A stretch of DNA of 64,000 nt from Botryococcus braunii. Its lineage: Eukaryota; Chlorophyta; Trebouxiophyceae. The stretch's first letter is position 1; every line of letters starts with the position of its first letter. The stretch is from the NCBI GenBank assembly GCA_002005505.1, contig KV908490.1:62001-126000 (forward strand), in the 5' to 3' direction. The position numbers were made by a program, and so were the translations under genes. Shown piece after piece: positions 1-64,000 of the stretch. The notes beneath the pieces are model-generated. The model was not told where the DNA came from. It made no database searches and was given only the letters and a program-made list of their open reading frames with translations.

Positions 1-2
1 CT

Positions 3-347
3 GCTACATCAACAGTGGAATCTAAGTTTCGAGCTGCTAGTCATGCTGTCAAAGAAGCCATTTGGCTTCGCGGTTTCTTAGAGGAGATTCATGTTGATGT
101 GTGGAAACCTCCTCTGTTCATTGATAACTCTGGGAGTGTTCGGAATTTACGGAATCTTGTAAATTCCAAGTACACCAAGCATGTTGGTGTGGCATTTCAC
201 CATGCACGTGCTGCCGTCATTCAAGGTGACGTGGACGTGAAGTATGTACCCACCCAGAAGAATGTGGCGGACATCTTTACGAAACCACTCGTCCCTGTGT
301 TGTTCAAGATTCACCGCAATACACTTGGTGTAGTTTCCCGCGAGTGA
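3..347 (+). CDS. Copia-B pol, 3' end (RNase H)
   Basis: The reading frame is open from the window edge and ends with TGA at 345-347. It encodes the C-terminal copia RNase H region: the ATSTVESK segment, an IDNSGS motif where most copia proteins have CDNQGA, then SKYTKHVGVAFHHAR and NVADIFTKPL. These motifs are typical of Ty1/copia pol ends. Upstream RT and integrase lie outside the window. It is followed by about 190 bp of 3' untranslated sequence, a polypurine tract and the 3' LTR, so it is the tail of a plus-strand element of family B. Confidence 0.93.
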   Translation, partial: ATSTVESKFRAASHAVKEAIWLRGFLEEIHVDVWKPPLFIDNSGSVRNLRNLVNSKYTKHVGVAFHHARAAVIQGDVDVKYVPTQKNVADIFTKPLVPVLFKIHRNTLGVVSRE

Positions 348-534
348 TGTCTTACTTTCCGGCTGGTGTTCACCATGACCGAGTGACCACGGGCAAAGGC
401 GGAGGGTGAGGAGATTAGCTACCTCCTTCACTAGTAACTCCCCCGAAGCACGCCTGACCCAGAAGCATGTACTACAGTGGGCGCTGCCTGAGAAGTAGTA
501 CAATAGCTGGACCTCTGAAACGTCCAAGGGGAAG
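348..534 (+). other. Copia-B 3' untranslated leader to LTR with polypurine tract
   Basis: Noncoding sequence between the pol stop and the 3' LTR. It ends in the purine run AAGGGGAAG (526-534) directly before the TGTTGTAGG start of the LTR, which is the expected plus-strand primer position of an LTR retrotransposon. Confidence 0.75.
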
Positions 535-1689
535 TGTTGTAGGTAATGACCTAGATCAGGTAATAACTTAGGGAGCATTACTGTTGGACTTATTCAGAGG
601 TATTCTTCTGACTCATCCTAGGCAAAACAGTCGTGCACGCCAAGCTGCCCTGGACGGCACGACACTGTTGTGCCTTAGGTGTAAACTACTGCATATGTCT
701 CCCAGCTAGTCCTAGGAACTTGGCTGTGAAGCGACATAATTCCTTGACAGACTTCAGTCTTCCTCACGTAACTTCACGAAGAGGTTAGGACAACTTTGCA
801 TTGACTCACACAGCATCGTGGCACTCAGTGGAATTTGTATTTGGGACCTCGAATACGTATTCGAGGTCAGTCAAACTGACTCTTAGGCAACCACGTCAGT
901 GTGTTTAGTTAGGTACATAATATGGGACCTTTAGTTTATTGTCTAGGACACATCATACGTATTGGATTACCAATTAGGGACCTTTTGGAGTGGGAAGTTA
1001 TGAGGGACTCGACTTTTATCGAGTCCCTTGGGCGCCAAACACGGTCAGGTATTCAATTGCTGGAGGCGACAGCCTCAGCATTCGTTTGGTTGGCCGAATC
1101 CTGAGCCACGGACTGGAAGTCCTGTCTGTTTGATGCAAATTGAAGCTTGCTCTTGCATATTTGATTTGTCTTTGAGACAGTTGTACTTGTTTTTTGGTTG
1201 CCGCAACAGAAGGCGCTCCTGTCGAACCTGTATCAGTCGCGCCAAAGGGTACGTTGTCATTCTGACAGGGGATAGAATATCATTATGTATTTGATTTACA
1301 CCGTATTTGCAATGTTGCTCATTGCTCTGTCTAAATCGTAATGCTTGGGGCAATAGGTGTGTCGAGGTCTGACTTACGAAACCTCTACAGTGCATTGACA
1401 AATCCTTTGCGGACTTACAGGTATTAAATGTAGTTGCGATTTAATAAGATAATTTCTATGTGGTTAGATATTTTGTTGACTCTCGCAAAGCTGTGCTGTT
1501 TGGTCGTCAAGGAAACGAGTGTGCCGGACTCAGGTCCGGCACAGAACATATCTGAGACGATGCTGTGAAACCAGCTGATGTGAGAAGCAATTTATCCGTC
1601 TATGAGAATGTGCCAGTAGGGCAAGAAGTAATGATGTCCCATGTAAGCATTCGTTTGGTTGGCCGAATCCTGAGCCACGGACTGGAAGT
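535..1689 (+). repeat. Copia-B 3' LTR, first part (continues at 8810-9028)
   Basis: The LTR starts with TGTTGTAGGTAATGACC and, after removal of the gypsy insertion, ends ...CTTTCACA at 9028. Other copies start at 30048, 55925 and, reversed, at 20202. It contains a 24-bp perfect palindrome centred on TACGTA (845-868), a hairpin near 1009-1032 and a CCGGACTCAGGTCCGG hairpin near 1530. Its R/U5 side holds an intron-containing leader copy: exon 1079-1248, intron 1249-1356 (GTACGT...ATAG), exon 1357-1420, spacer 1421-1647 (GTATTA...GTAAG). A second copy starts at 1648 and resumes at 8810 without the intron. It is split at 1689 by the gypsy element. Confidence 0.9.
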
Positions 1690-1985
1690 TGTAACGGTCT
1701 CCTCGTATTGCTGTAGTCATGGCTTCCGCCTGTGACATGTGGGGATTCTACTCGTTACCCGTTACAAGTGCTCCACCGGCTCTTGGCGGGATATTCCTTG
1801 CTGGCTCCTATGTACCTCCTATCGGGGGGGGGGGGGGGTACTCGCCCGAGCCTATGGAGGGAAGTAGGGCGCCATGCTATGGCATTGGGCATTGATTACT
1901 GACTCAGAGAGTAATCTTACTTGTAACGAGCTCCGTGTCTCAACTATTATTCCCTTTCTCTTCCCTTGCATTGCTGAGTACTACA
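1690..1985 (+). repeat. Gypsy 5' LTR
   Basis: 296 bp, TGTAACGGTC...GAGTACTACA. It carries a run of about 14 G near 1826-1839 where the 3' LTR has six. The TGG at 1988 just inside the element (TGGTTTCGGCG) is at the expected primer-binding position; I cannot assign the tRNA. Confidence 0.9.
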
Positions 1986-2000
1986 AGTGGTTTCGGCGTT

Positions 2001-2497
2001 ATGGCTACGACAACCTCTGATGTTAATACCAACATCGTTTTTTCCGCTGATTTCTTAGCCGCTGTCAAATCTGCAATTGAATCTTCGGACATTAGATGCC
2101 CATTTAGGAAAGATCTGGTTCATTTTTTATCGCACACACATGAGTATTTACCCCAACATGAACTGCTCTTGTTAGCAATCGTCAACAATTCTTGAATTTT
2201 TGCTCACTGGGCCGATAAGTTTAAGGAACTTGCAAAAGCGTCTAAGGACAAAGATGATCACGAATTGTGTGAGCGAATTATGACGGACCATCTCAGCAGA
2301 GTGGATACCGCCAACTTCGCGGGCTGGGTCGCAGCGGCCCAGGGCATTTACGAAGACTGGCTGACACGAACAGTAGGTGATTATGATTGGGACGACAATG
2401 GTAATGAGGAAGGTCCCTCCCCTACGTCGAATGTTGTTCCTGTTGGACCTGTGCCACCTGTGGAACCCGTGCCTGGGGAACATTACTTTTCAATCAT
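2001..2497 (+). pseudogene. Gypsy gag, N-terminal part, frameshifted
   Basis: The start ATG at 2001 follows shortly after the primer-binding position. The first frame runs 64 codons to a TGA near 2193. Coding then appears to continue in another frame (about 2211-2501, with the proline-rich GPVPPVEPVPGEHYF segment), and shifts again near 2498. It matches the position and composition of a gypsy gag rather than a specific conserved motif. At least two reading-frame breaks make this copy non-functional unless they are sequencing errors. Confidence 0.6.
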
Positions 2498-3796
2498 TTG
2501 AGTGGTGACGCTCTTGATTTGGTACACGCTACGATGGAATCTATTAAACGACCTTTAACGTGGTCAGAAACATGTGATTTACTGACCAATGTATTTGTGG
2601 ACGTTTCTCACAATGCCGTCCACTTGGGGGAACAACTGGATTCCCTTACGTTAAAAGAATTTGACGGAAAAGGCGGACTCATTGCCTTTTGTCATAAATA
2701 CCAATCTTTGGCCACCAAATTGGGGTCACGCAGGTCTGACGAGGACCATGTAAAGCATTTATATGACATCTTACCTGGACGCATGTGCGCCATGTTGACT
2801 GCAAAGTTCGATTTTACAACCTCTGTCAAACTCGTGGATGTATTGCGTGCTCTACGCACCTCCCGTTTTGGTTTGGAAAGCACAGCCAAACCATCAAAAG
2901 ACTCACGGACGCACGCAGGTAATGGCCATACTCGTTATGGTCCATCATTGAGGGGAGGCTTCACTCCTCGGGGAGGCTCAACTCACCGGGGTTCTTATCA
3001 AAATCGTGGTGGCTTCAACCACAATCGTCACTGGCAAGCTGACGGACCTACCACGCCGAACAACAACCAAGCAAACTCCAACAATGGCAACCATGGCCAC
3101 GATAATAAGCGCCGTCCCACGGCTTTTCAATATCTGAGGGAGAATAAGGTAGCTTCCCCTCATCTTTGTGCTCTTTCCGCAAGATCGCAAGGCAACGCAA
3201 CACAGTTGGCCTCGAGTTGTGAAGTCTCTTGCAACATGCCTTGCAGTAGCAACCTCAATAAATCTATCTTAGAACCACAGTCAACTGCTCGTGACCTTCG
3301 TAATGCAGTCGATTGCTCCAAGCAGTCACTCCGGTTGGGAGATAACTCGCAGTTCAGTCGTGTGTTCGCCTCCAAGTACCAACCCTCTTTTGACATGTCA
3401 GCCCCGGGGTCTATTGCAGGGCAACAAATAAATGTGAAGTTAGATACGCAAGCTTCTACGTCATATCTGCCTAGCCATATTGCTGCCAAGGCTGGCGTGT
3501 GCCTGGGAACTCCGGACAGAACCTTGCAAGCTTCTGTTGCGGATGGACATAAGTTGAATGTGTATGGGATTTATGAATGTGTTTTCCAACTTCAGGGACA
3601 AAACCTGAAAGCTTCTTGCATTGTCGCAGACCTTCCAGGAGATATCTTGTATCTTGGTAGAGACTTGCTCACAAATATGGGTGCAAGGCTGGACTTTGTG
3701 GATGGTTGTTTCTCGTTGCAAGTCGGCAAAGACAAATTAGTATTTAAAGCTGAAGAGGACTCTCCAGAGACGATCCAAGGCATAGGATCAGTTTAA
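2498..3796 (+). CDS. Gypsy gag C-terminus and aspartic protease
   Basis: 432 codons without an ATG at the front, so it continues the gag frame. The middle carries RGG/RG-rich repeats (GGFTPRGGSTHRG) and an Asn-rich stretch, and no CCHC zinc knuckle is visible. The C-terminal third is a retropepsin-like domain (INVKLDTQASTSYLP and later DILYLGRDLL). The catalytic DTG triad reads DTQ, a change expected to abolish protease activity. The frame ends with TAA at 3794-3796, and the RT ORF continues in the same frame right after it. Confidence 0.8.
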   Translation: MSGDALDLVHATMESIKRPLTWSETCDLLTNVFVDVSHNAVHLGEQLDSLTLKEFDGKGGLIAFCHKYQSLATKLGSRRSDEDHVKHLYDILPGRMCAMLTAKFDFTTSVKLVDVLRALRTSRFGLESTAKPSKDSRTHAGNGHTRYGPSLRGGFTPRGGSTHRGSYQNRGGFNHNRHWQADGPTTPNNNQANSNNGNHGHDNKRRPTAFQYLRENKVASPHLCALSARSQGNATQLASSCEVSCNMPCSSNLNKSILEPQSTARDLRNAVDCSKQSLRLGDNSQFSRVFASKYQPSFDMSAPGSIAGQQINVKLDTQASTSYLPSHIAAKAGVCLGTPDRTLQASVADGHKLNVYGIYECVFQLQGQNLKASCIVADLPGDILYLGRDLLTNMGARLDFVDGCFSLQVGKDKLVFKAEEDSPETIQGIGSV

Positions 3797-6043
3797 AGTG
3801 CTTTGAACTTGAATGGTCCTAGTGATCTTCATCAACGCTTGTCCTCTGTAAATCCTTTGATTGCTGACCTCCTCCGGGAGTTTGAAGATTTGTTTCCAGA
3901 GTCCTTGCCTGCCGGTTTACCTCCATATAGGGGAACCCACCACGTGATTGATCTGGACCCCAACATACCCATCAAGCCAGGCTACACACCACGCCATTCT
4001 CCAAAGGAAAAAGCTGCAATTGAGGCTACCATCCTTCAACTGTTGGCTCTGGGCCTGATTGAGGACAGTACCCACCCTTTTTCTGCCCCTGTTTTGTTAG
4101 TTGAGAAAAAGGATGGGTCTTTGCGCATGGTGGTGGATTATCGCAAATTGAACAGTGCCACCATAAAAAATAGCACACCCTTACCTAGGTTAGATGAAAC
4201 CTTAGATGAGCTTGCTGGTGCTAAATACTTTACGTCCTTGGACCTCCATAGTGGGTACCATCAGTTGAGAATTGATGATAGTGATGTCCCAAAAACCTCT
4301 TTTAAAACTCATATGGGCCAATTTCACTTTAACATGTTGCCATTTGGCCTGTCTAACGCTCCAGCCACCTTTCAAACAGCAATGAACAGAGTATTTGCCA
4401 AGTATCTTCATAAGTTTGTTGTCATCTATCTAGATGACATCATGATATATAGTAAGACCAAAGAGGAACATCTTAAGCATCTGCAACTTGTTTTCCAACT
4501 TCTCAGAGACAATCGTTTCTATTTGAAACTCTCCAAGTGCTCATTCATGGAAGATTGGACCCTATTTTTAAGATACTTTGTGGGGCCCGAGGGCATTAAA
4601 CCGGATCCTGCAAAAATTTCTGCTGTCAAAGATTGGCCTATCCCTTCAAATGTTACTGAAGTGCGCGCATTTTTGGGGCTTTGCAATTTCTTCAGGAGAT
4701 TTGTGCAGGGCTTCTCTGCACTAGCGCTCCCCCTCGTCAATCTCACCAAGAAGCATGCAGTATTTAGATGGACCATTGCATGCCACGAGGGATTTGAAGG
4801 GCTGAAGACGGCCCTTACTGAAGCGCCAATTCTTCAAGCGCCTGACCCCTCTCTCCCTTACACTCTTGTCACAGATGCTTCTGGATTTGGGATGGGTGCA
4901 GTTTTATTGCAGAATGACAAACCCATTGCATACTTGTCTAAGCGTTTCTCTGCAGCAGAAATGAACTATTCAGTGTCTGAGCAGGAATTGTGTGCCACCA
5001 TATATGCGCTGAAAGCTTGGAGACATTACCTTGAAGGTTGTGACGGTCTTACTATTATCACAGATCATCATCCAAATACTTTCTTTCAAGGTACTCCTGT
5101 TCTGAGCAGAAGGCAAGCAAGGTGGTATGAAACTCTGCAAAGGTTCCAATTCAGCTGGAAGTACGAGCTTGGACACACAAATGTGGCTGATCCCTTGTCA
5201 AGATGCTCTAACCTTTTGAATACTGTTGCGGAGCACAGGCAACACATTCTCGCGGCGTTTACTCGCGCACAGGCCCGAGCTGCGGATCTCGATCACGCAA
5301 CGCTTTCGGGACAACAGAGTGGTCCGGTTACTTCCGCGCCATTTCAGAACACCATCTTATTTCAAGATAAGTCTATTTCTCATTCGAAACCGAACTTACC
5401 TGTAACGGTACCCGGTTGTGCGAGTCACCTGCAGTCTAACGACCTGCAAGTTCAGTCCCACCCCACAACGGTAGAATGTGAAGTTTTTTCAAGTGATTTA
5501 GGCTTCAGTATACCAAATGAGTTAAACCAACACCTTTCGGGGAAATTCCGTTCCCACAGCATACATTTTCCAAGTGAGCTGCAACTTCCAGGCCCACCCC
5601 TGCTTGACAAACTTAAAAGGGCTTATCATAAAGACCCTAAGTTCTCGATGACCTCTACAACTGATAAATTGAAGTTTCATTATGGATTTTGGTGGAAGAC
5701 GGTGAAGCAAGGGCACCAACGCATCGTGGTACCCTGTGACGCTGAAGTGAAGTGTGGGCTCATCGCAGAATTTCATGACAAACCTTCATATGGGCATATG
5801 GGAAGTAAGAGGACTTTGGAAGTCTTACAGCGCCATTTTACATGGCCAGGCATGGTTGGGGACGTCAAACGTTTCATTTCCAGCTGTGACAGCTGCCAAC
5901 GCAACAAACCGGACACAGCCGGCCCAAAAGGCCTACTCCGGCCTCTTCCAATCCCAGATAAGCCCTGGATTCACTCTCATTTGATTTTATCACTTGCCTA
6001 CCACCCACGAATGATGGTCATAATGCCCTTTTGGTGGTGGTAG
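3797..6043 (+). CDS. Gypsy reverse transcriptase, RNase H and integrase zinc-binding domain
   Basis: The frame is the same as the gag-protease ORF, separated only by the TAA at 3794-3796. RT motifs are MVVDYRKLN, PFGLSNAPATFQ and the catalytic YLDD. RNase H has the VTDASGFGMGAVL and SEQELCATIYAL motifs and the TDHH motif. The integrase HHCC zinc finger follows (HDKPSYGHMG ... CDSCQRNKP). Near 5975 a frameshift turns the start of the integrase core out of frame, and the ORF ends in a nonsense tail at 6043. This is a typical pol order for chromoviruses. Confidence 0.93.
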   Translation, partial: SALNLNGPSDLHQRLSSVNPLIADLLREFEDLFPESLPAGLPPYRGTHHVIDLDPNIPIKPGYTPRHSPKEKAAIEATILQLLALGLIEDSTHPFSAPVLLVEKKDGSLRMVVDYRKLNSATIKNSTPLPRLDETLDELAGAKYFTSLDLHSGYHQLRIDDSDVPKTSFKTHMGQFHFNMLPFGLSNAPATFQTAMNRVFAKYLHKFVVIYLDDIMIYSKTKEEHLKHLQLVFQLLRDNRFYLKLSKCSFMEDWTLFLRYFVGPEGIKPDPAKISAVKDWPIPSNVTEVRAFLGLCNFFRRFVQGFSALALPLVNLTKKHAVFRWTIACHEGFEGLKTALTEAPILQAPDPSLPYTLVTDASGFGMGAVLLQNDKPIAYLSKRFSAAEMNYSVSEQELCATIYALKAWRHYLEGCDGLTIITDHHPNTFFQGTPVLSRRQARWYETLQRFQFSWKYELGHTNVADPLSRCSNLLNTVAEHRQHILAAFTRAQARAADLDHATLSGQQSGPVTSAPFQNTILFQDKSISHSKPNLPVTVPGCASHLQSNDLQVQSHPTTVECEVFSSDLGFSIPNELNQHLSGKFRSHSIHFPSELQLPGPPLLDKLKRAYHKDPKFSMTSTTDKLKFHYGFWWKTVKQGHQRIVVPCDAEVKCGLIAEFHDKPSYGHMGSKRTLEVLQRHFTWPGMVGDVKRFISSCDSCQRNKPDTAGPKGLLRPLPIPDKPWIHSHLILSLAYHPRMMVIMPFWWW

Positions 6044-6504
6044 ACCGTCTCACCTAGATGTGTAGATTGGTCCCTTGTGATTTTCATTGTTCGGCAGAGG
6101 ATGTAGCGCGCCTCCTCTCTACTGCTGTGTTCAGCATCTTTGGGGTACCCGAAACACTGATTTCTGATAGGGACCCTCGTTTCACATCCCAGTGGTTTCA
6201 AACCTGGTGTAAATCCATTGGGATCAAACAGTGCATGTCCTCACCTTACCATCCTCAGACGGATGGACAAACCGAACGCATGAATAGGGTAGTGGAAGAC
6301 ATGCTAAGACACTTTGTGAACCCAAGGGGTTCTGACTGGGACACCTTTATCCCTGCAGCGCAACTTCCAATCAATAACGCATACCAACACAGCATCAAAT
6401 CGACACCCTTCTTTGTCAATTTTGGCAGACATCCCCGAGTCCCCGGGTCATTAGCAACGATCTGCCAAGTCCCCCTAGTGCTCCTGGCACTTCTGCCCTG
6501 TTAG
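6013..6504 (+). pseudogene. Gypsy integrase core, broken
   Basis: After the frameshift near 5975 the correct frame reads ...VVVDRLT and then meets a TAG near 6055-6057 before the core continues. SDRDPRF holds the second catalytic Asp and TDGQTERMN the Glu of the DDE triad, separated by the usual spacing. The frame shifts again around 6470, and the ORF ends at 6504. Three lesions in about 500 bp show that the integrase is dead in this copy. Confidence 0.85.
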
Positions 6505-6512
6505 CCTCTCAT

Positions 6513-6893
6513 TTGCATGATGCAAACATATTGTTGAAAGCCGCCCAAGACAGAGTTGTCGCTTGGGAGAATGCAAAAAAGCATATTGCTTTAGCACAAG
6601 AGGCACAGCAAAAACATTACAATAAGGGCAGACGGGACATTTCTTTTGCTGTGGGTGATAAAGTTTTGTTTTCGACCCGAAACGCTGGCCTCAAATCCAC
6701 ACTGTGCAGAAAATTGCTACCCAAGTGGATTGGCCCTTTCTCAATTGTCAAAGTCATCAGCCCTGTTGCCTACAAGCTCTCCTTTCCATCCCATGTGAAA
6801 TGGCACAATGTTATACATGTATCTTCCTTGCGGAAGTACGTTCCGCGGCCGGCCGGGACGGAACCCCCCTCCTCCCTTGCCACTTATCATTGA
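6513..6893 (+). CDS. Gypsy integrase C-terminal region (GPY/F-like)
   Basis: 126 codons with a QQKHYNKGRRD segment, then VGDKVLF and LLPKWIGPFSIVKVISPVAYKL, which matches the GPY/F module after the gypsy integrase core. WHNVIHVSSLRKY is the usual segment before the chromodomain. The ORF overlaps the following chromodomain frame by about 85 bp, so one more frameshift lies near 6860. Confidence 0.85.
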   Translation: MHDANILLKAAQDRVVAWENAKKHIALAQEAQQKHYNKGRRDISFAVGDKVLFSTRNAGLKSTLCRKLLPKWIGPFSIVKVISPVAYKLSFPSHVKWHNVIHVSSLRKYVPRPAGTEPPSSLATYH

Positions 6894-7110
6894 TGGGGAA
6901 GTCAATTATGAGGTTGAGGCCATCTTGGCCCACATGAAAACCAGGAGTAGGAAAGGGAAACCTACTTTCAAATACCTCATCAAATGGGAAGGATATGGCG
7001 CAGAGCATAACTCTTGGGAGCCAGAGAGCAACTTGGTAGGTACTTGTGATAGCCTTTTGTCACCCTACAAACACCCCCAAACAAAAGGATTGTGCAAACG
7101 CCTTTTTTAA
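6860..7110 (+). CDS. Gypsy chromodomain
   Basis: The frame encodes YEVEAILAHMKTRS ... FKYLIKWEGYGAEHNSWEPESNL, a clear chromodomain with the aromatic and acidic residues of the methyl-lysine pocket. In chromoviruses this targets integration to heterochromatin. The natural end is interrupted at 7071 by the 790-bp DNA element; across the empty site the frame would read a further ten or so codons to a TAG (7894-7896). Confidence 0.88.
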
Positions 7111-7861
7111 AGAATAGAGCATTGCAAGCAGACGCTGGGTTGGCTGAAGCTGAAATTGGTAGAAAATGTAGGTTAAGACCATGAGTACTTGAGAGCAAAG
7201 TATCAAGTTATATTTGTAATTGTACAATTCACATGGCCCTTGTAACGACGACCCTTTGAACAGTTGCCCTCCTGAAAATCGCCCTGTTTTTGACAGGTGC
7301 ACGCACTCGCACCTTTTGTTCTGTCAACCGGTACATAGGGGAGGATATACCGCTGATCTACGGAGCACAGTAAGCCCTTACCAAGAGCTTCTAGCTGTGA
7401 AAGTTTAAATTTAAAAAGGAAATATTCGGGTGTGGCAAGAGAAGTATATACATGCAGTAGAATGCCAATTATCGGTGGATTTCGGTGTTTTTGGGCAAAG
7501 CCAGCCCTACACCACCACCAATATTAATAAATATTGCCGATCATCACGTTGAATATACATTCCAAACGCATTCTATTGGACCCTTGATCATCTTAATTAA
7601 GCACCTTTGCATGCCTTCATCAGTTCGATATATATAGGGTACCCAAGCTTGACTTATAGTGGCTGTATCGATAGGCGGTACGGAAACGTGTCATACACCG
7701 TGTACACGCATATGGGGCGGCGCCCTCGATTATTAATCATAGCCACAGTCCTATTCTACTCGAAACTGGTCTTTTTCCGGAAAATGATTGCCTCAATTAA
7801 AAGTATCACGAAAAATAGTACAGCCTAACTTGCTTTTGCACAATCCTTTTGTTTGGGGGTG
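7072..7861. mobile_element. Non-autonomous DNA transposon, CACCCC ends, 790 bp
   Basis: It has perfect 27-bp terminal inverted repeats starting CACCCCCAAACAAAAGGATT and ending in the reverse complement ...TTTGGGGGTG. It is flanked by a 3-bp direct repeat AAA (7069-7071 and 7862-7864). There is no transposase ORF, so it would need a partner in trans. The CACCC end and 3-bp target duplication resemble CACTA-type elements, but the superfamily is an inference. Confidence 0.85.
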
Positions 7862-7864
7862 AAA

Positions 7865-7974
7865 CTCTCTCACGGGCTTGATAGCTGGGAGGGGTAGGGC
7901 ATCCAAGGGCATCCGGGAATCCTTACTGGGGACCCTCTCTGTGTGTCTCAAGGATTTGGCAAACGTTGCCGAGT

Positions 7975-8018
<44 letters not shown>

Positions 8019-8517
8019 TGACCAGGGCACGTGACCAGGGACATCACGGGACGCCGTCGTTCCTGCAGCACGGACAACCCAGACTCAGCGTGGATCCTGA
8101 TCAAATCCAGGCTCGCATGCCCAAATGTGGGGCATAACATGGTTCCCAAGGTGAACCAAGATGGAAGCGCACCATCTTTATTTGGCTCGAAGCACTTCAG
8201 GAGATCACCCAAATGGGAAATTCCGGACTGAAGTGGGCTGAAGCCCTGGTTGTTTAGGAGTAGTACACCCCAGTAACTTAACCCAGTGTCATGGCAGTAA
8301 GGGTCGTTCCCTTACTGATTTCCCTCGGTGGCTAACTAATTACAGCACCGTGCACGTGAACGTGCCGTGCACGTGTAGACATGTCGCATTCACAAGTCCC
8401 TGGCTAGGTTGTCATGGTATGGGACATGTACAGCTTCAGTCGTACTGCCATTTGTATCCCGTTAGTGCCCATTTCAGGCAGTTACCGAAGGGGGGACGCG
8501 ACTTAAGGGGGGGGAGA
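7865..8517 (+). other. Gypsy 3' noncoding region with A41 tract and purine tract
   Basis: No coding frame. It holds an uninterrupted run of 41 A (7976-8016), a palindromic GTGCACGTGAACGTGCCGTGCACG segment near 8350, and a purine tract just before the 3' LTR (about 8503-8517). The A run could mark a small retroposed piece, but I see no second boundary. Confidence 0.6.
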
Positions 8518-8804
8518 TGTAACGGTCTCCTCGTATTGCTGTAGTCATAGCTTCCGCCTGTGACATGTGGGGATTCTACTCGTTACCCGTTACAAGTGCT
8601 CCACCGGCTCTTGGCGGGATATTCCTAGCTGGCTCCTATGTACCTCCTATCGGGGGGTACTCGCCCGAGCCTATGGAGGGAAGTAAGGCGCCATGCTATG
8701 GCATTGGGCATTGATTACTGACTCAGAGAGTAAGCTTACTTGTAACGAGCTCCGTGTCTCAACTATTATTCCCTTTCTCTTCCCTTGCATTGCTGAGTAC
8801 TACA
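8518..8804 (+). repeat. Gypsy 3' LTR
   Basis: 287 bp matching the 5' LTR with about four substitutions and a shorter G run. It ends TACTACA and is followed by the GAAGT target duplication. Confidence 0.92.
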
Positions 8805-8809
8805 GAAGT

Positions 8810-9028
8810 CGTGTCTGTTTGATGCAAATTGAAGCTTGCTCTTGCATATTTGATTTGTCTTTGAGACAGTTGTACTTGTTTTTTGGTTGCCGCAACAGAA
8901 GGCGCTCCTGTCGAACCTGTATCAGTCGCGCCAAAGGGTGTGTCGAGGTCTGACTTACGAAACCTCTACAGTGCATTGACAAATCCTTTGCGGACTTACA
9001 GGTGTTCTCTCTCCCATAACCTTTCACA
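8810..9028 (+). repeat. Copia-B 3' LTR, second part
   Basis: Continuation of the LTR broken at 1689. Joining 1648-1689 to 8810-8937 gives exactly 170 bp of leader exon 1, the same length as in the intron-containing copy. It then passes directly to exon 2 (8938-9001) with no intron, and ends with the 27-bp U5 ...ATAACCTTTCACA. Confidence 0.9.
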
Positions 9029-10605
9029 GTTTAGTTAGGTACATAATATGGGACCTTTAGTTTATTGTCTAGGACACATCATACGTATCGGATTACCAAT
9101 TAGGGACCTTTTGGAATGGGAAGTTTTGAGGGACTCGACTTTTATCGAGTCCCTTGGGCGCCAAACACGGTCAGGTATTTAATTGCTGGAGGCGACAGCC
9201 TCAGCATTCGTTTGGTTGGCCGAATCCTGAGCCACGGACTGGAAGTCCTGTCTGTTTGATGCAAATTGAAGCTTGCTCTTGCATATTTGATTTGTCTTTG
9301 AGACAGTTGTACTTGTTTTTTGGTTGCCGCAACATAAGGCGCTCGTGTCGAACCTGTATCAGTCGCGCCAAAGGGTACGTTGTCATTCTGACAAAGGATA
9401 GAATAGCATTATGTATTTGATTTACACCGTATTTGCAATTTTGCTCATTGCTCTGTCTAAATTGTAATGCTTGGGGCAATACGTGTGTCGAGGTCTGACT
9501 TACGAAAACTCTACAGTGCATTGACAAATCCTTTGCGGACTTACAGGTATTGAATGTAGTTGCGATTTAATGAGATAACTCCTATGTGGTTAGATATTTT
9601 GTTGACTATCGCAAAGCTGTGCTGTTTGGTCGTCAAGGGAACGAGTGTGCCGGACTCAGGTCCGGCACATAACCAATCTGAGACGATGCTGTGAAACCAG
9701 CTGATGTGAGAAGCAATTTATCCGTCTATGAGAATGTGCCAGTAGGGCAAGAAGTAATGATGTCCCATGTAAGCATTCGTTTGGTTGGCCGAATCCTGAG
9801 CCACGGACTGGAAATCATGTCTGTTTGATGCAAATTGAAGCTTGCTCTTGCATATTTGATTTGTCTTTGAGACAGTCGTACTTGTTTTTTGGTTGCCGCA
9901 ACAGAAGGCGCTCCTGTCGAACCCGTATCAGTCGCGCCAAAGGGTACGTTGTTATTCTGACAGAGGATAGAATAGCATTATGTATTTGATTTACACCGTA
10001 TTTGCAATGTTGCTCATTGCTCTGTCTAATTCGTAATGCGTGGGGCAATAGGTGTGTCGAGGTCTGACTTACGAAACCTCTATAGTGCATTGACAAATCC
10101 TTTGCGGACTTACAGGTATTAAATGTAGTTGCGATTTAATGAGATAATTCCTATGTGGTTAGATATTTTGTTCACTCTCGCAAAGCTGTGCTGTTTGGTC
10201 GTCAAGGGAACGATTGTGCCGGACTCAGGTCCGGCACAGATCGTATCTAAGACGATGCTGTGAAACCAATTGATGTGAGAAGCAATTCATCAGTATATGA
10301 CAATGTGCCAGTAGGGCAAGCAGTAATGATGTCCCATGTAATCATTCGTTTGGTTGGCCGAATCCTGAGCCACGGACTGGAAGTCTTGTCTGTTTGATGC
10401 AAATTGAAGCTTGCTCTTGCATATTTGATTTGTCTTTGAGACAGTCGTACTTGTTTTTTGGTTGCCGCAACAGAAGGCGCTCCGGTCGAACCTGTATCAG
10501 TCGCGCTAAAGGGTGTGTCGAGGTCTGACTTACGAAACCTCTACAGTGCATTGACAAATCCTTTTGCGGACTTACAGGTGTTCTCTCTGCCCATAACCTA
10601 TCACA
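9029..10605 (+). repeat. Second copia-B LTR, 5'-truncated, with three leader units
   Basis: It begins in the middle of the LTR (GTTTAGTTAGG, equivalent to about position 901), because the element ending at 9028 is inserted here, and ends ...CTATCACA. It holds three leader units in tandem. Two contain the intron (exons 9205-9374 and 9483-9546 in unit 1; unit 2 from 9774). The third is intronless (exons 10343-10512 and 10513-10577). Some splice sites are mutated: AATAC instead of AATAG at 9482 and CATGTAAT at about 10342. Confidence 0.85.
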
Positions 10606-11383
10606 GCCCGCAACAATGCCCATAGAGTGCTCCTTTGAACTGTGCTAGCTCAGTGGGGAGACAATCCACAATAGCATTATTTACATCTTCGGGGTCAATG
10701 GAGTGGGAGTTGTCGAGGAGGTTCTGGAAAAGTATTAATGGTTTCATGACAAATGTCTAGAACGTCTCCTCCCTGGTCAGCGTGCTCTGTTTTGAGTGTA
10801 TGTAGCCACTGGCGGTTAACAGACTTGTTGTGTCCTCTAGTGAACTTATTGGCTATGTATAACAGGGCATCAAAGGCAGAGGGCTTCATTGTCAACATAG
10901 GACTCCACTCCACTGGGACACTGCCAGTGATCAGCATCATGGCAGCAGCATTTGCTCTCGTGAGTAGAAGGGGTTTATGAAAGGCCTCCGTGCACTCCTT
11001 GTGGATAGCTGCAGTTGTCAGATCATAAAGCCAGGACTTGAAATTCCACCTATCCTTCAATAAGGGATGGGCTACCTTAACATTTGTTGTTGATGGCTTT
11101 GTTGTGTCCTCGTGCAGTAAGGCTGTCAGTATCGAAACCACTGGGAGTGCTGTCTTCTCCTGTTTTGCGGATTGACCACCCAGACTTACAGGAGGCTGTT
11201 GGTTCATTCTGCTGGTCCATTGGAGATGATTCCGCAGACTGGGTCATTGTGTGAAAGGTTTTGGGTTTCTGCAAGTCTGGGTCACTTTGCAGATATGAAT
11301 CGTTCTGGATATGACGTGCAGCAGGTATTCAAGGCGGACTCCTCGTACTCTGCAACCTTGGCTTCGGCGTAGCTCGATGGGCA
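10606..11383 (-). pseudogene. Copia-B gag fragment and leader
   Basis: The minus strand reads from the primer-binding site through a 120-bp leader into gag. The ORF at 10695-11207 encodes a gag segment with HPLLKDRWNFKSWLYDLTTAAI and LYIANKFTRGHNKSVNRQWL, nearly the same as the plus-strand copy at 52549-53103. It breaks off at 10606 where the plus-strand LTR ends. The leader segment at about 11255-11275 preserves the uninterrupted GCAGAAACCC target sequence into which copia-A inserted in the other B copy. Confidence 0.88.
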
Positions 11384-11398
11384 GGTGGGCCCATAACC
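11384..11398 (-). other. Copia-B primer-binding site
   Basis: Reads GGTTATGGGCCCACC on the minus strand, immediately after the LTR end. As recalled, this pairs with the anticodon arm of plant initiator tRNA-Met, which implies half-tRNA priming. Confidence 0.8.
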
Positions 11399-12425
11399 TG
11401 TGAAAGGTTATGGGTAGAGAGAACACCTGTAAGTCCGCAAAGGATTTGTCAATGCACTGTAGAGGTTTCGTAAGTCAGACCTCGACACACCCTTTGGCGC
11501 GACTGATACAGGTTCGACAGGAGCGCCTCCTGTTGCGGCAACCAAAAAACAAGTTTGACTGTCTAAATGACAAATCAAATATGCAAGAGCAAGCTTCAAC
11601 TTGCATCAAACAGACAGGACTTCCAGCCCGTGGCTCAGGATTCGGCCAACCAAACGAATCATTACATGGGACATCATTACTTCTTGCCCTACTGGCACAT
11701 TCTCATAGACGGATAAATTGCTTCCCACATCAGCTGGTTTCACAGCATCGTCTCAGATATGTTCTGTGCCGGACCTGAGTCCGGCACACTCGTTCCCTTG
11801 ACGACCAAACAGCACAGCTTTGCGATAGTCAACAAAATATCTAACCACATAGGAGTTATCTCATTAAATCGCAACTACATTCAATACCTGTAAGTCCGCA
11901 AAGGATTTGTCAATGCACTGTAGAGTTTTCGTAAGTCAGACCTCGACACACCTATTGCCCCAAGCATTACGATTTAGACAGAGCAATGAGCAACATTGCA
12001 AATACGGTGTAAATCAAATACATAATGCTATTCTATCCCCTGTCATAATGACAACGTACTTTGGCGCGACTGATACAGGTTCGACAGGAGCGCCTTCTGT
12101 TGCGGCAACCAAAAAACAAGTACGACTGTCTCAAAGACAAATCCAATATGCAAGAGCAAGCTTCAATTTGCATCAAACAGACAGGACTTCCAGTCCGTGG
12201 CTCAGGATTCGGCCAACCAAACGAATGCTGAGGCTGTCACCTCCAGCAATTAAATACCTCACCGTGTTTGGCGCCCAAGGGACTCGATAAAAGTCGAGTC
12301 ACTCAAAACTTCCCACTCCAAAAGGTCCCTAATTGGTAATCCAATACGTACGATGTGTATTAGACAATAAACTAAAGGTCCCATATTATGTACCTAACTA
12401 AACACACTGATGTGGCTGCCTAAGA
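11399..12425 (-). repeat. Minus-strand copia-B 5' LTR, proximal part
   Basis: Reading on the minus strand it ends ...TTTCACA at 11399. It contains both an intronless leader copy (near 11428-11660) and an intron-containing copy (near 11890-12230). It stops at 12425, and the missing distal part lies at 19854-20202, so a 7.4-kb insertion splits it. Confidence 0.88.
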
Positions 12426-13833
12426 TCTTCATTCTTTCCTTGTATCGCATCGTTTCTTCCCTTCCTTCCAACACCTTTAGGCTTCATCGCCTGGCTTGCT
12501 ATCGCTACTTGCTTAGATTCATGTTCCTCTCTTGTCTACCACGCTTACTTGCTGAGCACTTATGAAATTGCTGTAACTTCATGCAGGCAGAAGTGATTTT
12601 CTTATTTGTACGTCTCATCCTTTATGCATTCGGTAAATGGCCTTCACATATTTTAAACCACGCTGACCTGCTTCTTGTTGCACGCCCCCCCCCCCCTTCC
12701 CAAACAACACATGTATCCATATCATTGCTCACTGTCAATTGGGGGCCAGCAGGGAAGGCAGCAAGGGGGATGCGTTGATGCCTTTTGCAGCAATGGAGCA
12801 ATGACTGCATGGCCTATATTTATCCAGTAAAGACTAGTTACGACTGCAGCAAAGATGTAGCAGTTATGCAATTGCTTGACATATCGATAGGCCAATACAT
12901 AGTGGACGCGTCTGAGGCTTTGCTATGGCAAGCACTATATACTTGGCCACCTTGGTTTGCTGCGTCTGAAGACTTGTTTCACAAACTTGGCAAGGGCATA
13001 TTTATGCAGTGCTGACAGGTGCAGACATATACAGTTGATGGCAACATAAACACAAGTCGTACATATTGAGTTGTGCAGCAGTTGAAAGACAAATGATGTT
13101 TAGCACTGCCAAGTCAGGCATGTGTTTCAGAACATGTAAGTCTATCCCTTGTAGGATATTGCCATATTGCATGTGCTATAGCCTTTTATAGAATGTTAGA
13201 CTACATGTATTTGAAAACATGTCCAAATGGACATTCGGAAGGTCGCAACTTCGAGGACTTCCACGGGCATTGTCTGCGAATAGCGCAAGGTACTGGCGTG
13301 CCACGAGATTCAGGACATATAGGACCTTGTGTTTGCAGCATGTAAACCAAATGTAACCTTTATGGGGGTCCCGAGTGCTGCCTGAATGTTGGCGAGTATC
13401 GCGAGGTCGACCAGATGCCGGTGCCAAGAACTGCGGATGTATTATGTAACAATAAAGAATCCCCCTTGGCCCCGATAGTATACCAATATACACGCATGAT
13501 ATAACGCAAGAATTCTGAAATACACACCTGCTGTGCATATGCGAGCAATTGTTTCGTACGTGAAAACCGCTGAATAACGTCCAATACAGTCTCAAAGGGC
13601 TGAAAAGCATGGTCATGGGCTGTAGAGGCTTGAGGTATTCCGACAAATTTGGACGTTTTCCGGACATTAGACCACTGTTTGGCCTTTTTGGGGTGTTTTT
13701 GCTGTTAGATTATTTGGGATATTTTTGTAGAAATGAGACTTGTACACATACGTGTACTTGTACCTGCGATATTACAATTGGTTGTGGTCCCATAAATTCC
13801 TATTTCTATAGATATTACTCCCCCTGATATCAT
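12426..13833. other. Unassigned sequence inside the 7.4-kb insertion
   Basis: Only short, unconvincing frames. A 163-codon minus-strand frame (13176-13667) has no recognised motif and no supporting splice signals. A short C run occurs near 12685-12698. Nothing else is supported. Confidence 0.5.
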
Positions 13834-14098
13834 ATTCCTATAGATTTTAGTGACCCTGATATCCCACTGCTATAGATTATAGTGACCCTGATATCCCACT
13901 GCTATAGATTATAGTGACCCTAATATCCCACTGCTATAGATTTTAATGACCCTGATATCCCACTGCTATAGATTTTAGTGACCCTGATATTCCACTGCTA
14001 TAGATTTTAGTGACCCTGATATCCCACTGCTATAGATTTTAGTGACCCTGATATCCCACTGCTATAGATTTTAGTGACCCTGATATCCCACTGCTATG
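13834..14098. repeat. 32-bp minisatellite
   Basis: About eight copies of a 32-bp unit built on CTATAGATTTTAGTGACCCT followed by GATATCCCACTG, with few substitutions. The flanking sequence to about 14200 holds degenerate half units. Confidence 0.92.
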
Positions 14099-15087
14099 AC
14101 ACTTATCCTACACCTATAGTTAAATATCCACCCTGATATCCTTCTGCTACTTTACATAACAAACTGCTACAACTAAAATGCCATTATTCTACTTTTTAAC
14201 TCTCCTAATATAAATCAAACCACTCCTGCTTGGGGACTAATCCATAGCCCTGAATTGGGCAACAAACGAAAGCCAAACGTGACAAAAAGATGGGGAAATG
14301 TCCACAACAATCTACTAAAAGCCAAACCTGACAAGAAGATGGGGAAGTGTCCCCAAAAATTCTTCTCACATTCAGACCCAAATAATCAATGTGAGAAAAA
14401 CATCCACAACTAATATGTATGAAATGAAACTATTGCCTTGAATAACCTCTTTGCAAACGTCGAAGTGAAAGAGGAAGAACTACGGTGGTAGAAATTGCCT
14501 CACCAGGGAGACATACCCCTTCCAACAATCAGTGATCTTGCTAATAATTGCCAACCTATCAGCTGCATTTACACCGTGTTGAAACCGTTACTCTGATGAT
14601 ACATTTAGCAAAAATTGACCAGCTCCCGCGTGCTGGTTGTCCAAAACCAATCTCTCAGCGGTGTGTTGTTGCTGCAATTGGCTGTTTCTCAAAACTGCTT
14701 GGAAGCGGTACCGATTACCGTTTGCCACGCAGTCCCCCAACAACTACATGGATTTTCGCATTGTTGTAGTACTTCGAATCTGGGGATTCCAGCAAAGCCA
14801 ACGTCCTTCTCAGCACACACCAGACCAACAAAATCATCTATGCTGTAACACGGAATCCCATGATAATTAACTCTGTCCTGCATTTCAAGCACTTTGCAGG
14901 ATTGCGTCCGTGAAACAGAATGACAACATCAATACAAACAGCACAACTCAAAAACCATTAGGGTCCTTTCCACTTCATTCCACAGTTGACCATCAAAAGA
15001 CCCTTGCAACGCAGAGGATACACTTGCAACGCAGTTGACCATCAAAAGACCCTTGCAACGCATGCGAGCGCGTGTGTGCGCGCGCGC

Positions 15088-15098
<11 letters not shown>
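14099..15098. other. AT-rich noncoding stretch
   Basis: No supported gene. A short local duplication (GCCAAACGTGACAAAAAGAT and a variant) occurs near 14270-14350, and another (GTTGACCATCAAAAGACCC) near 14984-15056. Confidence 0.5.

Positions 15099-15169
<71 letters not shown>
15099..15169. repeat. (AC)n microsatellite
   Basis: About 35 uninterrupted AC dinucleotides, preceded by an alternating CG/TG tract (15069-15098), a combination prone to Z-DNA. Confidence 0.95.
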
Positions 15170-15171
<2 letters not shown>

Positions 15172-15381
15172 CTAAAGAAAAGAAAAGGGGAAGGACTTAC
15201 TTCTGAGATATGTATGGCCTCAAAATTTAGGAAGTCGTTCAACTCGTCTTCCCTCAATCATCAGTTCCCACCAAAGTTCATCAACCATAACTAAACCAAG
15301 TTTCATCAGAATCAAAAGATTGCTGCATACGTAGTGAATCAAGAATAACTAACAACCTGAAGCAGATGAAGCATTTTTACC

Positions 15382-15441
15382 TGGAGGTCCATGAGCTCGG
15401 GATCAACAAGGGACGCCTTGCAAAGAGCGTTGACATCAACC
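15382..15441 (-). other. Exon-like 60-bp segment
   Basis: On the minus strand a 60-bp open segment (VDVNALCKASLVDPELMDLQ) is bounded by GCTGCAG before it and GTAAAAATG after it, a plausible splice acceptor and donor. It could be an exon of a captured gene fragment. The product is not recognised. Confidence 0.35.
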
Positions 15442-15581
15442 TGCAGCAAATTGTACCAGGCTGTCAAGGGTGAATATGTTTCAAATAACAGAACTTTACA
15501 TAAAAAAGAAAGACATACATTGTTCCTGCTCATTTACATTATATCCGTTTGACTGTGATAATAAAGGCAAATATTTGAAGG

Positions 15582-16735
15582 TTAGCAGCAGCGACAGCAC
15601 AAAGGATTACTATCTGCAAACAAGCAACGATGCAAGCAGACCAGGAAATCATGAGGGCTGCAAACTCACGAATAGCATATGTACCTGCTGGCCGGCAACA
15701 TGCAACATCTGCCGTAAAGGTTGCTGATGTCCACTGCCAGACTCCTGCAGTAAGAGCAAAAACACTTCAAGGAGGAGCTCTGCACGCCTGGATTTCAAGG
15801 TCGAATGCAAAAAACAAGCAGCAGCAGCGACAGCACAAAGGATTAACTATCTGCAAGCAAAGATTCAGCGATGCGAGCCAGGCTGGAAATCGTGAGGGCT
15901 CCAAAAATCAAGCACAGCGTGTACCTGCTGCCCGGGGACATGAGACATCTGCTGAAAAGGTTACTGATGTCAACTGCCAGCCTCCTGCAGCAACAGCAGA
16001 AACACTTCAAAGAGAAGCTCTGCACGCCTGGCAGTCAAGATCGAATGCAAAAAACAAGTAGCAGCAGCGACAACACAAAGGATTACTTTCTGCAAGAACA
16101 AAAGCAGCGATGCAAGAAAAGCAGCAAATCATGAAGGCTCCAAAAGCCAAGAACAGCGTGTACCTGCTGGCTGGCGACGTGCGACATCTGCTGACAAGTT
16201 TGTTGATATCCACTGCAAGACTCCTGCAGCAAGAGCAGAAACACTTCAAGGAGGAGCTCTGCACGCCTGAATTTCAAGGTCGAATGCAGGAAACAAGCAG
16301 CAGCAGCGACATTTAAAAGGATTACTTTCTGCAAGCAAAGAAGCAGCGATGCAAGCAAAGCAGGAAATCAGGAGGGCTGCAATTCACGAACAGCATATGT
16401 ACCTGCTGGCCGGCAACGTGCGACATGTGCCGTAAAGGGCTGCTGATGTCCACTGCCAGAATCCTGCAGCAATAGCAGAAACACTTCAAGGAGGAGCTCT
16501 GCACGCCTGGATTTCAAGGTCGAATGCAAAAAACAAGCAGCAGCAGCGACAGCACAAAGGATCAACTATCTGCAAGAACAGAAGTAGCGATGCAAGAATA
16601 GCAGGAAATCATGAAGGTTCCAAAAGTCAAGAACAGCGTGTACCTGCCGGCCGGCGACGTGCGACATCTGCTGACAAGTTTGCTGATATCCCCTGCAAGA
16701 CTCCTGCAGCAAGAGAAGAAACATTTTAAGCCTAG
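15582..16735. repeat. 239-bp tandem repeat, about 4.8 copies
   Basis: Unit starts GCAGCAGCGACAGCACAAAG at 15582, 15822, 16061, 16300 and 16538. On the minus strand each unit has an exon-like core between CTGCAG and GTACA (for example a 60-bp ESGSGHQQ... segment), but frame and stops vary between units. This looks like amplification of an exon plus intron rather than a satellite of random sequence. Confidence 0.9.
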
Positions 16736-16785
16736 AATCTACGTGTTGAAAGAAAGTGACAAGCTAGGGGACGCAGTAAAGTTAC

Positions 16786-16948
16786 CTGCCACGAATCGGT
16801 GCAATCAGATCTGAAACGGATATAGATTGCCGGCTCCTGCCACTCCATCCCTTTTCTCCTTGTTCCGAAAAAGATTCACTTTCAAATGCGCATTTACAAA
16901 GAGCATCTTCCAGGAAAGTTTGGCACAGAGGAACGGCCAAACAGTGGC
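16786..16948 (-). other. Exon-like 163-bp segment
   Basis: On the minus strand an open frame (GHCLAVPLCQTFLEDALCKC...SVSDLIAPIRG) sits between AAAGATTTAG and CAG/GTAACT, so it has plausible acceptor and donor sites. It lies upstream (in minus sense) of the exon-like repeats and of the 15382-15441 segment, all in the same orientation. Together they suggest a captured gene fragment inside a CACTA element. The protein is not recognised. Confidence 0.4.
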
Positions 16949-17026
16949 CTAAATCTTTTAGACCACCGCTATATGGGGATCTGGGGTGGTACTCGCGGAA
17001 TAATTCCACCGCTTCTCGGTACCAGG

Positions 17027-17797
17027 CACCCCCCCAAATAAGTTATTCCCACCCTGACCGTCAATTGGCGTAATTCGTGTGGCATTTCGCAAGGAAATTA
17101 ATATCGGCTCTGAAACTCCAGCACGTGATAGTACATCAGTACACGTGACTGCCATGCCAGCATAAACTCTTCCCGGTCCGCCCTTAAAGACGGTGCCACG
17201 TCGCCTTAGAGAACCCCCTGCAGTACAAACCTCGCGGAAGCAAACAGGGCCTTCGAAACAAGACGCCGCAGCGTCCTGAGCATGAAAGCTTCTTACGATT
17301 AAACTTGAGGTTAAGTATTAATACTGTTAAAGATTGTTGTCACGAAGTTTGGCGTTATTCGGTGCTGTGGGGGCTCCGTTGTAGCGGACATGACGAGATC
17401 GAGGTTAAGGAGCCATGCGCTCGGCAGTTTTTGAGAACAAAAGGGCTTTGTTCCTTCTCTCTAGGGCCCAGCTGACCAAAAGAGGAGAGTTTTGGGTGGA
17501 CTCGTGGGGGACTTGAGGTCTGCATGGGGCCCCAATCGGAAGCCGGGATTCGGTGTTGCCTAGGAAAAAAGAGGCAAGAGATGGGATGGGTCCCGCCGTT
17601 AAGGCCGGATTTTCTGGTTTTTGTCAAAAATGATATTTCGATGCTACTACTGCTATAGGAATGAACCAAACTCTGTTTTTACGGACATAAGTTGCAAGCA
17701 CGAAAGGGACCATTTAATGCCTTCAGTGGCAGGAAAAGGCGAATCCCTGACAAGCAGTGCCCAAATTACGGGTGGGAATAACTTATTTGGGGGGGTG
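17027..17797. mobile_element. CACCCC-ended DNA element, copy 1
   Basis: 771 bp with about 27-bp terminal inverted repeats (CACCCCCCCAAATAAGTTAT ... ATAACTTATTTGGGGGGGTG). It is nearly identical to copy 2. A 104-codon minus-strand frame is conserved in both copies, but this is expected from the sequence identity and is not evidence of coding. Confidence 0.88.
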
Positions 17798-18724
17798 AAG
17801 TATGGTGGGCCAATAGCGTCGGGTGTGGCGCATGACATGAATTGAGGGGAGGTTTTGCGAACTCGTGACTTACCCTTTGAGATGCGGGTATTATGCTGGC
17901 TACACTGGCGTCAAATAGTTTCATATTGGAGCGGGTTTAAATCAAAATTCATTCTGGGGCCTTATGTAAACCATTTTAAAGATAAATTGTAGCCTTTCTG
18001 TTGTGGCGCTAGCACTTTGTATTCATGAAGCCTTATCATCCTACGCCCGCTAGTAGTGATGAATGGCTTAACAAGAGACATCCCTCCTCCTTTGCTTATA
18101 ACCAGATGTCAAGGGCCTGAAGATTGCTGCTGTCCAGCCTAGATGCCTCCAAATGTTGCGCGCCAGGACTGAACCACCACAGCATGCCCACGTGTGTCTG
18201 TAGTTTCTTGGCTGGCATTGTGCCACGGGTGAGGAGAATTGACATGCTTTCCTTCTATGTTTGCAGCACATCCACAAGCTCTCTTAAAAGGGAAGTTTGG
18301 GTATGAGACACCTGGTCAGTGCCTGAAGTAATGGGATAGAGAATCGACAACCGATGGCTAGTTGCCACAACTGCCGTCCTCACCTTTGTTAAACATGTGC
18401 ACCACTTGCCGCACCAACGCATGCTATGTGATTTGATGTGATAGAAAGTTTCAACATTACCCAATGCTCCTAGAAGTGTAGCCCCTTCGGCTCTCCGCCA
18501 CCTGATCTGCCAGGTGCTGAACGGGTTGTTGCGAGCCGAGAAGCGTAGCGCGTCGGGCCGTACGTGCTGCGAGGCCCGCTTGTCCACCACATGAGGGTGC
18601 CATCAGGCACGTGCAGCCTACTACACAAGCATGTGCTAAGGTCACAACACCTCATGCTGTCACGCCTCGTTAGCCCATGTTGCACCCCCATACCCCACGT
18701 GGCATTAGCGACCCTTGAGCACTT
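17798..18724. other. Middle segment between the two CACCCC copies
   Basis: 927 bp without recognised motifs; only short overlapping frames are seen. Its ends (AAGTATGG... and ...GAGCACTT) are weakly inverted relative to each other. Confidence 0.5.
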
Positions 18725-19494
18725 CACCCCCCCAAATAAGTTATTCCCACCCTGACCGTCAATTGGCGTAATTCGTGTGGCATTTCGCAAGGAAATTAAT
18801 ATCGGCTCTGAAACTCCAGCACGTGATAGTACATCAGTACACGTGACTGCCATGCCAGCATAAACTCTTCCCGGTCCGCCCTTAAAGACGGTGCCACGTC
18901 GCCTTAGAGAACCCCCTGCAGTACAAACCTCGCGGAAGCAAACAGGGCCTTCGAAACAAGACGCCGCAGCGTCCTGAGCATGAAAGCTTCTTACGATTAA
19001 ACTTGAGGTTAAGTATTAATACTGTTAAAGATTGTTGTCACGAAGTTTGGCGTTATTCGGTGCTGTGGGGGCTCCGTTGTAGCGGACATGACGAGATCGA
19101 GGTTAAGGAGCCATGCGCTCGGCAGTTTTTGAGAACAAAAGGGCTTTGTTCCTTCTCTCTAGGGCCCAGCTGACCAAAAGAGGAGAGTTTTGGGTGGACT
19201 CGTGGGGGACTTGAGGTCTGCATGGGGCCCCAATCGGAAGCCGGGATTCGGTGTTGCCTAGGAAAAAAGAGGCAAGAGATGGGATGGGTCCCGCCGTTAA
19301 GGCCGGATTTTCTGGTTTTTGTCAAAAATGATATTTCGATGCTACTACTGCTATAGGAATGAACCAAACTCTGGTTTTACGGACATAAGTTGCAAGCACG
19401 AAAGGGACCATTTAATGCCTTCAGTGGCAGGAAAAGGCGAATCCCTGACAAGCAGTGCCCAAATTACGGGTGGGAATAACTTATTTGGGGGGTG
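18725..19494. mobile_element. CACCCC-ended DNA element, copy 2
   Basis: 770 bp, the same family and orientation as copy 1 with only a few differences (for example a T to G near 19374 and the C/G run lengths at the ends). Confidence 0.88.
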
Positions 19495-19611
19495 AGGGGA
19501 TTTTTCGAAAACCCGAGGCGAAGCCGAGGGTTTTCGAAAAATCCCCTGGTACCTCGAAGCGGTGGAATTATTCCGCTTGTACCACCCCGATCCCCATATA
19601 GCGGTGGTCTA

Positions 19612-19853
19612 ACTAATACTTATTCAACGCGATTCGCACGCGATTCCGATAAACCATTGTTCACGAACCGTCGAATCGCGTCCGAGTGACGTCGAATTCC
19701 TTCATGTTTTCGTAAGGAAAGCGTCGAAAATATCAGGCGCTCGAGGCGTCGATCAATTCGCGCGGAATTATTTTGGGACTCGATTCCGGTACAATCGGGC
19801 GCGTTTCGAGTCGAAACTTTCGACTCGATTCCGCGGGGGGATTTTCCGTAGTG
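19612..19853. other. CACTA-like right subterminal region
   Basis: Dense in CGATTCG, GAATCGCG and TCGAGTC motifs, including an inverted TTTCGAGTCGAAA/TTTCGACTC pair, and ends in TAGTG. Such clustered motifs are typical transposase-binding subterminal repeats of CACTA elements. Confidence 0.55.
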
Positions 19854-20202
19854 AGAATTAGTTTGACTGACCTCGAATACGTATTCGAGGTCCCAAAAGC
19901 AAATTCCACTGAGTGCCACGATGCTGTGTGAGTCAATGCAAAGTTGTCCTAACCTCTTCGTGAAGTTACGTGAGGAAGACTGAAGTCTGTCAAGGAATTA
20001 TGTCGCTTCACAGCCAAGTTCCTAGGACTAGCTGGGAGACATATGCAGTAGTTTACACCTACGGCAGAACAGTGTCGTGCCGTCCAGGGCAGCCTGGCAT
20101 GCACGACTGTTTTGCCTAGGATGAGTTAGAAGAATACCTCTGAATAAGTCCAACAGTAATGCTCCCCAAGTAATTACCTGATCTAGGTCATAACCTACAA
20201 CA
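19854..20202 (-). repeat. Minus-strand copia-B 5' LTR, distal part
   Basis: Reading on the minus strand it starts TGTTGTAGG at 20202 and includes the 24-bp TACGTA-centred palindrome. It continues at 12425 across the 7.4-kb insertion. Confidence 0.9.
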
Positions 20203-20482
20203 CATACGCTTGATGCCACACTGGCTAAACATGGATTTACTGCATTCATGTCAGATGCAGGAATCTATGTGTCAAATGTTCCAGGGGAAGATCCTGTGTA
20301 TTTGGTTCTCTTTGTAGACGACATGCTGATCATGTCGAAGGCTCTCCCACGTGTATTGGCCTTTAAGGAGACCATAGGGAAAGAGTTCTCTGTTCATGAT
20401 CTCGGGGAAGTCAAGGATTTCCTGGGATGTCAGATTGTACGAGATCGAGAGCGGAAGCTGATGTGGATGAGTAGTGGGCTGA
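20203..20482 (+). pseudogene. Copia reverse transcriptase fragment
   Basis: Plus-strand frame from about 20209 reads LDATLAKHGFTAFMSDAGIYV, then LVLFVDDMLIMSKAL and VHDLGEVKDFLGCQI, the core of a copia RT. The catalytic motif is FVDD. It is cut on the left by the start of the B LTR and on the right by the end of the D LTR. It resembles the B/A family RT, but in the opposite orientation to the B pol fragment at 28415-30047. Confidence 0.9.
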
Positions 20483-21602
20483 TGTGATCTGCAAAGATCC
20501 AAAGGTGTTATATTAATCATAAATGATGACTATACTCACAAGTATATCATCCATGTACTTAATCAGTTTGACCAAGACATACATAGTCGACAGCGTCAAA
20601 CTGATGAACAATTCACGTATAGGAAATGCTTCCACAGAAGTTACTCACAACAAGTGAGAGAGAAAGAAAGCAATTCACATGAGTCCATTCAGGAGTCGGC
20701 TTAACAAGCCAAAGAGATCGAATGACTTACAAACTACTGTCGGACGAACACACACACTAACTAGTCTTACCTGCAAAGATCCAAAGGTGTTATATTAATC
20801 ATAAATGATGACTATACTCACAAGTATATCATCGTGTGAACACACTAACACCTTTAGTTCATTGCATATGATGAACCTTATCTATAAGCACCCCTCAGCC
20901 GTCACATAGCTGACTTACCATGTACTTAATCAGTTTGACCAAGACATACATAGTCGACAGCGTCAAACTGATGAACAATTCTGCAACATTCACATACCCA
21001 TATTAGTCTCTGATCATCAAAACGGCACTTATGGCCGTGATCAAAAACATGACCGGCAGAGCCCCGACTTACCACGTATAGCAATTGCTTCCACAGAAGT
21101 TACTCACAAGTAGTGAGAGAGAAAGAAAGCAATTCACATGAGTCCATTCAGGAGTCGGCTTAACAAGCCAAAGAGATCGAATGACTGCCTGGTGGTCCGG
21201 GTTCTCTGGCTATCTGTACTCAGATCAGCGCGTGGGAAACGCGCTGTCCAGCACTGCTACTGGCCTTTTTCACGAACATTAGGACATGCTCAGGGTTTCT
21301 ATCCACAGAATTTGGACCCTTATCCTACAGTAACACATTTATTAACTCTAGATGCATGTCTTCCAGCCACTAAAGGCTGGAAGGTATTTACAGCCATAGA
21401 ATAAATATCTCTCAATGCATTAATACTCATAGATTGATCGTTCATAGCCAATGTCAAGATGTCTTTACCTTGAGTTAACTGCTTGGTTAACTTACAGCTA
21501 ATTATTACATGTGATTGTACCTTCACACACGCACGCACGCACGCACGTGCACGCACGCACGCACGTTAATTAACATGACATAATGAAGTACAAAACCCAA
21601 CA
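20483..21602 (-). repeat. Copia-D 3' LTR with unspliced and spliced leader copies
   Basis: 1120 bp. On the minus strand: leader exon A' 21184-21073 (112 bp), intron 21072-20981, exon B' 20980-20919 (62 bp), intron 20918-20834, exon C' 20833-20771 (63 bp), 45-bp GT...AG spacer 20770-20726. Then an intronless copy: A 20725-20614 (112 bp), B 20613-20552 (62 bp), C 20551-20489 (63 bp). All exon lengths agree. Introns start GTAAGTC; intron 2 ends TTGCAG, while intron 1 ends CACAC here but CACAG in the 5' LTR. A (GCAC)n tract lies near 21528-21565. Confidence 0.92.
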
Positions 21603-21627
21603 ATCTTCCCCTTGCTTCACATGTCAG

Positions 21628-23511
21628 TTAATTAAAAGCAGGTCCTGACACACCCAATTTAGCCCTTTGCTTCTCAAATGCAGCAGATGCCAGTGGTTTG
21701 GTAAACATATCTGCTACATTTTCAGATGTAGCAACATAGACAGGGTCAATCTGCCCCCAAGCCACTTTCTCACGTGCATAATGATAGCTGATGCTGATAT
21801 GCTTAGTGAACTTTGACACTATGTGATTTTTCAAGTGCTGTATAGCCCCTTGATTGTCACAGAATAGCTTGACAGTCTTCACTGTGACTCCAAGCTCTTC
21901 CAGCATACCACCCATCCACATTACCTCCTTTACTGCCGCAGCAGTCGCAGCAAATTCAGCTTCCACAGTAGATGTAGACACTGAAGATTGCTTCTTGCTG
22001 CACCAAGACACTGCTGACCCGTTTAGAAGAAGAACAAACCCTGTGGTTGATTTTCTTCCATCCAAGTCACCAGCAAAATCTGCATCCACGTATCCCACCA
22101 ACTCATTGTCACCAGAGTTAGTGTACGTTATGCCCATTTCCTTAGTGCAATTTAAGTACCTCAGTACTCTTATAGCACCATTCCAATGCGCTGTCGTAGG
22201 TTGCCCCCTGAACCGACTCAAAACCCCCACAGCCTGAGCTATGTCAGGCCTAGTTGTGGTAGCTAGGTATTGTAGTGATCCCACGAGCTCCAGATTCCTG
22301 TGACCCTCTGGCAATGGTGTGCCTGCTCCTACCTGCTCACCACCAGCTCCCAAGGGTGGCTCTGGATTTTGTGAAGTGACAAACCCATGCGCCATTGGAG
22401 TATCAACATCCCTGCCTTGTGCAGGAAGTCCATACTCCTCCACCAGCCTCTCAATTTTTAATACGTTAGTCATCTTGAGGCTCCCAGTGGTCTCATCTTT
22501 GGTGATTTCACATCCCAGAAATGATTTAATCTCACCAAGATCATGAATAGAGAAACTACAAGTGAGCTTAGATTTGACTTGCTCAATGGTTTCCCCTTCC
22601 TTGCATACAATCAACAAGTCATCAACATAAGTCAGCAAGTAAACATGTGACTCATAGGATTCCTTGTTGACAAACAGTGATGAATCGCTTTTGCAGGCAG
22701 TAAAGCCAAACTTGCTAAGCTCTTCAACAAGGCGCTTATGCCACGCGCGTGGGGCCTGCTTCAGGCCATACAATGATTTCAGAAGCTTACATACTCTACT
22801 CGAATCACCATTAGAGAAACAGGGGGGTTGAGTTACATAAACTTCCTCCTCTAAGGACCCATTAAGAAAGGCAGTTTTAATGTCTACCTGATGGACCTTC
22901 CATCCCTTAGCATTTGCCAGATTCAGAAGCTTACGCCTGGATGAGTGTGTACTGACAGGAGCAAAAGTCTCAAAATAATCCACCCCTGGTCTTTGTTTGC
23001 ATCCTTGTGCCACAACCCTCGCCTTGAACCTGATTACATCCCCAAAACCATCAGTTTTAATTGCATAAACCCACTTCAGTGGGATCACCTTGGCATGGGA
23101 AGGCTTGTGACAGTATTCAAATGTCTCGTGAGACTCAATTGAGTCCATTTCCTCATTCATAGCCTCCTTCCAGTATACCCATTGAGGTGAATTCCTCGCC
23201 TCAAACCAATCGTTAGGGATTATTACATTCCTAGAGGATAGGACCTCTTTCTCCTTTGCACCGTTTTGGTTAGGTGATGTGACCCTTGTTGCTCCTGCTA
23301 TCGCATCGTCTTTGACAAAGTAAGATCCAGGTATATACTTATCAGGTTGAGCAAGTGTCTCTCTAAGATCATACCTACTCATCCCACCTCTTACCCTGTC
23401 CTGCGCCTCATCCCCACTGTCAGACTCATGTGATGAGCGGTCCTGATCCGAGTCACTACCGGGATCATTTTCACCATCTCCTGGCTGTTCCTGCTCATCC
23501 CCAGGGCCCAT
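21628..23511 (-). CDS. Copia-D RT and RNase H
   Basis: 627 codons. RT motifs are VDIKTAFLNGSLEEEVY, LYGLKQAPRAWHK and the catalytic YVDDLLIV. RNase H has GYVDADFAGDLDGRKSTTG, STVEAEFAATAAAVKE and NVADMFTKPL. It ends about 25 bp before the purine tract AAGGGGAAG. The first 40 codons are an acidic linker that overlaps the previous ORF in another frame, so a frameshift lies near 23400-23510. Confidence 0.94.
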   Translation of the reverse strand: MGPGDEQEQPGDGENDPGSDSDQDRSSHESDSGDEAQDRVRGGMSRYDLRETLAQPDKYIPGSYFVKDDAIAGATRVTSPNQNGAKEKEVLSSRNVIIPNDWFEARNSPQWVYWKEAMNEEMDSIESHETFEYCHKPSHAKVIPLKWVYAIKTDGFGDVIRFKARVVAQGCKQRPGVDYFETFAPVSTHSSRRKLLNLANAKGWKVHQVDIKTAFLNGSLEEEVYVTQPPCFSNGDSSRVCKLLKSLYGLKQAPRAWHKRLVEELSKFGFTACKSDSSLFVNKESYESHVYLLTYVDDLLIVCKEGETIEQVKSKLTCSFSIHDLGEIKSFLGCEITKDETTGSLKMTNVLKIERLVEEYGLPAQGRDVDTPMAHGFVTSQNPEPPLGAGGEQVGAGTPLPEGHRNLELVGSLQYLATTTRPDIAQAVGVLSRFRGQPTTAHWNGAIRVLRYLNCTKEMGITYTNSGDNELVGYVDADFAGDLDGRKSTTGFVLLLNGSAVSWCSKKQSSVSTSTVEAEFAATAAAVKEVMWMGGMLEELGVTVKTVKLFCDNQGAIQHLKNHIVSKFTKHISISYHYAREKVAWGQIDPVYVATSENVADMFTKPLASAAFEKQRAKLGVSGPAFN

Positions 23512-24617
23512 TGACTCTTCCCCTGAGACGCCTGGACCATGTGTATCCCCGTTCCCACTCTCTTCCGTTGCCTTAGTACTTCATTGAGTCTCTGCAACAC
23601 TTCTAGGTTAGCTGGTAGGATTTGGTCTTCTCCCCTTCCAGCTTCCCTATTCATGTCCACTGCCTCAGCAATGTCAACTGGGACAAAATCCCAGTCCTCT
23701 TCGTCTGCAGAGCTTGGCACCTGATCACAATTTACATCACGTGGGAAATCAGGGGGCAGTTGGGTATCAGTAGAGAGAGTGTGGATACCCAATTTGTCTT
23801 CAAAAAATTTCACATTTTTTGACACCTTGATCTTATCCCCAACCAGCACTCTATATGCCTTAGATGCTGGTTCGTACCCGACAAACATTCCTGCCTCTGA
23901 TCTAGGAGAAAAGGCTGACATATCCTTGTCAGGCGTTTTGATGTATGCCAGACAGCCAAATACCCTCAAGTAATGAACAGCAGGCTTCCTGCCAAATAAT
24001 AGCTCATAAGGGGTAGCAGTCTTCCCCTTAATTGCCCTGAGGTTTAGTAACCTAACAGCAGTAGGCAGCGCTTCGGTCCACAAGCTTTGTGGAGCCTTAG
24101 CCTTTAGCAGCAACATTCTAACCTTCTCTTTCAAGGAACGGTTAAAGCGTTCCGCCCGGCCATTTTGTTGCGGGGTATAAGGGGCAGACGTCTCGTGTCT
24201 TATCCCCTTCGACTGAAAGAACTCACGCAAATCTGAGTTTACAAACTCAGTCCCTCTATCAGTCCTGACAACTTTTACAGTATGGCCAGTCTGATTTTCT
24301 AAGTACAGGAGAATTGCTCTAACAGCATCACCCACCTGAGACTTCAGGACCAATGCCCTTGCAACACCCGCCTTTGAGAAATCATCCAGCATGGTGAGCA
24401 TGTATCTCTCTCCTTCAGCACCCGGTACAGGCAGTTCACCCACAATATCCATGTGGACAATCTCTAATCGCTCTGTAGCCGTTGCCGGAAAGCGTGGGTA
24501 GCTCTCTCTAGTCTGCTTCCCCCGAACACAAACCTCACAATGTGAGTGACCATGATTGCAAGGTGATAATGACGTCTCAATGCCTTTCACCATATCTTCG
24601 GTTTGCAAGCGTTCCAT
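23391..24617 (-). CDS. Copia-D integrase
   Basis: 408 codons. The zinc-binding end (HGHSHCEVCVRGK), then the core with VHMDIVGELPV (first Asp), RTDRGTEFVN (second Asp) and QQNGRAERFN (Glu). After it come LFGRKPAVHYLRVFGC and VSKNVKFFEDKLG, the usual bridge to RT. It carries no start codon of its own and continues the gag-protease ORF through two breaks (24618-24856). Confidence 0.93.
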   Translation of the reverse strand: MERLQTEDMVKGIETSLSPCNHGHSHCEVCVRGKQTRESYPRFPATATERLEIVHMDIVGELPVPGAEGERYMLTMLDDFSKAGVARALVLKSQVGDAVRAILLYLENQTGHTVKVVRTDRGTEFVNSDLREFFQSKGIRHETSAPYTPQQNGRAERFNRSLKEKVRMLLLKAKAPQSLWTEALPTAVRLLNLRAIKGKTATPYELLFGRKPAVHYLRVFGCLAYIKTPDKDMSAFSPRSEAGMFVGYEPASKAYRVLVGDKIKVSKNVKFFEDKLGIHTLSTDTQLPPDFPRDVNCDQVPSSADEEDWDFVPVDIAEAVDMNREAGRGEDQILPANLEVLQRLNEVLRQRKRVGTGIHMVQASQGKSQWALGMSRNSQEMVKMIPVVTRIRTAHHMSLTVGMRRRTG

Positions 24618-24856
24618 GTTTTTACTGCTAGGGTGTCCTAGTCTTGCATGTCATAAGTCGTACTCTGAACACTTGTGTGCAATGCAAGCAACATGGGGCA
24701 ACTTTACTGACTGACATATCACTGAGCAGAAGTATAGTCCTCTTTCTTTTGTCACTTCTACTTGAAACGATGACTTCTGACAGCAAACATGTGTGACTTC
24801 TCCTAGTGGGTTTGTTGAAAAATTTAAACCATCAACAACTCCAGCAGACACTGACA
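24618..24856 (-). pseudogene. Copia-D protease-integrase joint, broken
   Basis: A 68-codon frame (24651-24857) covers the region between protease and integrase, in a different frame from the gag ORF, and ends in a stop just before the GHPSSKNMERL-like zinc-finger start. At least one frameshift and one stop separate gag-protease from integrase. Confidence 0.75.
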
Positions 24857-26011
24857 TTAAAAATCCAATGCAGTTGGAACAAATTCAACATCTCTCAATA
24901 TGCATGTATTTCCCGGCTGATCTACCAAGCACACGGTCCCACATGCCTTACGCTGCGCCACGTGTTCGCCAGTGGCTAGATTTAAACCCTTTGGAATTGG
25001 ATACCAGTGAACATTATGCATCAGACGTACATCATTACACACATGTGTGGAGGCCCCAGAATCTATCACCCACTGTGAGGACAATTCAATTGAGTCAGAG
25101 GAGTATGCAGTTGCCATTCCTCCTACAGGATTTTGAGGTCGCCCTCTGCCAGCCAGGATTGCAGCCCTTCTGGCGAAATCATCTTTGTACTTCTGACAAT
25201 TCAGCCTGATGTGACCCTCCTCTAAGCGGAACCAGCACCCATGAAAATTGGTAGGCACGTCATCGGGCATGCCCCTGGGTCTATTGCCATCAAACCCAGG
25301 TGCATTCTTTGGTCTAGGGGGACCAGAGGGAACAAGTTTTGCAGAAGCAGAGGGAGCTTTCTCCTGATCAATGCCCAGAAACTTGGCACATGCACTGATA
25401 CGAGATACAACCTCATCCTCATCTTTCCCCACACATGAATCATACAAATGGGACTGCCTGTGGGTAAAGGCCTTGGGAAGACAGCTAACTATACCCATGG
25501 CAAGGCGCTCCTCATCAACAGGGTGTTTGTTAGCCCTCAAACCTCTAGCCAGCTTGTACTTCATGGCCACAAATGCCATGTAAGTCTGGGCATCCTCAAT
25601 TTTACCTGAGTCAAGCAGAAAGGCCCATTTTGACATGAGCTTCTGGTTCTTTCCGCCTGTGAACTTGCCTTTCAGCCAGTCATACGCCTCCTTGGCAGAA
25701 GGCTTGTCCAGAGCTGCATCAACCCACTCATCTGGAATTTTTTCAGTAACTAGGCTCTTAGCCAAAGCATCACCTGGTGTGTCAGGATGTTCCTCGTCCA
25801 AACACACCTTGATTTTCTTGCTACTAGCAACATTCTCTACATCCTTCATCCATCTGAAACCATTTATGCATAACACATCAAGTGATTGGGCCAACTTCTG
25901 TGTGTTATAGACTGGGCTTAGTGGGTCTCCTGTGCTGCCTGATACAACAGCTGCAGTAACACCTGTACCAGTTGCTCCACCAGGAGCAGATGCACCAGCT
26001 GACCTACTCAT
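24857..26011 (-). CDS. Copia-D gag and protease
   Basis: 384 codons from an ATG (MSRSAGASAPGG). The gag part has WLKGKFTGGKNQKLMSKWAFL. The zinc knuckle reads CWFRLEEGHIRLNC: the second Cys of the CCHC motif is Arg, so zinc binding is lost. The protease catalytic motif is WVIDSGASTHVCND, in the usual copia DSG form. The ORF stops in the protease C-terminal region. Confidence 0.92.
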   Translation of the reverse strand: MSRSAGASAPGGATGTGVTAAVVSGSTGDPLSPVYNTQKLAQSLDVLCINGFRWMKDVENVASSKKIKVCLDEEHPDTPGDALAKSLVTEKIPDEWVDAALDKPSAKEAYDWLKGKFTGGKNQKLMSKWAFLLDSGKIEDAQTYMAFVAMKYKLARGLRANKHPVDEERLAMGIVSCLPKAFTHRQSHLYDSCVGKDEDEVVSRISACAKFLGIDQEKAPSASAKLVPSGPPRPKNAPGFDGNRPRGMPDDVPTNFHGCWFRLEEGHIRLNCQKYKDDFARRAAILAGRGRPQNPVGGMATAYSSDSIELSSQWVIDSGASTHVCNDVRLMHNVHWYPIPKGLNLATGEHVAQRKACGTVCLVDQPGNTCILRDVEFVPTALDF

Positions 26012-26196
26012 GAAGGCAATCTGTGATCAAATTCAGCAGCTAATAACTTAAGGATCTCAATTACAATTAACAAGCGATACAGCGATGTATTCAAGGGACG
26101 TTCAATGCCAGAGTTTGACAGCTCTTCAACTTCTTTATGCAGTGAACCAACCCAATACCTGTGCTGTACAAAATTCAATTCCCAGAACTTTCAAGC

Positions 26197-26472
26197 TTAG
26201 TCAACCAACGGCTCCCTAAACGGTCGATAGGGATACTTTACTTCACTTCCAATGCGTACGTTTATTTGTGTTTCTTTCCAGGCAAGTCCAATGTCACAAT
26301 ATCGTTGAAATAGATAACAGGCACGATCGATGGCCGATGCAACTTGCACTAACGGGACTTTCCCAACAAAATACTTTTCGCACGCGTCACAGCAGAAGCA
26401 TCCTCTGCGGAGATGTTCAACGTCAAAGAGGGTGGCGTTCGCTCGCTGCGCCTCTAAGCGTCGAGACCCCAT
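26197..26472 (-). CDS. ORF0 of copia-D (unknown, 91 aa)
   Basis: Starts with ATG only four bases after the primer-binding site and ends 185 bp before the gag ATG. The protein is Cys-rich (RRGCFCCDACEKYF) in its first half and basic-aromatic later. I do not recognise it. Families A/E and C have an ORF at the same place, but with different sequences, so position is shared and homology is not visible. Confidence 0.55.
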   Translation of the reverse strand: MGSRRLEAQRANATLFDVEHLRRGCFCCDACEKYFVGKVPLVQVASAIDRACYLFQRYCDIGLAWKETQINVRIGSEVKYPYRPFREPLVD

Positions 26473-26476
26473 GGAT

Positions 26477-26490
26477 GTGGGCCCATAACC
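26477..26490 (-). other. Copia-D primer-binding site
   Basis: GGTTATGGGCCCAC on the minus strand, two bases after the 5' LTR end. Same initiator tRNA-Met anticodon-arm complement as in families A, B and E. Confidence 0.8.
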
Positions 26491-26492
26491 AT

Positions 26493-28414
26493 TGTGATCT
26501 GCAAAGATCCAAAGGTGTTATATTAATCATAAATGATGACTATACTCACAAGTATATCATCCATGTACTTACACCCCGTGACATAAGTCTCCAGGTTCTA
26601 GCGGTACCCATCGACTTGAAGGCCTGTAACTTTGTCCGTACGAAATGAAATTATGAAATGTGACCTCTGATAGGTAGTTCCGGTAATATATTACCTGATG
26701 TCACAGTTTGTGTCCGGCCCATGATTGATTTGAGGTACAAATTCGCCGCTGCTGTACAGCCTGTAATCAGCAACGTGGCAACCGAAACTCGGACCCCTGT
26801 GTGTAGGTGAGCCTAACTCCCTGCACAGAGCTTTAAAAATCATAAGACGTGATGCGTTGGATGTGAATATTCATACACATGAGTTGAGGTTGGTTTGGGA
26901 AAAATCGATGATGGTTGGTGGGAGCTAGAGCGTTTTCACAAGATTGAAGAATCCGGCGTGAGTTTTTGCCGGATTCAATCCCTTTTTTTGCACGCTCCAT
27001 TGTGCATAGGTGAGAAATAAACTTTATAAAAAATGACTGGAGGACATTGAATACTGCTTCCCACTGGGCTGGAAGGCTGGGGCCGGAACCTCCTCGCGGA
27101 GTGTGAGGAAAATGCAAAGTTGCGAGCCAGGGCAATACCTTGATAGTGATGTTTTTTAATGAGCCATTTTTTGGGGGTTCATAGTCTTCGAAGTGCTGTA
27201 CCTTTAAAAATATATTATTGACCGTGATTTTTCGTCAGTTGCTTTCTATGCTCACGCACAGCTTGCATGCCATACTTGGGGCATGCACGCTGTGTATTTT
27301 GCTCAAAAACAGCAGCAAATTGTAAAGTACCAAACCCGGAGACTTATGTCACGGGGTGTTAATCAGTTTGTCCAAGACATACATAGTCGACAGCGTCAAA
27401 CTGATGAACAATTCACGTATAGCAATTGCTTCCACAGAAGTTACTCACAACAAGTGAGAGAGAAAGAAAGCAATTCACATGAGTCCATTCAGGAGTCGGC
27501 TTAACAAGCCAAAGAAATCGAATGACTTACAAACTACTGTCGGACGAACACACACACTAACTAGTCTTACCTGCAAAGATCCAAAGGTGTTATATTAATC
27601 ATAAATGATGACTATACTCACAAGTATATCATCCTGTGAACACACTTACACCTTTAGTTCATTGCATATGATGAACCTTATCTATAAGCACCCCTCAGCC
27701 GTCACATAGCTGACTTACCATGTACTTAATCAGTTTGACCAAGACATACATAGTCGACAGCGTCAAACTGATGAACAATTCTGCAACATTCACATACCCA
27801 TATTAGTCTCTGATCATCAAAACGGCACTTATGGCCGTGATCAAAAACATGACCGGCAGAGCCCCGACTTACCACGTATAGCAATTGCTTCCACAGAAGT
27901 TACTCACAACAAGTGAGAGAGAAAGAAAGCAATTCACATGAGTCCATTCAGGAGTCGGCTTAACAAGCCAAAGAGATCGAATGACTGCCTGGTGGTCCGG
28001 GTTCTCTGGCTATCTGTACTCAGATCAGCGCGTGGGAAACGCGCTGTCCAGCACTGCTACTGGCCTTTTTCACGAACATTAGGACATGCTCAGGGTTCCT
28101 ATCCACAGAATTTGGACCCTTATCCTACAGTAACACATTTATTAACTCTAGATGCATGTCTTCCAGCCACTAAAGGCTGGAAGGTATTTACAGCCATAGA
28201 ATAAATATCTCTCAATGCATTAATAGTCATAGATTGATCGTTCATAGCCATTGTCAAGATGTCTTTACCTTGAGTTAACTGCTTGGTTAACTTACAGCTA
28301 ATTATTACATGTGATTGTACCTTCACACACGCACGCACGTGCGCACGCACGCACGCACGCACGCACGTGCACGCACGTTAATTAACATGACATAACGAAG
28401 TACAAAACCCAACA
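26493..28414 (-). repeat. Copia-D 5' LTR, with a DNA element inside
   Basis: 1922 bp including a 787-bp insertion plus its 3-bp duplication, so 1132 bp without it. It has the same unspliced-plus-spliced leader layout as the 3' LTR, here with intron 1 ending in the canonical TTCACAG. A (GCAC)n/(ACGC)n tract lies at 28326-28378. Confidence 0.92.
26572..27358. mobile_element. Non-autonomous DNA transposon, CACCCCG ends, 787 bp
   Basis: Perfect 21-bp terminal inverted repeats starting CACCCCGTGACATAAGTCTC. Flanked by TTA at 26569-26571 and 27359-27361. The uninterrupted site (TGTACTTAATCAG) is present in the 3' LTR of the same element at about 20553-20567 and again at 27722-27734, which proves the insertion. 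No transposase ORF. Internal sequence is unlike the 7072-7861 element. Confidence 0.92.
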
Positions 28415-30047
28415 CACGTCGAGCCCCAAAGCTACTGGTGGGTGCGAAGACTTCGTCCACATCAATACCCTGAATTTGACGACATCCTTGTGCAACAAGA
28501 CGAGCCTTGTACCTTATAACATTACCATGGGCATCGACTTTTACAGAATATATCCAGTGAACTGGGATGACTTTCTTTCCTCTGGGTCTTTCAGTGTACT
28601 CAAAGCACTCATGAGCATCGAGAGAGTTCTTCTCCTCGATCATGGCTTGTTCCCAAAACACCCACTGATCAGACATTCGTGCCTCACGATAGTTACTTGG
28701 TACAGGAATCTTGCTAAATCTCACTCCTGCAGGACTAGCAAGGCAAGCACGTAGAAAAGCAATACTGGCAGGTTCATTGGCATCCCCTCCTGAATCCCTG
28801 GTACGGAACACACATGAAGGCATCTCCCCACTGGGTTCTGCCCCATCTTGCTCATGCAAAATGTCTCTAACAATCCTGGCAGATCCTGCCCATGGATTAT
28901 CTGAGCTCTGCCTTGTGGCAGATGGCAGATTATCAAAGTATGCAACCTTGCCTCTGGATCTCATCTGACCCATACTCTCCGTGCTTCCTGACTCCCGCTC
29001 TCATCTTCTCTCACAGCAGAAGCAGTTATCATCTCTTCATGTTCACATACCATCTCAGAATGGTCCACTGCGTCATGCACATTGCTAACTCGAAGTCGAG
29101 TTTCACGATCAGATTCACATTTTGCATTAGCAAGCCTCCCTACAGCCTCATCACGTACATGCATTGCAAGAGCATTGTCATCGCTACACTGATCAACAGC
29201 ACTTGAATCACCCTCCACTGCAGAGTCCGTGTCAACTCCAGTACCCCTCCCAGTACATTCAACTTCCCCTACTTCCCCTACGTCTCCTGCTTCCCCTGGT
29301 TCCCTGGACGTTGTAATCCCCCCTTCTTCTGTACTGGTGTCATCCTGTACAGTGACGGTGGTAGGAGCTTCATCAGCAGCTTCGATCCCAGCCTGCTCTG
29401 TGATGTCACCAGACTTGGGTTGCTCTTTACGAGCATTTCGTTGCTGCAGACGCTCTGCACGTGTCAAAGCTCCAGGCTGCAGCTGGAAACGTGCCGTACC
29501 ACCAGGCCAGGGGAATGTGCCCGGGGTGCGTGAAGTTGGAGACTTGGCCAGTGGTACTGCCATGAGTCTCAGTCGGGCTATGGTGTGATTCCCTCCACTG
29601 GTGGTTGGTGCAGAGGTCCCATGCTTGGTAGCAGCATGCATGCGCCTGGGCACCTCACTGACTCCAGGTGATTGGCTTGAGGATGCTGGACTAGGCGCAG
29701 TGGCGCCAGGAGACCCCACTGGGGATGGCGCAGAGGGGGCGCAGGGTGCAGTGGGGTCGGAGTGCCTACTGCGCGCAGGGGGTGCACAAGGTGCGCGGGG
29801 TGCAGTGGGGTCTGGGTGCAGTCGGGCAGTTTGAGGGCGAGCTGGGGAGGGTTCATCGTCCTCGCTACTCTTGTCCTTCATGGGAATTGTTGTCTCAGTG
29901 GATGCAGGGGTCTCCAATTCCACAGGAGTCAGGTCCTGGTCCAGGCTGGGTCCCGGTTGGGGTGAGGCTGGGTCCGGATCCAGGCTAGATCCAGGCTGGG
30001 TTGCAGATACAGGACCGGGCCCAGCATCTTGCAGCCCAATGGCAGAC
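28415..30047 (-). pseudogene. Copia-B pol fragment (linker and RT start)
   Basis: On the minus strand the region after the integrase, a long low-complexity linker (Pro/Ala/Ser-rich, HPDPTAPRAPCAPP), reads open to about 28961. A frameshift follows, then the RT N-terminus (DQWVFWEQAMIEEKNSLDAHE ... VIPVHWIYSVKVDAHGNVIRYKARLVAQGCR). It is cut by the D LTR at 28414 and by a plus-strand B LTR at 30048. The linker matches the plus-strand copy at 54900-55924. Confidence 0.9.
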
Positions 30048-31153
30048 TGTTGTAGGTAATGAGCTAGGTCAGGTAATTACTAAGGGAGCATTACTGTTGG
30101 ACTTATTCAGAGGTATTCTTCTGACTCATCCTAGGCAAAACAGTCGTGCATGCCAGGCTGGCCTGGACGGCACGACACTGTTGTGCCTTAGGTGTAAACT
30201 ACTGCATATGTCTCCCAGCTAGTCCTAGGAACTTGGCTGTGAAGCGACATAATTCCTTGACAGACTTCAGTCTTCCTCACGTAACTTCAGGAGGACGTCA
30301 CGCAGCGGTTAGGACAACTTTGCATTGACTCACACGGCATCGTGGCACTCTGTGGCATTTGCTTTTGGGACCTCGAATACGTATTCGAGGTCAGTCAAAC
30401 TATTTCTTAGGCAGCCACATCAGTGTGTTTAGTTAGGTACATAATATGGGACCTTTAGTTTATTGTCTAGGACACATCATACGTATTGGATTACCAATTA
30501 GGGACCTTTTGGAGTGGGAAGTTTTGAGGGACTCTACTTTTATTGAGTCCCTTGGGCGCCAAACACGGTCAGGTATTTAATTGCTGGAGGCGACATTTCG
30601 TTTGGTTGGCCGAATCCTGAGCCACGGACTGGAAGTCCTGTCTGTTTGATGCAAATTGAAGCTTGCTCTTGCATATTTGATTTGTCTTTGAGACAGTTGT
30701 ACTTGTTTTTGGTTGCCGCAACGGAAGGCCCTCCTGTCGAACCTGTATCAGTCGCGCCAAAGGGTACGTTGTCATCATGACAGAGGATAGAATAGCATTA
30801 TGTATTTGATTTACACCGTATTTGCAATGTTGCTCATTGCTCTGTCTAAATCGTAATGCTTGGGGCAATAGGTGTGTCGAGGTCTGACTTACGAAACCTC
30901 TACAGTGCATTGATAAATCCTTTGCGGACTCACAGGTATTAAATGTAGTTGCGATTTAATGAGATAATTCCTATGTGGTTAGATATTTTGTTGACTCTCG
31001 CAAAGCTGTGCTGTTTGGTCGTCAAGGAAACGAGTGTGCCGGACTCAGGTCCGGCACAGAACATATCTGAGACGATGCTGTGAAACCAGCTGATGTGAGA
31101 AGCAATTTATCAGTCTATGAGAATGTGCCAGTAGGGCAAGAAGTAATGATGTC
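30048..31153 (+). repeat. Copia-B 5' LTR, first part (continues at 39019-39288)
   Basis: Starts TGTTGTAGGTAATGAGC and contains the TACGTA-centred palindrome and one intron-containing leader unit. It is split at GATGTC by the copia-C element. The second part finishes the LTR with an intronless leader copy. Confidence 0.9.
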
Positions 31154-32480
31154 TGTTGTGTTGGAGTTGATGTCCGTATTTGCAGAATAAGCACCTGTTC
31201 GCAACCGTAAGTATCTGTCACATACTCAAGCATTCGCATCAGTTATGACGTCGTCCTCGTAACTGACCACCGCTGCCCACACGTGTATACACTACACTTA
31301 TGCAGCTCGCACTGTCTCAAAAGACAGAAAACAACAACCTCCGATATTCTCTCACGCAGCCCACATGCACAAGTATAGCATGATATCAGTGAGAGCAATA
31401 CTCCGACAGGTCTCAGACAGGTCCTTTAGTGTTCACACTCAAAGTACTCCAGGCAACTCAAAGATGAAGTTCCAACTGTCTGTTTACATGGTGTTGTTTA
31501 TTACCTGTTCGCAACCGTAAGTATCTGTCACATACTCAAGCATTCGCATCAGTTATGACGCCGTCCTCGTAACTGACCACCTGTACGAGTCACGTACATT
31601 GCTCTCTATCAGTATCATACTTACACCAGTAACTAAACAACACAATGTCTTCCATCAATGTACAAGTTTTATCAGGAGGTGTTCTTACCGCTGCCCACAC
31701 GTGTATACACTACACTTATGCAGCTCGCACTGTCTCAAAAGACAGAAAACAACAACCTCCTGCACAGTACTGAATGTTATTCAGTCTTCACAACTAAATG
31801 GCACTCATTAACACTTATGTTTTATCATGTACCAAGCACTGCCGATGCTCTAACCGAGTCTTACCGATATTCTCTCACGCAGCCCACATGCACAAGTATA
31901 GCATGATATCAGTGAGAGCAATACTCCGGCAGGTCTCAGACAGGTCCTTTAGTGTTCAAACTCAAAGGACTCCAGGCAACTCAAAGATGAAGTTCCAACT
32001 GTCTGAGGACCACCCTGCCGACCTGCCCCTCCTAGCCTGATCGTGCGTTATGCACAATCGCAGATCACCGCTGACAAGTGTTCTTTATCACCACATCCTA
32101 AGTGTGTGAAGTACACTTGTCACACCCACGAAGTACAGACTTATGCTGTAACTTATACACCTGTCCTACACGTGTACACTTACAATAGGATCTCCATCAT
32201 GGTTCTTTGAACTTCACTGACTGAGATCTGTACTTGCGTGATAGGCTATGAACTCATGTCACCCACGGAGAACTTTCTCTCCAGGTCTCCTAGTATATAA
32301 CGGCAATTTTTGTGTCCTGATGCAGGCGTTTTTCTTTTCACATCATATGTCCCTCTATTCACTTTATGTGACGTGTCCAAAACCAATGGTGTGAACGAGA
32401 GAGAGCTCCCATACTTACGTATACGTATCTCCGCACATGCAGATCCGTACCTTATGTTATCTCTCTCCCAAAACACAACA
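31154..32480 (-). repeat. Copia-C 3' LTR with unspliced and spliced leader copies
   Basis: Minus-strand order: exon 1' 32002-31865 (138 bp), intron 31864-31760, exon 2' 31759-31689 (71 bp), intron 31688-31581, exon 3' 31580-31505 (76 bp), 25-bp spacer 31504-31480 (GTAATA...AACAG). Then an intronless copy: exon 1 31479-31342 (138 bp), exon 2 31341-31271 (71 bp), exon 3 31270-31195 (76 bp), and U5. Introns read GTAAGACTC...TGTGCAG and GTAAGAACA...CGTACAG. The purine tract AAAAGGGGAAG lies just outside (32484-32494). Confidence 0.95.
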
Positions 32481-32594
32481 ATACTTCCCCTTTTGGACAC
32501 TCACTTATAAAGTTCAATGTCTGTTCATTACTAATTGAGTTTTGTTTTGTACAGTCACAAGTCCATTACTCTCCTTCTCTCTCATTCTCGCCCG

Positions 32595-34715
32595 TTACAC
32601 CATTCCCATCCTAAGGCTGTCCCTGTGCTTCAAGAAGGACGGGCTGTTTAATGGTTTTGTGAACAGATCCGCCACATTCTCATCGGTGGCCACATACTCA
32701 GGCAGAATTTGACCCCATGCAACCTTCCCTCGAGCCTGATGATAACACACACTTATGTGCTTTGTGTATTTTGACAGCACATGATTCTGCAGGTTAGTGA
32801 TGCAGCCCATGTTATCCATCATGAGCTTCACCCCTCTCACTACTCTTCCCAACTCCCCCAGCAAGCTACCAAGCCACACTCCCTCTTTGATTGCATGGCT
32901 TGCAGCTATATACTCCGCCTCCACCGTAGATGTGGCGACGGACTGCTGTTTCTTGCTTCCCCAAGAGACTGCACCTCCATTCAACATGAACACAAATCCC
33001 GTTGTGGATTTCCGTGTATCCATGTCTCCTGCAAAATCGGAATCAACATACCCTTCAAGGGTCTGCTGCCCAGTGCCCCCATATACCAGCCCCATCTCCT
33101 TAGTACCAAGAAGATAACTTACAACTCTCAGTCCAGCCTTGTAATGAGCAGTTGTGGGAGCTGCACGGTAGCGCGCCAGCAAGCTGACAGCTTGCGAGAT
33201 ATCTGGACGCGTGGTATTTGCCAAATACTGCTGCGAGCCGATAAGCTCTAGATACCTATGACCATCAGGCAGTTTAAAACCTGACCCCACCACCTCCTCA
33301 GCCACCTCACCCTGTGGCTGCTCCGTTGCCACAAAGCTCTTACACATGGGTGTATTGTACACGCGTCCCCCTTCCTCAATCCCAAAGGACTGTGCCAAGT
33401 CCCGAATTTTCTGTGTGTTAGTGGTCACTAACACTCCCTTCTCTCTATCTCTCTTCACTTCGCTTCCCAGAAAATTCTTGACTTCCCCCAAGTCATGAAT
33501 TTTGAACCTACTCTTAAGCTCACACTTGATCTCCTGCACTCGAGTATCATCCTTACTGATTATCAGTAAGTCATCCACATACGTGACAATAAACACACGT
33601 GCTTCCCCTATTCCCGCATTGATGAATAATCCGGGATCACTCAAGCATGGCTTAAAACAAATTTCTCCAAAGTCCCTTGTCAACCTCTTGTGCCAGGCCC
33701 TGGGTGCCTGTTTCAGGCCGTACAAAGCTTTCTTCAGGCGGTGCACTTCCTTCTTGTTTCCATTAGAAAACCCTGGAGGCTGTGACACGTACACTTCCTC
33801 TTCGAGCTCTTCATTCAAGAAGGCAGTTTTGATGTCCACTTGATGAATGGACATATTTTCAGTCGCTGCAATGTTCAACAGCACCCGTCTACAAGCATGC
33901 GTGCTCACAGGAGCGAAAGTTTGGTCACAGTCAATACCCTCAACCTGACGGCATCCCTGCGCGACCAGTCTTGCCTTGAATCGGACCACATCCCCAAATT
34001 CATCAGTTTTAAGTGCAAACACCCAGATGAGCGGAATGACTTTTGCACCTTCAGGCCTATTTACAACCTCAAATGTGTCACACTCTTCAATCGCGTCCAG
34101 TTCCTCTTGCGTAGCCTGTTTCCAATACTCCTTTTGAGGGCTAGACATAGCTTCCCCAATGTGCTTGGGGATGACCAAATCTGCAGCGCTCATTTTCTCT
34201 TCCCCGCCCCTTTCAATCACAGCAGCATGTACCCGTACACTTGTTGCATTTGCACCAGGCACAAACCTGTCAGGTGGAGCCACGCTTGCTCTCAGATCAT
34301 ATCTTCCCCCACCCCTTCTTTCTTCTTCCCCGGCAGAATCAATTTCTGCATTGTGTCCGGGGTCATCGTCTTGACCATCCGCCCTATCAACTCTGTCATC
34401 CTTCTCACTCTGGTTCACTTCTTCCCTTTCTTCATCCTGCTCACTCATTTGCTGGTCAGCTTCAGCCGGTGGCAGTTGTTGAAGAAGTCCTCGGGCTCGC
34501 AGTAACGCATCCCTGAGATTGCCGGCATGTAACGCCGGCTCTACCGCCAGCTGCCTTGGAACATCAACAACTCTCTCTTGTACTTCTTCCACCAACTCCA
34601 CATCATCATCATCAGACACAAACAGACCCTGTACATCCTTCTCTCTGTGCTCTCCCTCTGGAGAGGCCACTGAATACCCTAGTTCGTCTTCTACGAACCG
34701 CACATCCTTGCTCAC
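32595..34715 (-). CDS. Copia-C RT and RNase H
   Basis: 706 codons with a long acidic linker, RT motifs VDIKTAFLNEELEEEVY, LYGLKQAPRAWHK and catalytic YVDDLLII, then RNase H (GYVDSDFAGDMDTRKSTTG, STVEAEYIAASHAIKE, NVADLFTKPL). The first residues (SKDVRFVEDELG) are the normal continuation of the integrase ORF. The frame break at the joint fits one missing A in the run before ATTGTT. Confidence 0.95.
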   Translation of the reverse strand: MSKDVRFVEDELGYSVASPEGEHREKDVQGLFVSDDDDVELVEEVQERVVDVPRQLAVEPALHAGNLRDALLRARGLLQQLPPAEADQQMSEQDEEREEVNQSEKDDRVDRADGQDDDPGHNAEIDSAGEEERRGGGRYDLRASVAPPDRFVPGANATSVRVHAAVIERGGEEKMSAADLVIPKHIGEAMSSPQKEYWKQATQEELDAIEECDTFEVVNRPEGAKVIPLIWVFALKTDEFGDVVRFKARLVAQGCRQVEGIDCDQTFAPVSTHACRRVLLNIAATENMSIHQVDIKTAFLNEELEEEVYVSQPPGFSNGNKKEVHRLKKALYGLKQAPRAWHKRLTRDFGEICFKPCLSDPGLFINAGIGEARVFIVTYVDDLLIISKDDTRVQEIKCELKSRFKIHDLGEVKNFLGSEVKRDREKGVLVTTNTQKIRDLAQSFGIEEGGRVYNTPMCKSFVATEQPQGEVAEEVVGSGFKLPDGHRYLELIGSQQYLANTTRPDISQAVSLLARYRAAPTTAHYKAGLRVVSYLLGTKEMGLVYGGTGQQTLEGYVDSDFAGDMDTRKSTTGFVFMLNGGAVSWGSKKQQSVATSTVEAEYIAASHAIKEGVWLGSLLGELGRVVRGVKLMMDNMGCITNLQNHVLSKYTKHISVCYHQARGKVAWGQILPEYVATDENVADLFTKPLNSPSFLKHRDSLRMGMV

Positions 34716-36952
34716 AACAATTTTCCTTTCACCAGCACCCGGTACGCCTTTGACCCTTGTGCGTACCCCACGAACATGCCAGCAACAGAGCGGGGACCCA
34801 ACGCTGTCAGCTGCCGTTCTGGCAGCCTAACATACGCAAGACAACCCCAGATCTTGAAGTACTTGCACGTAGGTTTCCCTCCATAAAACAGCTCATTGGG
34901 ACATGCACTCTTGCCCCTTACTGCACTGAAGTTTAACAAATAAACAACCGTGCGAACTGCTTCAGGCCACAGCTCAGGCCCTGCTTCAGCATCAAAAAGC
35001 AAAGCCCTCACTCTTTCCTTGATTACTCTGTTAATTCTCTCAACCTTTCCATTCTGCTCGGGCGTATAAGGAGCGCTTGTTTGATGCATTATCCCTTTAA
35101 GTGAGAAAAACTGAGCCAGGTCACTGTTTACAAATTCAGTTCCCCTATCAGTCCTCACAGTACCCACTTTACATTTGGTGGATACTTCCCATTTCAGAAG
35201 GATTTCTTGGACAAGCTGGCCTACCTCAGCCTTGGAGCTGAACGATCGAGCTTCACACTTGTGCGAGAAGTCGTCTAGCAGGACCAGCAAGTACCGCTCT
35301 CCACCCAGCCCAACAACTGGCATCTCCCCCATGACGTCCATGTGGACAAGCTGCAGTCTCTCTGTAGACTCTGCACCCACGGAGGTAGGCAGTGGAGTCT
35401 TACTCTGCTTCCCCCGAATGCACGCATCACAATGAGTAACGACTTTCTCAATTTCTGCAGTGCTGCCCTTCAGATCATTCAGAAAATTATCTCTCATCAT
35501 CCTTGACATGCACACAATGCCAGGGTGGCCCAATCTTCTGTGCCATATCTCTGTTTCGTCTTTAGTAGTGACCAAAGAGGCTGCTGCCCCTCCCCAAGGA
35601 CACAACCGCTGATTACTTGAGAGGAAATACAGTCGCCCTTTTGACACAATTTCACACTCAAATCCACTCTTTTCTCCCGAAACATGGACATATTCACCCT
35701 TTTCATTGACAGAAAATTTGCAACCATCATTCACAGCCGCAGACACTGAAAACAAATTATCAGTGGCTGTTGGAACATACTCAACTTGTGTCAACAATAT
35801 GCTCCCACCACCTTTCACCGACAGTACTACATTTCCTTGTGCTTTTCTTAATGCGCTTCCATCACTTGCAGCCAAACACAACGGCTTGGCAACATCATAT
35901 GCCACCACATTTGACATAAGACGAATATCATTGCAGATATGATTAGTGGCTCCTGTATCCACCAACCATTGGCCTTCTACGCCATCATGCACACCTGCAA
36001 TGGCCATGCCTGCACGAGTTCCTTGTGAATTACCTCCTTCTTGTTTTGCCAGTGCTGGACAATCAGCTTTCTTGTGTCCCACTTGATGGCAGTTGTAGCA
36101 GGTCCCACGAAATGGCCTTCCCTCATATCGTCCGGATGGCTCCTTCTTGGCTGTTGCGGCCCTCGGTACGCGTGGAACTTTATCATTGAACCCGATGGAC
36201 TCTGCCACTGCGCGGATGGCCGTCAACGTCCCCTCCACACCCAATGTTGCTGTGGATGCCGTCAGTGATGCCTTGTGGGCATCAAACTGATAGGGCAGGC
36301 ACTTTAATTGATTTTTTATAAGATTATGTTTACTTATCATTGATTTCTTCAGCTTGGCAGTAGTGATGGGCATGGCATTGGTGGACAGACGCTTCGCCAG
36401 GAGTTGCTTGCGGCTGACGTACTCCTCCAATGACATTTCATTTTCCATAATCTCATTGTCAAGCAACTCCAGCCACTCATCATTTATGTCCAAATTGGCT
36501 CCACCCTCAAACTGACTAATAATCCATTTCAGGGCAACATGAGCAGATTCCATAAATGCCACCTTTTGTGCCCACACTTCTGGAATTTTCTGAAGTAACA
36601 AGTGAAGAGCTACCGCATCGCCCTTAGTCCCGGGCATGTGTGTCTTCAGACAGTGCCACATATTTTTACTCACAGCACAGTGAACAACACTCTGTCTCCA
36701 GATGTCTAAGGAGAAACCAAGCCTGTCAAGTGTAGCAGTCACTTGCAAGCTTGAATTTACCGGACTCGTGGTGTCTTCGCTCCCTGACGTGCTCACGGGC
36801 CCTGAATCACGTGCTTGAACCCCGTCTGCTGTGCCACTTCCTCCCACGTCAATCTCTCCAGTGTGTCCCCCCCCAATGTTGACTCCCTCAGTTGGTAATA
36901 CTCGGGATGCATTAACAACGGGTCCAGCCTGTGATCCTCCACCAGTGTCCAT
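34712..36952 (-). CDS. Copia-C gag, protease and integrase
   Basis: 746 codons from ATG. Gag with a FEGGANLDINDEWLELLDNE segment, an intact zinc knuckle CYNCHQVGHKKADC, protease WLVDTGATNHICND, integrase zinc finger (HRRLGHPG ... HCDACIRGK) and core (VHMDVMGEMP, RTDRGTEFVN, EQNGKVERIN). It ends in a stop caused by the one-base shift near 34715. Its first 160 bp overlap ORF0 in another frame. Confidence 0.95.
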   Translation of the reverse strand: MDTGGGSQAGPVVNASRVLPTEGVNIGGGHTGEIDVGGSGTADGVQARDSGPVSTSGSEDTTSPVNSSLQVTATLDRLGFSLDIWRQSVVHCAVSKNMWHCLKTHMPGTKGDAVALHLLLQKIPEVWAQKVAFMESAHVALKWIISQFEGGANLDINDEWLELLDNEIMENEMSLEEYVSRKQLLAKRLSTNAMPITTAKLKKSMISKHNLIKNQLKCLPYQFDAHKASLTASTATLGVEGTLTAIRAVAESIGFNDKVPRVPRAATAKKEPSGRYEGRPFRGTCYNCHQVGHKKADCPALAKQEGGNSQGTRAGMAIAGVHDGVEGQWLVDTGATNHICNDIRLMSNVVAYDVAKPLCLAASDGSALRKAQGNVVLSVKGGGSILLTQVEYVPTATDNLFSVSAAVNDGCKFSVNEKGEYVHVSGEKSGFECEIVSKGRLYFLSSNQRLCPWGGAAASLVTTKDETEIWHRRLGHPGIVCMSRMMRDNFLNDLKGSTAEIEKVVTHCDACIRGKQSKTPLPTSVGAESTERLQLVHMDVMGEMPVVGLGGERYLLVLLDDFSHKCEARSFSSKAEVGQLVQEILLKWEVSTKCKVGTVRTDRGTEFVNSDLAQFFSLKGIMHQTSAPYTPEQNGKVERINRVIKERVRALLFDAEAGPELWPEAVRTVVYLLNFSAVRGKSACPNELFYGGKPTCKYFKIWGCLAYVRLPERQLTALGPRSVAGMFVGYAQGSKAYRVLVKGKLL

Positions 36953-37650
36953 GATGGAAGTCTATCAAACAGAAACGTTGAAAAGTTGGACCAAACGCGG
37001 AACTGGTACTGTACTATAGAGATGTACTCCCTATATTTAGTGTACCAGGAAGATATCAATGGATTTGGATTTCCCTTTTCTACCACTCCCTTTTCTACGT
37101 GTAAGAAAGGGCTGTTATCATAGAAGCATGCACCAGCTGACTTGCACAGATACCTCAACCTGCTAAGCACTGTCAGAAAGTAATGAAACTCCCAATCTTC
37201 CTTGGGCAACTGAGTGCTGTAGGTAGTTGCAACAGCAGTCACTATGTACTCTTTTCTCACGTGATTTTCGATCCACGGTTCTTCCCACTTCAGCAAGACA
37301 ATCGGCTTTTCAGGAAAACCTTTCCTTAACTCATCAAGCCACTCTTCTGAGCACTCAATCTGATTCTCTTCACAATCAAGCACGTGACCCCTCTTTCCTG
37401 CTTCTACAAATATATAATTTGCACGTATCACAGGATTCGGAAGGTTTTCCAAGCGAATGTCTTGATGATGAACGATAAGTTTTCTATGACACCACACGTG
37501 AGGGTTATGCCCTGGATGTTCAAGATCCAGATATAAACCAGGTCTACCAACGTTACCAAAGACTTCCACAGTCACCTCAACACACGGAAGTGGATAGTTT
37601 GTTCTTACTAGCGGCTTTCCGGGATCAGTTGGTCGCTTGGTTCTTCGCAT
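36793..37650 (-). CDS. ORF0 of copia-C (unknown, 285 aa)
   Basis: Starts at the first ATG after the primer-binding site (MRRTKRPTDPGKP) and overlaps the gag start by 160 bp in another frame. Features include VEVTVEVFGNVGRPGLYLDLEHPG, a WLDELRKGFPEKPIVLLKWEEPWI segment and an aromatic-rich middle (YHYFLTV-like, YQFRVWSNFSTFLF). No zinc finger, signal peptide or known retroelement domain is visible. It is intact in an otherwise nearly intact element, which suggests that it is expressed and kept. Function unknown. Confidence 0.7.
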   Translation of the reverse strand: MRRTKRPTDPGKPLVRTNYPLPCVEVTVEVFGNVGRPGLYLDLEHPGHNPHVWCHRKLIVHHQDIRLENLPNPVIRANYIFVEAGKRGHVLDCEENQIECSEEWLDELRKGFPEKPIVLLKWEEPWIENHVRKEYIVTAVATTYSTQLPKEDWEFHYFLTVLSRLRYLCKSAGACFYDNSPFLHVEKGVVEKGNPNPLISSWYTKYREYISIVQYQFRVWSNFSTFLFDRLPSWTLVEDHRLDPLLMHPEYYQLRESTLGGDTLERLTWEEVAQQTGFKHVIQGP

Positions 37651-37668
37651 GCTCCATTGGAGGTTGTA

Positions 37669-37683
37669 GCGGGCCCCATAACC
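37669..37683 (-). other. Copia-C primer-binding site (variant)
   Basis: GGTTATGGGGCCCGC on the minus strand, three bases after the 5' LTR end. It has one extra G compared with the other families, so pairing with the initiator tRNA-Met arm would be bulged. Confidence 0.6.
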
Positions 37684-37686
37684 TAT

Positions 37687-39013
37687 TGTTGTGTTGGAGT
37701 TGATGTCCGTATTTGTAGAATAGGCACCTGTTCGCAACCGTAAGTATCTGTCACATACTCAAGCATTCGCATCAGTTATGACGTCGTCCTCGTAACTGAC
37801 CACCGCTGCCCACACGTGTATACACTACACTTATGCAGCTCGCACTGTCTCAAAAGACAGAAAACAACAACCTCCGATATTCTCTCACGCAGCCCACATG
37901 CACAAGTATAGCATGATATCACTGAGAGCAATACTCCGGCAGGTCTCAGACAGGTCCTTTAGTGTTCACACTCAAAGGACTCCAGGCAACTCAAAGATGA
38001 AGTTCCAACTGTCTATTTACATGGTGTTGTTTATTACCTGTTCGCAACCGTAAGTATCTATCACATACTCAAGCATTTGCATCAGTTATGACGTCGTCCT
38101 CGTAACTGACCACCTGTACGAGTCACGTACATTGCTCTCCATCAGTATCATACTTACACCAGTAACTAAACAACACAATGTCTTCCATCAATGTACAAGT
38201 TTTGTCAGGAGGTGTTCTTACCGCTGCCCACACGTGTATACACTACACTTATGCAGCTCGCACTGTCTCAAAAGACAGAAAACAACAACCTCCTGCACAG
38301 TACTGAATGTTATTCAGTCTTCACAACTAAATGGCACTCATTAACACTTATGTTTTATCATGTACCAAGCACTGCCGATGCTCTAACCGAGTCTTACCGA
38401 TATTCTCTCACGCAGCCCACATGCACAAGTACAGCATGATATCAGTGAGAGCAATACTCCGGCAGGTCTCAGACAGGTCCTTTAGTGTTCAAACTCAAAG
38501 GACTCCAGGCAACTCAAAGATGAAGTTCCAACTGTCTGAGGACCACCCTGCCGACCTGCCCCTCCTAGCCTGATCGTGCGTTATGCACAATCGCAGATCA
38601 CCGCTGACAAGTGTTCTTTATCACCACATCCTAAGTGTGTGAAGTACACTTGTCACACCCACGAAGTACAGACTTATGCTGTAACTTATACACCTGTCCT
38701 ACACGTGTACACTCACAATAGGATCTCCATCATGGTTCTTTGAACTTCACTGACTGAGATCTGTACTTGCGTGATAGGCTATGAACTCATGTCACCCACG
38801 GAGAACTTTCTCTCCAGGTCTCCTAGTATATAACGGCAATTTTTGTGTCCTGATGCAGGCGTTTTTCTTTTCACATCATATGTCCCTCTATGCACTTTAT
38901 GTGACGTGTCCAAAACCAATGGCGTGAACGAGAGAGAGCTCCCATACTTACGTATACGTATCTCCGCACATGCAGATCCGTACCTTATGTTATCTCTCTC
39001 CCAAAACACAACA
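37687..39013 (-). repeat. Copia-C 5' LTR
   Basis: 1327 bp, TGTTGTGTTTTGG...CAACACAACA on the minus strand. It repeats the unspliced and spliced leader layout of the 3' LTR. Confidence 0.95.
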
Positions 39014-39018
39014 ATGTC

Positions 39019-39288
39019 CCATGTAAGCATTCGTTTGGTTGGCCGAATCTCGAGCCACGGACTGGAAGTCCTGTCTGTTTGATGCAAATTGAAGCTTGCT
39101 CTTGCATATTTGATTTGTCTTTGAGACAGTCGTACTTGTTTTTGGTTGCCGCAACGGAAGGCGCTCCTGTCGAACCTGTATCAGTGGCGCCAAAGGGGGT
39201 GTCGAGGTCTCACTTACGAAACCTCTACAGTGCATTGACAAATCCTTTGCGGACTTACAGGTGTTCTCTTTACCCATAACCTTTCACA
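39019..39288 (+). repeat. Copia-B 5' LTR, second part
   Basis: Resumes with CCATGTAAG/CATTCG, followed by the intronless leader copy and the U5 end ...CATAACCTTTCACA. Confidence 0.9.
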
Positions 39289-39303
39289 GGTTATGGGCCC
39301 ACC
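39289..39303 (+). other. Copia-B primer-binding site (plus-strand element)
   Basis: GGTTATGGGCCCACC directly after the LTR. An ATG falls within the site, opening a short frame of about 20 codons. Confidence 0.8.
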
Positions 39304-39422
39304 TGCCCATCGAGCTACGCCGAAGCCAAGGTTGCAGAGTACGAGGAATCCGCCTTGAATACCTGCTGCACGTCATATCCAGAACGATTCATATCTGCAA
39401 AGTGACCCAGACTTGCAGAAAC
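39304..39422 (+). other. Copia-B leader, interrupted by copia-A
   Basis: Leader between primer-binding site and gag, cut at GAAAC (39418-39422). It continues at 52492 after the copia-A array. Confidence 0.85.
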
Positions 39423-39823
39423 TGAACAATTCTGGGCGTAATGTTCCCTGTATGTCCCGGCACGAAGGGTGTTAAGCTCGGTCGGGTCTCTTGCTGTGTG
39501 TCGGAGAGCAAGCAGAGCCCGACTATGTGTTGGCACTTGTGGCAACTGATCAGAGATAAGCACCCGGAGTGCTCTTTCAGTCCCAAACAAGTGCCGTGCC
39601 CTTCATGCCTGCTGCCTATATCCTTTCTCGCAAGGACGCGTCAAATTGCATTACTCTCTCTCTCCAAAATGGAATCGGTCCAGATCAATTATGGCAGAAC
39701 TCTAGAGTTCTGCCATCCATTACTCTACCTCTAAGATTGTTCACATTGATTGCTATAGGGAAGCCTAGCCACTATTACTCTTCTGAGGGAAAGTCACTAA
39801 TTTGTTCCTTCACTATTATAACA
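39423..39823 (-). repeat. Copia-A LTR 1
   Basis: 401 bp, TGTTATAATAG...AATTGTTCA on the minus strand. I see no difference from LTRs 2 and 3. It contains a CAGAACTCTAGAGTTCTG palindrome (39703-39720). It has only a single leader copy, without the exon duplication of family E. Confidence 0.95.
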
Positions 39824-39833
39824 CTTCCCCTTG
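39824..39833 (-). other. Copia-A polypurine tract
   Basis: CAAGGGGAAG on the minus strand, directly before the LTR start TGTTATAA and 8 bp downstream of the pol stop region. Confidence 0.75.
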
Positions 39834-39841
39834 ACTTTTCC

Positions 39842-42800
39842 TCACAAAAACTTGGCTAGTCCCAGAGCCTCGCGATGGCCCTGAAATACCTGCCTTGTCA
39901 ACGGCTTGGTAAATATATCTGCCACATTCCTAGCAGAAGGAACGTATTTCACATCCACCTGTCCCAATGCAATAGCTTCCCGAGCAAAATGAAAGCTGAT
40001 TGCAATGTGCTTGGTATGTTTTGAGAACACTGGATTTCTGAGATGATTGATGCATCCCTGATTATCACAGTGGATCTTCACAATCCAAGGAGAAATACCA
40101 ATTTCTTCCAGGAATCCCTTCATCCAATTTGCCTCTTTGACAGCTGCACTTGCCGCCATAAACTCAGCCTCTACAGTGGATGTGGCCACTGCAGACTGCT
40201 TCTTGCTTCCCCAAACTACAGCTCCTCCAAACACACGAATTACGTAACCAGTAGTGGAGAACCTGTGATCCTGATCACCACCATAATCTGCATCCACAAA
40301 GCCCTCCAGCTCTGTGTCCTTCCCCCCAAGTACTAACACAAGATCCCTGGTAGCCATCAGATACTTCAACACTCTGATGGCTTCATTCCAGTGAGCAGTG
40401 GTGGGAGTAATCCTGTACCTGGAAAGCACTCCCACAGCCTGGGAAATATCAGGCCTTGTGGTGTTTGCAATGTACAACAGTGACCCAACCAGCTCACAAT
40501 ATCTGTGCCCTGGTGGTAAGGGACTCCCAGCTCCAATGCTGGCACTGTTGTCCTTGGACATCGGTCGCTGTGTGGCCACAAAATCCTTAGTCATAGGGGT
40601 GTCAGGCCCCACAGACTCCAGATCCAGCCCAAATTTCTCAACTAGGGCATCAATCTTTGGTATGCAACTCAAAGAAATCAACCCTTTCTCTCTATCTCTC
40701 ATCACTTGGCAGCCCAAGAAATCTTTCACCTCTCCTAGATCATGAATGGTGAACTCCTGCTTCAACAACCCTTTCACTCTCTCAATCTCACTCATGCCCT
40801 TCGAGACTATCAACAGATCATCAACATAAATCAGCACAAAGGATTTCCCTCCATCCACAGAACATTTCACATAGACCCCAGCATCACTCTTGCACACCTC
40901 ATACCCCATGGTATGTAGCTTCTCATTAAGGGTCTTATGCCATGCCCTTGGAGCTTGCTTCAGGCCATACAGTGCCTTCTTCAAGCGACACACAGTGTTC
41001 CCATCCCCATTCTCAAACCCAGGAGGTTGTGTGACATAGACCTCCTCCTCTAATTCACCATTTAAAAACGCAGTCTTGACATCCACCTGGTGAATTTCAA
41101 GACCCTCCTGTGCAGCCACTGACAGTAAAGCTCTTCTAGACCCATAACTGCTGGTGGGAGCAAATACCTCCATCACATCCACTCCTGGAATTTGCCTACA
41201 CCCTTGAGCCACCAGCCTGGCCTTGAACCTAAGGACATTGCCATGAGCATCCATTTTCACTGAAAAAATCCAGTGAACTGGGATTACTTTGTGCCCACGA
41301 GGTCTAGGAACAAACTCCATCACCTCATGAGCATCTAAGGAGTTTTGCTCCTCCTGCATTGCAGCCTTCCAGTATTCCCACTGTGGGGACTGCTGGGCCT
41401 CCTTTAGACTTGAAGGCACACTAATCTTCCCAAAACGCACCCCAGTGTGCTTCCCCTGATCTTGCTTACTCTTACTCTCACTCTCATCCACTACTCTTTC
41501 GCTGAATGTCGCCGCACTGCATCTGGGGACTGTGGGTAAAGATCCAGATCTCTCCCTCTGCTCTTTCTCTCTCTTAGACTCACAGCTTGCCCTCTCAAGC
41601 TTGCTGCCAGCCACTCTCACATCATCCTCCCAAACACAGGTACCTCTCGGAAAGCTCTTGTAATTGGGGGAGTTCTCACACTGTCTTGGCTTCCGATTCA
41701 CCTCCTCAGACACACTCTCACATGGCTGACGGTTTGCAGTCCCGTCAGGACTCTCACAGACATGTGTACCACTCTGCCTTGCATGAGCTCTTGGTCTATC
41801 TTGCTGCTGTGCCCATGTCTCTCTCTCTCTCTGTCTGCTCCCTACTAGACATGAGCGCTGAGGCGCAGGCCCAGCAGCACACTCCCATGCATGGCCCACA
41901 CTTGCGTGGCTGGCACCACATTGTCCTTGGGCATCACTGATAGAGTTCTCACCGCTAACATTTCTCTCAGGCACTGAGCAGGTCCCACCCATACAGCTCA
42001 ACTCACTTGGACCATCTGCAGTCTGATCAGAGACTGCCCCCCTCTCATCTCTTACAAGTGAAGCAGGTCTCTCGGTGTCCTGCCCCAAATCCTGCACTTC
42101 CCCTGGTCCCTGTGACTCTGTGTCACCTTCAGTCATCCCCTCTCGCTCACCGCTCTCTCCCTTATCCTGTGCCAGCAGGATATCTCGAGCCGCAGTTCGT
42201 TGCTCATAGCGTTGAGCCCGCGACAGTCCGTCCGGAGGCGGGATGGTAGTAGCCGGATGCGTGTTACGCAGTGATTGCTGTACTCGCTCTAATATCTGAT
42301 GGTGTTGTCCTTTGTCCGCACTTCCTCGCGCCAGTCGTTGAATAGCGTCCAGAGCCCCGGACTGATCCAGGTCCGGCTGCTGCTCTCCCGTGCTTGCTTC
42401 GGGAGACACACTGAGAATGCCCTCCTCTTGAGAAGGCTTCCCCTGACTATCAGGCTCAGTTGCAGCCTGGTCAGGGGGTACCGGGAAGGAGCTGTCAGGT
42501 CTACTGCTGGAGCATGGGCTGCTGACAGTCTGATTCTGCATACTGCGCTGTGACAATGGCACCACTGGGTTGCTGCTGTGCAATGGCTCTGCTAAGTCTT
42601 CAGGGTACGAGAACTGCTGAGGCTGGTCAGGGAGAACAGCCATTCCCACCCGAGTAGCTCCTCGAATGTGTTCCACAAATTGAACATCTCTGCTCTCTCT
42701 CCAGATCCCCCCTCCCATATAGATACGATATGCCTTTGATACTGGAGAGTAACCAGTGAACATCCCAGCCACAGCCTTTGGTGCAAAGGCTCCCCTCTGC

Positions 42801-45094
42801 TGGTCAGGAACGTGCACAAATGCAAGGCATCCCCATGTGCGCAGCAAGGATACATCTGGCTTATATCCCATGAACATTTCGCAGGGAGATAGGGGCCTGC
42901 CTGTGCTGGGTCCCATGTTTAGGAGGGTGCAGGCTGTCTCCAGGGCTTCCTTCCACATAACAGGGCTTGCTGCAGCAAAATTGAGGAGGGTCCTGGTGCG
43001 CTCCTTGAGGGTTCTGTTGGCTCTCTCAGCAACTCCATTCTGCTGAGGGATATATGGGGCAGATGTCTCCAGCTTAGTGCCCTGGGATGCACAAAATTCT
43101 TTGAACTTGGCATTTAAGAACTCTGTCCCTCTGTCACTGCGGATGCACTTCACTGTAGTTTCCTTCTCAGTTTGCCAATACAGAATTAGGTCTCTGACAA
43201 CAGCTCCAATTACATCTTTTGACTTCACTGGCAGCACTGCCTTCCACCCAGATGCCTCATCAGTTACAGTTACCCAAAAGCGTTCCCCAGTAATGGCTGC
43301 TGGTGATATGGGACCCACAGTGTCAATGTGGATTCTGTCAAGGGGTTTCTCAGCAGGTCTAGAGCTTTCTCCAAATGGGGGACGTGCATGCTTCCCCTCA
43401 ATGCATGCTTCACAGTACTTAGGACACTTTTCACAGGGGGACATCAAGGTGTCTAGGCCAGTAACCAGTTGCTCACTGCTCAGGCGTTTCATCCAGGGGT
43501 CTCCTGGGTGTCCCAATCTGCTGTGCCACAGGAAACGTTTGGCACAGTCGTGGCTTAGACCTTTGGAACATTTCTTCTTCAAGGCAGCTGTCACTGAATA
43601 ATGAACCTTCACTGGTGCTACTGGGAGACAGTTGTGGATATAATAGAGACCATTCTCTGGTTTCACAGGCATCTGCCAACCACTCGGTCCTGAGACAGCA
43701 GTGAAGGCTCCCAGTCTATCTGTACTGAACCAGATTCCATCACGCAGAGCAGCAGATACTGAGAGAATATTGGTGGTGGCTGAGGGAACACACTGGACAT
43801 GATGCAGCCACACTGGAATATGCTGAGAGGACATGAGACACACTGACCCAGTAGCAACAATACCCCCAGTGGCATCAGAGGTAGCAAGCAGCAGTGGAAT
43901 AGGATGGTCATGTACTGTAGGGGCATGCAGCAGGGAAAGGTTGTTCACGAGATGTACAGACGCTCCACTGTCCACAAGCCACGACTGTTTGGACAGTTGG
44001 TGTTTACTGCCATCCAGCACATTATAAGATACCACGTATGGCATACCTTCTGAGGGAGGAGAAGGTGGGCCTGGAGGAGGGTGCAGTAGTGGGAACGCTC
44101 CAGTGCCTGGGAATGCATGCTGTACGCTTGGAGGTGGCTGGGGTGCACCAGGAAACGGTCCTTGGGGCCACATGGCAGCAAGTTGCTGTACAGCTGCCAC
44201 CACATTGCGTTGTGTCTCTGCATCCCTTTTACGTTTGCGGCAGTCTCTCCAAAAATGGCCTTTCCTGTGGCAGTAGTTGCACGTGCCTCTCACTTCTCCC
44301 CTTGATTCTGAGTCTGCTGGTTGTTTGGAGGGATTGGCCCCGCTAGTGGACAGGGCTGGAGCAGTCTCTCGTAGATTAGGCATTGCCTTCATCACCATGG
44401 CAGGCTGTTCTCCATCATCATTGTAGCCAGAGGCCTCTGCAGTGGTGGAAATGAGAGCTGCCAGATCATCCAGGGGGTAAGCTACTGCAGTGGGCAACAG
44501 CCCGGGAGGATTAGCTGCTGCTGGCAGTCCCTGCACGATCTGGGTGGCCACATGACCATCCAAGAGCTCATGTCCATTGCGTTTCAGGCAGCTTTTGAGA
44601 TTTATCATTCTAGACACATACTGAGAGATCGTTTCTCCACGTCTCATTCCTTTTGACATTTCCTTCAGCCAGTCTGCATTCGCTTGAGTGTTGTAACCAC
44701 CAACAAATTTCTTGCAAATAAACAGATATGCATCATATGCTGACGGCTTACTTGACACTTCTCCTAACCATTCCTCTGGAACTGACTCATACAGCAGAAG
44801 CATTGCAGCCGCATTATGGATAGTTCCAGGCATGGCTGACTGAATGGCAGGAAAGGAACCCTTGGCACTATTGGCAGCAGTGAAAGCATTGTCCCATACC
44901 ACAAAATTTGTGCCATGACGGTCCAGTTTAATATGCACTTTGACTTGAGTGGCTATGACCTTGGGAAGTGCATCTCCCTCGCCCTTTGATGTGCTGGGTG
45001 TACACGGCTGTCGTGTTGGAGACGATGTAGATGCTTCCTCTGTTGTGGGCTCCTCCTCAGATGGCTCTCTTGATTTAGATCTCTTTCTCGCCAT
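39842..45094 (-). CDS. Copia-A gag-pol polyprotein, intact (1750 aa)
   Basis: One open frame from ATG to stop. Rough order: gag 1-330 with zinc knuckle CNYCHRKGHFWRDC near residue 272; protease WLVDSGASVHLVNN near 373; integrase zinc finger near 525-570 (SRLGHPG ... CEACIEGK), core RIHIDTVGPIS near 590, RSDRGTEFLN near 655, QQNGVAERAN near 690; a low-complexity Ser/Gln/Arg-rich linker near 830-1240; RT with VDVKTAFLNGELEEEVY and catalytic YVDDLLIV near 1423; RNase H GFVDADYGGDQDHRFSTTG near 1605 and NVADIFTKPL. All catalytic motifs are present. With identical LTRs this copy may be recently active. Confidence 0.97.
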   Translation of the reverse strand: MARKRSKSREPSEEEPTTEEASTSSPTRQPCTPSTSKGEGDALPKVIATQVKVHIKLDRHGTNFVVWDNAFTAANSAKGSFPAIQSAMPGTIHNAAAMLLLYESVPEEWLGEVSSKPSAYDAYLFICKKFVGGYNTQANADWLKEMSKGMRRGETISQYVSRMINLKSCLKRNGHELLDGHVATQIVQGLPAAANPPGLLPTAVAYPLDDLAALISTTAEASGYNDDGEQPAMVMKAMPNLRETAPALSTSGANPSKQPADSESRGEVRGTCNYCHRKGHFWRDCRKRKRDAETQRNVVAAVQQLAAMWPQGPFPGAPQPPPSVQHAFPGTGAFPLLHPPPGPPSPPSEGMPYVVSYNVLDGSKHQLSKQSWLVDSGASVHLVNNLSLLHAPTVHDHPIPLLLATSDATGGIVATGSVCLMSSQHIPVWLHHVQCVPSATTNILSVSAALRDGIWFSTDRLGAFTAVSGPSGWQMPVKPENGLYYIHNCLPVAPVKVHYSVTAALKKKCSKGLSHDCAKRFLWHSRLGHPGDPWMKRLSSEQLVTGLDTLMSPCEKCPKYCEACIEGKHARPPFGESSRPAEKPLDRIHIDTVGPISPAAITGERFWVTVTDEASGWKAVLPVKSKDVIGAVVRDLILYWQTEKETTVKCIRSDRGTEFLNAKFKEFCASQGTKLETSAPYIPQQNGVAERANRTLKERTRTLLNFAAASPVMWKEALETACTLLNMGPSTGRPLSPCEMFMGYKPDVSLLRTWGCLAFVHVPDQQRGAFAPKAVAGMFTGYSPVSKAYRIYMGGGIWRESRDVQFVEHIRGATRVGMAVLPDQPQQFSYPEDLAEPLHSSNPVVPLSQRSMQNQTVSSPCSSSRPDSSFPVPPDQAATEPDSQGKPSQEEGILSVSPEASTGEQQPDLDQSGALDAIQRLARGSADKGQHHQILERVQQSLRNTHPATTIPPPDGLSRAQRYEQRTAARDILLAQDKGESGEREGMTEGDTESQGPGEVQDLGQDTERPASLVRDERGAVSDQTADGPSELSCMGGTCSVPERNVSGENSISDAQGQCGASHASVGHAWECAAGPAPQRSCLVGSRQRERETWAQQQDRPRAHARQSGTHVCESPDGTANRQPCESVSEEVNRKPRQCENSPNYKSFPRGTCVWEDDVRVAGSKLERASCESKREKEQRERSGSLPTVPRCSAATFSERVVDESESKSKQDQGKHTGVRFGKISVPSSLKEAQQSPQWEYWKAAMQEEQNSLDAHEVMEFVPRPRGHKVIPVHWIFSVKMDAHGNVLRFKARLVAQGCRQIPGVDVMEVFAPTSSYGSRRALLSVAAQEGLEIHQVDVKTAFLNGELEEEVYVTQPPGFENGDGNTVCRLKKALYGLKQAPRAWHKTLNEKLHTMGYEVCKSDAGVYVKCSVDGGKSFVLIYVDDLLIVSKGMSEIERVKGLLKQEFTIHDLGEVKDFLGCQVMRDREKGLISLSCIPKIDALVEKFGLDLESVGPDTPMTKDFVATQRPMSKDNSASIGAGSPLPPGHRYCELVGSLLYIANTTRPDISQAVGVLSRYRITPTTAHWNEAIRVLKYLMATRDLVLVLGGKDTELEGFVDADYGGDQDHRFSTTGYVIRVFGGAVVWGSKKQSAVATSTVEAEFMAASAAVKEANWMKGFLEEIGISPWIVKIHCDNQGCINHLRNPVFSKHTKHIAISFHFAREAIALGQVDVKYVPSARNVADIFTKPLTRQVFQGHREALGLAKFL

Positions 45095-45105
45095 GCTGAT
45101 GTTAC

Positions 45106-45630
45106 TCAGTCTGCGTTAGGTTCTGACCGCTGCGAGTCCCCGTCCTCGTCTCCGTTGTCTGTGTCCGTGCACCACTCCTCTGGGCTGAATCCTTTTCTGC
45201 TGCCCAGAAAGGAAAGTAGGAAGTCCTCGTCAAGAGTGGCGAGAGCACACTCCACTGCTGTGTAGGCTGCCCTTTCTTCCCAATACTCGGGTTTGCTGGG
45301 TCCTCCGAGCTGTTGTAGGTGTCGTTCAAATAATGCTCGCGTGACGAAGCCTGGGTCCGCGTTGATGAATGAACACTCCCACGCAGTTACTTTGTAGGCT
45401 GGGTAAACAGAGAATCGTCGTCTGAACCACAGAGGCTGTTCGACTTTGCCCAGTCCGTACGCGCGGCTGACAAAATCCTTCACTAGAAATGCTCGTTCTT
45501 CTGGTGTCCTCGGTCCCGTATCTCCTCCAGCTCTCCTCAGGCTATCATATGTAGGTGGTGAAGGAGTTGGGGGAATAAAAGGTCTTTTACTGCCGGTCAA
45601 CATCCTCCCGCTCTGCTTCGTTCGTCCCAT
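45106..45630 (-). CDS. ORF0 of copia-A (unknown, 174 aa)
   Basis: Starts with ATG 42 bp after the primer-binding site and stops 11 bp before the gag-pol ATG, so the transcript is bicistronic or spliced. Conserved features shared with family E (57809-58336): EERAFLVKDFV, WF-RF--YPAYK-T-WE-SFIN--PGF-TRA-FER, YW-E-AAY-A-E-AL, and an acidic end (DNGDEDGDS). The length is 174 against 175 residues. I do not recognise the family; conservation of spacing and sequence between two families suggests a real protein. Confidence 0.75.
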   Translation of the reverse strand: MGRTKQSGRMLTGSKRPFIPPTPSPPTYDSLRRAGGDTGPRTPEERAFLVKDFVSRAYGLGKVEQPLWFRRRFSVYPAYKVTAWECSFINADPGFVTRALFERHLQQLGGPSKPEYWEERAAYTAVECALATLDEDFLLSFLGSRKGFSPEEWCTDTDNGDEDGDSQRSEPNAD

Positions 45631-45672
45631 CGTAGGCTCGGAACATACTTTCAGTTGCCCAGCTCAAGAGTT

Positions 45673-45687
45673 GGTGGGCCCATAACC
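45673..45687 (-). other. Copia-A primer-binding site
   Basis: GGTTATGGGCCCACC on the minus strand, adjoining the LTR end TTGTTCA with no spacer. It is repeated at 52071-52085 for the second copy. Confidence 0.85.
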
Positions 45688-46088
45688 TGAACAATTCTGG
45701 GCGTAATGTTCCCTGTATGTCCCGGCACGAAGGGTGTTAAGCTCGGTCGGGTCTCTTGCTGTGTGTCGGAGAGCAAGCAGAGCCCGACTATGTGTTGGCA
45801 CTTGTGGCAACTGATCAGAGATAAGCACCCGGAGTGCTCTTTCAGTCCCAAACAAGTGCCGTGCCCTTCATGCCTGCTGCCTATATCCTTTCTCGCAAGG
45901 ACGCGTCAAATTGCATTACTCTCTCTCTCCAAAATGGAATCGGTCCAGATCAATTATGGCAGAACTCTAGAGTTCTGCCATCCATTACTCTACCTCTAAG
46001 ATTGTTCACATTGATTGCTATAGGGAAGCCTAGCCACTATTACTCTTCTGAGGGAAAGTCACTAATTTGTTCCTTCACTATTATAACA
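45688..46088 (-). repeat. Copia-A LTR 2 (shared)
   Basis: 5' LTR of copy 1 and 3' LTR of copy 2. Same 401-bp sequence as LTR 1. Confidence 0.95.
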
Positions 46089-46106
46089 CTTCCCCTTGAC
46101 TTTTCC

Positions 46107-47885
46107 TCACAAAAACTTGGCTAGTCCCAGAGCCTCGCGATGGCCCTGAAATACCTGCCTTGTCAACGGCTTGGTAAATATATCTGCCACATTCCTAGCA
46201 GAAGGAACGTATTTCACATCCACCTGTCCCAATGCAATAGCTTCCCGAGCAAAATGAAAGCTGATTGCAATGTGCTTGGTATGTTTTGAGAACACTGGAT
46301 TTCTGAGATGATTGATGCATCCCTGATTATCACAGTGGATCTTCACAATCCAAGGAGAAATACCAATTTCTTCCAGGAATCCCTTCATCCAATTTGCCTC
46401 TTTGACAGCTGCACTTGCCGCCATAAACTCAGCCTCTACAGTGGATGTGGCCACTGCAGACTGCTTCTTGCTTCCCCAAACTACAGCTCCTCCAAACACA
46501 CGAATTACGTAACCAGTAGTGGAGAACCTGTGATCCTGATCACCACCATAATCTGCATCCACAAAGCCCTCCAGCTCTGTGTCCTTCCCCCCAAGTACTA
46601 ACACAAGATCCCTGGTAGCCATCAGATACTTCAACACTCTGATGGCTTCATTCCAGTGAGCAGTGGTGGGAGTAATCCTGTACCTGGAAAGCACTCCCAC
46701 AGCCTGGGAAATATCAGGCCTTGTGGTGTTTGCAATGTACAACAGTGACCCAACCAGCTCACAATATCTGTGCCCTGGTGGTAAGGGACTCCCAGCTCCA
46801 ATGCTGGCACTGTTGTCCTTGGACATCGGTCGCTGTGTGGCCACAAAATCCTTAGTCATAGGGGTGTCAGGCCCCACAGACTCCAGATCCAGCCCAAATT
46901 TCTCAACTAGGGCATCAATCTTTGGTATGCAACTCAAAGAAATCAACCCTTTCTCTCTATCTCTCATCACTTGGCAGCCCAAGAAATCTTTCACCTCTCC
47001 TAGATCATGAATGGTGAACTCCTGCTTCAACAACCCTTTCACTCTCTCAATCTCACTCATGCCCTTCGAGACTATCAACAGATCATCAACATAAATCAGC
47101 ACAAAGGATTTCCCTCCATCCACAGAACATTTCACATAGACCCCAGCATCACTCTTGCACACCTCATACCCCATGGTATGTAGCTTCTCATTAAGGGTCT
47201 TATGCCATGCCCTTGGAGCTTGCTTCAGGCCATACAGTGCCTTCTTCAAGCGACACACAGTGTTCCCATCCCCATTCTCAAACCCAGGAGGTTGTGTGAC
47301 ATAGACCTCCTCCTCTAATTCACCATTTAAAAACGCAGTCTTGACATCCACCTGGTGAATTTCAAGACCCTCCTGTGCAGCCACTGACAGTAAAGCTCTT
47401 CTAGACCCATAACTGCTGGTGGGAGCAAATACCTCCATCACATCCACTCCTGGAATTTGCCTACACCCTTGAGCCACCAGCCTGGCCTTGAACCTAAGGA
47501 CATTGCCATGAGCATCCATTTTCACTGAAAAAATCCAGTGAACTGGGATTACTTTGTGCCCACGAGGTCTAGGAACAAACTCCATCACCTCATGAGCATC
47601 TAAGGAGTTTTGCTCCTCCTGCATTGCAGCCTTCCAGTATTCCCACTGTGGGGACTGCTGGGCCTCCTTTAGACTTGAAGGCACACTAATCTTCCCAAAA
47701 CGCACCCCAGTGTGCTTCCCCTGATCTTGCTTACTCTTACTCTCACTCTCATCCACTACTCTTTCGCTGAATGTCGCCGCACTGCATCTGGGGACTGTGG
47801 GTAAAGATCCAGATCTCTCCCTCTGCTCTTTCTCTCTCTTAGACTCACAGCTTGCCCTCTCAAGCTTGCTGCCAGCCACTCTCAC
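46107..47885 (-). CDS. Copia-A copy 2, RT and RNase H
   Basis: 592 codons identical to the C-terminal part of the copy-1 polyprotein, including YVDDLLIV and the RNase H motifs. The frame is broken upstream by a one-base deletion near 47935 (GGGGAG where copy 1 has GGGGGAG). Confidence 0.93.
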   Translation of the reverse strand: MRVAGSKLERASCESKREKEQRERSGSLPTVPRCSAATFSERVVDESESKSKQDQGKHTGVRFGKISVPSSLKEAQQSPQWEYWKAAMQEEQNSLDAHEVMEFVPRPRGHKVIPVHWIFSVKMDAHGNVLRFKARLVAQGCRQIPGVDVMEVFAPTSSYGSRRALLSVAAQEGLEIHQVDVKTAFLNGELEEEVYVTQPPGFENGDGNTVCRLKKALYGLKQAPRAWHKTLNEKLHTMGYEVCKSDAGVYVKCSVDGGKSFVLIYVDDLLIVSKGMSEIERVKGLLKQEFTIHDLGEVKDFLGCQVMRDREKGLISLSCIPKIDALVEKFGLDLESVGPDTPMTKDFVATQRPMSKDNSASIGAGSPLPPGHRYCELVGSLLYIANTTRPDISQAVGVLSRYRITPTTAHWNEAIRVLKYLMATRDLVLVLGGKDTELEGFVDADYGGDQDHRFSTTGYVIRVFGGAVVWGSKKQSAVATSTVEAEFMAASAAVKEANWMKGFLEEIGISPWIVKIHCDNQGCINHLRNPVFSKHTKHIAISFHFAREAIALGQVDVKYVPSARNVADIFTKPLTRQVFQGHREALGLAKFL

Positions 47886-50800
47886 ATCATCCTCCCAAAC
47901 ACAGGTACCTCTCGGAAAGCTCTTGTAATTGGGGAGTTCTCACACTGTCTTGGCTTCCGATTCACCTCCTCAGACACACTCTCACATGGCTGACGGTTTG
48001 CAGTCCCGTCAGGACTCTCACAGACATGTGTACCACTCTGCCTTGCATGAGCTCTTGGTCTATCTTGCTGCTGTGCCCATGTCTCTCTCTCTCTCTGTCT
48101 GCTCCCTACTAGACATGAGCGCTGAGGCGCAGGCCCAGCAGCACACTCCCATGCATGGCCCACACTTGCGTGGCTGGCACCACATTGTCCTTGGGCATCA
48201 CTGATAGAGTTCTCACCGCTAACATTTCTCTCAGGCACTGAGCAGGTCCCACCCATACAGCTCACTCACTTGGACCATCTGCAGTCTGATCAGAGACTGC
48301 CCCCCTCTCATCTCTTACAAGTGAAGCAGGTCTCTCGGTGTCCTGCCCCAATCCTGCACTTCCCCTGGTCCCTGTGACTCTGTGTCACCTTCAGTCATCC
48401 CCTCTCGCTCACGCTCTCTCCCTTATCCTGTGCCAGCAGGATATCTCGAGCCGCAGTTCGTTGCTCATAGCGTTGAGCCCGCGACAGTCCGTCCGGAGGC
48501 GGGATGGTAGTAGCCGGATGCGTGTTACGCAGTGATTGCTGTACTCGCTCTAATATCTGATGGTGTTGTCCTTTGTCGCACTTCCTCGCGCCAGTCGTTG
48601 AATAGCGTCCAGAGCCCCGGACTGATCCAGGTCCGGCTGCTGCTCTCCCGTGCTTGCTTCGGGAGACACACTGAGAATGCCCTCCTCTTGGAAGGCTTCC
48701 CCTGACTATCAGGCTCAGTTGCAGCCTGGTCAGGGGGTACCGGGAAGGAGCTGTCAGGTCTACTGCTGGAGCATGGGCTGCTGACAGTCTGATTCTGCAT
48801 ACTGCGCTGTGACAATGGCACCACTGGGTTGCTGCTGTGCAATGGCTCTGCTAAGTCTTCAGGGTACGAGAACTGCTGAGGCTGGTCAGGGAGAACAGCC
48901 ATTCCCACCCGAGTAGCTCCTCGAATGTGTTCCACAAATTGAACATCTCTGCTCTCTCTCCAGATCCCCCCTCCCATATAGATACGATATGCCTTTGATA
49001 CTGGAGAGTAACCAGTGAACATCCCAGCCACAGCCTTTGGTGCAAAGGCTCCCCTCTGCTGGTCAGGAACGTGCACAAATGCAAGGCATCCCCATGTGCG
49101 CAGCAAGGATACATCTGGCTTATATCCCATGAACATTTCGCAGGGAGATAGGGGCCTGCCTGTGCTGGGTCCCATGTTTAGGAGGGTGCAGGCTGTCTCC
49201 AGGGCTTCCTTCCACATAACAGGGCTTGCTGCAGCAAAATTGAGGAGGGTCCTGGTGCGCTCCTTGAGGGTTCTGTTGGCTCTCTCAGCAACTCCATTCT
49301 GCTGAGGGTATATGGGGCAGATGTCTCCAGCTTAGTGCCCTGGGATGCACAAAATTCTTTGAACTTGGCATTTAAGAACTCTGTCCCTCTGTCACTGCGG
49401 ATGCACTTCACTGTAGTTTCCTTCTCAGTTTGCCAATACAGAATTAGGTCTCTGACAACAGCTCCAATTACATCTTTTGACTTCACTGGCAGCACTGCCT
49501 TCCACCCAGATGCCTCATCAGTTACAGTTACCCAAAAGCGTTCCCCAGTAATGGCTGCTGGTGATATGGGACCCACAGTGTCAATGTGGATTCTGTCAAG
49601 GGGTTTCTCAGCAGGTCTAGAGCTTTCCCAAATGGGGGACGTGCATGCTTCCCCTCAATGCATGCTTCACAGTACTTAGGACACTTTTCACAGGGGGACA
49701 TCAAGGTGTCTAGGCCAGTAACCAGTTGCTCACTGCTCAGGCGTTTCATCCAGGGGTCTCCTGGGTGTCCCAATCTGCTGTGCCACAGGAAACGTTTGGC
49801 ACAGTCGTGGCTTAGACCTTTGGACATTTCTTCTTCAGGCAGCTGTCACTGAATAATGAACCTTCACTGGGCTACTGGGAGCAGTTGTGGATATAATAGA
49901 GACCATTCTCTGGTTTCACAGGCATCTGCCAACCACTCGGTCCTGAGACAGCAGTGAAGCTCCCAGTCTATCTGTACTGAACCGGATTCCATCACGCAGA
50001 GCAGCAGATACTGAGAGAATATTGGTGGTGGCTGAGGGAACACACTGGACATGATGCAGCCACACGGAATATGCTGAGAGGACATGAGACACACTGACCC
50101 AGTAGCAACAATACCCCCAGTGGCATCAGAGTAGCAAGCAGCAGTGGAATAGGTGGTCATGTACTGTAGGGCATGCAGCAGGGAAAGGTTGTTCACAAGA
50201 TGTACAGACGCTCCACTGTCCACAAGCCACGACTGTTTGGACAGTTGGTGTTTACTGCCATCCAGCACATTATAAGATACCACGTATGGCATACCTTCTG
50301 AGGGAGGAGAAGGTGGGCCTGGAGGAGGGTGCAGTAGTGGGAACGCTCCAGTGCCTGGGAATGCATGCTGCACGCTTGGAGGTGGCTGGGGTGCACCAGG
50401 AAACTGTCCTTGGGGCCACATGGCAGCAAGTTGCTGTACAGCTGCCACCACATTGCGTTGTGTCTCTGCATCCCTTTACGTTTGCGGCAGTCTCTCCAAA
50501 AATGGCCTTTCCTGTGGCAGTAGTTGCACGTGCCTCTCACTTCTCCCTTGATTCTGAGTCTGCTGGTGTTTGGAGGATTGGCCCGCTAGTGGAAGGGCTG
50601 GAGCAGTCTCTCGTGAGAGGCATTGCCTTCATCACCATGGCAGGCTGTTCTCCATCATCTTGTAGCCAGAGCTCTGCAGTGGTGGAAATGAGAGCTGCCA
50701 GATCATCCAGGGGGTAAGCTACTGCAGTGGGCAACAGCCCGGGAGGATTAGCTGCTGCTGGCAGTCCCTGCACGATCTGGGTGGCCACATGACCATCCAA

Positions 50801-51325
50801 GAGTCATGTCCATTGCGTTTCAGCAGCTTTTGAGATTTATCATTCTAGACACATACTGAGAGATCGTTTCTCCACGTCTCATCCTTTGACATTTCCTTCA
50901 GCCAGTCTGCATTGCTTGAGTGTTGTAACCACCACAAATTTCTTGCAAATAAACAGATATGCATCATATGCTGACGGCTTACTTGACACTTCTCCTAACC
51001 ATTCCTCTGGAACTGACTCATACAGCAGAAGCATTGCAGCCGCATTATGGATAGTTCCAGGCATGGCTGACTGAATGGCAGGAAAGAACCCTTGCACTAT
51101 TGGCAGCAGTGAAAGCATTGTCCCATACCACAAAATTTGTGCCATGACGGTCCAGTTTAATATGCACTTTGACTTGAGTGGCTATGACCTTGGGAAGTAA
51201 TCTCCCTCGCCCTTTGATGTGCTGGGTGTACACGGCTGTCGTGTGGGAGACGATGTAGATGCTTCCTCTGTTGTGGGCTCCTCCTCAGATGGCTCCTTGA
51301 TTTAGATCTCTTTCTCGCCATGCTG
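47886..51325 (-). pseudogene. Copia-A copy 2, gag to integrase, many one-base deletions
   Basis: Collinear with copy 1 but split into many short frames (for example 48525-49217, 49178-49576, 49528-49827, 49864-50451, 50537-50800). Almost all differences are single-base deletions, mostly in homopolymers, and they become denser towards the N gap. That pattern fits sequencing or assembly error better than natural decay. Confidence 0.85.
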
Positions 51326-52028
51326 ATGTACTCAGTCTGCGTTAGGTTCTGACCGCTGCGAGTCCCCGTCCTCGCTCCGTTGTCTGTGTCCGTGCACCAC
51401 TCCTCTGGGCTGAATCCTTTTCTGCTGCCCAGAAGGAAAGTAGGAAGTCCTCGTCAAGAGTGCGAGAGCACACTCCACTGCTGTTAGCTGCCCTTTCTTC
51501 CCATACTCGGGTTTGGTTCGGTGTGGTGTCTATGGCGTGGACTGGGGCGTGTGATACACCCCCCTACTTTGCTACACGCCTGACACGTCTTGCCCAGGTN
51601 NNNNNNNNNNNNNNNNNNNNNNNNNNNNNNNNNNNNNNNNNNNNNNNNNNNNNNNNNGTGTAGGCTGCCCTTTCTTCCCAATACTCGGGTTTGCTGGGTC
51701 CTCCGAGCTGTTGTAGGTGTCGTTCAAATAATGCTCGCGTGACGAAGCCTGGGTCCGCGTTGATGAATGAACACTCCCACGCAGTTACTTTGTAGGCTGG
51801 GTAAACAGAGAATCGTCGTCTGAACCACAGAGGCTGTTCGACTTTGCCCAGTCCGTACGCGCGGCTGACAAAATCCTTCACTAGAAATGCTCGTTCTTCT
51901 GGTGTCCTCGGTCCCGTATCTCCTCCAGCTCTCCTCAGGCTATCATATGTAGGTGGTGAAGGAGTTGGGGGAATAAAAGGTCTTTTACTGCCGGTCAACA
52001 TCCTCCCGCTCTGCTTCGTTCGTCCCAT
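51326..52028 (-). pseudogene. Copia-A copy 2 ORF0, interrupted by an N gap
   Basis: The N-terminal 120 or so codons are identical to ORF0 of copy 1 (from ATG at 52028). The rest is broken by the N gap and by 51513-51599, an unrelated 87-bp piece. The sequence around GCTGCCCTTTCTTCCCA occurs on both sides of the gap, so the two contig ends overlap. Confidence 0.85.
51600..51657. other. Assembly gap (58 N)
   Basis: A run of N. The sequence left and right of it covers the same part of ORF0. Confidence 0.99.
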
Positions 52029-52085
52029 CGTAGGCTCGGAACATACTTTCAGTTGCCCAGCTCAAGAGTTGGTGGGCCCATAACC

Positions 52086-52486
52086 TGAACAATTCTGGGC
52101 GTAATGTTCCCTGTATGTCCCGGCACGAAGGGTGTTAAGCTCGGTCGGGTCTCTTGCTGTGTGTCGGAGAGCAAGCAGAGCCCGACTATGTGTTGGCACT
52201 TGTGGCAACTGATCAGAGATAAGCACCCGGAGTGCTCTTTCAGTCCCAAACAAGTGCCGTGCCCTTCATGCCTGCTGCCTATATCCTTTCTCGCAAGGAC
52301 GCGTCAAATTGCATTACTCTCTCTCTCCAAAATGGAATCGGTCCAGATCAATTATGGCAGAACTCTAGAGTTCTGCCATCCATTACTCTACCTCTAAGAT
52401 TGTTCACATTGATTGCTATAGGGAAGCCTAGCCACTATTACTCTTCTGAGGGAAAGTCACTAATTTGTTCCTTCACTATTATAACA
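52086..52486 (-). repeat. Copia-A LTR 3
   Basis: 401 bp, matching LTRs 1 and 2. Followed by the GAAAC target duplication. Confidence 0.95.
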
Positions 52487-52535
52487 GAAACCCATAACCT
52501 TTCACACAATGACCCAGTCTGCGGAATCATCTCCA

Positions 52536-53103
52536 ATGGACCAGCAGAATGAACCAACAGCCTCCTGTAAGTCTGGGTGGTCAATCCGCAGAACAGGAGA
52601 AGACAGCACTCCCAGTGGTTTCGATACTGACAGCCTTACTGCACGAGGACACAACAAAGCCATCAACAACAAATGTTAAGGTAGCCCATCCCTTATTGAA
52701 GGATAGGTGGAATTTCAAGTCCTGGCTTTATGATCTGACCACTGCAGCTATCCAGAAGGAGTGCACGGAAGCCTTTCAGAAACCCCTTCCTCTCACGAGA
52801 GCAAATGTTGCTGCCATGATGCTGATCACTGGCAGTGTCCCAGTGGAGTGGAGTCCTATGTTGACAATGAAGCCCTCTGCCTTTGATGCCCTGTTATACA
52901 TAGCCAATAAGTTCACTGGAGGACACAACAAGTCTGTTAACCGCCAGTGGCTACATACACTCAAAACACAGCACATGACCAGGGAGGAGACGTTCGAGAC
53001 ATTTGTCATGAAACAATTCATATTTTTCCAGAACCTCCTTGACAACTCCCACTCCATTGACCCCGAGGATGTAACTAATGCTATTTTGGATTGTCCTTGC
53101 TAG
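52536..53103 (+). CDS. Copia-B gag, N-terminal part
   Basis: Two ATGs are possible: 52536 (MDQQNEP, which runs into a stop after 47 codons) and 52549 in another frame, which opens the long gag frame (184 codons) with LLKDRWNFKSWLYDLTTAA and YIANKFTGGHNKSVNRQWLHTL. It ends at 53103, where a shift leads to the next ORF. The same region is in minus orientation at 10695-11207. Confidence 0.85.
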
Positions 53104-53621
53104 CACAGTTCAAAGGAGCACTCTATGGGCATTGTTGCGGGCGCTCCTCAGAAGATGTGGTAAAAATCCTGCAGAGCCATGCCTATGGTGCTGGCTTCAA
53201 TGACCAGCTCCCTCGACCTCTTCCCAAGGCAGCGGCAGTCCTCCCAAAGTCCCAGGACCCTGATGCAGACCAATCAGAGCAAGACAGAAAGAGGTCACGA
53301 AAAGTCAGGTGCTGGGAGTGTGGGAGCCGTGGACACATCAGAAAGGAGTGCACAAAATGGAAAAAGGGTACCGGAGGGGAGCAAGCTGGCGACAGAAGTA
53401 AGCATTCACTGCCAAGTGTTCCCTCTGCATCCAACAGTACCCATGTTCCATGTCCTAAAAACGCAGAAGCCGTTCCTATCTCATTGCCCAGTGTGACGTT
53501 TAATGTATTACAGAGTAGTGGGATAGGGCACTCGTGCGAGGAATGGCTTGTGGACTCTGGGGCTACTGTCCACCTGGTTAATGACTTTGGTGTATTGCAG
53601 AACCCCACGGTGTACACATAA
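53091..53621 (+). CDS. Copia-B gag C-terminus and protease start
   Basis: Contains an intact zinc knuckle CWECGSRGHIRKEC and the protease motif WLVDSGATVHLVND. It stops with TAA at 53619-53621, where the frame should continue into the rest of the protease. Confidence 0.9.
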   Translation: MSLLAQFKGALYGHCCGRSSEDVVKILQSHAYGAGFNDQLPRPLPKAAAVLPKSQDPDADQSEQDRKRSRKVRCWECGSRGHIRKECTKWKKGTGGEQAGDRSKHSLPSVPSASNSTHVPCPKNAEAVPISLPSVTFNVLQSSGIGHSCEEWLVDSGATVHLVNDFGVLQNPTVYT

Positions 53622-53636
53622 CCACGTCAACTGCAG

Positions 53637-53927
53637 TTGGCTACATCAGAGTCTCATGGTTCCATCATTGCTAGTGGGAGTGTGTGTCTGGTGAATGCAG
53701 AAGGGCAGTTACTGTGGCTCCATAATGTACAATGTGTTCCACAGGCCAGCACAAATCTCTTGTCTGTATCAGCTGGGGTAAGGGATGGTATTCAATTTGT
53801 TCCACGTGAGAATGGGACCTACAGCAGTCTGGTGGGACCCATGGGTTGGGAGTGCAGCATTGTAGAAAGATATGGGTTGTATGGTCTGAGGGGAATTTAT
53901 CCCACCAAATATCAAGTGGCTTGTTAA
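53637..53927 (+). CDS. Copia-B protease to integrase joint
   Basis: 96 codons with SVCLVNAEGQLLWLHNVQCVPQASTNLLSVSAGVRDG, the typical C-terminal protease region of copia. A TAA at 53925-53927 separates it from the integrase ORF, which follows at once in the same frame. Confidence 0.88.
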   Translation: MATSESHGSIIASGSVCLVNAEGQLLWLHNVQCVPQASTNLLSVSAGVRDGIQFVPRENGTYSSLVGPMGWECSIVERYGLYGLRGIYPTKYQVAC

Positions 53928-55343
53928 GTGTGTGTGAACCCTATGTCTGCACATCATGCTGCGCACAAACCTGCACATAACTGCAAGTTGCGAAAACTTT
54001 GGCATGAGAGGTTAGGGCATCCTGGGAAGACAGCCACAGAGCGTTTGAGCAGGGAGGAGTTGTGTACTGTGATACCTGTGTCCCTTCTTCCTTGTTCAAA
54101 GTGCGATACTCACTGTGACCCTTGTGTTCGGGAAAAGCAGTGTAAACCGTCTTTCCAGCCAAGTTCACATGAGCCGCCTCGAGTACTGCATCGAATACAT
54201 GCGGATACGGTTGGTGCCATGTCAACTTCTGGCATTGAAGGAGAAAAGTTTTACGTCACAGTAGTGGATGAGTTGTCTAATTTTGTTTCAGTGTTACTAG
54301 TCACTAGCAAGGCTACCATTGCATATCATTTGACAGACACTATTACATACTGGGAGAGACAGACAGAATCCAAGGTTAAGGCGGTTAGGACTGACAGGGG
54401 AACAGAGTTCTTGAATAAAACGTTTCATGGGTTCTGTACAGAGAATGGCATTCACACTGAGACATCTGCCGCGTATACTCCACAGCAGAATGGAGTTGCT
54501 GAGAGAATGAATCGAACATTGAAAGAGAAGGCCAGAACATTGCTGTTGGGTGTTCAGGCAGATGAGAGTCTTTGGGTGGATGCAATGCTTACTGCTGCAT
54601 ATTTACATAATGTGATGCCAGTCTCTGGTCAGGAGAAAACCCCATTTGAAATATTCACTGGCTCTGTCCCTGATCTGTCCCATTTGCGCAAGTGGGGCTG
54701 TTTGGCATACGTGAAACATGCCAAACACCAGGTGTCATCTTTAGGTGCACAGTCTGAGGCAGGTATGTTTGTGGGATACTGTCCACACACCAAGGGGTAC
54801 AAGGTCCGACTGCCTGGTAGGACAGTGGTGTCTCCGAGTGTACATTTTGTGGAGAGCCATAGTGGTGCGTCTGCCATTGGGCTGCAAGCTGCTGGGCCCG
54901 GTCCTGTATCTGCAACCCAGCCTGGATCTAGCCTGGATCCGGACCCAGCCTCACCCCAACCGGGACCCAGCCTGGACCAGGACCTGAATCCTGTGGAATT
55001 GGAGCCCCCTGCATCCACTGAGGCAACAATTCCCATGGAGGACAACGGTAGCGAGGACGATGAACCCTCCCCAGCTCGCCCTCAAACTGCCCGACTGCAC
55101 CCAGACCCCACTGCACCCCGCGCACCTTGTGCACCCCCTGCGCGCACTAGGCACTCCGACCCCACTGCACACTGCGCCCCCTCTGCGCCATCCCCAGTGG
55201 GGTCTTCTGGCTCTACTGCGCCTAGTCCAGCATCCTCAAGCCAATCACCTGGAGTCAGTGAGGTGCCCAGGCGCATGCATGCTGCTACCAGGCATGGGAC
55301 CTCTGCACCAACCACCAGTGGAGGGATTCGCACCATAGCCTGA
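53928..55343 (+). CDS. Copia-B integrase and linker
   Basis: 471 codons. Zinc finger (WHERLGHPG ... HCDPCVREK), core RIHADTVGAMS, RTDRGTEFLN and QQNGVAERMN, then a Pro-rich linker with repeated PxPxxPGPSLD units. The TGA at 55341-55343 is a CGA to TGA change relative to the copy at 28961-29923, a C-to-T transition at a CpG. Confidence 0.92.
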   Translation: MCVNPMSAHHAAHKPAHNCKLRKLWHERLGHPGKTATERLSREELCTVIPVSLLPCSKCDTHCDPCVREKQCKPSFQPSSHEPPRVLHRIHADTVGAMSTSGIEGEKFYVTVVDELSNFVSVLLVTSKATIAYHLTDTITYWERQTESKVKAVRTDRGTEFLNKTFHGFCTENGIHTETSAAYTPQQNGVAERMNRTLKEKARTLLLGVQADESLWVDAMLTAAYLHNVMPVSGQEKTPFEIFTGSVPDLSHLRKWGCLAYVKHAKHQVSSLGAQSEAGMFVGYCPHTKGYKVRLPGRTVVSPSVHFVESHSGASAIGLQAAGPGPVSATQPGSSLDPDPASPQPGPSLDQDLNPVELEPPASTEATIPMEDNGSEDDEPSPARPQTARLHPDPTAPRAPCAPPARTRHSDPTAHCAPSAPSPVGSSGSTAPSPASSSQSPGVSEVPRRMHAATRHGTSAPTTSGGIRTIA

Positions 55344-55352
55344 CTGAGACTC

Positions 55353-55924
55353 ATGGCAGTACCACTGGCCAAGTCTCCAACTTCACGCACCCCGGGCGCA
55401 TTCCCCTGGCCTGGTGGTACGGCACGTTTCCAGCTGCAGCCTGGAGCTTTGACACGTGCAGAGCGTATGCAGCAACGAAATGCTCGTAAAGAGCAACCCA
55501 AGTCCGGTGACATCACAGAGCAGGCTGGGATCGAAGCTGCTGATGAAGCTCCTACCACCGTCACTGTACAGGATGACACCAGTACAGAAGAAGGGGGGAT
55601 TACAACGTCCAGGGAACCAGGGGAAGCAGGAGATGTAGGGGAAGCAGGGGAAGCTGAATGTTCTGGGAGGGGTACTGGAGTTGACACTGACTCTGCAGTG
55701 GAGGGTGATTCAAGTACTGTTGATCAGTGTAGCGATGACAATGCTGTTGCAATGCATGTACGTGATGAGGCTGTAGGGAGGCTTGCTATTGCAAAATGTG
55801 AATCTGATCGTGAAACTCGACTTCGAGTTAGCAATGTGCATGACGCAGTGGACCATTCTGAGATGGTATGTGAACATGAAGAGCTGATAACTGCTGCTGC
55901 TGTGAGAGAAGATGAGAGCGGGAG
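55353..55924 (+). pseudogene. Copia-B linker, cut before RT
   Basis: Continues the linker in the same frame after the TGA at 55343 (GTARFQLQPGALTRAERMQQRN, then acidic repeats). It ends at GAGAGCGGGAG, immediately followed by a B LTR. In the other copy the sequence continues into RT, so RT and RNase H are missing here. Confidence 0.85.
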
Positions 55925-56771
55925 TGTTGTAGGTAATGACCTAGATCAGGTAATTACTTAGGGAGCATTACTCTTGGACTTATTCAGAGGTATTCTTCTG
56001 ACTCATCCTAGGCAAAACAGTCGTGCATGCCAGGCTGCCCTGGACGGCACGACACTGTTGTGCCTTAGGTGTAAACTACTGCATATGTCTCCCAGCTAGT
56101 CCTAGGAACTTGGCTGTGAAGCGACATAATTCCTTGACAGACTTCAGTCTTCCTCACGTAACTTCACGTAGAGGTTAGGACAACTTTGCATTGACTCACA
56201 CAGCATGGTGGCACTCACTGAAATTTGTTTTTGGGACCTCGAATACGTATTCGAGGTCAGTCAACTAATGCTTAGGCAGCCACATCAGTGTGTTTAGTTA
56301 GGTACATAATATGGGACCTTTAGTTTATTGTCTAGGACACATCATACGTATCGGATTACCAATTAGGGACCTTTTGGAGTGGGAAGTTTTGAGGGACTCG
56401 ACTTTTATCGAGTAATTTGGGCGTCAAACACGGTCAGGTTTCTAATTGCTGGAGGCGACAGCCTCAGCATTCGTTTGGTTGGCCGAATCCTGAGCCACGG
56501 ACTGGAAGTCCTGTCTGTTCGATGCAAATTGAGCTTGCTCTTGCATATTTGATTTGTCTTTGAGACAGTCGTACTTGTTTTTTTGGTTGCCGCAACAGAA
56601 GGCGCTCCTGTCGAACCTGTATCAGTCGCGCCAAAGGGTACGTTGTCATTATGACAGAGGAAAGAATTGCATTATGTATTTGATTTACACCGTATTTGGA
56701 ATGTTGCTCATTGCTCTGTCTAAATCGTAATACTTGGGGCAATAGGTGTGTCGAGGTCTGACTTACGAAAC
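55925..56771 (+). repeat. Copia-B LTR, 3'-truncated
   Basis: Starts TGTTGTAGGTAATGACC and includes the TACGTA-centred palindrome and one intron-containing leader unit. It breaks off in leader exon 2 (TTACGAAAC) where a gypsy RT fragment begins. Either the 3' LTR of the plus-strand B element or a later insertion. Confidence 0.88.
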
Positions 56772-57017
56772 TCCGTTAAGCACGTGGGCTTAGGCCAATT
56801 GTAGACTGCAGCAGTCTTGCGTGGGTCAACCTTCACGCCCTCAGAAGAGACAATATGGCCCAAGTAAGCCACTTCAGACTTAGCGAAGGAGCACTTCTTC
56901 ATGTTTGCATAGAGCTGATGCTCTCGAAGTAGCTCCAACACTTGCCGCAAATGCTGGCAATGCTCCTCTGGTGTCTTACTGTAGATGAGGATGTCATCTA
57001 AGTACACCAAGACAAAC
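56772..57017 (-). pseudogene. Gypsy RT fragment
   Basis: Minus strand encodes MVYLDDILIYSKTPEEHCQ ... YANMKKCSFAKSEVAYLGHIVS and VDPRKTAAVYNWPKP, a gypsy RT core with an intact YLDD. It is a different family from the chromovirus at 1690-8804. Both ends are cut by copia LTRs. Confidence 0.93.
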
Positions 57018-57742
57018 TGTTATATTATAAATGAGTGATAGGTGCCTTTCCCTTAGGAGAGTAATAGTGGCCAGATCAGCTCGGATCCACTAGCGGGAAC
57101 ATTCATTAGAATGAGTTATAAGCGGCAGAACCTAGGAGTTCTGCCAGGACCAATCTAGACCAATTTCGCGTAGATTAGGGAGAATGAGGTAATCGGACAC
57201 GGTTTGCTAGAAAGGATATATGTCGCTGGCTCGAAGGGACGAGGCACTTGATTGGGACTACAAAAGCACTTCGGGTGTTTGTCTCTTACCTGTTGCCAGT
57301 CAAGTCACCTCACACAGTCGCCACTGCTTGTTTCTCGACACACAACAAGAGTGCCGCCGGACTAAACACCCTCGTGCCGGGTCATACAGGTAAACTGATG
57401 TCATAGCATTAAAGCTACAAGGACAATGGATTAGGAAAGGGTCTAGATAATGTGTATTAGGAAAGTGCTAATGTTTTAGCTCATCGAACACTGGTAATAC
57501 AGACTATCGGTACTTACGTAGATGGAGTAGTTTGAATTACTGAGTGATGAGAGAGAACAATAAGCATTGTAAGACTTGATTGCGACTACAAAAGCACTTC
57601 GGGTGTTTGTCTCTTAACTGTTGCCAGTCAAGTCACCTCACACAGTCGCCACTGCTTGTTTCTCAACACACAACAAGAGTGCCGCCGGACTAAACACCCT
57701 CGTGCCGGGTCATACAGGAAACGCCAAGCACAGAAGTTTACA
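57018..57742 (+). repeat. Copia-E 5' LTR with duplicated leader exon
   Basis: 725 bp, TGTTATATTATAA...AGTTTACA. The leader segment occurs twice, 57246-57389 and 57574-57717 (144 bp each, about three mismatches), separated by a 184-bp spacer 57390-57573 that starts GTAAAC and ends GTAAG. The related 401-bp copia-A LTR has only one copy followed by a 25-bp U5, so the extra copy plus spacer was gained in E. Confidence 0.93.
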
Positions 57743-57757
57743 GGTTATGGGCCCACC
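57743..57757 (+). other. Copia-E primer-binding site
   Basis: GGTTATGGGCCCACC adjoining the LTR, as in copia-A. Confidence 0.85.
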
Positions 57758-57808
57758 GACTCTTATGCGGGGCATGTAAAATGTATGACTCGGGCAAAGT
57801 AGTCTGTG

Positions 57809-58336
57809 ATGGCTCGAACGAGGCAAAGTGGACGCATGAGCACAGGCTCAGTTAGACCTCCTCCTCCTCCTCCACCGCCTCCTCCAACATATAACGAGCG
57901 AAGAAAGTCAGGAGGAGAGAAAGGACCACGAACAATTGAAGAACGAGCATTTCTTGTAAAGGACTTCGTCCATGAAGCTCACGGACGGGGAGCACTCACG
58001 CCTCCCCAGTGGTTCCAAGAGCGCTTTCCAATATATCCAGCCTATAAATTTACAGTGTGGGAAGTTTCGTTCATCAACGGAGAGCCTGGATTCCTGACAC
58101 GCGCAATCTTTGAGAGGTGCCTGCAGCTGACGGGAGGACCGTCACACGAAGCATATTGGACAGAGAAAGCGGCCTACGCAGCTATTGAGTTGGCCTTGAG
58201 CAGCCTGGGAGACGACTTCATTGACACACTAATTTTTCACGGCCAGGACGAGTTCCACGTGGACGAGTGGCTCACGGAGACCGACAGTGAGGACGAGGAC
58301 GGAGACTCCAGACTGTCAGAGAGGAGCGACAACTAA
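57809..58336 (+). CDS. ORF0 of copia-E (unknown, 175 aa)
   Basis: ATG at 57809 (a GTG lies just before it). Homologous to copia-A ORF0 over its whole length, with the same EERAFLVKDFV, YPAYKFTVWEVSFIN, TRAIFERCLQ and YWTEKAAYAAIELAL segments, a poly-Pro run near residue 20 and an acidic tail. It ends 15 bp before the gag ATG. Synonymous-looking changes dominate the comparison by eye, which suggests selection on the protein. Confidence 0.75.
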   Translation: MARTRQSGRMSTGSVRPPPPPPPPPPTYNERRKSGGEKGPRTIEERAFLVKDFVHEAHGRGALTPPQWFQERFPIYPAYKFTVWEVSFINGEPGFLTRAIFERCLQLTGGPSHEAYWTEKAAYAAIELALSSLGDDFIDTLIFHGQDEFHVDEWLTETDSEDEDGDSRLSERSDN

Positions 58337-58351
58337 CCAGTACCAAACAGC

Positions 58352-58635
58352 ATGAAGAAGAAGGGTACCTGCACCAGCGTTGAATCGAAATCAGCATATG
58401 AGGAGTCTACGTCAACCCCTACCAGGGAACCATGCACTCCCAGTACTTCAAAGGGAGAAGGAGACACCCTTCCCAAAGTCATTGCTACACAAGTCAAGGT
58501 CCATATAAAACTGCAGCGTAAAGGTCAGAACTTTGTGGTGTGGGACAATGCATTTACTGCAGCCAATAATGCAAAGGGTTCTCTACCTGCCATACAAGAA
58601 GCTATGCCTGGGACTATCCATAATGCGGCTGCATT
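58352..58635 (+). CDS. Copia-E gag, N-terminal part
   Basis: Starts MKKKGTCTSVES and matches copia-A gag (TPSTSKGEGD, LPKVIATQVKVHIKL, FVVWDNAFTAAN, AMPGTIHNAAA). It is cut after GCTGCATT by the CACTA end. Confidence 0.92.
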
Positions 58636-59059
58636 CACTAGTAGATTTCGCAACTATGATTCGATGCGAATTCGATGTCGATTTCGCTGGACAGTCGCTT
58701 TCGATTCGAATTCGCTCTGAATTCGGTAAGAAGGGAGCCTGCTTTCGACACGCGTTTTCCGACTGGCCGAATTCGATGCGGATTCGCATAGGCTCTCGCG
58801 ATCGATGGCAGCCCGGGGTGAATCCATACCGAATTCGATGTTGTCCCAGCGAGTCATGTAGGACAACATCGAATTCAGTACGAATTCGTCCTGGGCTGCC
58901 CGTGTGACTTAATCACCAAGAGGATTGTGCGTTACTTTCTGGCTTAGGTATAAGTAACATACTATGACACGGATGTGTTCAAGCCGCCCTCTGCAATAAG
59001 CGTTGCTTTGCACGCGAGGGCAAGTTGAAAGCCTATTATGATGTAGATTGATAATCATC

Positions 59060-64000
<4,941 letters not shown>

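Follow-up and report, generated by a model that had tools for sequence, protein, structure and literature searches.

The LTRs of a Copia family in Botryococcus braunii, here called family D, contain the same putative leader twice, once interrupted by two predicted introns and once as an exact fusion of its exons, and very likely this duplication arises because each round of replication copies spliced leader RNA back into the LTR. Comparison of the genomic copies documents the exact spliced copies, the concerted change of the two copies, one chimera that switches subfamily at the start of the second copy, and the common ancestry of copies 1 and 2 at each subfamily change. Family D probably belongs to a class of LTR retrotransposon whose strong-stop cDNA must be templated by the spliced leader; the introns would reside permanently in U3, and R-U5 would be rewritten by splicing and reverse transcription in every cycle, its body never being inherited. 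The stretch analysed (the window) comprises 64,000 nt of assembly GCA_002005505.1 (contig KV908490.1, positions 62,001-126,000), and all positions given are those of the window.

Table 1. Features of the LTRs with duplicated leaders and of the D element in the window
Feature	Position	Strand	Remarks
D 3′ LTR	20483..21602	-	1120 bp, TGTTGG..ATCACA
P, promoter part of U3	21185..21602	-	
A, exon 1 of intron-containing leader (copy 1)	21184-21073	-	112 b; from 21186 with common AG
Intron 1	21072-20981	-	92 bp, GTAAGT..TGCAG
B, exon 2 of copy 1	20980-20919	-	62 b
Intron 2	20918-20834	-	85 b; starts GTAAGT, ends AC
C, exon 3 of copy 1	20833-20771	-	63 b; ends TGCAG ahead of donor GTAAGA
s, spacer	20770-20726	-	45 bp, GTAAGA..GTAAG; first bases are the donor GTAAGA
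TGTAA in s	20731-20727	-	putative poly(A) signal
A′, copy 2	20725-20614	-	first ~13 bases putatively R
B′, copy 2	20613-20552	-	fused to A′ and C′ exactly at exon borders
C′, copy 2	20551-20489	-	ends TGCAG, putative acceptor of intron 3; then ATCACA, the LTR end
D 5′ LTR	28414-26493	-	plan as in 3′ LTR; insert at 26572-27358
D gag/pol reading frames	21628..26011	-	RVT_2 in 21628-23511
D integrase	23391-24617	-	
D Pol_BBD	24857-26011	-	
X 3′ LTR	31154..32482	-	plan as D
X 3′ LTR, copy 1	A 32005-31865, intron 31864-31760, B 31759-31689, intron 31688-31581, C 31580-31505	-	
X 3′ LTR, s	31504-31483	-	
X 3′ LTR, copy 2	A′ 31482-31342, B′ 31341-31271, C′ 31270-31195	-	
X 5′ LTR	37687..39015	-	plan as X 3′ LTR
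Z LTR	57019..57742	+	A 57246-57389, s 57390-57573, A′ 57574-57717
W LTR, first part	30048..31153	+	A 30597-30763, intron 30764-30871, B 30872-30935, s from 30936
W LTR, second part	39014..39288	+	end of s with TGTAA, A′B′ 39030-39260, U5

The preliminary description of this DNA had reported segments A, B and C twice on the minus strand, intron-separated and exactly fused, and the aligned segments bear this out (Table 1): in the 3′ LTR of the window, A and A′ differ at 4 of 112 bases, and B and C are without difference from B′ and C′. Details of that description require amendment. Segment A, given there as 112 bp, is repeated over 114, the match running on for two bases (AG). The reported GTAAGT...AG borders hold for intron 1, whereas intron 2 is GT..AC in the 3′ LTR and GT..AG in the 5′ LTR of the same element. 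The 45-bp GT...AG spacer does link the two copies, but it is more than a linker, ending in TGTAA at the start of copy 2 in four families. The RNA start of the D LTR is provisionally placed at 21186 (GC/AGTCATTC), because the A repeat begins there at a CA step.

Gene order (integrase upstream of RVT_2 in D and X) and the LTR ends of D (a TG..CA pair, TGTTGG..ATCACA, next to a PPT-like tract, AAGGGGAAGATT, at 21603) identify D and X as Copia elements. D resembles Ty1/Copia in these TG..CA LTRs and in the tract beside the 3′ LTR, and perhaps in 5-base target repeats, which flank two solo D LTRs (CGGAC/CGGAC at L046, TTATG/TTATG at L031). The 5′ LTR of the window element carries a 787-base insert with inverted ends CACCCCGTGACATAAGTC and a TAA target repeat, and in this resembles a PIF/Harbinger-type DNA transposon. 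The flanks of the element (20470-20482 and 28415-28430) are unlike and form no target repeat, and they carry RT reading frames on opposite strands, so that the locus looks rearranged. An Rfam scan of the window gave no match. In the assembly, a search for the RuBisCO large subunit found none; LHC-like exons are present, in keeping with a green algal host.

The plan is not an accident of one LTR, for all 40 scored D matches span the whole LTR and three other families share the plan. With the D LTR as genome query, each of these 40 matches, scored from 284 candidates, spans bases 1-1120. A sample drawn from 100 of 102 matches to intron 1 (at most 3 mismatches) and 99 of 116 matches to the spliced junctions gave 125 places, of which 120 were analysed (left out were C752, twice, C759, C772 and C775); these loci are not all independent, since L060 and L061 overlap on one LTR, L090 and L091 overlap, L046 and L121 share flanks, and L059 is the window LTR itself. 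The module order is exactly that of the window LTR at 61 loci, a truncated, interrupted or indel version of it at 42, and one of four rarer orders or fragments of them at 17. The rarer forms are P-A-B-C without introns (10 loci, e.g. L031, L046, and L093 with L094), P-A-i-B-j-C (L088, L089), A-i-B-C (L015, L029) and the double unit A-i-B-j-C-s-A-i-B-j-C-s-A-B-C (L043); two of the 17 loci are fragments. L043 is a 5′ LTR with two intron-bearing units ahead of the spliced unit, and L042, the other LTR on its contig, has one. The rare forms were considered as proof of alternative splicing, a reading that was dropped: by themselves they prove no splicing, because single crossovers between direct repeats yield the same four forms. 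An assembly artefact was likewise rejected, as the plan recurs in several families and many genome places.

The predicted splice borders were scored among the D copies. Intron 1 has the donor GTAAGT in 98/102 copies and the acceptor TGCAG in 98/101; intron 2 ends in AG in 85 of 95 scored copies (CACAG 84, CCCAG 1), the others reading CACAT (8), CACAC (1) or TCACA (1); and copy 2 ends TGCAG/ATCACA in 100 of 105.

Three further families in the window, X, Z and W, have unrelated leaders and the same succession of promoter, leader copy 1, spacer ending TGTAA, exactly spliced copy 2 and LTR end. Of 43 genome rows for the X LTR (1329 bases), 33 run from base 5 or earlier to at least base 1291; the sample consisted of 11 whole LTRs, including two in the window, and 20 short stretches. 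The Z leader is a single exon without internal intron, and 42 of 45 genome rows for the Z LTR span nearly its whole length. The W LTR is split by the X insertion and resumes at 39014; its A′B′ (231 bases) is identical to spliced A+B at 222 bases, with no gap. The introns of X and W differ in sequence.

In D, X and Z, the substitutions that separate subfamilies are nearly always alike in both exon copies of one LTR. At sites in exon A of D, the two copies have the same base in 85/87 (A23), 85/87 (A97), 82/87 (A120), 84/87 (A121) and 86/87 (A123) cases, so that concert extends to within 4 bases of the exon end; in C, the corresponding figures are 88/90 (C49) and 83/90 (C54). The mean copy-to-copy distance within one D LTR is 1.3 columns for A, 1.1 for B and 1.2 for C, against 2.7, 1.2 and 2.0 between copies of different LTRs. 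Exon B is uninformative here (1.09 within, 1.15 between) because it holds little subfamily variation, but the agreement in A and C means that a subfamily mutation in either exon reaches both copies. A change from T to C at C column 20 is found only in copy 2 of L039, L048, L099, L107 and L120, which belong to different subfamilies. The Z subfamilies differ by about a fifth, yet copies within an LTR agree: in L166 the two copies have moved 34 and 32 of 162 columns away while differing from each other at 2, and in L163 the copies differ at 15 columns, 13 of which are one insertion. Given this concert in D, X and Z, the join between copies appears to be made repeatedly, probably in every cycle.

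Family X gives the clearest picture. Its two subfamilies, which differ at 210 alignment columns, were defined by seven LTRs, and in each of these the exon sites of both copies are of the same type; the rows whose copies disagree are L134, a chimera, and L136, an old copy. In L134, P, copy 1 and s are of type 2 and A′, B′, C′ and U5 of type 1; the switch falls within 12 bases of the copy 2 start, before A′ position 13. Such a product would be expected if strong-stop cDNA made on one RNA were transferred to the 3′ end of a second RNA where copy 2 begins. L135 contains, between type 1 flanks, a type 2 block that sets in at the end of P and covers A, intron 1, B, intron 2 and most of C. Its copy 2 repeats the exon part of this block without the introns, even at the exceptional sites A13 and C66. 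Because copy 2 has no introns, the block in L135 is likely to have come from copy 1; on these two grounds, the direction of transfer is likely to be from copy 1 to copy 2. L141 was considered as a second mosaic bearing on direction and rejected, its B and C being type 2 and its introns mostly type 1. L141 and L136 fit concert in part, and they show no direction, since type 2 exon states go with mostly type 1 or mixed introns.

The join itself varies between insertions in two families. In X it was read between TGTAAA and AGACAG in 31 LTRs: those with the type 1 spacer (n = 21) have G in 10, T in 5, no base in 3, and C, A and GA in one each, and those with the type 2 spacer (n = 10) have AGT, ATG and AGA in three each and AGG in one. 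Its entropy among the 21 type 1 LTRs is 1.94 bits; the next column has 0.86, and the mean is 0.14. When LTRs are paired by contig only, the join agrees in 8 of 11 pairs and differs in 3, which suggests that it is mostly set at insertion. The joins of six Z LTRs read G, AG, C, G, C and TG, whereas that of D is near-invariant (TTGTA in 91/93). Variation of this kind in X and Z, not D, is as expected where strong-stop cDNA ends at the cap. In an HIV-1 mutant, copying of the cap G changed the base just upstream of the start site in ~5% of cycles (PMC12172438); alteration of this nucleotide at minus-strand transfer would be the likeness between that system and the LTRs described here.

Candidate start, poly(A) and splice signals were spotted first and tested afterward. 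In each of the families D, X, Z and W, copy 1 opens on a CA step and TGTAA lies where copy 2 begins. CAG closes the last exon of copy 1 in 4/4 of these families and is found at 0/5 internal exon ends; if the last intron consists of s plus copy 2, the end of the last exon must be a donor border in copy 1 and an acceptor in copy 2. Most likely, the third intron of D would run from a donor after C to an acceptor at the end of C′, removing spacer and copy 2. Further TGTAA motifs lie upstream of A in D (LTR positions 94, 107 and 211), as does AATAAA at 260. Judged by eye, only Z and Y have a clear TATA-like box near -29; D and W have a weak one, and none was seen in X. Directly after the LTR is GGTTATGGGCCC in the window D element, Y, Z and W, and GGTACTGGGCCC in other D copies; these are candidate half-tRNA initiator-Met primer sites. 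A putative initiator-tRNA 21-mer gave no match. In chlorophytes other than Pyramimonas, UGUAA is stated to peak ~17 bases before the cleavage site (PMC1868727); by that spacing, cleavage would fall ~10-14 bases inside copy 2, which fits the switch of L134 before A′ position 13.

From these elements a replication cycle can be proposed. The promoter in U3 would start RNA at the first base of A in copy 1. The transcript of the 5′ LTR would lose its internal introns together with the last intron, whose donor closes copy 1 and whose acceptor closes copy 2; the mature leader would then be A-B-C joined to U5 and the primer site. The 3′ LTR would be transcribed through copy 1 with introns kept and cleaved ~17 bases after UGUAA, ~10-14 bases into copy 2, such that R is the first bases of A and A′. 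Strong-stop cDNA of the spliced leader would end at the cap and pair with R at the 3′ end of the RNA, and synthesis would go on into the spacer, the intron-bearing copy 1 and the promoter. The new LTR would thus combine copy 1 from the parent's 3′ LTR with a copy 2 newly made from copy 1 of the parent's 5′ LTR, and U3 would retain the introns even though the template is spliced. The body of copy 2 would not be inherited, being spliced out of the 5′ LTR transcript and lying beyond the poly(A) site in the 3′ LTR. The start site, splicing in the 5′ LTR, poly(A) addition within copy 2 and copying of the cap are all inferred from the DNA. The exons of copy 2 follow those of copy 1 between subfamilies, as such a renewal would have it.

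Several observations count against this cycle. It does not account for the near-invariant D join, and nothing in it accounts for introns left unspliced in copy 1 of the 3′ LTR. Spliced B/C followed by s, the product of splicing in that copy, is absent from the genome search (0 exact matches) and from all 120 D loci analysed, 82 of which show the unspliced form. Also on this side are the extra TGTAA and AATAAA upstream of A in D, the weak or unseen TATA-like box in D, W and X, the D copies whose intron 2 lacks AG, the C column 20 variant confined to copy 2, the uninformative exon B of D, the rare forms explicable by crossovers, the directionless L141 and L136, and the 3/11 X pairs that differ at the join.

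It had been suggested that a reverse-transcribed spliced leader was joined to an intron-bearing template. This core idea fits the evidence, but a join made once in an ancestral intron-bearing LTR, with both copies since inherited as ordinary sequence, is extremely improbable: it would agree with the uniform s/A′ join of family D, and it conflicts with subfamily substitutions present in both copies in D, X and Z, with the recurrence of the L135 block in copy 2, and with three other families of the same plan. A tandem duplication whose exons are kept alike by DNA-level gene conversion or reverse-transcription slippage, splicing having acted once or never, is unlikely. These repeats do recombine, the rare forms S, UUS, A-i-B-C and U being equal to single crossovers A x A′, B x B′ and C x C′, and patchwise conversion could also produce the type 2 exon states that L141 and L136 share without the introns. 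However, conversion should move introns in or out as well, and none of the 120 D loci has lost the copy 1 introns with s kept, while introns in a unit after s occur only in L043, a double unit. Agreement up to 4 bases from the exon end (A123) and the joint movement of the Z copies through about a fifth of their bases also speak against conversion, which leaves the variable join, TGTAA and the CAG ends unexplained.

Introns confined to one copy might instead suggest introner elements, short GT..AG introns at clean sites, inserted into copy 1 of an older tandem duplicate. This is hardly conceivable: rather than near-identical introns at many unrelated host sites, intron 1 sequence was found at 104 of the 120 loci, always beside D LTR modules (100 of 102 genome matches sampled), so that among the loci examined its copies occur only in the D LTR family, and the X and W introns differ in sequence. 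A classical LTR starting at A′, its upstream intron-bearing copy a passive part of U3, would likewise have R begin at A′ with TGTAA just upstream, and L134 would be an ordinary intermolecular transfer. The TATA-like boxes seen are upstream of copy 1, and concert stays unexplained by such an LTR because it has no route from copy 1 to copy 2; this arrangement is very doubtful.

Reverse transcription of spliced RNA normally erases introns, and introns in a part of the LTR that is copied from the 5′ end of the RNA should therefore vanish in one cycle. Renewal of the leader from spliced RNA would show how introns are kept, a second, spliced copy in the LTR supplying R at the RNA 3′ end. HIV-1 has, to our knowledge, no intron-bearing second leader in its LTR. 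In Ty1/Copia terms, the difference is that U3 here holds a whole intron-bearing leader, R-U5 being its spliced copy. In the barley element BARE, the intron lies outside the LTR, replication excludes spliced RNA, and only the unspliced TATA1 RNA has R (PMC3735527). The likeness is that a single LTR element assigns its RNAs to different roles by splicing and by the choice of start site; the difference is that the spliced leader here appears to template strong-stop cDNA, genomic spliced-leader copies (by predicted introns) being present in the LTRs of D, X and W. This would contradict the rule put forward in the case of BARE, according to which spliced RNA is a template that retrotransposons must keep from being reverse-transcribed (PMC3735527). 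The plant elements Ogre and EVADE also have functional introns, tied to subgenomic RNAs, and the account of them, as excerpted, mentions no spliced copy in the LTR (PMC12786077). The view that the architecture was undescribed agrees with a search of open-licence papers, in which no title or opening text describes a matching LTR plan; the "intron in the LTR" of one paper is that of an engineered lentiviral vector, LTR1.20 (PMC5542766). If the proposal is true, start sites, splicing and strand-transfer errors would be readable from genomic DNA, since each new insertion would preserve the start site and the splicing pattern of its parent's leader.

Other repeats accompany these elements in the window. 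From ~1690 onward on the plus strand, a second element with LTR start TGTAACGG is, by eye, apparently inserted in A′ of a W LTR at 527-1689, and gypsy-like reading frames follow it. Two Y elements with 408-base LTRs lie in tandem at 39416-52486. Related reading frames precede gag in Y (45106-45630, minus strand) and Z (57806-58336, plus strand), neither with a Pfam match, and an array of a 32-base tandem repeat occupies 13734-14149.
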